Position numbers and translations under genes: made by a program. This document shows positions 1-35,626 of a DNA stretch of 35,626 bases, piece by piece. The DNA comes from Acetobacteraceae bacterium (GTDB taxonomy: Bacteria; Pseudomonadota; Alphaproteobacteria; Acetobacterales; Acetobacteraceae), in the NCBI GenBank assembly GCA_019750465.1, contig JAIEOP010000302.1:1-35626 (forward strand), given 5' to 3'. How positions within the stretch are numbered: the stretch's first letter is position 1; the number at the start of each line of letters is the position of its first letter. Below the pieces are notes generated by a model, which was not told the origin of the DNA, searched no databases, and worked only from the letters and a program-made list of their open reading frames with translations.

Positions 1-75
1 GGCGGCGCTGCCGCGCCTCCAACGCGGCGCGTTCGCCATCGACACCTCGATCAGAACCGCCTTCGGCGCTGGCAT
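1..75 (-). CDS. N-terminus of an unidentified minus-strand gene, cut by the window edge
   Basis: An ATG on the minus strand at 75 opens a frame without stops to the window edge, giving 25 residues (MPAPKAVLIEVSMANAPRWR and five more). A GGAGAGG sequence lies about six bases upstream of the ATG, which is what makes this start credible. The gene would be divergent from the hydrolase starting at 186, sharing a 110-base intergenic region that probably holds both promoters. Too little is visible to assign a family. Confidence 0.4.
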   Translation of the reverse strand, partial: MPAPKAVLIEVSMANAPRWRRGSAA

Positions 76-185
76 CGCTGCCCTCTCCGCCACTTTCCGC
101 AGCGAATCACAGCCGATCATCAGTGGCTGGATATTCCGCGGCCAGGACACTACGGTTGCGCGCAACAGCCTCGGGGGAAGCGGAC

Positions 186-1061
186 ATGCGCCAGATCAGC
201 ATCGGCGACGTCACGATCAGCAGCATCGTCGAGCGCGACGGGCCCTGGCGCGCGCCCGAGGCCATGTTCCCCGACTACGATGCGGAGCGCGGCAGGCGCT
301 TCCTGGCGGAGCTCGACCCGGTGGTGTTCGATCCGGCGAGCGGGAAGATGGTGATCACCTACCAGACCTTCGTCGTGCGGACCCCGAGGCACACCATCCT
401 GGTCGATACCTGCACCGGCGAGGACAAGGGCTACCCGGCGCCCATGGACTTCCCGAAGGCGCCCTGGCTGGATGGGTTCAAGGCGCAGGGCCTGCGCTTC
501 GAGGACATCGACTACGTCTTCTGCACCCACCTGCACATCGACCATTGCGGCTGGAACACGCGGCTGGTGGACGGACGCTGGGTGCCGACCTTCCCGCGCG
601 CGAAGTACGTCTTCCACAAGGGCGAATACGCCGCCTGGGAAGCCGCGACGCGCGAGGGCAGGAACCCGCCCGGCGAGGTCTGGCGGATGAACTGCGAGCC
701 CGTGGCCGCCGCCGGCCAGGCGCTGCTGGTCGATGACGGCTACACCCTGGACGACACGGTCTCGCTGATCCCGACGCCGGGGCACTCGCCCTGCCATTGC
801 TGCGTCGCCATCAGGTCCCGCGGCCGGCGCGCCATCGTCACCGGCGACCTGATGCACCACGCCATGCAGGTGATGGCGCCGGAGTGGCACACCGTCTTCG
901 ACTGGGACGCGAAGCAGGGCATCGAGAGCCGCCGTCGCTTCCTGGCGAGCGTGGTCGACACCGGCGACCTGATCCTGCCGATCCACTTCCCGAACCCGAC
1001 CGCGGGCACCGTGAACAGCGGCGGCCCACCGGGCGGATACCGCTGGAACTTCCAGACGTGA
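186..1061 (+). CDS. MBL-fold metallo-hydrolase
   Basis: This 291-aa protein is a metallo-beta-lactamase-fold hydrolase. The zinc-binding HxHxDH signature is visible at H115, H117, D119 and H120 (HLHIDHCGWN), followed by TPGHS, the metal-bridging Asp in TGDLMHH and a late His in LPIHFPNP. The family hydrolyses lactones, esters, thioesters and similar substrates; the subfamily with this N-terminus (quorum-lactonase-like) is mostly uncharacterised, so I do not name a substrate. The start at 186 is preferred over an in-frame ATG at 123 because GGGGGAAG lies just upstream and the protein then begins at the conserved core. The next gene begins 19 bases after its stop, so the two are likely co-transcribed. 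Confidence 0.85.
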   Translation: MRQISIGDVTISSIVERDGPWRAPEAMFPDYDAERGRRFLAELDPVVFDPASGKMVITYQTFVVRTPRHTILVDTCTGEDKGYPAPMDFPKAPWLDGFKAQGLRFEDIDYVFCTHLHIDHCGWNTRLVDGRWVPTFPRAKYVFHKGEYAAWEAATREGRNPPGEVWRMNCEPVAAAGQALLVDDGYTLDDTVSLIPTPGHSPCHCCVAIRSRGRRAIVTGDLMHHAMQVMAPEWHTVFDWDAKQGIESRRRFLASVVDTGDLILPIHFPNPTAGTVNSGGPPGGYRWNFQT

Positions 1062-1080
1062 GATCGAGGGAGAGACCGCC

Positions 1081-1626
1081 ATGGCACGCCTGCCCTACCT
1101 GACGCAGGACGACCTGAAGCCCGAGGACAAGGGGCTGCTGTCGCGCGACATCAACCTGTACCGCATCCTGGTGCACAACCCGGAGGCGATGCGCGCCTTC
1201 TCCGGCCTCGGCGGGTACCTGCGCCACCGCACCACGCTGGATGCGCGGCTGCGCGAGCTGGCGATCCTGCAGGTGGGCTGGCTGGCGAAGAGCGCCTACG
1301 AGTGGTCGCACCACGTGAAGATCGGCTACGACTTCGGCGTCACCGACGCCGACATCGAGGCGCTGAAGGCCGAGACCGCCGGCCGGGCCAGCGCGCTTGA
1401 GCCGCGCGCCAAGCTGGTGCTCCAGGCGGCGCGGGAGATCCATGCCGGCGGCTGCTCGGAGGCGACCTTCCGCGCGCTGGAGGGCTGCTTCAGCAACGCC
1501 GAGGTGCTCGACGTGGTGGTGACCGCGGCGTTCTACTGCGCGGTGGTGCGCCTGCTGGCGAGCTTCGCGATCGACGTCGAGCCGAGCTACATGCCCTACC
1601 TGGAAAGGCATCCGCTGCCGGCGTGA
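1081..1626 (+). CDS. carboxymuconolactone decarboxylase family protein
   Basis: This 181-aa all-helical protein matches the carboxymuconolactone decarboxylase/AhpD-like fold. The segment RLRELAILQVGWLAKSAYEW, followed by SHHVKIG, is the family core: the E-W-x-x-H arrangement stands where AhpD members carry CxxC. With no Cys pair it is unlikely to be a peroxidase of the AhpD type and more likely acts as a small-molecule decarboxylase or isomerase. GAGGGAGAG precedes the ATG. It follows the MBL-fold hydrolase by 19 bases, a pairing that suggests a two-step conversion of a lactone or ester, which is inference only. Confidence 0.85.
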   Translation: MARLPYLTQDDLKPEDKGLLSRDINLYRILVHNPEAMRAFSGLGGYLRHRTTLDARLRELAILQVGWLAKSAYEWSHHVKIGYDFGVTDADIEALKAETAGRASALEPRAKLVLQAAREIHAGGCSEATFRALEGCFSNAEVLDVVVTAAFYCAVVRLLASFAIDVEPSYMPYLERHPLPA

Positions 1627-1704
1627 CCGGTGCGGCGCGGCACCCCTGGCGACGCCTATGCCGCCGCTTGTAGAACCCCTTCGATCGATGCCGGACCCCG
1701 CCCC

Positions 1705-2895
1705 ATGACCGCCGAGACCCGCAAGCCCCGCGGCCGCCAGTTCTTCGCCAATCCAGGCCCGACCAACATCCCCGATTCGGTGCTGCTGGCGACCGCGCAC
1801 CAGACCGTGGATTTCAACGATCCCGCCTTCGGCGAGATCTACTGGGCCTGCCTCGCCGGGCTGAAGCGGGTGCTGAAGACGCAGCAGGACGTCTTCCTCT
1901 ACACCGGCTCAGGACACGCGGCGTGGGAGGCGAGCCTCGTCAACCTGCTCTCGCCGGGCGACGTGATCCTGGTGCTGGAGAGCGGGCATTTCTCGCAGTC
2001 CTGGGGGCGCATGGCGACCGACCTCGGCATCGAGGTGCGCAGCGTCGCCGCCGACTGGCGCCGCGGCGTGGACATGGCCGATGTCCGGGCGGCGCTGGCC
2101 ACCGACCGGGACCACGCCATCAAGGCGGTCGGCGTGGTGCACAACGAAACCTCCACCGGCATGATGATCCCGGTGCAGGAGGTGCGCGCGGCGCTGGACG
2201 CCACCGGCCATCCGGCGCTGCTGCTGGCGGACACCATCTCCTCGCTTGGCAGCCTCGATTTCCGGATGGACGAGTGGGGCGTCGATGCCGCGGTGGGCGG
2301 CAGCCAGAAGGGGCTGATGCTGCCCACGGGGCTGAGCTTCACCGGCGTCTCGGCCAAGGCGCTGGCGGCGCACAAGGGCTCGCGCCTGCCGAAGCACTAC
2401 TTCCACTGGACGGCGATGCAGAACCGCCCGCTGAAGAGCTTCCTCGGCACCGTGCCGATCAGCTTCTTCTACGGCCTTCGGGAAGCGCTGCGCCTGATGG
2501 AGCAGGAGGAGGGGCTGGAGAACGTCTTCCTCCGCCACACGCGGCTGGCGCGGGCGGTGCGGGCCTGCGTGCAGCACTGGTCCGGCAACAACGGCCCGCA
2601 GCTGTTCTGCCAGACGCCGGCGCGGCTCTCGGACAGCGTGACCGCGGTGCTGATGCCGGAGGGGCACAACGCGGATGCGCTGCGCGGCGTGGCGATGAAC
2701 CGCTACAACGTCTCGCTCGGCGGCGGGCTGGGGCCGCTCGGGGGCAAGGTGTTCCGCATCGGGCACCTCGGCGACCTGAACGAGCCGATGATCCTCGGCA
2801 CGCTGGCGAGCCTGGAGCTGGCGATGCGGGTCTCCGGCGTGCCGCATGCGCCGGGGGGTGTGGATGCGGCGATCGCCAGCCTGGCGGCGGGGTAG
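1705..2895 (+). CDS. class V aminotransferase (alanine/serine-glyoxylate aminotransferase type)
   Basis: This 396-aa PLP-dependent enzyme resembles serine-glyoxylate and alanine-glyoxylate aminotransferases. The N-terminus carries the FFANPGPTNIPDSVL motif typical of the family, residues around HNETSTGM bind cofactor or substrate, and the Schiff-base lysine is K202 in GGSQKGLMLP. Length agrees with the family (about 400 aa). Such enzymes feed glyoxylate into glycine and serine metabolism and operate in the serine cycle and photorespiration-like routes, so a cytoplasmic role in C1/C2 metabolism is plausible. The frame is open from a GTG at 1630, but the 25-residue extension is Arg/Pro/Ala-rich and lacks family resemblance, so ATG 1705 is preferred. 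It ends just before a perfect inverted repeat shared with the convergent gene. Confidence 0.85.
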   Translation: MTAETRKPRGRQFFANPGPTNIPDSVLLATAHQTVDFNDPAFGEIYWACLAGLKRVLKTQQDVFLYTGSGHAAWEASLVNLLSPGDVILVLESGHFSQSWGRMATDLGIEVRSVAADWRRGVDMADVRAALATDRDHAIKAVGVVHNETSTGMMIPVQEVRAALDATGHPALLLADTISSLGSLDFRMDEWGVDAAVGGSQKGLMLPTGLSFTGVSAKALAAHKGSRLPKHYFHWTAMQNRPLKSFLGTVPISFFYGLREALRLMEQEEGLENVFLRHTRLARAVRACVQHWSGNNGPQLFCQTPARLSDSVTAVLMPEGHNADALRGVAMNRYNVSLGGGLGPLGGKVFRIGHLGDLNEPMILGTLASLELAMRVSGVPHAPGGVDAAIASLAAG

Positions 2896-2907
2896 GCGAC
2901 GGCGGCA

Positions 2908-2944
2908 ACCGGCTGACGGCGTCCATGAGACGCCGTCAGCCGGT
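2908..2944. terminator. perfect 16-bp hairpin between convergent genes
   Basis: ACCGGCTGACGGCGTC and its exact complement flank a five-base loop CATGA. It lies between the aminotransferase stop and the minus-strand small gene, and its right arm overlaps the last codons and stop of that gene. It probably terminates transcription from both sides. There is no clear U-tract on either strand, as is common in very GC-rich genomes. Confidence 0.7.
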
Positions 2945-3274
2945 ATTGGCCGCCGGGATCGGCGCGACCAGCCGGGCCAGTTCGGCACGGTATTCGGCGC
3001 GCAGGACCAGCCGCTCCTCCAAGGGCAGGAAATGCGACCAGAGGTGGAAGGTGGATCGCGCGATCTCTGCCTGGGCGCCTGTCCAGGTGCCGCTCGGCTC
3101 CGCGCGAGCCGCGGCGAGGTCGCGCATCACTCGGGCACGAATGCCCGGAACGATGTCGTCCTGCTGTTCCTGAGGCAGGGAGCCGGCGACGAAGAGGTCC
3201 TGCTGCACGAGGATGTCCCGAATCGGTGGGTGGTCGGCACCCGGCGAGGATAGCCGATCCGGCGCCGCAGTCAC
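2936..3274 (-). CDS. 112-aa hypothetical protein translationally coupled to the restriction-modification gene
   Basis: I do not recognise a family. The frame starts with GTG at 3274, and this GTG overlaps the TGA stop of the upstream restriction-modification gene in a GTGA arrangement, a classic sign of translational coupling. The product is mainly helical and charged: an N-terminal stretch (PPIRDILVQQDLFVAGSLP), then IVPGIRARVMRDLAAARAEP, then an aromatic segment ending in LPLEERLVLRAEYRAELARL. There is no signal peptide, membrane segment or metal motif. The same frame stays open upstream into the methylase gene, but that part is antisense-type shadow sequence. Being tied to a type IIG-like enzyme, it may be a subunit, stabiliser or regulator of it; that is inference. 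Confidence 0.7.
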   Translation of the reverse strand: MTAAPDRLSSPGADHPPIRDILVQQDLFVAGSLPQEQQDDIVPGIRARVMRDLAAARAEPSGTWTGAQAEIARSTFHLWSHFLPLEERLVLRAEYRAELARLVAPIPAANTG

Positions 3275-6200
3275 GACAGCGGACGCGTCTGGCTGATCAC
3301 GACCCGTTCGTCCGGCGTCAGGCCGTAGGCCGCCTCCAGGGCGGTTTCCATGCGCAATGCGTTCAGCGCGATCGCGGCATCGTAGCGCAGCACGCGCTCG
3401 CCGGCCCCGATGGCCTGCGCACGCAGGTCGGGGTTGGCGCTGCGCCGGACGGACGGCAGCCGCCGCAGCAACGCCTCCGCGCCGGCCATGCCCACGAAGT
3501 TGCGCCCACGCAGCGCGAGCCGCCATTGCAGGGCGATGAACGGACCATCCGCGGCGTCGAGGAAGATGCGATCGAGCAGCGGCATTCCGTTGGCGTTCAG
3601 CCGCAGTTCGCCGCCCTCGAAGGCAACGGTCAGGTTCGCGTCGGGCGGAAGCAGCCCGGCCATGCGCGCGATCGCCGCCTGTGTCTGCTCTGCCTGCCGG
3701 GCCATCGCCCAGGCCTGCGTTTCGCGGCGTGCGAGGGTCGGCGGCGCGCTGCGCCTGAGCGCATCGAGGGGCATCACCTGGCCGGCCAGAAGCCACTCGA
3801 TCGGTTCCGTCTGCACGGCGCAGGCCGCGAAGCGATGCTCCAGCCGATGCAGCGCCGCGGCGCGGCGGGTGTGCAAGGCCGTGGCGACACGGGCGCCCCG
3901 CGCCAGCGCCGCCCGCGTCTGGCTATCCGCGCGTGGGACGGGAAGTGGCGCGATGAACTGACGGTTGGCCTCGAAGAAGCCGCCCATCTTCGGCTTGGCG
4001 ATGCACCGGAAGACCCAGTCGCAGACGCCGCCATGCAGGACCGCGAGCAGGAACCAGAGATCCTCGGCCCGCGTCGGAAGTATGCAATTCACCCGAACGT
4101 TGTTGGCCGCGAGGACGCCCGAGGCATCGGGCGCAACCTCAAGCTCCTTCACCGTCTGCGCGACGAAGAGCTTCGGCCGGTCCTGCTTGTCGAGATTCTT
4201 GGGATAGTTGTACGCCCACCAACTGACCGCATCATCCATCTTGCCATCCTCACGCGCACGAAGCGCCGCCTCGTGGCGCGCGAGGTAGGCCCAGGCGAGG
4301 GGAAAGTCGCTTGCCATCCGTGCCGCGGGGATCAGTCGCATCCGCCCCGCCTCGTCGGGCGCGTAGGGGAAAAGGATGTGCCATTCGGGCCGTGGCACTT
4401 CCCAGCGCCGCACATCGGGCCCGCTGACCAGCGGCAGCATGATCGCGTCCTCGATGGGGACCGCCGTGCCGTCATGCGCCTCGTACCGGCCCGGCGCGCG
4501 GAGGCGCAGGTGATAGATCGAATCGGCGCTGGTCTGCAGCCCGACGATGATCGAGGCAACGCCATCGAGCCTGTCGCACCGTGCCTCCAGCGCCGTCATC
4601 ACCGCGCGCTCCGCGCGCGGCAGCAATGTCCAGGCTTCGCCGGCGGCAAGCCCCTCATACGGGACGGTCCGGTCGGGATCGCTCCAGTCCGGCACGACCG
4701 GTCCGGTCGGCGCCTCCTGGAAGCGCACCGCCGCGTTCGGCTCCCTCGTGAAGAATTGCAGCGCGGTATAGGTGATCGCCTCGTCGAAGACCTGGAAATC
4801 CTTGAAGTCGATCCAACGGTCCAGGTGGCGGCCGCGATGCACCCTGCGCCGCAGCCCCCTGCCATACTCGTTCAGCAACCACAGGCTGGGCGCGATGAAG
4901 CCCAGCCGCCCGCCCGGGCGCAGCAGGTCGATGCCCTTCTCGATGAAGGGCAGGTAGAGGTCGGTGTTGCCGGTCTGCGCGCTGGCGTAGCGCGGTCCCG
5001 CCGTCTGCAGCCCGGGTGCGGTGGCGCGGCGCAGGTAGTCGGCGACCTCCGGCATCACGCGCCGATAGTTCTGCAGCTTCACGTAGGGCGGATTGCCGAT
5101 GACGCAGTCGAAGCCGCCGCGCGCGAAGACCTCCGGAAAGGCGCCCTGCCAGTCGAAGGCGTTGATCCGTTCCCGGCCGGAGGGCAGCAGCTCAGCATAG
5201 TTCTGATTGATGTTGGCGATGTCCGGCCCGACCAGGCTGTTGCCGTCGCGGATGGTGTGGTCGAGATCGGAGAGCGCCGAGCCGGCGCGGGCCGTGTGCA
5301 GCCAGAGCGCGAGGCGAGTCAGCTCCACCGAGGCCGGGTTGATGTCCACGCCGTAGATGTTGCGCGAAAGGATTTCCTTTGTCGCGGCGTCGTCATCGAA
5401 CAGCAGCGCCTGATCGCCTGCCAGCCGTTGCCGCTCGGCCTCGGTCCGCCGCACTTCGAGCAGCAGGTAGTCCAGCGCGTAGATCAGGAAGGCGCCGGAG
5501 CCGCAGGCGGGATCGACCACGGTCAGCAGCCGCAGCGCCGCCTGATAGCGTTCGATCGCCTGAACCTGCGCCCGCACGGGAGAGGTCCGCCGCGCGATCT
5601 GGTCCTCCGTGAAGCGCGTCGCCTCATCCCAACCGGCCTCCTGGCGCAGGGATTCCAGCCGGGTGCCGAGAGTTTCCTCGACCACCTGCGCCACCACCCA
5701 TTCCGGCGTGTAGTACACGCCGTCGCGCTTGCGCCTGGTGATCACGGTCAGGGAGGGGCGCCCGTCCTGCGCCGCTTCCAGCGCCTCCAGCTCGGTGATC
5801 GACTGCTCGAAGATGCGACCCAGTGCGTAGAGCGTGATGGCCCGCCCATCCGCCGTCGTGCCGAAATTGTAGTTGGCCGCGAAGTAGAGGAGGTTCGGCT
5901 GCGGCGATCGCAGGCTCGCCTCGTCGCCACCCTGGCCCGGGAAGAAGAAGGCGTGGTTGGGCAGTTCCAGCTCGTCCAATTCCGGGTCGGTCGCGAACAG
6001 GCCGCCATTGAAGCGGTTGAGCGGCTGGCCGTCGAACGGGCCGCCGGTGTCCATCCGCCGGAACAGGCGCCTCAGCATCTCCCAGCCTTCCCCGCCGGCA
6101 GGATGCAGTGCCTCCGTGCTCAGCCGGACCAGGCGATTTCGCAGCAATTGCGGCGGGTAGGCGATCTGCTGCCCCATGTCCTCGCAGAACAGGACGAAGA

Positions 6201-7080
6201 TCATGCGGTCGAGCAGCTTCTGGGCCAGCCGCACCAGGCGCCCCCTGGTGTGGGGATAGGCCGGGTTGGCCTCGATCAGCGCATGGATCAGCGCCTCGCG
6301 GTAGCGGCGGTACTCGGCGTAGAACTCGCGTTCGAGATCGCGCTCGCGGACAAGCTGTTCCCGAATCAGCCTCAGCAGGGGCGGCTCGCCGATTCTTGAC
6401 AGCAACATGTCCCGGTGCAGCAGCCGGGCGAACAGGAACCGCTGGAAGGCGCCCGCCGGGGTGTCGTCCAGAAGCGCCGTGCCTGGCACGCCGGGCGGGC
6501 GACGGATGACGAAGCGCAGCGACTGCGCCGGCATCTTGTCCCGCCAATAGACCCGGACCTCGTTCATGTCGGAGACGATGCCGAAGCGGGGCCTGATGGG
6601 CGCCCCCGCAAACAGTGGCAACTCGGCACCGCGCAGGTAGTCCGCGCACTGCTGGACCGGCGACCGGCGATTGCCGCGGCGCGCTTGCGGCGCATCGAGG
6701 CTCGAACGGATATCCTTGAACTCGCAGATCACCTGTGGAACCGGCATGGTGGGCGGCGCATCGAACCAGCCGAGCGCAAGGTCCGCGAAGCCCGTATTGC
6801 CGCCGCCGCCGGCGCCGGGAATCGGGTGCCGCGGGTAGGCGGTGAAGCCCCGTTCAGGCCCCGCAGCGCCGCCGGGCCAGTAGCCCCAGAGATCGAAGAA
6901 GAACGTCCTGAGGAAGCCCGCCTCCGCCTGGGTCTCCGTCTGGCGACCACGATTCGCCCAGTCCCGCAACCGCGCGACAAGGGCGATGTCGTCCGCCGAG
7001 CCCCTGAAGTCATCCGCTTCAGAACCAAACCGGCTACGGAGATAGGTATCCGAGAGAAGCGGAATGTAGTCGTCAGCCAT
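3271..7080 (-). CDS. type IIG-like restriction-modification enzyme (Eco57I-family methylase with PD-(D/E)xK nuclease)
   Basis: This 1269-aa single-chain enzyme joins restriction and modification. The N-terminal region has a PD-(D/E)xK-like nuclease pattern: D100 in GFADLAL, E120-F-K122 in VICEFKD and glutamines at 143-144. A helical linker follows, then the adenine methylase core: YYTPEWVV (motif X), DPACGSGAF at D523 (motif I, SAM binding), GVDINPASVEL, and the catalytic NPPY at N663-Y666. A TaqI/Eco57I-type target recognition region follows from about residue 880 (GPDVRRWEVPRPEWHILFPY). A further C-terminal stretch of roughly 200 residues is not explained by these domains. It would methylate host adenines and cut unmodified foreign DNA. 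The ATG at 7080 lacks a strong ribosome binding site. Its stop overlaps the start of a 112-aa gene. Confidence 0.88.
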   Translation of the reverse strand: MADDYIPLLSDTYLRSRFGSEADDFRGSADDIALVARLRDWANRGRQTETQAEAGFLRTFFFDLWGYWPGGAAGPERGFTAYPRHPIPGAGGGGNTGFADLALGWFDAPPTMPVPQVICEFKDIRSSLDAPQARRGNRRSPVQQCADYLRGAELPLFAGAPIRPRFGIVSDMNEVRVYWRDKMPAQSLRFVIRRPPGVPGTALLDDTPAGAFQRFLFARLLHRDMLLSRIGEPPLLRLIREQLVRERDLEREFYAEYRRYREALIHALIEANPAYPHTRGRLVRLAQKLLDRMIFVLFCEDMGQQIAYPPQLLRNRLVRLSTEALHPAGGEGWEMLRRLFRRMDTGGPFDGQPLNRFNGGLFATDPELDELELPNHAFFFPGQGGDEASLRSPQPNLLYFAANYNFGTTADGRAITLYALGRIFEQSITELEALEAAQDGRPSLTVITRRKRDGVYYTPEWVVAQVVEETLGTRLESLRQEAGWDEATRFTEDQIARRTSPVRAQVQAIERYQAALRLLTVVDPACGSGAFLIYALDYLLLEVRRTEAERQRLAGDQALLFDDDAATKEILSRNIYGVDINPASVELTRLALWLHTARAGSALSDLDHTIRDGNSLVGPDIANINQNYAELLPSGRERINAFDWQGAFPEVFARGGFDCVIGNPPYVKLQNYRRVMPEVADYLRRATAPGLQTAGPRYASAQTGNTDLYLPFIEKGIDLLRPGGRLGFIAPSLWLLNEYGRGLRRRVHRGRHLDRWIDFKDFQVFDEAITYTALQFFTREPNAAVRFQEAPTGPVVPDWSDPDRTVPYEGLAAGEAWTLLPRAERAVMTALEARCDRLDGVASIIVGLQTSADSIYHLRLRAPGRYEAHDGTAVPIEDAIMLPLVSGPDVRRWEVPRPEWHILFPYAPDEAGRMRLIPAARMASDFPLAWAYLARHEAALRAREDGKMDDAVSWWAYNYPKNLDKQDRPKLFVAQTVKELEVAPDASGVLAANNVRVNCILPTRAEDLWFLLAVLHGGVCDWVFRCIAKPKMGGFFEANRQFIAPLPVPRADSQTRAALARGARVATALHTRRAAALHRLEHRFAACAVQTEPIEWLLAGQVMPLDALRRSAPPTLARRETQAWAMARQAEQTQAAIARMAGLLPPDANLTVAFEGGELRLNANGMPLLDRIFLDAADGPFIALQWRLALRGRNFVGMAGAEALLRRLPSVRRSANPDLRAQAIGAGERVLRYDAAIALNALRMETALEAAYGLTPDERVVISQTRPLS

Positions 7081-7155
7081 GATGAGTCGCTCGGCACCTT
7101 GACGTCCTGGTGATGTGGGATCGGCGCGCGGCGCAGAGGCACACCGGAGTACTTC

Positions 7156-8262
7156 CTACCGGATCATCCCCTCCTTCAGCGCCTCCTCGCGGAACGCCAG
7201 CCCGTGCCCGGGCCGCTCGGGCGCGGTGATGTGGCCATCCGCGATCTCGGGCGGATCCACCCACAGGTCATCCAGCAGCCCCATCTGCTCCGCCCAGATG
7301 CCGTTCGGGATACTGGCCAGCAGGTGCACGTTCAGCTCCGGGAACAGGTGCGGCGCCAGGGTCATGCCCCAGGTGTCGGCGACGATCGCGATCTTGCGCA
7401 GCTCCGTCAGCCCGCCGCGCATCGGGTCCGGCTGCAGGATCGGCAGGCGCGGATGCTCGAAGAAGGGCTTGAGGTCGGCGCGGCCGAAATGCGTCTCGCC
7501 GCCGACCACGCGCAGGTCCAGCGCCCCGGCGCAGCGGAGGTAGCCGGCGTAATCGTCCGCCAGCACCGGCTCCTCCAGCCAGTAGATGTCGTACCGCTCG
7601 AACTTGCGGCCCATGGTGATCGCCACGTCGGCCGACCAGCCCATGTTCACGTCGATCATGATCTCCACATCGGGGCCGACGGCGTCGCGCATGCGGCGGA
7701 CGTTCTCCACATCCGTGCGCAGATCGCCGATGTGCGCGACCTGCATCTTGATCGCCCGGTAGCCCTGCGCGACGTAGTGCCGCGCCTTGGCGATCATGCC
7801 GTCGCCGCGGGCGCCGCGGAAGCAGCCGCTGCCATAGATCGGGATGCGCGTGCGGAAGCTGCCCCACAGCCGGTGCAGCGGCAGGCCGGCCGCCTTGCCC
7901 ACCACGTCCCAGAGCGCGATGTCGATGGCGGACTGCGCCATCATCGCGACCCCGCCGCGCCCGCCGGTGAGCGTCGCGCGCCACAGGTCGCGCCAGATCG
8001 CCTCCACCTCGGTGGCGCTGCGGCCGAGGATGCGCGGCGCCATCGCCTCCTCCAGGCAGGCGCCGATGGTGCGTTGCAGGGGAAGATTCAGCAGGTGCAG
8101 GTAGCCCATGCCGGTCAGGCCGGACTCGGTGACGACCTCGACGATCACCAGGTCGCGCATGGCGCCGAGCGCATGGCCGGCCAGCCACGGGTCGTCGGCC
8201 CAGGGCAGGCGCACCAGGCGCGTGCGCAGCTCGCGGATGGTCAGGTCGGGTGCGGTGGTCAT
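7156..8262 (-). CDS. mandelate racemase/muconate lactonizing enzyme-type dehydratase (enolase superfamily)
   Basis: This 368-aa protein has the enolase-superfamily two-domain layout. Metal ligands are visible as D in MIDVNMGW, E in YWLEEP and E in GGETHFG, and a C-terminal APHLF supplies the His expected of mandelate-racemase-subgroup members. The usual KxK base motif reads AIKMQ, so the second Lys is Gln. Related enzymes dehydrate sugar acids or racemise 2-hydroxy acids; the substrate here is not deducible. The ATG at 8262 overlaps the stop of the MFS gene (ATGA) and has GGAGGAAAC in front, so transporter and enzyme are translationally coupled and the transporter probably imports the substrate. 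Confidence 0.87.
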   Translation of the reverse strand: MTTAPDLTIRELRTRLVRLPWADDPWLAGHALGAMRDLVIVEVVTESGLTGMGYLHLLNLPLQRTIGACLEEAMAPRILGRSATEVEAIWRDLWRATLTGGRGGVAMMAQSAIDIALWDVVGKAAGLPLHRLWGSFRTRIPIYGSGCFRGARGDGMIAKARHYVAQGYRAIKMQVAHIGDLRTDVENVRRMRDAVGPDVEIMIDVNMGWSADVAITMGRKFERYDIYWLEEPVLADDYAGYLRCAGALDLRVVGGETHFGRADLKPFFEHPRLPILQPDPMRGGLTELRKIAIVADTWGMTLAPHLFPELNVHLLASIPNGIWAEQMGLLDDLWVDPPEIADGHITAPERPGHGLAFREEALKEGMIR

Positions 8263-9479
8263 CGTGTTTCCTCCGTCAGGATCGGCCGCCAGCGCTGCCA
8301 GGTCAGGGCGAGGGCGATCAGCCCCTCCACGCCCGTGATGATGCACGCCGCGCGCGCGCCGAACAGCTCCGCCAGCACGCCCACATGCAGGAAGCCGATG
8401 GGACCGAGGCCGATGCAGACCGTCAGCAGCCCGAGCACGCGCGAGCGCATCTCGGCCGGCGCCGCCAGGTAGACCAGCGTCGCCTGCATCACCGCGAAGC
8501 CGGCCTGCCCGGCGCCGTTCACCAGCAGCGCCAGGCCCGCCGGGACGCTGCCCGGCGCAAGGGCGAAGAGGATGACGAAGACGAGGTAGAGCGTGACCCC
8601 GGCCATGTACCAGCGCGCGAAATGCGCCGGCCGCGCCACGATCCCCAGCGCCAGCGCGCCGAGGAAGGCCCCCGCGCCATCCATGGAGGAGAGCAGCCCC
8701 GTGCCCTCCGCGCCGAGGCCGAGATGCTGCTGCGCCACCACCGGCACCAGCGCGGTGAAGGGCCAGCCCCAGACGTTGAAGACGATCGTCACCCACAGCG
8801 TGCCGCGCAGCCGCGGGTCCCGCCAGGCGAGGGCAAAGCCTTCGGAGATGCGCGCCAGCATGCTCTCGCCATGCGATGCCGTGGCGGTCCCGCTGCGCGT
8901 GCGGATGCGCAGGGTGGCGACCAGCGCCGCGGCCTGCAGCAGCGCCGAGAGGCCGAAGGTGCCGGCGACGCCGACGCCCGCGAAGACCACTCCGCCGAGC
9001 GAGGGACCCACCATGCGCGACGCGTTGTTGGTGCCGACATCGATCGACATGGCCCGGCCCATGCGCTCGGTGCCCGCCACGGCGCCCAGCATCATCCGCC
9101 GCACCGGGTTGTCGGCCGCCCAGGAGAAGCCGGAGACAAAGCAGGCGATGGCGATGTGCCAGGGCGCCAGCGCGCCGGCCCAGGCCAGGACCGCGAGCGC
9201 GCCGGAGCCGAGCGCCCCCGCGCCGACGATGACGGCCAGGCAGGTGCGGCGCTCGACGCGGTCCGCCAGGGCGCCGAGATGCGCTCCGAACAGGCCCATC
9301 GGCAGCAGCCGCAGCAGCGTCATCATGGTGACCAGGAAGGCCGAGCCGGTCGCGGCCAGCAGGTAGAGCGCGACGGCCAGCGTCTCCAGCCAGCGCACCA
9401 CGCCGATGATCGCCCCCACCGCCCAGAGGCGGCGATAGTCGGGCAGCGCCATGAGCGGCGCGCGCGCCCCCTCCTGCAC
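8259..9479 (-). CDS. MFS transporter
   Basis: This 406-aa protein has about 12 hydrophobic segments and reads like a major facilitator of the enterobactin-exporter/DHA3 type. It opens with ALPDYRRLWAVGAIIGVVRW, has the loop-2/3 signature-like GAHLGALADRVERR, and the second half starts near RISEGFALAWRDPRLRG. The GTG at 9479 is preceded at ten bases by GGGAGGGG; a second in-frame start is ATG 9452. It overlaps the dehydratase start by four bases and is divergent from the CoA-transferase, leaving 100 bases for two promoters. The inner-membrane location is clear; substrate and direction of transport are not. Confidence 0.85.
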   Translation of the reverse strand: MQEGARAPLMALPDYRRLWAVGAIIGVVRWLETLAVALYLLAATGSAFLVTMMTLLRLLPMGLFGAHLGALADRVERRTCLAVIVGAGALGSGALAVLAWAGALAPWHIAIACFVSGFSWAADNPVRRMMLGAVAGTERMGRAMSIDVGTNNASRMVGPSLGGVVFAGVGVAGTFGLSALLQAAALVATLRIRTRSGTATASHGESMLARISEGFALAWRDPRLRGTLWVTIVFNVWGWPFTALVPVVAQQHLGLGAEGTGLLSSMDGAGAFLGALALGIVARPAHFARWYMAGVTLYLVFVILFALAPGSVPAGLALLVNGAGQAGFAVMQATLVYLAAPAEMRSRVLGLLTVCIGLGPIGFLHVGVLAELFGARAACIITGVEGLIALALTWQRWRPILTEETR

Positions 9480-9579
9480 CCCTTGCCAGTCCCCTCCCGG
9501 TCGCGCCCTGCATGCGCCGGTTGGCGCGCGCCGCCAAGCCCTGGCATGCTGGCCCGCAGGCTATCGGGAGAGAACCGCC

Positions 9580-10767
9580 ATGCGCCCCTTCGAAGGCATC
9601 CGCATCATCGACGCGACGCATGTGCTGGCCGGCCCCTTCGCGGCCTACCAGCTTGGCCTGTTCGGCGCCGACGTGATCAAGGTGGAGGCGCCGGACGACC
9701 CGGACCAGAGCCGCGACAGCGGGCCGGACCTCGACCTGAACGACGCCGGCATGGGCAGCTACTTCCTGACCCAGGGCTCCAACAAGCGCAGCCTGACTCT
9801 GGACCTGAAGACCGAGGCGGGGCGGGCAGTGATGTGGAAGCTGATCGCCTCTGCCGACGTGCTGGTGGAGAATTACCGCCCCGGTGCCTTCGCCACGCTC
9901 GGCTTCACCTGGGAAGCGGTGCAGCGGGCCAATCCGCGAATCATCTTCGCCTCCATGTCCGCCTTCGGGCAGGACGGGCCGCGCGGCGTGCAGACCGCCT
10001 ACGACCACGTGGTCCAATCCACCTCCGGCATCATGGCGGCCACCGGCACGCCGGAGGTCAACCCCATCAAGTTCGGCGCCCCGGCGATCGACTACGCCAC
10101 CGGCACCATGGGCGCCTTCGCGCTGGCCACCGCCCTGTTCCAGCGGGAGAGAACGGGCAGGGGCCAGCGCATCGACATGGCGATGCTGGATGTCGCCATC
10201 CTGATGCAGGCGAGCCATGTCGCGGCCTATCTGCGCACCGGCAGGAACGCCCGGCCGCGCGGCAACGATCACGAGCACGCGACCAACAGCGCGTATCAGA
10301 CGAAGGACGGGCTGGTGATGCTGGGGGCCTCCAACCTGCGCCAGCAGCGGCGGCTCTGGGCCGCGCTGGGCCGGGAGGAGATGGCCAAGCGCACCAACCG
10401 GGAACGCCACGACGACCGCGACCGCGAGGCCGCGGTGCTGCGCGAGATCATGCCCACCCGCACCGCGGATGAATGGGAGCAGTACCTGCAATCCCGCCAC
10501 GTCCCGGCCAGCCGCGTGCGCCAGCTGTCGGAGGCGCTGGCCGATCCGCAGCTCGCGGCGCGGAACCTGATCCACCGCTTCCCGGAGGGCGCGCCCGGCG
10601 TGCCCGGCGCCTTCGGCGTGCCGGTCGCCGCATTCAAGCTGGCGCATGGCGGCGCGCGGGTGGACAGCCCGCCGCCGGTCATGGGCGCGCATACCGAGGA
10701 GGTGCTGCGGGAGCTCGGCTACGACGCCGCCGCAATCGCCGCCCTGCGCGCGCAGAAAGCCGTATAG
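9580..10767 (+). CDS. CaiB/BaiF family (family III) CoA-transferase
   Basis: This 395-aa protein matches family III CoA-transferases. It has the typical start FEGIRIIDATHVLAGPFAAY, the ADVIKVEAP segment, NKRSLTLDLKT, and the catalytic Asp at D171 in GAPAIDYATGTMGA, close to the Asp169 of formyl-CoA transferase. These enzymes move CoA between acyl-CoA and a free carboxylic acid and often activate substrates for degradation. GGGAG precedes the ATG. It is divergent from the transporter and dehydratase and upstream of the racemase-fold gene, so it probably belongs to a carboxylic acid catabolic locus; the acid is unknown. Confidence 0.9.
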   Translation: MRPFEGIRIIDATHVLAGPFAAYQLGLFGADVIKVEAPDDPDQSRDSGPDLDLNDAGMGSYFLTQGSNKRSLTLDLKTEAGRAVMWKLIASADVLVENYRPGAFATLGFTWEAVQRANPRIIFASMSAFGQDGPRGVQTAYDHVVQSTSGIMAATGTPEVNPIKFGAPAIDYATGTMGAFALATALFQRERTGRGQRIDMAMLDVAILMQASHVAAYLRTGRNARPRGNDHEHATNSAYQTKDGLVMLGASNLRQQRRLWAALGREEMAKRTNRERHDDRDREAAVLREIMPTRTADEWEQYLQSRHVPASRVRQLSEALADPQLAARNLIHRFPEGAPGVPGAFGVPVAAFKLAHGGARVDSPPPVMGAHTEEVLRELGYDAAAIAALRAQKAV

Positions 10768-10774
10768 CAACGCC

Positions 10775-10799
10775 CCCTCCCCCGCCTGGCGGGGGAGGG
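10775..10799. repeat. GC-rich palindromic intergenic repeat (copy 1 of 4)
   Basis: The arms CCCTCCCCCGCC and GGCGGGGGAGGG lie seven bases after the CoA-transferase stop. They are followed by a C-rich tail. The same unit recurs at 16477-16502, 16563-16586 and 20122-20145, so this is a dispersed REP-like element rather than a simple terminator, although it may attenuate read-through into the racemase-fold gene. Confidence 0.75.
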
Positions 10800-10838
10800 A
10801 ACCCGGCCCCCGCCCCACCCCGCCCCCGGAGCGTGCCC

Positions 10839-11696
10839 ATGACTCAGCAGCGCTTCCGCTTCCTCCTGACCCTGCCCTTCAGCCTCTCCCCCGGCGCCGC
10901 CAACCACTACTACCGGGAAGGCGGCACGAAGGAGGAGCGGCTGATGAACCACGCCGTCCTCGCGCCGCTGCTGGAGGACGTGGACTGGGACCTCGACGGC
11001 GGTCCGCACGCGCCGCACGGGGAGTGGCCGGTGGAGACGCGGGCCGAGTTCATGGCCGTCGGCGCCGCGCGCCTGCCGATCATCCGCGCCGCCTGCGAGA
11101 GCGGCAGGTACGACGCCATCGTCATGCTCGGCGGCGGCGACCCTGGCTTCGTGGAGGGGCGGGAGATCGCACGGCGCTGGCGCATCCCGGTCACCGCCAA
11201 CGCGCATGCGCAGATGCACGTCGCCGGCATGCTCGGCAGCCGGTTCAGCATCATCGACGTGGCCGAGACGCACAACGCGCAGATGGCGGACCTGGTGGTG
11301 CGCTACCGCATGACGGAGCGCTGCGCCTCCATCCGCAACGTCGATCACCCGCTGCCGCGGCCCGTGCACATGGGGCGCAGGACGCTGCAGGGCGAGGCGG
11401 ACCGGCATGCGCGCGGCGAGGAGAGCTCCATGCTGGACGCCGCGGTGGCCGCCGCCGTCGCCGCCATCGAGGAGGACGGCGCGGAGGTGCTGATCTTCGG
11501 CTGCTCCGCCGCCTTCTGGCTGCAGCGGCCGCTGCAGGCGCGGCTGGTGGAGATGGGCTGGGACGTGCCGGTGCTGGAGGGCTATGCCTGCGCCATCGCC
11601 ATGGCGAAGCTCCTGGTGGGGCTCGGCGTCGATGCCTCCGGGCTGGCCTTCCCCGGTGATCCACCACCGCGCAGCCGGCGCTGGCGCTTCGCGTAA
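10839..11696 (+). CDS. Asp/Glu/hydantoin racemase-superfamily protein lacking the first catalytic Cys
   Basis: This 285-aa protein has the two-domain Asp/Glu racemase fold: the first loop reads IVMLGGGDPGF and the second IFGCSAAFW. Hydantoin racemases carry Cys three residues before the conserved DPG; here that position is G98, while the second catalytic Cys, C222, is present. One-Cys members of this superfamily, such as arylmalonate decarboxylase (Gly74/Cys188 pattern), decarboxylate rather than racemise. The start at 10839 follows the GC-rich repeat; upstream open frame is shadow of the CoA-transferase. Same strand as the CoA-transferase, so probably the same operon. Whether it is a racemase, isomerase or decarboxylase cannot be settled by reading. 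Confidence 0.8.
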   Translation: MTQQRFRFLLTLPFSLSPGAANHYYREGGTKEERLMNHAVLAPLLEDVDWDLDGGPHAPHGEWPVETRAEFMAVGAARLPIIRAACESGRYDAIVMLGGGDPGFVEGREIARRWRIPVTANAHAQMHVAGMLGSRFSIIDVAETHNAQMADLVVRYRMTERCASIRNVDHPLPRPVHMGRRTLQGEADRHARGEESSMLDAAVAAAVAAIEEDGAEVLIFGCSAAFWLQRPLQARLVEMGWDVPVLEGYACAIAMAKLLVGLGVDASGLAFPGDPPPRSRRWRFA

Positions 11697-11800
11697 CCGG
11701 ACCCGCCCGCCGCGCCCGACACGCAGGCGTGCGGCGCGCCGGCATTGACGGCGCAACGATGCGGCACGAGCTACCCGTGACCTGATCGAGCGGCGGAGAC

Positions 11801-12661
11801 TTGCGCCTTGCCTACCCCGTGATCCGGCGCCTCCTCGCGCTGTCGCTGCTTGGCATCGCCGCCTGCGCCACGCCACCCGAGCCGCCGTCCCCGCCCGAGC
11901 CGCCGTTGCCGCCGCTCGCCCAGGCCGCGGTGGCGGAGTGGGAGGCGTGGGGGCGCGTGACGGTGGACGGATGGCCGGACATCTGGCCCGGCGACCGGGC
12001 GGCGACGCCCGATCGCTTCGACCGGCTGATCTCCTACTGGTCCGCCGTGCCCGGCGGCGTCGGCGTGGCGCACCGCCTGGCCGCCCTGCGCGACGCGGTG
12101 ACGTCCGGCATGGCCATCCCGCCGGAAAATGCGGTCTCCGCCGCCGAGGACGCCGAGGGGGGTGCCGTCACGCCCGTGCTGGCCGCGGCACCGGAGGACA
12201 TGAGCCTCTATGCCTACCCGGCCTGGTCCGCGGCGTTCATCTCCGCCATCGCCCGGCGCGCCGGCCTTCCGGACTGGGACCTGCCGTCCAACGCCCGGCA
12301 CGCCCGCTACATCGATGCCGTGCTCGAGCGCGCCGCCACGGACCCGGAGGGCGCCGCCTTCCGCCCCTTCGCGCCCGAGGAGCGCGCCCCCGCCCCCGGC
12401 GACCTGCTCTGCGCCGACCGGTCCTTCTCGCCGCTGGCGCACTGGTCGCTGCGCCTCGGCGAGCGGGGCCGGCCGCGGCCCATGCATTGCGACGTGGTGG
12501 TGCGCGCCGGTCCAGGGCGAATCGAGGCCATCGGCGGCAACGTGCTGGACCTGGTGACGCTGCGGCGCCTGCCGGCCGACGACACCGGGCGGGTGCTGCC
12601 CGCGCCGCCGGGGCGGCCGGTCTTCGTCCTGATCCTCGCCGCCCGCGGGCGCCCGGACTGA
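11801..12661 (+). CDS. DUF2272-type lipoprotein, probable cysteine hydrolase fold
   Basis: This protein of about 286 aa begins with a lipoprotein signal (RRLLALSLLGIAAC, lipobox Cys near residue 22), then a proline-rich linker (PPEPPSPPEPPLPP). The C-terminal half has GDLLCADRS, then MHCDVVV and IEAIGGNVLDLVTLRR, a Cys-then-His order like CHAP/NlpC-P60 cysteine hydrolases and matching my memory of DUF2272. A role in cell wall or outer-membrane lipoprotein space is therefore inferred. The start is uncertain: TTG at 11801 has GGAG too close, and GTG at 11819 would give a more compact signal peptide. It converges with the M15 peptidase gene, the two stops lying only four bases apart. Confidence 0.7.
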   Translation: MRLAYPVIRRLLALSLLGIAACATPPEPPSPPEPPLPPLAQAAVAEWEAWGRVTVDGWPDIWPGDRAATPDRFDRLISYWSAVPGGVGVAHRLAALRDAVTSGMAIPPENAVSAAEDAEGGAVTPVLAAAPEDMSLYAYPAWSAAFISAIARRAGLPDWDLPSNARHARYIDAVLERAATDPEGAAFRPFAPEERAPAPGDLLCADRSFSPLAHWSLRLGERGRPRPMHCDVVVRAGPGRIEAIGGNVLDLVTLRRLPADDTGRVLPAPPGRPVFVLILAARGRPD

Positions 12662-12665
12662 CGGT

Positions 12666-13475
12666 TCAGGGAAACAGCTCCGGCCGGTACTCGAAGTGCA
12701 TGGTGTCGTAGTGGTACCACTTGCCGCCCCAGATGAAGCGCTCGGCCTCGAAGGCCTCGATGATCTCGAAGGGGATGCGGTTGCGCCAGGGCAGCTCGCC
12801 ACGGGACGCGCCGCGCACCCAGGCCCAGTAGTCGGAACTGCGCGTGGCGATGTCAATCGCCGCGCCGAAGGCATGCATGCTCGGCAGGCCGGTATCGGCC
12901 ACGGCGCGGCAGGTCATCGTGCCCGCCGAGGGCACGAGGTAGGCACGGAGCCGGTCCGGCAGCCCCTCCAGCGCGTCGATCACGCGCTCCAGCCGCGTTG
13001 CCACATCGTTCACGGTGGTGACGTCCAGGCGCTGAGGCCGGGTGCGCGGCATCCAGGTGACGGGGCGCAGCCGGGCGGCGAACGCGGCCGCGCGGCAATC
13101 GCCGTACATCCGTGTGAAGAACGCCGTATGGCGCAGCCTTCCCGGGCTGTGGTCACGCGGCGGCGGCCCTTGCAGCGGGCCAGGTACGTAGTCCTGGCGC
13201 AGCTGATCGGCGAGGGTGGCGTCGCGCAGCATCGCCGCGAAGGGCCGCGCCGGGCGGTCAGCGCCGATCGGCATGCGCGTGCCGTCGCGCCAGACCAGCG
13301 CGTCGCCATCGATGCCCGCCAGGTGGTCTGGATAGGCCGCGACCAGCCGGGCGAGGCGGGCCGCGCCCGCCGTATCCCGCGGCAGGCCGGCCGCGCCATC
13401 CGTCGGCGGTACGGCACGGCCACAGGCCACCGGCAGTGCCGGGGCGGCCAGCAGGATCAGCCGCCGCCCCGGCAC
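12666..13475 (-). CDS. M15-family D-alanyl-D-alanine carboxypeptidase-like lipoprotein
   Basis: This 269-aa protein carries the zinc peptidase M15 signature: SMHAFGAAID (H201 and D208) and KWYHYDTMHFEYRPEL (D257, H260). It should trim peptidoglycan peptides in the periplasm. The N-terminus LILLAAPALPVACGRA looks like a lipoprotein signal with a lipobox Cys, so it is probably membrane-anchored. The GTG at 13475, 14 bases after the GST stop, is the best start because it places the signal peptide at the N-terminus; no strong ribosome binding site is visible and longer in-frame sequence is shadow of the GST gene. With the convergent DUF2272 lipoprotein it may form a small cell-wall locus. Confidence 0.75.
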   Translation of the reverse strand: MPGRRLILLAAPALPVACGRAVPPTDGAAGLPRDTAGAARLARLVAAYPDHLAGIDGDALVWRDGTRMPIGADRPARPFAAMLRDATLADQLRQDYVPGPLQGPPPRDHSPGRLRHTAFFTRMYGDCRAAAFAARLRPVTWMPRTRPQRLDVTTVNDVATRLERVIDALEGLPDRLRAYLVPSAGTMTCRAVADTGLPSMHAFGAAIDIATRSSDYWAWVRGASRGELPWRNRIPFEIIEAFEAERFIWGGKWYHYDTMHFEYRPELFP

Positions 13476-13489
13476 GCCACGCCACGGAT

Positions 13490-14101
13490 TCAGGCCGCCG
13501 CGCTCGGCCGCGCCTTCATCATGGCGTGGTGCGCGACGATGTTCCGGAACTCCGGGTTGATCGGCTGTCCGGCCTGCGCGCCGAAGTCGAGGAAGCAGAA
13601 CAGGTGGATGTCGGCCAGGGTGAAGCGGTCGCCACAGACGAACCGCTTGCCTTCCATCTGCCCGTTCAGCCAGCCGATCTTGTCCTGCGCCGTGGCCTTC
13701 AGCGCATCGGCCGCCTCCGGGATGCAGCGCATGCGGTTCTGGAACAGCTTCAGGCCCTGGCTGAAGCGGAAGCCGTTGGTCATCGGCTCGGCAATGTTGA
13801 GGTCGATGCGCCGCGTCCACATGCGCGTCTCGGCACGCTCCTGCGGGGTGGTGCCGATCAGCGAGGCGCCCGGGGTGACCTCGTCCAGGTATTCGCAGAT
13901 CACGGTGATCTCGGCGACGACGCTGCCGTCGTCGAGCTCAAGGCAGGGCATCTGCCCGGCGGGGTTCTTCGCCAGGTAGGCGGGCTGGCGATTCTCGCCG
14001 CCGCGCAGGTCGATGGTGGTCTTCGGCAGCTCGATACCGCGCTCGGCCATGAACATGCGAACGACCCGCGGGTTGGGGCCGACGGAATCATAGAACAGCA
14101 T
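13490..14101 (-). CDS. glutathione S-transferase family protein
   Basis: This 203-aa protein has the GST layout. The N-terminal thioredoxin-like domain begins MLFYDSVGPNPRVVRMFMAE and contains the cis-Pro loop GQMPCLELDDG followed by VVAEITVICEYLDE. The helical C-terminal domain includes FVCGDRFTLADIHLFCFLDF, where the N-capping S/T-x-x-D motif is TLAD. The ATG at 14101 has GGGAGGAAA upstream and is chosen over the longer frame start at 14143. It lies 89 bases downstream of the glyoxalase-II-like gene on the same strand, a pairing that suggests glutathione-dependent detoxification. Confidence 0.88.
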   Translation of the reverse strand: MLFYDSVGPNPRVVRMFMAERGIELPKTTIDLRGGENRQPAYLAKNPAGQMPCLELDDGSVVAEITVICEYLDEVTPGASLIGTTPQERAETRMWTRRIDLNIAEPMTNGFRFSQGLKLFQNRMRCIPEAADALKATAQDKIGWLNGQMEGKRFVCGDRFTLADIHLFCFLDFGAQAGQPINPEFRNIVAHHAMMKARPSAAA

Positions 14102-14150
14102 CGCATTTCCTCCCGGTACGGGCGACCCACCGCCCGCGCGCAAGGATCAT

Positions 14151-14213
14151 CGCCGTTCAGGCGCCGCGCAGGAAGGGGTCGTGGCGCCGTTCAGGCGCCG
14201 CGCAGGAAGGGGT
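14151..14213. repeat. 29-bp direct repeat at the 3' end of the hydrolase gene
   Basis: The 29-base unit starting CGCCGTTCAGGCGCCGCGCA occurs at 14151-14179 and again at 14185-14213, a period of 34 bases. The copy at 14185 contains the last codons (NPFLRGA) and stop of the hydrolase; the other is a downstream duplicate outside the frame. It looks like a recent local duplication of the gene end. Confidence 0.85.
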
Positions 14214-14847
14214 TGCGCTGGCGCTCGTGGCCGAAGGTGGAGCCCGGGCCATGGCCGCAGAGGAAGCCGACGTCGTCGCCGAGCGGCAGCAGCTTCGCGT
14301 GGATCGCCTCCAGCAGCGCGGCGTGGTCGCCGTACTCGAAGTCGGTCCGGCCGATGGAGCCGCGGAACAGCACGTCGCCGACCAGCGCAACGCGAAGCGC
14401 CTCGGACACGAAGACCACATGGCCCGGCGTATGCCCCGGGCAGTGCAGCACGGCGAAGTCATGGCCGCCGACCGCGACCGTGTCGCCCTCCGCCAGCCAG
14501 CGGTCGGGGGTGACGTTCTGCGCCGGCAGCTCCCATTTCGCCGCCGCCGCCTCCAACCCTTCCAGCAGGAAGGCATCGCGCCGATCCGGGCCCTCGATCG
14601 GCACGGGGGCGCCCTGCGCCGCGGTGAGCGCCGCGCGAAGCTCGGCCGCGCCGGCGGCGTGATCGACATGGCCATGGGTGAGCAGGATGCGCTCGGCCGT
14701 AACCTTCAGATCGGCCAGGGCGGCGAGGATGCGATCGACCTCGCCCCCGGGGTCGACCACGACGCCGCGCCCCGTCGCCTCCTCCCAGAGCAGCGCGCAG
14801 TTCTGCTGGAACGGCGTGACGGGAATGACTGCGGCCTTCAGTGCCAT
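14191..14847 (-). CDS. glyoxalase II-like MBL-fold hydrolase
   Basis: This 218-aa protein matches short hydroxyacylglutathione-hydrolase-like MBL proteins (YcbL type). The start PVTPFQQNCALLW is typical; zinc ligands are H58, H60, D62 and H63 in THGHVDH, then HCPGHTPGHV, the bridging Asp in LVGDVLFRGSIGRTD, and the final His in FLCGHGPGSTFGHERQRNP. The likely substrates are S-acyl glutathione thioesters. ATG 14847 gives the family N-terminus; the longer frame to 14913 adds a non-conserved Arg/Pro-rich tail. The GST downstream supports a glutathione role. Confidence 0.87.
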   Translation of the reverse strand: MALKAAVIPVTPFQQNCALLWEEATGRGVVVDPGGEVDRILAALADLKVTAERILLTHGHVDHAAGAAELRAALTAAQGAPVPIEGPDRRDAFLLEGLEAAAAKWELPAQNVTPDRWLAEGDTVAVGGHDFAVLHCPGHTPGHVVFVSEALRVALVGDVLFRGSIGRTDFEYGDHAALLEAIHAKLLPLGDDVGFLCGHGPGSTFGHERQRNPFLRGA

Positions 14848-15029
14848 GGGGCGGAACCTCGCTGCATGCGCCAGGGGCTTAGCCGCGAAGGGAGGCGGAC
14901 GAAACCGTGGCATCGCGCGTCAGGCGAGGTGAAACCTTCGTCACGCATGGCGGGCGAGGGGCAGCGCGCGTCACCTCGCCGCGTCGTCTGCCCACGAATT
15001 AGGCGGTTCAACGCGCGAAATCCAGGCGG

Positions 15030-15044
15030 TTGCGCCTCGCGCAA
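15030..15044. promoter_or_regulatory. palindrome TTGCGC-CTC-GCGCAA, possible activator site
   Basis: This perfect six-base inverted repeat with a three-base centre lies about 70 to 83 bases upstream of the start point predicted from the sigma-54 promoter, where an enhancer-binding protein could sit. It resembles an NtrC-like TTGC...GCAA dyad but is shorter than the enteric NtrC consensus, so the regulator is uncertain. Confidence 0.35.
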
Positions 15045-15086
15045 GCATTCGCCCGGCGAGACACGCCGTTTTGCCACCGCATGGGC

Positions 15087-15102
15087 TGGCACGGTCCTCG
15101 CA
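15087..15102 (+). promoter_or_regulatory. sigma-54 (-24/-12) promoter for urtABCDE
   Basis: TGGCACG-GTCC-TCGCA matches the RpoN consensus TGGCACG-N4-TTGCA with one mismatch. The invariant GG (15088-15089) and GC (15100-15101) are separated by the required ten bases. The predicted start near 15113 leaves a 5' leader of about 108 bases before urtA. Nitrogen-regulated sigma-54 control of urea uptake is well established in proteobacteria, which supports the call. Confidence 0.7.
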
Positions 15103-15220
15103 AGCGCGATCCTCGCAAACTGCGGCGAGATCCACCGCACGGGGCAAGCGGGGTGGATTGTCCGCACCGGACTGCCCCCCGAGCCCGCGCCAGCCAAAGC
15201 CTGCACAAGAAGGAATGCCC

Positions 15221-16468
15221 ATGCTGTCCACGACCTCCCTCACCCGCCGCGGCGCGCTGCTCGCCGGGTTCGGCGCCGCGCTGGGCCTGCCGGCGATCCG
15301 CCCCGCCTCCGGCCAGGGGGCGCCGATCAAGGTCGGCGTGCTGCACTCCCTGTCCGGCACCATGGCGATTTCCGAGACGGCGCTGCGCGACACCGTGCTG
15401 ATGATGGTCGAATGCATCAACGGCCGCGGCGGCCTGCTCGGCCGGCGCGTCGAGGCGGTGGTGGTGGATCCCGCCTCCAACTGGCCGCTCTTCGCCGAGA
15501 AGGCGCGCGAGCTGCTGCAGGTGCACAAGGTGGACGCGACCTTCGGTTGCTGGACCAGCGTGTCCCGCAAGTCCGTGCTGCCGGTCTTCGAGGAGCTGAA
15601 CGGCATGCTCTTCTATCCCGTCCAGTACGAGGGCGAGGAGGAGAGCAAGAACATCTTCTACACCGGCGCCGCGCCGAACCAGCAGGCGATCCCGGCGGTG
15701 GAGTACCTGATGTCGGGCGATGGCGGCGAGGCGAAGCGGATCGCCCTGCTCGGCACCGACTACGTCTATCCGCGCACCACGAACCGCATCCTGCGCGGCT
15801 TCCTGAACAGCAAGGGCATCGCCAATGCCGACATCATGGAGGAGTACACCCCGTTCGGGCACTCCGACTGGCAGGGCATCGTGGCGCGCGTGAAGCGCTT
15901 CGCCGGCGAGGGCAAGAAGACGGCGATCGTCTCCACCATCAACGGCGACGCGAACGTGCCGTTCTACCGCGAGCTCGGCAACCAGGGCATCAAGGCCGAG
16001 GACATCCCGTGCGTGGCGTTCTCGGTGGGCGAGGAGGAGCTGGCCGGCATCGATACCCGCCCCCTCGTCGGCCATCTGGCGGCGTGGAACTACTTCATGT
16101 CGATCCCCGGCGCACCGAATGCCGAGTTCAAGGCGCTGTGGCAGGCCTACATCAAGAACCCGAAGCGCGTCACCAACGACCCGATGGAGGCCACCTACAC
16201 CGGCTTCCGCATGTGGACCCAGGCGGTGGCGAAGGCCGGCACCACGGCGGTGGACGCCGTGCGCAGCGCGATGATCGGCCAGAAGCTGATGGCGCCCTGC
16301 GGCTTCGAGGAGGAGATGCTGCGCAACCACCATCTCTCGAAGCCGGTCTTCATCGGCGAGATCCAGGCCGACGGGCAGTTCAACATCGTCTGGAAGACGC
16401 CGAACGCAGTGCCGGCGGAGAACTGGTCGCCCTTCATCCCGGAGAACGCCAACCGGCGCCGCGGCTGA
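15221..16468 (+). CDS. urtA: urea ABC transporter substrate-binding protein UrtA
   Basis: This 415-aa periplasmic receptor starts with a twin-arginine-like signal (TRRGALLAGFGAALGLPAIR). The mature part begins PIKVGVLHSLSGTMAISE, and the diagnostic UrtA segments follow: FGCWTSVSRKSVLPVFEELN, MLFYPVQYEGEEESKNIFYT and GAAPNQQAIPAVEYL. It binds urea, possibly short amides, and delivers it to UrtBC. ATG 15221 has AAGGA six bases upstream; the ATG at 15215 is an alternative. It is the first gene of the operon behind the sigma-54-type promoter, and 148 bases of hairpin-forming repeats separate it from urtB, which may let it be made in excess. Confidence 0.95.
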   Translation: MLSTTSLTRRGALLAGFGAALGLPAIRPASGQGAPIKVGVLHSLSGTMAISETALRDTVLMMVECINGRGGLLGRRVEAVVVDPASNWPLFAEKARELLQVHKVDATFGCWTSVSRKSVLPVFEELNGMLFYPVQYEGEEESKNIFYTGAAPNQQAIPAVEYLMSGDGGEAKRIALLGTDYVYPRTTNRILRGFLNSKGIANADIMEEYTPFGHSDWQGIVARVKRFAGEGKKTAIVSTINGDANVPFYRELGNQGIKAEDIPCVAFSVGEEELAGIDTRPLVGHLAAWNYFMSIPGAPNAEFKALWQAYIKNPKRVTNDPMEATYTGFRMWTQAVAKAGTTAVDAVRSAMIGQKLMAPCGFEEEMLRNHHLSKPVFIGEIQADGQFNIVWKTPNAVPAENWSPFIPENANRRRG

Positions 16469-16476
16469 GCTGCAAG

Positions 16477-16587
16477 CCCCTCCCCCGCTGGCGGGGGAGG
16501 GGTACGGGGGTGGGGGTGGCTGGACGCAGGGGTCCATGGCCGAACCACGACCCCCACCCTGGCCCTCCCCCGCCAGCGGGGGAGGGG
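16477..16587. repeat. inverted pair of GC-rich palindromic repeats between urtA and urtB (copies 2 and 3)
   Basis: Copy 2 (16477-16502) has perfect 12-base arms CCCCTCCCCCGC and GCGGGGGAGGGG around a TG loop, followed by a GGGGGTGGGGGTGG tail. Copy 3 (16563-16586) is the same unit in the opposite direction, preceded by a C-rich tail complementary to that of copy 2. The pair can fold as two hairpins or one long stem, like a BIME in enterobacteria. It probably dampens or stabilises the transcript downstream of urtA. Confidence 0.8.
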
Positions 16588-16616
16588 ACATGGCGGCACG
16601 GCTGCCGGGATCCTGC

Positions 16617-18173
16617 ATGAAACACCGATCGATCGGCCTGCTTCTTCTGGTGCTTGCCGTCCTCCTGCCCGGTGTCGCGGTCAGCGCGCAGCAGCAGGAC
16701 GCCTTTGCGGCACAGGTCGCCGCACTCGCCGGCGGATTCGCGCAGCAGGCGGAGGCGGTGGAGCGCCTCGGCGCCTCGGGCGACCCGCGTGCCCTGCCGA
16801 TCCTGCGCGCGCTCTCCGAGGGGCGGCTGCGGAAGCTGCCCGACGGCATCGTCCTGGAACCCGGCGCCGAGGCGCCGTCGGAGGCCGAGGCGATCCGCAT
16901 CAACAACCGCGTCCGCCAGGCGCTGCGCGGCGCGCTGGGCCGCCTCTCCATCGTCTCGCCCGACCCCGCCGAGCGCCTGGCGGCGGCCGAGGCCGTGTTC
17001 CGCAGCCGCAGCGCGGAGAACGTGCCACTGCTGGAAACCGCCCTGGCGCGCGAAGGCGTGCCGCGCATCCGCGCGCAGATGGAGCTGGCGCTCGCCGCCT
17101 CCCGGCTCGTCGCCACGGATGAGAGCGTGAAGCGTGCGGCCATCGCGCGGCTCGGCGGCTCCGGCAGCACCGATGCGCGCGCGCTGCTGCTGGAGGCCCG
17201 CGCCGCCAATCCCTCGCTGCTGCTCGAGATCGAGGCGGCGACCGCCGCCATCGACCGCCAGCTCGCCATCCGCCGCACCGGCGAGACGCTGTTCCAGGGC
17301 CTCTCGCTCGGCTCCGTGCTGCTGCTGGCCGCGCTGGGCCTGGCCGTCACCTTCGGCGTCATGGGCGTGATCAACATGGCGCACGGCGAGTTCGTCATGC
17401 TCGGGGCCTACACCACCTTCGTGGTGCAGGAGGCCTGCCGCGGGGTGCCGTGGCTGCTGCCCTGGTCGCTGCCGCTCTCGATCCCCGCCGCCTTCCTGGT
17501 CGCGGCACTGGCCGGCGCGGCGCTGGAGCGCGGGCTGATCCGGCACCTCTACGGAAGGCCGCTGGAGACGCTGCTGATGACCTTCGGCGTCGGCATGATC
17601 CTGCAGCAGGCCGTGCGCATCGCCTTCGGCGCGCAGAACCGCGAGGTCCTCAGCCCGGCCTGGATGCAGGGCACGATCACCCTGCCATGGATCGGCGTTC
17701 CGGTGACGCAGAACCGGCTGTGGATCATCGTCTTCGGGCTCCTGGTCTTCGCGCTGGTGGTGGCGGCCATCCGCTTCACCCGCTTCGGCCTCGAGATGCG
17801 CGCGGTGGTGCAGAACCGGCGCATCGCCGCCACCATGGGCATCCGCACCGGCCGCGTCGATGCGCTGACCTTTGCCTTCGGCTCCGGCATCGCGGGGATG
17901 GCCGGCGTGGCGCTCAGCCAGATCGACAACGTCTCGCCCAACCTCGGCACCGGCTACATCATCGACAGCTTCATGGTGGTGGTGTTCGGCGGCGTGGGAT
18001 CGCTGGCGGGCACGCTGGTCGGCGCCTTCACGCTGGGTGTGGTCAACAAGGTGCTGGAACCCTGGGCCGGCGCGGTGCTGGCCAAGGTCGCGGTGCTGGT
18101 GGCGCTGATGCTGTTCATCCAGCGCCGGCCGCGCGGCCTCTTTGCCCTCAAGGGCCGGGCGGCCGAGGCATGA
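16617..18173 (+). CDS. urtB: urea ABC transporter permease UrtB
   Basis: This 518-aa protein has a signal sequence (SIGLLLLVLAVLLPGVAVSA), then a helical repeat-like region of about 200 residues, typical of UrtB, and a LivH-like permease domain. The permease part starts GETLFQGLSLGSVLLLAALG, has VMGVINMAHGEFVMLGAY, and ends LFIQRRPRGLFALKGR. It forms the urea channel with UrtC. ATG 16617 starts the signal peptide directly; an upstream ATG at 16590 has a strong GGGGGAGGGGAC in front, but that sequence is one arm of the intergenic repeat. The last bases overlap the urtC start (ATGA). Confidence 0.94.
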   Translation: MKHRSIGLLLLVLAVLLPGVAVSAQQQDAFAAQVAALAGGFAQQAEAVERLGASGDPRALPILRALSEGRLRKLPDGIVLEPGAEAPSEAEAIRINNRVRQALRGALGRLSIVSPDPAERLAAAEAVFRSRSAENVPLLETALAREGVPRIRAQMELALAASRLVATDESVKRAAIARLGGSGSTDARALLLEARAANPSLLLEIEAATAAIDRQLAIRRTGETLFQGLSLGSVLLLAALGLAVTFGVMGVINMAHGEFVMLGAYTTFVVQEACRGVPWLLPWSLPLSIPAAFLVAALAGAALERGLIRHLYGRPLETLLMTFGVGMILQQAVRIAFGAQNREVLSPAWMQGTITLPWIGVPVTQNRLWIIVFGLLVFALVVAAIRFTRFGLEMRAVVQNRRIAATMGIRTGRVDALTFAFGSGIAGMAGVALSQIDNVSPNLGTGYIIDSFMVVVFGGVGSLAGTLVGAFTLGVVNKVLEPWAGAVLAKVAVLVALMLFIQRRPRGLFALKGRAAEA

Positions 18174-19273
18174 GCGCGACCACGCTCGCCGCGGCACCCC
18201 CAGCGGGCCGCGCGCGCGTCACGCTGCGGCTGGTTCTGGCCGGTGCGATCCTGCTCCTCGCCCTGCTGCCGGCATTGAACCGGCTGCCGGCGGATGCGGC
18301 GCTGCACGTCTCCGACTTCACCATCGCCGTGACGGGCAAGTGGATCACCTATGCGATCCTCGCGCTCTCGATCGACCTGGCCTGGGGGTATGCCGGCATC
18401 CTCTCGCTCGGGCACGGCGCCTTCTTCGCGCTGGGGGGCTATGCGATCGGCATGCACCTGATGCGGCTGATCGGACCGCGCGGCGTCTATGGCCACCCGG
18501 TGCTGCCTGACTTCATGGTCTTCCTCGGCTGGCCGGAGCTGCCCTGGTACTGGTGGGGCTTCCAGCACTTCCCCTTCGCGCTGCTGATGGCGCTGTTCGT
18601 GCCGGGCCTGCTGGCGCTGGTGGTGGGCTGGCTCGCCTTCCGCAGCCGCATCACCGGCGTCTATCTCTCGATCCTGACGCAGGCGATGACCTATGCGCTG
18701 ATGCTGGCGTTCTTCCGCAACGACATGGGCTTCGGCGGCAACAACGGCTTCACCGACTTCAAGGAGCTGCTGGGGATGCCGCTGAACACGGGCAACGCCC
18801 GGGCGGTGCTGTTCTACGCCTCGCTGGCGGCGCTGCTGGGGTGCCTCTGGCTGTGTGCACGCATCACCGCCTCCAAGCTGGGGCGGGTGCTGGTGGCGAT
18901 CCGCGATGCCGAAAGCCGCATCCGCTTCCTTGGCTACGACGTGACGCAGCACAAGCTGTTCGTCTTCGTGCTCTCGGCAATGATGGCGGGCCTCGCCGGC
19001 GCGCTCTACGTGCCGCAGGTCGGCATCATCAACCCCGGCGAGTTCAGCCCGGGCAACTCCATCGAGGCCGTGGTCTGGGTGGCGGTCGGCGGGCGTGGCA
19101 CGCTGGCCGGCGCGCTGCTCGGCGCCTTTTCGGTGAACGCGCTGAAGACCTGGCTGACCACGGTGGCGCCGGAGTTCTGGCTGTTCGTGCTGGGTGGCAT
19201 CTTCGTTGCGGTGACGCTGTTCCTGCCGCGCGGCCTGGTCGGGCTGCTGGACCGCAGGGGGACGGGGCGATGA
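18170..19273 (+). CDS. urtC: urea ABC transporter permease UrtC
   Basis: This 367-aa inner-membrane protein is the LivM-like partner of UrtB. It has a first segment LVLAGAILLLALLPALNRL, the family motif WGYAGILSLGHGAFFALGGY, and RNDMGFGGNNGFTDFKELLG, which is characteristic of UrtC. It ends with LFLPRGLVGLL. Its ATG at 18170 overlaps the urtB stop and its own stop overlaps the urtD start, so all three are translationally coupled. Confidence 0.95.
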   Translation: MSATTLAAAPPAGRARVTLRLVLAGAILLLALLPALNRLPADAALHVSDFTIAVTGKWITYAILALSIDLAWGYAGILSLGHGAFFALGGYAIGMHLMRLIGPRGVYGHPVLPDFMVFLGWPELPWYWWGFQHFPFALLMALFVPGLLALVVGWLAFRSRITGVYLSILTQAMTYALMLAFFRNDMGFGGNNGFTDFKELLGMPLNTGNARAVLFYASLAALLGCLWLCARITASKLGRVLVAIRDAESRIRFLGYDVTQHKLFVFVLSAMMAGLAGALYVPQVGIINPGEFSPGNSIEAVVWVAVGGRGTLAGALLGAFSVNALKTWLTTVAPEFWLFVLGGIFVAVTLFLPRGLVGLLDRRGTGR

Positions 19274-20079
19274 GCGAGTCGTCCCAGGCCGTGCTGCCGA
19301 TGGAACGGCCGCCCGTTCTCGGACGCCCGCGCCCGCCGCGCAGCGACGCCGTGCTCTACCTCGATGGCGTCTCGGTGGTGTTCGACGGGTTCCGGGCGCT
19401 GAACAACCTCTCGCTCATCGTCGAACAGGGTGAGCTGCGCGCCGTGATAGGCCCGAACGGCGCAGGCAAGACCACGATGATGGACGTCATCACCGGCAAG
19501 ACCCGCCCCACCGAGGGCGTGGTGCAGTTCCGCGACATCGACCTCACGCGGCTGGATGAGGCCGCCATCGCCAATCTCGGCATCGGGCGGAAATTCCAGA
19601 AGCCCACCGTGTTCGACGCGCTGACCGTGTTCGAGAACCTGGAACTGGCGCTCAAGGCGCCGCGCAATCCCTGGGCCTGCCTGCGCTGGATGCTCTCCGG
19701 GGAGGCGCGCGACCGCATCGCCGCGACGCTGGCCGAGATCGGGCTTACCGCCCGCGCCGGCGACCGAGCCGCGATCCTCAGCCATGGCCAGCGGCAATGG
19801 CTGGAGATCGGCATGCTGCTGATGCAGGATCCCGAGGTGCTGCTGGTGGATGAGCCCGTGGCCGGCATGACCGACCAGGAAACCGAGCACACCGCCGCGC
19901 TGCTGCGCCGGATCGCCGACGGGCGGCGCAGCGTCGTGGTGGTGGAGCATGATCTCGAATTCGTCCGCGCGCTGGGCTGCAAGGTGACGGTGCTGTGCGA
20001 GGGCGCGATGCTGTCGGAGGGGAGCATCGACCACGTGCAGAACGACCCGCGGGTGGTCGAGGTGTATCTGGGGCGGTAG
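19270..20079 (+). CDS. urtD: urea ABC transporter ATP-binding protein UrtD
   Basis: This 269-aa ATPase has Walker A GPNGAGKTT, the Q-loop region GIGRKFQKPTVFDALTVFEN, signature LSHGQRQWLEIGM, Walker B VLLVDEPVAGM and the switch His in VVEHD. The LSHGQ variant and FQKPTVF are typical of UrtD rather than of LivG. It energises the UrtBC channel with UrtE at the cytoplasmic face. The N-terminal 35 residues are a proline-rich extension before the ABC fold. It starts in the urtC stop codon. Confidence 0.94.
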   Translation: MSESSQAVLPMERPPVLGRPRPPRSDAVLYLDGVSVVFDGFRALNNLSLIVEQGELRAVIGPNGAGKTTMMDVITGKTRPTEGVVQFRDIDLTRLDEAAIANLGIGRKFQKPTVFDALTVFENLELALKAPRNPWACLRWMLSGEARDRIAATLAEIGLTARAGDRAAILSHGQRQWLEIGMLLMQDPEVLLVDEPVAGMTDQETEHTAALLRRIADGRRSVVVVEHDLEFVRALGCKVTVLCEGAMLSEGSIDHVQNDPRVVEVYLGR

Positions 20080-20121
20080 GGAAGCAAGCGATGTCCGGCG
20101 GCACGGCCACCCCCACCCCGC

Positions 20122-20145
20122 CCCTCCCCCGCCAGCGGGGGAGGG
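20122..20145. repeat. GC-rich palindromic repeat between urtD and urtE (copy 4)
   Basis: The arms CCCTCCCCCGC and GCGGGGGAGGG flank a CA loop, with the C-rich tail CCACCCCCACCCC directly upstream as in copy 3. The right arm lies in front of the urtE start and, together with the following GAGTAGGG, supplies the Shine-Dalgarno-like sequence, so folding could hide it. Confidence 0.75.
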
Positions 20146-20154
20146 AGTAGGGCG

Positions 20155-20847
20155 ATGCTGCGCGTCGAAGCGATCGACCTGTCCTACGGCGCCAGCCGGT
20201 GCCTGCGCGGCGTCAGCCTGGAGGCCGATCCCGGGCGGATCACCTGCGTGCTGGGCCGCAACGGCGTCGGCAAGTCCTCGCTCATGCGCGCCATCATGGG
20301 GCTGGAGCGGATCCAGGCCGGGCGCATCCTGTGGGAAGGCCGCGACGTCTCCCGGATGGCGCCCGCCGAGCGCGCCCGCGCCGGGATCGGCTACGTGCCG
20401 CAGGGGCGCGAGATCTTCCCCTTCCTCACCGTGCAGGAGAACCTGGAGACGGCGCTCGCCGCGGCGCCGCGCGGCTCCAAGGTGCCGGAGGAGGTGTTCG
20501 CCCTCTTTCCCATCCTGCAGCAATTCCTCAGGCGGCGCGGCGGCGACCTCTCCGGCGGGCAGCAGCAGCAACTGGCGATCGCCCGCGCCCTGACCGCGCG
20601 CCCCCGCCTGCTCATCCTCGACGAGCCGACCGAGGGCATCCAGCCCAACATCATCAAGGACATCGCCCGCGTCATCCGGCTGCTGGCCCGCGAGCGCAAC
20701 TTCGCCGTGGTGCTGGTGGAGCAGTACTTCGAATTCGCCCGCGACCTCGCCGACCGCATCGCCGTGATGGTGCGCGGCGAGGTGGCGCTCGGCGGTGCGG
20801 TCGAGGCGCTGGACGATGCAACCGTGCGGCGGCTGCTGACCGTGTAG
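20155..20847 (+). CDS. urtE: urea ABC transporter ATP-binding protein UrtE
   Basis: This 230-aa ATPase is the LivF-like second nucleotide-binding subunit. It shows Walker A GRNGVGKSS, IGYVPQGREIFPFLTVQENL, signature LSGGQQQQLAIARAL, Walker B LLILDEPTEGIQPNI and VLVEQYFEFA with the switch residue as Gln, as is usual in LivF/UrtE. It completes the urtABCDE set. It is separated from urtD by 75 bases holding the palindromic repeat. The end of the gene is duplicated: the 16 bases covering the last codons and the stop are repeated immediately downstream. No urease gene follows in this window. Confidence 0.94.
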   Translation: MLRVEAIDLSYGASRCLRGVSLEADPGRITCVLGRNGVGKSSLMRAIMGLERIQAGRILWEGRDVSRMAPAERARAGIGYVPQGREIFPFLTVQENLETALAAAPRGSKVPEEVFALFPILQQFLRRRGGDLSGGQQQQLAIARALTARPRLLILDEPTEGIQPNIIKDIARVIRLLARERNFAVVLVEQYFEFARDLADRIAVMVRGEVALGGAVEALDDATVRRLLTV

Positions 20848-20866
20848 CCTGCTGACCGTGTAGCCT
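20835..20866. repeat. 16-bp exact tandem duplication over the urtE stop codon
   Basis: GCTGACCGTGTAGCCT occurs twice head to tail (20835-20850 and 20851-20866). The first copy contains the final codons and TAG of urtE; the second is outside the gene. It leaves the protein unchanged. Confidence 0.9.
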
Positions 20867-20947
20867 GCCCGGGCGTTACCGATGCAGCCGCCCAGCCGAA
20901 GATCCGGCCGGGCGCGGTACCCTTCCCTGCGCCAGGATGATCGCCGC

Positions 20948-22297
20948 ATGTCCCAGCACGCCACCCCGCCGCCCCGCGCGCAGCCCCATGTCGTCATCGT
21001 CGGCGCCGGCTTCGGCGGGTTGGAGGCGGCGCGCACGCTGCGCCACGCGCCGGTGGACGTCACGCTGCTCGATCGCCGCAACCACCACCTGTTCCAGCCG
21101 CTGCTCTACCAGGTGGCGACGGCGGCGCTCTCGCCCGGCGATATCGCCTGGCCGATCCGCGGCATCTTCCGCAACCAGCGCAACGTCACCGTGCTGCTGG
21201 CCGAGGCGGCCGGCGTCGATCCCACGGCGCGGCGCGTGCTGCTCGGCGGGGCCGGCGCGGGCATTCCCTATGACATGCTGGTGCTCGCCACCGGCGCGAC
21301 GCACGGCTATTTCGGCAACGAGCACTGGGCCGGGCACGCCCCCGGCCTGAAGACCATCGAGGACGCGACCGAGCTGCGCCGCCGCCTGCTGCTGGCCTTC
21401 GAACGGGCGGAGCTGACCGACGACCCCGCCGCCCGCGCCAGGCTGCTCACCTTCGCCGTCATCGGCGGCGGCCCGACCGGCGTCGAGATGGCCGGCGCCA
21501 TCGTCGAACTCGCGCGGCACACGCTGCGCGGCGAATTCCGCCGCATCGACACCCGCGCCGCCCGCGTGCTGCTGATCGAGGCCGGGCCGCGCGTGCTCTC
21601 CACCATGCCGCCGGAGCTGTCGGAAACCGCGCGGCGCTCGCTTGCGGGCATGGGCGTCGAGGTGCTGACCGGCAGCCCCGTCACCGATGTCGGGCCGGAT
21701 GGCGTGATGCTGGGCGACCGCGCGGTGCCGGCCGCCACCATCCTCTGGGCGGCCGGCGTGCGCGCCTCGCCCGCCGCCGCCTGGCTCGGCGCGGAGGCCG
21801 ACCGTGCCGGACGCGTGGTGGTGGGCCCCGACCTCGCGCTGCCCGGCCACCCGGAAATCTTCGTCATCGGCGACACCGCCGCGGCGAAGGACGGCAAGGG
21901 GCGGCCGGTGCCCGGCATCGCGCCCGCGGCGAAGCAGATGGGCCGCTTCGTCGGCGGGGTGATCGCCGCGCGCGCCGCGGGGCGGGCGCCGCCGAAGGCC
22001 TTCGCCTATCGCCACCACGGCGACCTCGCCACCATCGGCCGTCGCTCCGCCGTGGTGGAGCTGGGACGCCTGCGGCTCACTGGCCTGCTCGGCTGGCTGT
22101 TCTGGAGCGTCGCGCACGTGTTCTACCTGATCGGCGCGCGCAGCCGGATCGTCGTCTCGGTGAATTGGGTGTGGAACTATCTCACCCTGCAGCGCGGTGC
22201 GCGGCTGATCACCCGAGGATCGCCGGCGGATGCGGCGCCGCCGGGCCGGCACGCCGATGCGCGGGTGCTGGAACCCGCTGGCGATTGCCGCCGCTGA
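20948..22297 (+). CDS. ndh: NAD(P)/FAD-dependent oxidoreductase, type II NADH dehydrogenase
   Basis: This 449-aa flavoprotein has the FAD-binding VIVGAGFGGLEAART near the N-terminus, LLYQVATAALSPGDIAWPIR (quinone-site region of NDH-2), a second dinucleotide fold AVIGGGPTGVEMAG for NADH, and the FAD-contacting IFVIGDTAA. The hydrophobic C-terminal segment LTGLLGWLFWSVAHVFYLIG fits the membrane-associating tail. It would pass electrons from NADH to quinone without pumping protons. ATG 20948 is preferred to 20882, since the extension is Arg/Ser-rich and overlaps the duplication downstream of urtE. Its stop directly abuts the stop of the convergent hydrolase gene. Confidence 0.88.
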   Translation: MSQHATPPPRAQPHVVIVGAGFGGLEAARTLRHAPVDVTLLDRRNHHLFQPLLYQVATAALSPGDIAWPIRGIFRNQRNVTVLLAEAAGVDPTARRVLLGGAGAGIPYDMLVLATGATHGYFGNEHWAGHAPGLKTIEDATELRRRLLLAFERAELTDDPAARARLLTFAVIGGGPTGVEMAGAIVELARHTLRGEFRRIDTRAARVLLIEAGPRVLSTMPPELSETARRSLAGMGVEVLTGSPVTDVGPDGVMLGDRAVPAATILWAAGVRASPAAAWLGAEADRAGRVVVGPDLALPGHPEIFVIGDTAAAKDGKGRPVPGIAPAAKQMGRFVGGVIAARAAGRAPPKAFAYRHHGDLATIGRRSAVVELGRLRLTGLLGWLFWSVAHVFYLIGARSRIVVSVNWVWNYLTLQRGARLITRGSPADAAPPGRHADARVLEPAGDCRR

Positions 22298-23200
22298 TCA
22301 GGGCAGCGCGCCGCCCTTCATCTTCACGGGAATGCGAAGGTAGCGCACCCCATTGCTCTCCGCCGGCGGGAAGCGTCCCGCGCGCATGTTCACCTGGATG
22401 GAGGGCAGCAGCAGCAACGGCGGCGCCAGCTTCGCGTCGCGCGCCTCGCGCAGCGCGACGAACTCGGCCTCCGTCATCCCGTCCTTCACATGCGGGTTGC
22501 GCGCGCGCTGCTCGGCGACCGTGCTCTCCCAGGCGAACACGTCCCGCCCCGGCGCCTTGTAGTCGTGGCCGACGAAGATCCGCATCTCCGGCGGCAGGCT
22601 GAGCAGCTTGCGGATCGACCGGTAGAGCGCCTGGGCCGAGCCGCCCGGGAAGTCGCAGCGCGCCGTGCCGTAGTCCGGCATGAAGATCGTGTCGCCGACG
22701 AAGGCGGCCCGCTCCGCGACGATGTAGGCGACGCAGGCCGGGGTATGGCCGGGCATGTGCATCACCCGCACCGGCAGCGAGCCGATGCGGAACATCTCCC
22801 CGTCGCCGAACAGGTGGTCGAAGTCGCCGCCATCGGGCTTCACGTCCTCGGCATTGAAGGCGGGGCGGAAGATCTGCTGCACTTCCTTGATGCGCTCGCC
22901 GATGCCGATGCGCGCGGTGTTGGTGCGCAGCTTGATGTAGGGACTGGCGGTGAGATGGTCGGCATGCACATGGGTCTCCAGCACCCAGTGCAGCGTGATG
23001 TCAGCCTCCCGCGCGGCGGCGAGCACCGTGTCGGCGCTCCGCGTGTCGGCTTCGCCGGAACGGTTGTCCCAGTCCAGAACGGGGTCGATGATTGCCCCCT
23101 CCATGGTGGCGGGGTCCCAGACCAGGTAGGTGACGGTATTGGTGGCCTCGTCGAAGAAGGCACGGACCGCAGGACCGGCTTCGGGTGCACTTGCCGCCAT
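22298..23200 (-). CDS. MBL-fold hydrolase, persulfide dioxygenase/Blh-like
   Basis: This 300-aa MBL protein has THVHADH (H77, H79, D81, H82), MPGHTPACVAYIV, FVGDTIFMPDYGTARCDFPG and VGHDYKAPGRD. That set, and ARCDFPGG in particular, matches ETHE1-like sulfur dioxygenases and the related Blh proteins, which oxidise glutathione persulfide in sulfide detoxification. The C-terminal tail of about 60 residues (ending in IPVKMKGGALP) fits the Blh-type length. ATG 23200 has AAGGAGGAT upstream, a clear ribosome binding site. It is divergent from the oxygenase gene and adjoins NDH-2 tail to tail. Confidence 0.85.
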   Translation of the reverse strand: MAASAPEAGPAVRAFFDEATNTVTYLVWDPATMEGAIIDPVLDWDNRSGEADTRSADTVLAAAREADITLHWVLETHVHADHLTASPYIKLRTNTARIGIGERIKEVQQIFRPAFNAEDVKPDGGDFDHLFGDGEMFRIGSLPVRVMHMPGHTPACVAYIVAERAAFVGDTIFMPDYGTARCDFPGGSAQALYRSIRKLLSLPPEMRIFVGHDYKAPGRDVFAWESTVAEQRARNPHVKDGMTEAEFVALREARDAKLAPPLLLLPSIQVNMRAGRFPPAESNGVRYLRIPVKMKGGALP

Positions 23201-23371
23201 CGCATCCTCCTTGAGGGTCCGGGCGGGCCGGACTCGCCGCGTGATCATAGCCGAGCCGGGCCCCCGGACGGCAGGCCTCCTCTTCTGCCGGGCGTTCACT
23301 TGGCGGAGGCTTCCCGCGGGCCGGCACCCGTCCTAGGCTTGCCGGACCGCCGCGACAGGAGACCGCCGCCC

Positions 23372-24374
23372 ATGGCCGCCGACGTGATCCCCGTGCTCGA
23401 CATCGCGCCGCTCCGGGCCGGCGAGCCCGGCGCGCTCGAGCGCCTGGGCCGGGAGCTGCACCGCGCCTTCACCGAAGTGGGCTTCTACTTCGTGCGCGGC
23501 CACGGCGTGCCCGAGACACTGGTGGACGACGTCTTCGACGCGACGCGCCGCTTCCACGCCCTGCCGATGGACGCGAAGCTGGCCATGCAGTTCGACAACC
23601 ACAACACCGGCTACCTGCCGATGCGCGGCGCCACCACGCGCATGAACGCCCTCGGCACGCCGCAGAAGCCCAATTTCAACGAGGCCGTGTTCTTCAAGCG
23701 CGAGCTGGCGCCCGACCATCCTGACGTGCTGGCCGGCCGCCGCTTCCGCGGCGTGAACCGCTGGCCTGCGGGCCTGCCCGGGTTCCGCGAGACCGCGCTG
23801 GCCTACATGGCGGCCATGGAGGCGCTGGGCCGCAGCCTGGTGCCGATCTACGCCGTGGCGCTCGGCCTCCCCGCGGATTGGTTCGACGACAAGTTCCAGG
23901 AGCCGATGTTCACGCTGCGCATGACCCACTACCCGCAGCAGGCGCCGACCTCGCCGGAGGACGAATGGGGCCTGGCACCGCATGCCGACACCTCCTTCAT
24001 GACCATACCTGGCGCAAAACAAGGTTCCCGGCCTGTCGCTCCGGCTGCCCGACGGCACCTGGGTGGATGCGCCGGCGCCGGAGGGCTCCTTCCTGGTGAA
24101 CGGCGGCATGATGCTGCGGCGCTGGACCAACGAGCGCTTCCTCGCCACCCCGCACCGGGTGACCAACCGCAGCGGGCAGGAACGCTACGCCATCCCCTTC
24201 TTCATGGACTGCTCCTACAACGCGGTGATGGCGCCGATCCCGACCTGCGTGGACGCGGCCCACCCGGCGAAATACCCGCCCTTCACCTATCTCGACTTCA
24301 TGAGCGAATACTCGGGCGCCAACTACTCGAAGCCGGAACAGGCGGCGGCAGGCATGGCGCTGCAGGGCGCCTGA
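23372..24374 (+). pseudogene. 2-oxoglutarate/Fe(II) oxygenase (isopenicillin N synthase family), frameshifted
   Basis: Two frames together encode one oxygenase of about 333 aa. The first runs from ATG 23372 through VGFYFVRGHGVP, PNFNEAVFFKR and the iron-binding PHADTSFMTI; the second resumes at LAQNKVPGLSLRL and carries WTNERFLATPHRVTN (third iron ligand His) and RSGQERYAIPFF (2-oxoglutarate-binding Arg-x-Ser-like region). One extra A at about 24007, in ACCATACCTGG instead of ACCATCCTGG, breaks the frame; deleting it restores the consensus exactly. All ligand residues survive, and codon use is normal on both sides, so the event is recent or a sequencing error. The family oxidises diverse small molecules; the substrate is unknown. 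Confidence 0.85.
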
Positions 24375-24510
24375 CCTGACGGCAGCTCGCCGCCCGTGGC
24401 TGGCGGAGCTGCCCAGGCCGTACCCCGCCCGCGCGGAACACGCAGCTGCCCGAGCCGAGCTGCCCCGTTCCCGTCGACAGGGAAATTTTCATGCCATGCT
24501 CAACATAAAG

Positions 24511-24521
24511 TTGTGATACCA
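24511..24521. promoter_or_regulatory. candidate GntR/FadR-subfamily operator TTGTGATACCA
   Basis: The site fits the degenerate pattern TNGTNNNACNA bound by FadR/FCD-type GntR regulators, which often control TRAP receptor and sugar-acid genes. It lies in an unusually AT-rich pocket (GGAAATTTTC to AAAGTTGTGA) 24 bases before the TRAP receptor start, so a promoter here is plausible. The pattern is short and chance matches are common. Confidence 0.3.
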
Positions 24522-24544
24522 GACGGGCCCACCCAGTCACCCAG

Positions 24545-25657
24545 ATGCCCCGCATGCCATTGCACCGCCCGCTCCCATTCCGCCGCACGCCGGCGGCCTA
24601 CGGCCTGCTCCTGGCGGCGCTTGCCTTGCTGCTCCTGGGCACCGCGTTGCCGTGGCAGGGCCGCGCGCAAGGTTCGGGCGAGCCGATCCGGCTGCGGGTC
24701 GTCGGTGGCCTGGCGAACCTCAGCCAGTACGTGGATTTCGAGGCGCCGTTCTGGACCACCCGCGTTCCGCAGCTGACGAATGGCCGTATCCGCCCGGACA
24801 TCGCGCCCTTCGACCGCAGCGGCATCCGCGGCCAGGAGATGCTGCAGCTGATGCGCCTGGGCGTGGTGCCCTTCGGCTACGTGCTGCTTGGACTGGCCGC
24901 GGCGGAGGAGCCGCTGCTCAACGTGCTGGACCTGCCGGTGATGAACACCGACATGGCCGCGCTGCGGCGCACCGTCGATCTCGGGCGGCCCGGCCTCGCG
25001 CAGCTGCTCCGGGACCGATACAATGTCGAGCTGCTGGCGATCTTCACCTATCCGGCGCAGGTGATGTTCTGCCGGCGTCCCTTCTCCGGCCTGTCCGATC
25101 TCGCCGGCCGGCGCATCCGCACCTCAAGCGTCGGCCAGTCCGAGCTGGTCTCGGCGCTCGGCGGCGTCCCCGTGGTGATCCCGCTGGCCGAAACGGTGCA
25201 GGCGATCCGGGGCGGCGTCGTCGAATGCGCCATCACCGGCACGCTCTCCGGGAATGCGATCGGGCTGCATGAGGTCACCAGCCACGTCTCGCGCCTGGCG
25301 ATCAGCTGGGGCGTGTCCTTCTTCGGCGCCAATGTGGCCGCATGGCAGGCCCTGCCCGTGGACCTGCGCGAGAAGCTGCGCGACGGGCTGCGGCAGCTGG
25401 AGCGGGAGGTCTGGGAGGGTGCCGACCAGCAGACCGAGGAGGGCCTCGCCTGCCTCGCCGGCCGGCCGGGCTGCCGCGGCGGCAAGCCGGGGCGCATGAC
25501 GGTCGTCGAGGAGCGGTGGCAGGACGAATCGCGCCGCCTGCAGCTGCTGAACGAGACCATCCTGCCCGGCTGGATCCAGCGCTGCGGGCCGGAGTGCACC
25601 ACGATCTGGAACCGCGACATGGCGCCGACCCTAGGTCTTTGGGCTCGCACCGAATGA
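24545..25657 (+). CDS. TRAP-type (DctP family) periplasmic binding protein, orphan, coupled to a hybrid kinase
   Basis: This 370-aa protein starts with a hydrophobic signal (AAYGLLLAALALLLLGTALP). The DctP family core is seen in LAIFTYPAQVMFCRRPFSGL and DLAGRRIRTSSVGQSELVSALG, which contains the Arg that usually salt-bridges the ligand carboxylate, then PVVIPLAETVQAIRGGVVEC. The C-terminal part has four cysteines (CLAGRPGC, RCGPEC) that could form disulfides, unusual in the family. No DctQ or DctM permease gene is nearby. Its stop overlaps the ATG of the histidine kinase, so it probably serves as the ligand receptor of that sensor rather than of a transporter. Start: ATG 24545 or 24554. Confidence 0.85.
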   Translation: MPRMPLHRPLPFRRTPAAYGLLLAALALLLLGTALPWQGRAQGSGEPIRLRVVGGLANLSQYVDFEAPFWTTRVPQLTNGRIRPDIAPFDRSGIRGQEMLQLMRLGVVPFGYVLLGLAAAEEPLLNVLDLPVMNTDMAALRRTVDLGRPGLAQLLRDRYNVELLAIFTYPAQVMFCRRPFSGLSDLAGRRIRTSSVGQSELVSALGGVPVVIPLAETVQAIRGGVVECAITGTLSGNAIGLHEVTSHVSRLAISWGVSFFGANVAAWQALPVDLREKLRDGLRQLEREVWEGADQQTEEGLACLAGRPGCRGGKPGRMTVVEERWQDESRRLQLLNETILPGWIQRCGPECTTIWNRDMAPTLGLWARTE

Positions 25658-28611
25658 ACACCCAGGGCCGCCTGTTCCGTGTCGCCATCGCGCTGGCGGC
25701 CGCCCTGCTGATGGCGGCGCTGGGTGCCGGCACCCTGCTGCTGCTGGAACGCATGCGCCAGACCGCGCAGGCCGCCGCGTTCGATACGGTGGAGCGGTCG
25801 GCGCGCGTCGTGGAAACGGCGGTGAACCGGCACCTGCTTGCGGTGGACGGCATGCTGGCCGGGCTGCCCGCCATCCTTTCCGCGGTGCCGCGCATGCCCA
25901 ACGGCATGGCCAATCCGGCCGTGGTCAACCGCATGCTGCGGGACCTCAACTTCCAGAACTTCACCTTCCGCGACCTGCTGCTGGTGGCGCCGGACGGGAG
26001 GGTGCCGGCCTCGGCCCTGCCCGGCTCGCGCGGGCGGCCGCTGCCGATCGACCCGAAGGCGCTGGAGGCGGCCGGGCAACCCGGCGCCGTCGCGATCCTT
26101 GGGCCGGCGCACAACGCAACGACCGGTGAATGGGCGATCTACCTTGCGCGGCAGGTCAATCCGCCGGGGATCGGCGCGGCGGTCGCCGTGGCCGAGGTGC
26201 CGATCTCGCTGATCACCATGCTGCTCGGGCCCTATGGCGAGTCGCGCAGCATGCGCCTGACGGTGGAGCGCGGCGGCGGGTTGCTGCTGGCGGCGACGCC
26301 GCATGACGAGGGCCGCATGGGCCGCGCCCTGGGTGCGCTGCCGCCGGACGAGAAGGCGGATGGCGTCGCACGGGCCGCGACCTCGCGCTTCACCGGCGCG
26401 CGCATCTTCCGGGCGCAGCGGCCGACACTCTACCAGGACCTCTACGTCACGGCCAGCCTCGATGCCGACGTGGCGCTGGCGGAATGGCGGAAGGACCGCA
26501 ACGGGCTGGTTGCCGGCATGCTCGGCCTCGGCACCATGCTCACGGGCTTCGCCGTGGCGATCAACCTGGCGCTGCGCCAGCGCGAGCGCAACGAGGCAGA
26601 GCGTGCCCGCGCCCGCCAGGTGCTGGAGAACGCCATCGAGTCGCTCTCCGACGGCTTCGTCATGTTCGATGCCGAGGATCGGCTCGTGGTCTGCAACCAG
26701 CGCTACCGCGACTTCTACGCGGTAACCGGCCCCTTCGTGGTGCCGGGCATCAAATTTTCCGACATGATCCGCGAGGGCGCGAAGCGCGGCCAGTACCCGC
26801 AGGCCGGCGACGACATCGAGGGCTTCGTGCGCGACATCCAGGCCTGGCACAAGGGCAACCACCCGCCGATCGAACGCCTGCTGCCGGACGGCCGCTGGGT
26901 GCTGGTGACGGAGCGCGGGACGCCGGATGGCGGTACCGTCGGCATCCGCACCGACATCACGGCGCTCAAGAGCGCGATGGCCGGCCTCGCCGCCGCGCGC
27001 GACGCGGCCGCAGCGGCGACCGAGGCGAAATCGCGCTTCCTCGCCCGCATGTCGCATGAGCTCCGCACGCCGCTGAACGGCGTGCTCGGGCTGGCACAGG
27101 CGCTGATGCGCGATCCGTCGCTGTCGGACGCCGCCCGCGCACAGGCGCGCACGCTCGAGATGTCGGGGCGGCACCTGCTCGCCGTCGCCAACGACGTGCT
27201 CGATCTCGCCCGCATCGAGACCGGGAAGCTGGAGCTGCAGCCCGTGACCACCGCACTGCCGGCGCTGCTCGAGAGCTGCATCACCATCATGCATCCGGCG
27301 GCGAAGCAGCACGGCGTCGCGCTGCACCTAGACGCCGACGCCGCGCTGCCGCGCCACGTCCTGGCCGACGAGACCCGGCTGCGGCAGGTGCTGCTGAACC
27401 TGGTCTCCAACGCCGTGAAGTTCACCCCGGAACAGGGCCGGGTGGAGATGCGCGCCTTCCTCTGCGGCGCCCCCGATGCCGAGGGCCGCATCCCGATCCG
27501 CATCGAGGTGCGCGACGAAGGTCCGGGCGTGCCGGAAAGCCAGCGCACCGCGATCTTCGGCGATTTCGTGCAGATCGAGCGCACCGGCACGCCGGACGGC
27601 GCGGGGCTCGGCCTCGCCATCGCCGCCTACATGGTGGACCGCATGGATGGGCGGATCGGCTGCGCCGACAATCCGGATTCGCGCACCGGCAGCGGCGCCA
27701 TGTTCTGGGCGGAACTGCCGCTGCCGCCCGCGCGCGTTCCCGCACCGACCGCGCTGCCGGCGCTGCGGCCGGGCACCGGCGCCGCGGTGGCGCCGCTCCG
27801 CATCCTGGTCGCCGACGACGTGCCGGCCAACCTCATGGTGGCGCGCGCCCTGCTCGAGACCGCCGGCCATCGCGTCGATACCGTCGGCGACGGCGAGCAG
27901 GCGCTGGAGGCAATGACCGCGGCGGACGACGGCACCGGACCGGCCTACGACGCCGTGCTGATGGACGTCATGATGCCGCGGCTGAACGGCCTGGAGGCGA
28001 CCCGCCGGATCCGGGCCCTGCCGGGCGCCGCCGCCCGAATCCCCATCGTCGCCGTCACCGCCAGCGCCTATCCGGAGGATGTCGCGGCCTGCCGCGAGGC
28101 CGGCATGACCGACCACGTCGTCAAGCCGATCGATCGCGAGTCGCTGCTGCGCAAGCTGGCTGGCCTCGCCGTGCCGGCCCGCCCCCTCGCCGGCGCGCCC
28201 AGCCACGCGGCGGGGGCCCATGCCGGGCTGCCGCTGCTGAACCCCGGCTCCGTCGGCACGCCACGCCTGGCGATTCCCGGTCTCGACGCGGAGATGGCGC
28301 TGCGGCTGGTACCGGAATTCCTGCGCGAAATCCGCACCGCGCGCGACGATCTCCGGCAGGCCGACCTGCGGGTGCCGAGCGCCGTCGCCGCCGTGGCGCA
28401 TCGCCTGGCGGGATCGGCGGCAACGCTCGGGGCGGAGCGGCTGGCCGCCGCCGCCCGGGGCGCCGAAATCGCCGCGCGCCAAGCCAGGGCCGAGGGCGCG
28501 CCGGTCCCGGCCACGCTCCGCGAGAACCTATTGGGCATCGTCGCCGAGACCCTGGTTGCGCTGGATGCCGCCGCGGCCGTGGGCGCCAAGGCCGGCGCCG
28601 AAGCGGCCTGA
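25654..28611 (+). CDS. unorthodox hybrid histidine kinase (periplasmic sensor-PAS-HisKA-HATPase-REC-Hpt)
   Basis: This 985-aa membrane kinase has a first transmembrane helix at about residues 9-31, a periplasmic domain of about 250 residues (cache-like spacing) and a second helix at about 284-307. A PAS domain follows (ESLSDGFVMFDAEDRLVVCN), then HisKA with H468 in MSHELRTPLNG, an ATPase with NLVSNAVKF, DEGPGVP and GLGLAIA, a receiver with the phospho-acceptor D771 in LMDVMMPRLNG, and an Hpt domain with H916 in AHRLAGSAATLG. It can run a His-Asp-His relay; the final response regulator is not in the window. Its ATG overlaps the stop of the TRAP-type binding protein gene, as expected for a binding-protein-dependent sensor such as TorS or LuxQ. 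Confidence 0.92.
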   Translation: MNTQGRLFRVAIALAAALLMAALGAGTLLLLERMRQTAQAAAFDTVERSARVVETAVNRHLLAVDGMLAGLPAILSAVPRMPNGMANPAVVNRMLRDLNFQNFTFRDLLLVAPDGRVPASALPGSRGRPLPIDPKALEAAGQPGAVAILGPAHNATTGEWAIYLARQVNPPGIGAAVAVAEVPISLITMLLGPYGESRSMRLTVERGGGLLLAATPHDEGRMGRALGALPPDEKADGVARAATSRFTGARIFRAQRPTLYQDLYVTASLDADVALAEWRKDRNGLVAGMLGLGTMLTGFAVAINLALRQRERNEAERARARQVLENAIESLSDGFVMFDAEDRLVVCNQRYRDFYAVTGPFVVPGIKFSDMIREGAKRGQYPQAGDDIEGFVRDIQAWHKGNHPPIERLLPDGRWVLVTERGTPDGGTVGIRTDITALKSAMAGLAAARDAAAAATEAKSRFLARMSHELRTPLNGVLGLAQALMRDPSLSDAARAQARTLEMSGRHLLAVANDVLDLARIETGKLELQPVTTALPALLESCITIMHPAAKQHGVALHLDADAALPRHVLADETRLRQVLLNLVSNAVKFTPEQGRVEMRAFLCGAPDAEGRIPIRIEVRDEGPGVPESQRTAIFGDFVQIERTGTPDGAGLGLAIAAYMVDRMDGRIGCADNPDSRTGSGAMFWAELPLPPARVPAPTALPALRPGTGAAVAPLRILVADDVPANLMVARALLETAGHRVDTVGDGEQALEAMTAADDGTGPAYDAVLMDVMMPRLNGLEATRRIRALPGAAARIPIVAVTASAYPEDVAACREAGMTDHVVKPIDRESLLRKLAGLAVPARPLAGAPSHAAGAHAGLPLLNPGSVGTPRLAIPGLDAEMALRLVPEFLREIRTARDDLRQADLRVPSAVAAVAHRLAGSAATLGAERLAAAARGAEIAARQARAEGAPVPATLRENLLGIVAETLVALDAAAAVGAKAGAEAA

Positions 28612-28654
28612 GGCCGCTGTCGCGCGCCCTGGCCGCGGCGCGCAATCAGCGGCC
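28612..28654. terminator. interrupted inverted repeat between convergent genes
   Basis: GGCCGCTG and GCGCGCC pair with GGCGCGC and CAGCGGCC around an eight-base loop. It begins right after the kinase stop and its far arm overlaps the last codons of the convergent enoyl-CoA hydratase gene, so it probably acts in both directions. There is no U-tract. Confidence 0.6.
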
Positions 28655-29398
28655 CTTGAAGGCAGGCGGCCGCTTGTCGCGGAACGCCGCAACGCCCTCC
28701 TTGAAATCCTCCGACTCGCGGATCGCGGAGAGCCGCGCACCCTGCAGCGCCCAGCGCTCGGAGGGGCCGCGCGGCAGGATCTCGTCCACCACCATGCGCT
28801 TGATCGCGCCCATGACCAGGGGCGCGTAGCCAGCCATCTCCCTGCCCCATTCGATGGCCCTTGCCAGCGCCTCGCCCTCGGGCACCACCTCGTTCACCAG
28901 CCCGACCTGCGCCGCCCGCTCGGCCCGCACCTCGCGGCAGAGCAGCATGATCTCCATGGCGATCTTGTGCGGGATGCGCGACGGCAGCGCCGCGATCATG
29001 CCGCCCGTCAGGCCGAGCTTCGCCTCCGGATAGTAGAACCTGGCCTTCGCGCCGCAGACGCAGAGATCGGCCATCATCGCCAGCACCATCGCGCCGCCGA
29101 TGCACCAGCCCTCCACCGCGGCGATCAGCGGCTTCTCGGTCTGCCAGCCCACATTGGGCACGGCGCGCCACAGCTCCGGCGGCTCGCCGACGTCGGCGCC
29201 GAAGGAGAAGGCCTTGGTGCCCTCGGCGGTCAGCACGGCGGCGCGCTGCGTCGGGTCGGCGTCGAAGGCCAGCATGGCGCGCTGCACCTCCTCGGCCATG
29301 CGCCGGCTGATGGCGTTGCCCTTGTCCGGCCGGTCCAGCGAGACGATGGTGACCGGCCCGTCCTGCCAGACCCTGGTGTGCTCGTAGCTGTCGCTCAT
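28646..29398 (-). CDS. enoyl-CoA hydratase/isomerase family protein
   Basis: This 250-aa protein has the crotonase fold: VSLDRPDKGNAISRRMAEEV, an oxyanion-hole segment KAFSFGADVGE, the second oxyanion loop EGWCIGGAMVLAMMADLCVC, and YYPEAKLGL with the Glu at the position of catalytic Glu144 in rat hydratase. The reaction may be hydration, isomerisation or another acyl-CoA conversion. ATG 29398 has GAGGGGAGCC upstream; a GTG at 29425 overlaps the upstream tctC stop (GTGA) and is an alternative coupled start. It is downstream of, and probably co-transcribed with, the TctC receptor. Confidence 0.87.
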   Translation of the reverse strand: MSDSYEHTRVWQDGPVTIVSLDRPDKGNAISRRMAEEVQRAMLAFDADPTQRAAVLTAEGTKAFSFGADVGEPPELWRAVPNVGWQTEKPLIAAVEGWCIGGAMVLAMMADLCVCGAKARFYYPEAKLGLTGGMIAALPSRIPHKIAMEIMLLCREVRAERAAQVGLVNEVVPEGEALARAIEWGREMAGYAPLVMGAIKRMVVDEILPRGPSERWALQGARLSAIRESEDFKEGVAAFRDKRPPAFKGR

Positions 29399-29421
29399 GC
29401 CGCTGGCTCCCCTCGGTTGCG

Positions 29422-30408
29422 TCACTCGACCCGCGCGCCGGTGCGCCGCACCGCGTCGCCGAACAGCGCATGGTCCTGCTCGATGCGACGGATGAACACG
29501 TCCTGCGGCTCGAAGGCCGGGCGCAGCCCGACCGGCGCCATGGCGCGCACCACCTCGGGCAGGGCGAGGATGCCGGGCAGGATCTGCTGGAAGCGCTGGA
29601 CCACCTCCGCCGGCAGCCCGGCCGGGCCGGCCAGGCCGAACCAGGCCTCGCCGCCGCCGCCCTCCACCCAGAAGCCGAGTTCGCGCAGCGTCGGCAGGTG
29701 CGGCAGTTCGCCGCTGCGCCGCGCGCCGGTGGTGGCAACGCCCAGGAGCCGCCCATCCTTGATCGCGGGGATGGCGATGGGGTCGAACTGCATCTCGATA
29801 TCGCCCGCCAGCAGCGACGCCAGCGCCGGGGCGGAGCCGCGATAGGGCACGTGCTCCATCCTGATGCCCGCGGCATGGGCGAAGATCTCGCCGGTCATCT
29901 GGGTGATGGTGCCGTTGCCGGCCGAGCCGAAGCGCAGCGCGCCCGGGTTGGCCCGGCCATAGGCCACCAGTTCCTGGATGGTGCGCGCGGGCACCTTCGG
30001 GTGCAGCGCCACCACGCCTTCCGAGATCGCCAGCAGGGCGATCTGGGTGAAATCGCGCGTCACGTCATACGGCAGCCGCATCAGGTGCGGGCTGATGGTC
30101 ATGCCGGCCGAGGCGTAGACCAGCAGCGTATGGCCATCCGGCCGTGCCTGCGCGACCGCGCCGATGCCGATGGTAGCGCCGGCGCCGCCGCGGTTCTCGA
30201 TGACGACGTTCTGCCCGAGCGCGGCGGAGAGCGGCATCTGGAGCGGGCGGGCGACATTGTCGGTGCTGCCGCCGGGCGGAAAGGGCACGATCAGCGTGAT
30301 CGGCCGCGTCGGCCAAGCTGCGGCTGGCTGCGCAAGCGTAGGGCCCGGCAGCGCCATCGCCGCCGCGCCGATGAGGAGGGTCCGCCGTCGGACCGGCTGC
30401 TGCACCAT
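29422..30408 (-). CDS. tripartite tricarboxylate transporter receptor (TctC/Bug family)
   Basis: This 328-aa periplasmic binding protein has a signal with three arginines (RRRTLLIGAAAMALPGPTLA), then AWPTRPITLIVPFPPGGSTD, the Bug family hallmark, and VVIENRGGAGATIG. Later family segments are LRFGSAGNGT and VPYRGSAPALASLLAGDIEM. Members bind carboxylates. No TctA or TctB permease genes are present, as is common for the many orphan Bug receptors in this group of bacteria. GGGAGGAAAG precedes ATG 30408. The enoyl-CoA hydratase gene follows, suggesting an acid that enters CoA metabolism. Confidence 0.92.
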   Translation of the reverse strand: MVQQPVRRRTLLIGAAAMALPGPTLAQPAAAWPTRPITLIVPFPPGGSTDNVARPLQMPLSAALGQNVVIENRGGAGATIGIGAVAQARPDGHTLLVYASAGMTISPHLMRLPYDVTRDFTQIALLAISEGVVALHPKVPARTIQELVAYGRANPGALRFGSAGNGTITQMTGEIFAHAAGIRMEHVPYRGSAPALASLLAGDIEMQFDPIAIPAIKDGRLLGVATTGARRSGELPHLPTLRELGFWVEGGGGEAWFGLAGPAGLPAEVVQRFQQILPGILALPEVVRAMAPVGLRPAFEPQDVFIRRIEQDHALFGDAVRRTGARVE

Positions 30409-30732
30409 CGTCTTTCCTCCCTGCCTTGGCCGTTGCCGCAACGTGGCGCGGTGTCCCGGGCGCGGCAAGCCATTCAAGGCGGCGCCGGCATGTCCATGGA
30501 CCGGAACGGCAAGCGCCGGAGGCACGCACGCCCCCGGCCCCCTGCCTTGTTCTTTGGTCTTGCGGGGGTGCGGGCGCCCCGTTTCACGCCCGCAGCCTGT
30601 CGGCCCTCCCGCCACAGGACGGCCGCACAGGACCCGGATGCCCTCCCCGGGAGGGATCCCGCACGGTTGCACCGTTCGGGCCGGGGCGGCATCCGGGCCA
30701 TCGGCCGCCCGCCTCGGTCCAGGCGGCCGATT

Positions 30733-30779
30733 AGAGCGGGATGCGTTGAGGCAGAATCGCCGCAAACGCTGAATCCCGC
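30733..30779. repeat. palindromic repeat A (AGAGCG family)
   Basis: GCGGGAT (30736-30742) pairs with ATCCCGC (30773-30779), and the inner GCGTT pairs with AACGC, with a TGA bulge on the right side. Its opening AGAGCGGGATGCGTTGAG resembles the start of repeat B (AGAGCGTGTTGCGTGAG), so the two look like related units placed 62 bases apart. Confidence 0.65.
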
Positions 30780-30794
30780 GACCCGGCAAAGGCC

Positions 30795-30834
30795 AGAGCG
30801 TGTTGCGTGAGCGCATGCGGACGCAACACGCTCT
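30795..30834. repeat. palindromic repeat B, perfect 14-bp arms
   Basis: AGAGCGTGTTGCGT and ACGCAACACGCTCT flank a 12-base centre that itself contains GCATGC. The arms match exactly. It is contiguous with the next hairpin. Confidence 0.8.
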
Positions 30835-30908
30835 AAGCAGGCTTTCGTGGCCCGGCCCACACGTCGTGCGGTCCAATCCATTGTAGCGAAAGCCTGCTTA
30901 GGTTTTTT
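30834..30908 (+). terminator. hairpin C: 14-bp arms followed by a T6 tract
   Basis: TAAGCAGGCTTTCG (30834-30847) and CGAAAGCCTGCTTA (30887-30900) are exact complements around a 39-base centre. GG and six Ts follow at 30903-30908, so on the plus strand it looks like an intrinsic terminator. No annotated plus-strand gene ends here, so it would end an unrecognised RNA or simply be part of a repeat. Confidence 0.5.
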
Positions 30909-30915
30909 GTCGTGC

Positions 30916-30963
30916 GCAAACCTCCAGAGGTTTGCTTAGGCCCCCGGGCCGCAAGCCCGGGGG
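30916..30963. other. hairpins D and E
   Basis: GCAAACCT-CCAG-AGGTTTGC (30916-30935) forms an eight-base stem with a four-base loop. CCCCCGGGC-CGCAA-GCCCGGGGG (30941-30963) forms a nine-base stem. They lie about 75 to 120 bases downstream of the protease stop on the minus strand, so E may act as its terminator. TGCTTAGG follows both C and D. Confidence 0.6.
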
Positions 30964-31038
30964 GAACGGATGCCGCTTCCGGCGCGGCACCCGCGAAGCG
31001 CCTCCGCACCCGCGGGCGCGGAGGTCCTTGCGCCGCGG

Positions 31039-32517
31039 TCAGCCCTGGCCGAGCGGCAGGGCCATGAAGCTGCGGGCGCCGCCCTCCCGCTCGATCTGCA
31101 GCGCGATCGAGGGGCGCCCGGCCTCGCGCGCGGCCTTCACCGCCGCGGCAACCTCGGCCGGCGACTTCACCTCCCGCCCGCCGGCGCGCAGGATCACGTC
31201 GCCCCGCTTCAGCCCGCGCTCGGCGGCCGGGCTGGCCGGGCGCACCCCTGCCACCATCGCGCCGCCCTGCTTGCCCTGCGGCACCGGCGCCAGGCTCAGG
31301 CCAAGCGCCCCTGCTTCCTCGGCGCGTCCGGCGGCGGCACGGCTGGCCGGGGATTCGCCCACCGTCACCCGCTCCTCGGCCCGCTGGCCGTCACGCAGCA
31401 CCGCCACCGTCACCGCGCTGCCCGGCTTCACGCCGGCCACCGCCATCGCCAGGTCGCGCGGCGCCGCGATGGGTTGCCCGTCGAAGCCGACCACCACGTC
31501 GCCGGCGCGCAGCCCGCCCTTGGCCGCCGGGCTGTCCGGCTCCACCTGGGCGACCAGCGCGCCCCGGGTGTCCGCGGCCTGCACCGCCTTCGCCAGGTCC
31601 TCGTCCATCGGCTGCATGGCGACGCCGAGCCAGCCGCGCTCCACCCGCCCGCCCTCCTGCAGCTGCGCCAATACCCCCTGCGCCATCCTGGCGGGCACCG
31701 CGAAGCCGATGCCGGCATTGGCGCCGGAGGGCGAGAAGATCGCCGTGTTGATGCCGACCACCTCGCCGGCGGTATTGAACAGCGGGCCGCCGGAATTGCC
31801 GGGGTTCACCGCGGCATCGGTCTGGATGAAGTCGTCATAGGGGCCGGCGCCGATCTGCCGCCCGCGGGCCGAGACGATGCCGGTCGTCGCGGTGCCGCCG
31901 AGGCCGAAGGGGTTGCCCATCGCCAGCACCCACTCGCCGACGCGCAGCGCGTCGCTGTCGCCGAAGCGCACGAAGGGCAGCGGGGTCGGGCCGGCATCGA
32001 CCTTCAGCAGGGCCATGTCGGTCTGCGGGTCGGAGCCGACCACGCGCGCGGCCAGGGTGCGGCCGTCGGCCAGCTCCACCTTCACGCTGTCGGCGCGGCC
32101 GATGACGTGGTGGTTGGTCACGATGAAGCCCGAGGGCTCGATGATGAAGCCGGAGCCCTGGCCGGCGGCGCGGCGCGGCTGCGGCGCCGGCTCGCGGCCC
32201 GGCATCTCGCGGCCCGGCTGGCCACGGAAGAAGCGCTCGAAGGGCGAGCCGCGCAGTTCGGGCGGCAGTTCGGCCGCCCCGGTGGCCTCGACCTGGCCCG
32301 AGACGGTTACGCGCACGACGGCGGGGGCGACCCGGGCGACCAGGTCGGCGAAGTCCGGACCGATGGCGGCCCGGGGCAGCGCCACGGCGGCGGCAGGCGC
32401 GCCGGCGACGGGCTGCGCTTCGGCGCGGAAGGCCCACGGCGTCAGGGCGGTGGTCGCCAGGGCAAGTGCCAGGGCGCCACCCGCGATCATGCGGTTGCGC
32501 GGGGAACGGGACGTCAT
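31039..32517 (-). CDS. degP: Do/HtrA family periplasmic serine protease
   Basis: This 492-aa protein has a signal peptide (IAGGALALALATTALTPWAF), a trypsin-like domain with the triad H137 (TNHHVIG), D167 (TDMALLKV) and S242 (NPGNSGGPLF), and two PDZ domains (about residues 290-385 and 395-485). It degrades or refolds damaged envelope proteins. The region before the catalytic His holds the Arg/Pro-rich insert FFRGQPGREMPGREPAPQPR, typical of the LA loop. GGAGATC precedes ATG 32517. The BON-LysM gene lies 119 bases upstream on the same strand; the intervening hairpin suggests at least partly separate expression. Confidence 0.93.
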   Translation of the reverse strand: MTSRSPRNRMIAGGALALALATTALTPWAFRAEAQPVAGAPAAAVALPRAAIGPDFADLVARVAPAVVRVTVSGQVEATGAAELPPELRGSPFERFFRGQPGREMPGREPAPQPRRAAGQGSGFIIEPSGFIVTNHHVIGRADSVKVELADGRTLAARVVGSDPQTDMALLKVDAGPTPLPFVRFGDSDALRVGEWVLAMGNPFGLGGTATTGIVSARGRQIGAGPYDDFIQTDAAVNPGNSGGPLFNTAGEVVGINTAIFSPSGANAGIGFAVPARMAQGVLAQLQEGGRVERGWLGVAMQPMDEDLAKAVQAADTRGALVAQVEPDSPAAKGGLRAGDVVVGFDGQPIAAPRDLAMAVAGVKPGSAVTVAVLRDGQRAEERVTVGESPASRAAAGRAEEAGALGLSLAPVPQGKQGGAMVAGVRPASPAAERGLKRGDVILRAGGREVKSPAEVAAAVKAAREAGRPSIALQIEREGGARSFMALPLGQG

Positions 32518-32593
32518 CGGGGATCTCCTGTCTCGTCCACCCGGGGCACACCCGGATGGGTCGAGCGACAGAAGACCCCATCGCCACTGCCCG

Positions 32594-32636
32594 CCGCCTC
32601 GCCCGATCCATACGGATCGGTATGGTCGGGCGGCGG
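32594..32636 (-). terminator. hairpin just downstream of the BON-LysM gene
   Basis: CGCCCGA and CCATA pair with TATGG and TCGGGCG, extended by CCGC/GCGG with short bulges, around the loop CGGATCGG. It begins directly after the stop codon of the minus-strand LysM gene and precedes the protease gene. No U-tract is seen, so attenuation or an operator is also possible. Confidence 0.45.
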
Positions 32637-33107
32637 TCAGCCCATCGTCGGGATGCGCAGCACCTGGCCGGGATAGATCCGATCCGGATCGGAAAGCATC
32701 GGCCGGTTCGCCTCGAAGATCGCCATGTAGCGGTTCGCGTTGCCGTAGTGCTTCTTGGCGATGGCCGAGAGCGTGTCGCCCTTCGCCACGGTATGGAACA
32801 CCGGCTCGGCCGCCGCCGGCGCATCGGTGACGATATCGTCTTCCACCGCGCCGATACCGGCGATGTTGCCGGCGGCGAGGATCAGCTTCTCGCGTGATTC
32901 CGCGTCTGGCGCCCGGCCCGTGAGGCGGACCCGGTCGCCCTCCACCAGCACCCGGACATCATCGGCCGGCAGCCCGATCCGGTCGAGTTCGGCCTTGACA
33001 GCCGAGGCCGCGGGCGGCTCAGGGGCGGGGTGGCTCTCGTCCTGGGTGTCGCTGCCGCCCAGGCCGAGGCGGCGGCCGGCGGACTTGATGAAGTTGAACA
33101 ATCCCAT
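32637..33107 (-). CDS. kbp: BON-LysM protein, Kbp/YgaU family
   Basis: This 156-aa protein closely follows E. coli YgaU/Kbp from end to end: MGLFNFIKSAGRRLG at the start, a BON domain (VRVLVEGDRVRLTGRAPDAE, then SREKLILAAGNIAGI), and a C-terminal LysM domain (TVAKGDTLSAIAKKHYGNAN) ending in SDPDRIYPGQVLRIP. The E. coli protein is a cytoplasmic potassium-binding protein; some homologues are linked to envelope stress. No signal peptide is seen. GAGGGG precedes ATG 33107; the frame open to 33230 is not part of the gene. It is divergent from the TelA-like gene, sharing 121 bases of promoter region. Confidence 0.9.
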   Translation of the reverse strand: MGLFNFIKSAGRRLGLGGSDTQDESHPAPEPPAASAVKAELDRIGLPADDVRVLVEGDRVRLTGRAPDAESREKLILAAGNIAGIGAVEDDIVTDAPAAAEPVFHTVAKGDTLSAIAKKHYGNANRYMAIFEANRPMLSDPDRIYPGQVLRIPTMG

Positions 33108-33228
33108 GGGACACCCCTCGCGTTGAGCGGGCAGGCATACGATCTCGCAAAATCGTGCCATCGCCGCTGACAGGTCGGGTATAGGACCCTGCCAGAACGG
33201 CGAAATCACAAGGAAGTGGGAGTGCACC

Positions 33229-34503
33229 ATGGTGGACCAGCCGCAGCAGACAACCGCGCCCGTCCCGGTGGCGCAGCCGATGGCCGCACCCGGCGTGCCG
33301 GTGGCGCAGCCGATGCGCTACCTGGACAAGGCGATGGGCGCGCTGCGCGACCTCGGCCTGCCGCTGCCGACCGCCGAGGGCGCCGCGGCGGAAAGCCCCA
33401 TCACCGCGCTGCTCGCCCGCATCACGGAGCTCGACCAGGATCGGGTGGTGCTGATCGCGCGCGTGCTTAACCAGGCCACCGTCTTCAACGAGGTGGTGCG
33501 CGAGCAGATCAGCGGCATGACGGTGGGCGAGCGCTACCGCCAGATCACCGAGGCGTTCAACTCCATCCGCGACGACGCGCGGGAGATGGTGAAGCAGGTC
33601 GAGGACGGCCGCATCAGCACGGTGGAGCGGCTGTCGAACATGTGGCAGCACGCCACGCGCGGCTCGATCGCCGACCGCTTCCAGAAGATCCGCGGCACCT
33701 TCCTGGAGGTGAACCGCGACTCCAAGGAGCAGATCGAGCGCGAGCACCGCATCCTCGAGGCCTATCGGGACTTCCGCGGCGCCATGAAGGAGGCCGAGGT
33801 GCTGGCCTTCGAGGTGCTGAAGACCGCGCAGGACAAGCTCGATGCGGCGAAGGCCGCCGTCGGCACGGCCTCCGCCGCGGTCGAGGCGGCCGCGGGCGCG
33901 GAGCCCGCCGAGCGCGCGCGGCTGGAGCTTGCCCGCGACGAGGCGGTGCGTGCGCTGCAGGCCGAGGAGGGGCGCTACCAGATCGCCAAGGACCTCTCCG
34001 ACAACCTCACGATCTCCTACAACACCTCCGAGGTCATCATGGCGCGGCTGGTGCAGACCACCTCGGCGAAGGAGCGGGTCTGGCAGCAGTCGGTCTCCTT
34101 CTTCTCGACCAACGAGGCGGTGCTGACCGCGCTGACCGCGAGCTTCACGGGCCTCTCGGGCCTCGCCGAGAGCACGCGCACTCTGGAGGGCATGAAGGAG
34201 GGCGTGAACACGTCGCTGGAGACGCTGGCCGAGATCGGCGGCAAGGTGCAGGAGGCCGCGCTGCGCGCCGGCTACGGGCCCACCATCCGCGCCGAATCCG
34301 TGAAGATGCTGGTGGACAGCGTTGTCTCCTACCAGGAGCACTCGCGCGAGATCATCGAGGAGATGCGCATCTCCGCGACGCGCAATTCGGAGGAGATCCG
34401 CAACGCGGTCGAGGACGCGAAGCGCCGCATGGCGCGCCTTGCCCAGGGTGCCCAGGTGGTGGGCGCGCAGGCGGTGGCTGCGGCCGGCGCGAATGCCGCC
34501 TGA
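33229..34503 (+). CDS. helical coiled-coil protein, TelA-like
   Basis: This 424-aa protein is almost entirely helical and charged, with no signal peptide or membrane segment. The N-terminus is Pro/Val/Ala-rich with two VAQPM repeats. The C-terminal half (NLTISYNTSEVIMARLVQTT, AKERVWQQSVSFFSTNEAVL, ESTRTLEGMKEGVNTSLETL) has the spacing and W-containing helix seen in TelA/YceH toxic-anion-resistance proteins, but the resemblance is from memory and weak. GGAAGTGGGAG lies just upstream of ATG 33229. It is divergent from the Kbp-like gene and overlaps the start of the next gene by 11 bases, so an operon with it is likely. Function unknown. Confidence 0.7.
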   Translation: MVDQPQQTTAPVPVAQPMAAPGVPVAQPMRYLDKAMGALRDLGLPLPTAEGAAAESPITALLARITELDQDRVVLIARVLNQATVFNEVVREQISGMTVGERYRQITEAFNSIRDDAREMVKQVEDGRISTVERLSNMWQHATRGSIADRFQKIRGTFLEVNRDSKEQIEREHRILEAYRDFRGAMKEAEVLAFEVLKTAQDKLDAAKAAVGTASAAVEAAAGAEPAERARLELARDEAVRALQAEEGRYQIAKDLSDNLTISYNTSEVIMARLVQTTSAKERVWQQSVSFFSTNEAVLTALTASFTGLSGLAESTRTLEGMKEGVNTSLETLAEIGGKVQEAALRAGYGPTIRAESVKMLVDSVVSYQEHSREIIEEMRISATRNSEEIRNAVEDAKRRMARLAQGAQVVGAQAVAAAGANAA

Positions 34504-35437
34504 CACGGCCGCGGCGCCGCCGGCGCCGCCGCTCGACGAGACCATGCTGGCGATGGACGTGGTGGACACGCTGCGCCACGCCGAGACGCTGGTGGCGCGC
34601 GAGCTCTCCGCCGAGGATCGCGCGGCGAGCCTGAAGGCGCGGCTGCGCGAGATCTACGCCAGCCAGGGCATCGAGGTGCCCGACCACATCCTCGAGCAGG
34701 GCGTGGCGCGCATCGCCGAGAGCCGATTCACCTATCAGCCTGCGCCGCCCGGCCTGCAGCGCAGCCTTGCCACGCTCTGGGTGACCCGGGCGCGCTGGGG
34801 CCGCGTGACCGCTGCCGTGCTCGGCCTGCTGGTGCTGGTGGCCGGCGGCTGGTGGTTCGGCATCGAGCGCCCGGCGGAACGCGCCCGTATCGCCGAGCAG
34901 CAGGAGTTGCGGGAGGGGCTGCCGCGCGCGCTCGCCGCGGAGCGCGAGCGCATCGGCGCCGCCACGCGCAACGCGGCCGCGCTGGAACGGGCGGATCGCC
35001 TGCTGGGCGAGGGCCAGGCGGCGGTGCGCGCCGGCGCCGCGGCCGAGGCCCGCCTGCGGCTGGCGGAGATGCAGGCGCTGCGCGCGCAGCTGGCGCAGGA
35101 CTACACGGTGCGCATCGTCTCCCGTCCCGGCGAGCAATCCGGGGTCTGGCGCGTGCCGGCCGCCAATCCGCGCGCCCGCAACTACTACCTCATCGTCGAG
35201 GCGGTGGATGGGCGCGGGCGCCCGGTGGAGGTCTCGATCACGAGCGAGGAGGACGGCCGCACCGCGCGCACGGCGAAATGGGGCCTGCGGGTGCCGGAGG
35301 CCGAGTTCGAACGGGTGCGCCGCGACAAGGCAGAGGATGGCGTGATCGACCAGCCCGTCATCGGCCGCAAGCCGGCCGGCGAGCTGGCGCCGCAATGGAC
35401 CATCCCGACCACCGGCGGGGCCATCCTGCAATGGTAG
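34493..35437 (+). CDS. one-pass membrane protein of unknown function
   Basis: This 314-aa protein begins inside the end of the preceding gene. A helical N-terminal part (ETMLAMDVVDTLRHAETLVA, LKARLREIYASQGIEVPDHI) is followed by one transmembrane helix at about residues 104-123 (GRVTAAVLGLLVLVAGGWWF), a coiled-coil stretch (about 130-215), and a beta-rich C-terminal domain (YTVRIVSRPGEQSGVWRVPA, ARNYYLIVEAVDGRGRPVEV). It may correspond to a DUF6384-type protein, which I cannot confirm. The alternative start ATG 34544 would drop the Pro-rich N-terminus. The next gene starts 10 bases after the stop. Confidence 0.75.
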   Translation: MPPDTAAAPPAPPLDETMLAMDVVDTLRHAETLVARELSAEDRAASLKARLREIYASQGIEVPDHILEQGVARIAESRFTYQPAPPGLQRSLATLWVTRARWGRVTAAVLGLLVLVAGGWWFGIERPAERARIAEQQELREGLPRALAAERERIGAATRNAAALERADRLLGEGQAAVRAGAAAEARLRLAEMQALRAQLAQDYTVRIVSRPGEQSGVWRVPAANPRARNYYLIVEAVDGRGRPVEVSITSEEDGRTARTAKWGLRVPEAEFERVRRDKAEDGVIDQPVIGRKPAGELAPQWTIPTTGGAILQW

Positions 35438-35447
35438 GACCCTGCAT

Positions 35448-35626
35448 ATGCTGAGCGGCACGGATCTCTTCGACAGCGTCGACGAGCGGCTCGGGCGGGT
35501 GGACCGCGATCTCCGCGCCGCGCAGCAGGAGGTGGAGGCGCTGACCGCGCGCCGCGACCATGCCCGCGCGGCCGAGACCGAGGCCTTGCGCGCGCTCGCC
35601 CGGCTGCGGCTGGCGGCGGTGCGCGA
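35448..35626 (+). CDS. coiled-coil protein, N-terminal part, cut by the window edge
   Basis: The frame from ATG 35448 is open to the window end (59 complete codons). AGGA stands about nine bases upstream. The visible sequence is a continuous charged heptad-like helix (LFDSVDERLGRVDRDLRAAQ, QEVEALTARRDHARAAETEA), so a coiled-coil protein that is probably a third member of the operon starting at 33229. Confidence 0.65.
   Translation, partial: MLSGTDLFDSVDERLGRVDRDLRAAQQEVEALTARRDHARAAETEALRALARLRLAAVR

Follow-up and report, generated by a model that had tools for sequence, protein, structure and literature searches.

The window, a stretch of 35,626 nucleotides from an Acetobacteraceae bacterium, carries a gene for a TRAP-type solute-binding protein (SBP) followed directly by a gene for a hybrid sensor kinase. 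This arrangement raises the question of whether the binding protein serves as the receptor of the kinase, as the original prediction proposed, and to which part of the signalling protein it is tied.

The receptor and the downstream kinase

The two genes are on the forward strand and, as had been predicted, share an ATGA at positions 25654-25657 that holds the stop codon of the receptor gene and the start codon of the kinase gene. The receptor gene (24545-25657) encodes a protein of 370 amino acids whose match to PF03480 (E 3.5e-20; 72.9 bits against a curated cut-off of 23.4) is its sole match in a Pfam scan at E 0.001, with none to the TctC-type PF03401. The DctP domain (residues 68-299, 24746-25441) is preceded by a predicted signal peptide region (residues 1-42, 24545-24670), in which a hydrophobic stretch at residues 17-35 and an N-terminus of low pLDDT fit a signal peptide with a cleavage site judged by eye to lie near residue 42. 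A C-terminal extension (residues 300-370, 25442-25654) contains C303, C310, C347 and C351; these four cysteines and the two in the core, C176 and C228, are each present in all 95 paired receptors aligned. The AF2 model of the receptor (pLDDT 91.5) has 4n4u and 2pfy as its top Foldseek matches (best TMt 0.90), and the 50 matches listed are all solute-binding proteins, nearly all of them named TRAP, DctP or SiaP. Both its place in the motif and alignment with 2pfy match R192, within the DctP domain, to the arginine that TRAP receptors use for the carboxylate, and we take it to be the equivalent of SiaP Arg-147. This arginine occurs in 95/95 paired, 20/20 unpaired and 3/3 DctQM-linked receptors (118/118 in total). 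The receptor is a TRAP SBP by its PF03480 score, its predicted fold and the position of the ligand arginine.

The kinase gene (ATG at 25654, stop at 28611) encodes 985 amino acids. Hydropathy places membrane helices at residues 12-30 (25687-25743) and 285-303 (26506-26562), in agreement with the predicted periplasmic span of residues 32-283; the other hydropathy peaks are within the folded domain (61-79 and 173-191) or in the C-terminal part (959-977). The region between the helices is predicted to fold as a dCACHE domain (residues 33-280, 25750-26493; AF2 pLDDT 94.1) that matches 3lif_A with a Z score of 21.3 and an rmsd of 3.1 over 233 aligned residues. The second helix is followed by PAS_7 (residues 328-441, 26635-26976), HisKA (458-524, 27025-27225) with the phospho-acceptor H468 at 27055-27057, HATPase_c (572-691, 27367-27726), a receiver domain (Response_reg, 717-835, 27802-28158) with D771, and Hpt (886-951, 28309-28506) with H916. 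All five domains score above their Pfam cut-offs, and the motifs with H468, D771 and H916 are all present. By model cut-offs the protein is neither a TorS equivalog nor LuxQ, as it scores 317.6 bits with TIGR02956 (cut-off 676.5), which aligns with the kinase-receiver part at residues 441-836 only, and 254.2 bits with NF041947 (cut-off 1200).

The expectation that permease genes are missing was borne out, in that no DctM match was found on the contig, which is the whole window, and no DctQ in the window with one tblastn query. By adjacency to DctQ and DctM genes, the receptor does not qualify as a subunit of a TRAP transporter. The gene 5' of the pair (23366-24374, forward strand) is 2OG-Fe(II) dioxygenase-like, with a reading frame that is broken near 24.0 kb; 10 of 56 clustered regions have a relative of it ahead of the pair, and one of these (L090) is on the same contig as L130, where the gene is intact.

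Conservation of the pair and exchange of its output

The DctP-type receptor had been predicted to be tied to its sensor, and a neighbourhood survey found the pairing to hold across many genera. The survey covered 299 genomes of the order, with few candidates scored per genome (7 in the sensor search), and it recovered 92 sensor genes in 15 of 65 genera. A receptor gene directly precedes 79 of them and is divergent from one; the 12 sensors without a receptor belong to genera g44 (11) and g47 (1), and the family survey added a further one from genus g90 (L122). When the search started from the receptor, the best-scoring 61 of the 115 matches entered (the first 115 of a longer receptor table) were all paired. 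From a named collection with at least 581 receptor loci the 80 best were taken, a selection that favours close relatives; a sensor adjoins 75 of them, with 73 of these pairs in tandem and 2 divergent. Three further families from this class also retain the pairing (L221 and L228 from one genome, L222 and L223), where identity to the window proteins is 39-45% for receptors and 28-35% for sensors. An SBP gene adjoining a gene for a transmembrane kinase with a periplasmic domain is therefore conserved here as a pair. Sensor-less receptors do exist, for example in Belnapia, and the paired or unpaired state requires 8 changes on the receptor tree, so the unit is conserved yet not unbreakable.

These locus counts come from tblastn, since gene calls from a codon-usage model built on 14 genes of the window overlooked 13 of the 80 receptors. 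The locus sets L070-L129 and L130-L209 overlap in genomes and were summed only in pooled sets, with duplicate rows removed before alignment and tree building. Rows left out were L127 (A1), L123 (A2), L207 (A3), L193, L202, L205 and L208 (A4), and L090 and L120, which are cut or split (A5). The receptor tree holds 76 of 114 rows, with the histidine kinase rows thinned by half, and the trees are quick ones in which several forks are weakly supported and some branches are long. Receptor and sensor distances correlate over 51 pairs (r 0.76, with none of 500 permutations as high), a figure that ignores kinship and is confounded by the species tree. Residues conserved in paired proteins only are D65, P72, T157, D218 and L259 in the sensor (90 paired against 13 receptor-less) and F89 alone in the receptor; as candidate contact sites they were rejected, since the signal is too weak and kinship is ignored.

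The part of the sensor that stays with the receptor is not the one originally predicted. Among the 75 sensor-bearing loci, 62 encode a histidine kinase, 12 a GGDEF-EAL protein and one is cut off. Falsiroseomonas bella (L150 and L176) and Roseicella sp. DB1501 (L132 and L165) each possess one kinase and one GGDEF-EAL sensor, every one with its own receptor. The trees need two switches of output, of which well-supported branches force only one. PAS_7 is present in 34 of 34 paired sensor proteins scanned, and Hpt was detected in 24 of 32 kinases. The link between receptor and sensor thus stands, but a fixed PAS/REC/Hpt kinase does not; because GGDEF-EAL replaces the kinase in 12 of 80 loci, the constant partner of the receptor is the input part, dCACHE-PAS. 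With the pair conserved and its loci divided between kinase and GGDEF-EAL, receptor and sensor appear to form a single input module that can be fitted with different outputs.

Permease genes accompany the pair in a minority of relatives. The original prediction relied on homologous pairs standing apart from DctQM genes; with one query each, 4 of the best 80 receptor loci were found to have DctQ and 7 to have DctM, and the other 73 are without DctM within about 9 kb or up to the contig end. In three of the four loci with DctQM a second DctP gene, its product 29% identical to the window receptor, is behind DctM, and the contig end cuts the fourth. A fixed TRAP operon as the general rule was accordingly rejected.

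A proposed mechanism, its alternatives and the ligand

The explanation that best fits these observations, and one that is probably correct, is that the receptor signals via the downstream membrane sensor through contact with its dCACHE domain. Following export to the periplasm, the receptor would close on a small ligand, most likely one bearing a carboxylate. Either the ligand-bound or the ligand-free form would then bind the dCACHE domain of the protein encoded directly downstream, altering the signal that the second membrane helix and the PAS_7 linker transmit. For the window kinase the output would be a phosphorelay that runs from H468 via D771 to H916 and from there to an unlinked response regulator; with one REC query at 1e-5, which can miss divergent receivers, no REC was found outside the sensor protein in any of the 115 loci with the pair, a set that holds some genomes twice. 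In the relatives with the other output, the same receptor-dCACHE-PAS input would drive a GGDEF-EAL enzyme of c-di-GMP metabolism.

Domains of the dCACHE type commonly bind ligands directly, and the best fold matches of the one in the window include the directly binding domains of PctA, PctB, Mlp24 and DctB. (LuxQ is not among the 50 fold matches listed, which has no bearing either way.) The kinase could therefore bind its signal itself, with the receptor acting as a scavenger or buffer for the same compound that shares the operon without touching the kinase. Adjacency can indeed mislead, as SBPs encoded next to the Pseudomonas aeruginosa kinases AgtS and AruS fail to activate them, according to passages of PMC11113362, and 12 of the 92 surveyed sensors have no adjoining receptor. 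Against this, receptor and sensor remain together in several families and with either kind of output, mostly without DctM, and in the order survey sensors lacking a receptor occur in two genera only, with g90 as a third in the family survey. This explanation is unlikely, although the receptor-less sensors and the dCACHE fold mean that direct sensing may occur.

It is less probable still that the receptor is primarily a transport protein, namely the subunit of a TRAP permease encoded elsewhere, whose transport the neighbouring kinase regulates. The source genome (6.0 Mb, 18 DctP matches) has 12 long and 2 short DctM matches on other contigs, its nearest paralogue of the receptor (35% identity) precedes DctQ and DctM, and DctQM genes stand behind the pair in some relatives. 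A single SBP can do both jobs, as BctC does (passages of PMC5812351) and as Rhodobacter sphaeroides DctP does, going by the title of Sanchez-Ortiz (2021). However, the DctQM genes have a second DctP of their own in three of four loci, and the great majority of loci are without DctM. Chance adjacency has nothing in its favour and is refuted by the order-wide survey: tandem placement of 79 of 92 sensors, in a set spanning 15 of 65 genera, is scarcely conceivable as coincidence, given 18 DctP matches in a 6.0-Mb genome.

The conserved arginine makes a carboxylate a plausible ligand of the receptor; the role of this residue in TRAP receptors (SiaP Arg-147) is treated in passages of PMC4646407. A PuuE-like, hydantoinase-like or nucleoside hydrolase gene is found in 26 of 63 histidine kinase loci and in 0 of 12 GGDEF-EAL loci, counts that cover the loci alone. 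A single shared ligand pathway was rejected on this mixed picture, and no ligand is named because the neighbouring genes differ by clade. The neighbours found in some clades (PuuE-like, D-hydantoinase, nucleoside hydrolase, and a TRAP operon that includes a DctP gene), together with the pyroglutamate-binding relative DctP7, might tentatively point to a cyclic-amide or ureide acid. Allantoin genes followed by a downstream TRAP operon are described in part of PMC3180692.

Comparison with known receptor-sensor systems

LuxP-LuxQ and TorT-TorS resemble the window pair in joining a dedicated receptor to a hybrid kinase with a receiver domain. The periplasmic domain of LuxQ is a double-PDC one, and TorS carries Hpt; LuxP and TorT belong to receptor families other than DctP. 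About 10 SBP-driven sensor kinases have been characterised, as stated in an excerpt of PMC9602780. In excerpts of PMC2147049, PMC3180692 and PMC4268860, no DctP-kinase pairs were found.

The idea that the pair represents a distinct sensory class for carboxylates is too strong, since a link between DctP and a kinase pathway has been published before: going by the title of Sanchez-Ortiz 2021 (cited in PMC8276074 and PMC9430884), R. sphaeroides DctP takes part in the DctS/DctR pathway, and DctP-family receptors thus have a precedent for such a role. By its title, that receptor is the periplasmic component of the DctPQM transporter. In the window, by contrast, there is no DctM on the contig, the receptor gene overlaps that of its own hybrid kinase, and relatives have GGDEF-EAL. 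The closest sequence relative of the receptor with a solved structure, the pyroglutamate-binding DctP7 of Bordetella pertussis (2pfy), is 23% identical over 307 columns, and its 301-residue chain leaves no room for the cysteine-bearing tail; no signalling role for it was found in the portions of the literature consulted.

BctC-BctE of B. pertussis, in which a carboxylate-binding receptor of a tripartite transporter acts on a sensor kinase (passages of PMC5812351 and PMC9602780), differs in that BctC is of the TctC family and also a transporter subunit, encoded together with its permease, and the kinase genes make up an operon of their own; the window pair is of the DctP family and forms one overlapping unit. 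In NspS-MbaA of Vibrio cholerae and Sinorhizobium meliloti, an SBP gene overlaps or abuts a downstream gene for a membrane signalling protein (passages of PMC9993111). The GGDEF-EAL relatives share this overall layout, but NspS is PotD-like and senses polyamines, whereas the receptor here is DctP-like and the window protein has HisKA, REC and Hpt in place of GGDEF-EAL.

By analogy, the window pair looks as if it works like LuxP/LuxQ, BctC/BctE and NspS/MbaA. It adds to them a two-gene unit that links a TRAP-type receptor with a sensor of its own, in most cases with no transporter nearby; kinases and c-di-GMP enzymes share this input, and both can occur in a single species. More tentatively, the Cys-tailed receptor and dCACHE-PAS_7 might constitute a self-contained input module of Alphaproteobacteria, joined to phosphorelay and c-di-GMP outputs and responsive to a cyclic-amide or ureide acid; TRAP receptors would then comprise a branch devoted to sensing next to the one that serves transport. 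The pair is a clean test case for whether such a self-contained module exists and for how a family of transport receptors turns to sensing.

The receptor and sensor kinase genes

The receptor gene (24545-25657, + strand) encodes a protein of 370 residues and the hybrid kinase gene (25654-28611, + strand) one of 985 residues, and the end of the former shares the bases ATGA with the start of the latter, as the original prediction had stated. Both genes lie on G000:C496, an entire contig of a 6.0-Mb draft genome and identical with the window. PF03480 (DctP) is the sole Pfam family matched by the receptor at E 0.001. The kinase contains PAS_7, HisKA, HATPase_c, Response_reg and Hpt domains, with motif positions H468, D771 and H916, which bears out the earlier description of a DctP-type receptor gene next to one for a PAS/REC/Hpt hybrid kinase. 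AlphaFold2 models built from sequences of the window and related loci are confident for the receptor (pLDDT 91.5) and for sensor residues 1-335 (pLDDT 94.1). The best Foldseek matches of the receptor model are 4n4u (TMt 0.90) and 2pfy, which is DctP7 with pyroglutamate and also the sole profile match of the receptor at E 1e-20; its modeled fold is that of a TRAP-type binding protein. For the periplasmic part of the kinase a dCACHE domain is predicted, its best structural match being 3lif, the sensor domain of a histidine kinase (Z 21.3, rmsd 3.1, 233 residues aligned). Of 34 paired proteins, just 2 are matched by the Pfam model dCache_1.

Directly upstream of the receptor gene is a 2OG-Fe(II) dioxygenase-like gene (23366-24374, + strand) whose reading frame is broken, which could be a draft-assembly error; the gene is intact at the same place in L130, an Acetobacteraceae MAG locus that is the nearest named relative by receptor (84% identity). 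Elsewhere the window encodes a Type IIG restriction enzyme-methyltransferase (3271-7080, - strand; 1047 bits to PADLOC PDLC03629) and an ABC uptake unit of five genes, which is of the branched-chain/urea type (15215-20847, + strand) and comprises a Peripla_BP_5 receptor, a BPD_transp_2 permease whose N-terminal part is long and, recognized by eye, a further permease and two ATPases. At 33229-35437 (+ strand), a 424-residue protein with no Pfam match at E 0.001 precedes a DUF6384 protein (407 bits).

Conservation of the pair and nearby transport genes

A survey of 200 genomes of the family found a receptor match at 1e-40 in 52 and a sensor match at 1e-5 in 55. In the regions taken from it, the sensor adjoins the receptor on the same strand for 36 of the 59 receptor genes above the score cut, with gaps of -11 to +31 bases in 34; the remaining gaps are 125 (L126) and 375 bases (L123), and in L123 tblastn sets the sensor start directly behind the receptor in another frame. 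The neighborhood survey originally proposed was also run sensor-first, so that receptors were not picked by similarity, and it found the pair to be conserved: 299 genomes of the order yielded 92 sensor genes across 79 genomes, 79 of them directly behind a receptor, 1 divergent and 12 without a receptor. Inspection of all 12 receptor-less loci (L124, L128, L129, L210-L218), 11 in genus g44 and 1 in g47, gave no receptor match; several of these sensors are preceded by argB-like reading frames recognized by eye. A thirteenth, L122 (genus g90), came from the family survey. Several of the g44 regions (L128, L129 and L210-L218) contain TctC genes.

Among 385 genomes of the class, 9, including that of the window, have a sensor match. 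The receptor directly precedes the sensor in four loci from three other families (L222, L223, and L221 with L228, which share a genome), at 39-45% receptor and 28-35% sensor identity, and five further loci of this search have no receptor within the roughly 4 kb examined. Receptor and sensor distances correlate (r 0.76 over 51 pairs, a value reached in 0 of 500 permutations, uncorrected for species relatedness), which points to a shared history. The 8 changes between paired and unpaired receptors required on the receptor tree count against a rigid unit. Genus g36 (G036, G120 and G171; L071-L087) has an expanded receptor subfamily: each genome gives 6 to 10 matches at 1e-40, whereas the sensor search yields a single sensor per genome. 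L220 (G722) has a distant sensor and no DctP within the stretch examined; just upstream on the opposite strand is a gene start that by eye resembles a type I periplasmic binding protein, possibly an exchange of receptor family.

The contig carries no DctM, in keeping with the reported absence of permease genes. Across the genome there are 14 DctM matches, of which two are short; DctP matches number 18, this receptor among them. One paralogue (L002), 35% identical to the receptor, precedes DctQ and DctM, so the wider subfamily of the receptor does serve transport. Homologous pairs beside DctQM, which were to speak against the original prediction, occur in a minority: among the 80 best named receptor loci of at least 581, DctQ is present in 4 and DctM in 7. 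The four DctQ loci, L131 (Paracraurococcus), L133 (Siccirubricoccus), and L174 and L188 (Belnapia), share the order receptor, sensor kinase, PuuE-like gene, DctQ, DctM. A second DctP, 29% identical to the window receptor, follows in L131, L174 and L188, and L133 stops directly behind DctM. We take these loci to combine a receptor used for sensing with an adjacent transporter that has a receptor of its own.

Output exchange and the proposed mechanism

Of the same best 80 loci, 75 have a sensor (with a histidine kinase in 62, with GGDEF-EAL in 12, and cut by the contig end in 1); it is missing from L148 (contig edge), L170, L192, L204 (Belnapia) and L207 (Siccirubricoccus). Seven of the GGDEF-EAL loci are from Phreatobacter, Ancylobacter (two), Bosea, Kaistia and Hyphomicrobiales MAGs (two), and five from Falsiroseomonas, Roseomonas, Roseicella, an Acetobacteraceae MAG and a Rhodopila MAG. 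By Pfam, L104, L105, L118 and L125 likewise encode PAS_7, GGDEF and EAL with no kinase. Trees of the receptor (76 rows) and sensor (61 rows) each take two changes between kinase and GGDEF-EAL, of which well-supported branches force just one; they place the Falsiroseomonas/Roseomonas pair L150/L156 differently.

The leading proposal is that the receptor would bind the dCACHE domain in a ligand-dependent manner and that this binding would set the output of the sensor. The main rival is that the dCACHE domain senses the ligand directly, and sections of PMC11113362 give reason for caution, as neighboring SBPs do not activate AgtS and AruS of P. aeruginosa. Whether one change or two is assumed, the receptor remains beside the dCACHE-PAS part under both kinds of output; of the indirect evidence for receptor and sensor working together, this is the strongest.

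R192 is present in all 118 aligned receptors (95 paired, 20 unpaired and 3 DctQM-linked). The equivalent arginine of SiaP selects carboxylates, as described in part of PMC4646407; R192 is matched to it by its place in the motif and by the alignment with 2pfy. Neighboring genes, in some clades only, suggest cyclic amides, ureides or nucleosides as candidate ligand classes: a D-hydantoinase (500.8 bits) exceeds the TIGR02033 cut-off of 393.25, a PuuE-like protein (322.8 bits) falls below its cut-off of 424.6, and nucleoside hydrolases score below their NCBIfam cut-offs.

Comparison with known systems

A role for DctP in a kinase pathway is already in print; judging by a title, DctP of R. sphaeroides reportedly acts in the DctS/DctR pathway, a precedent. 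Other precedents, from portions of the sources, are NspS-MbaA, whose genes overlap (PMC9993111), and BctC-BctE (PMC5812351, PMC9602780). According to part of PMC5994714, 14 of 22 kinase genes in Rhodoplanes have TctC genes nearby, which means that a receptor gene next to a kinase is in itself no rarity. The parts of the literature covered by the searches describe neither this two-gene unit of DctP receptor and sensor nor a c-di-GMP enzyme paired with a DctP receptor, which is weak evidence of absence. The two-gene unit is probably real. Its unusual features are that a DctP receptor belongs to a fixed unit of two genes, in most cases with no permease, and that a common dCACHE-PAS input is followed either by a hybrid kinase or by a GGDEF-EAL protein.
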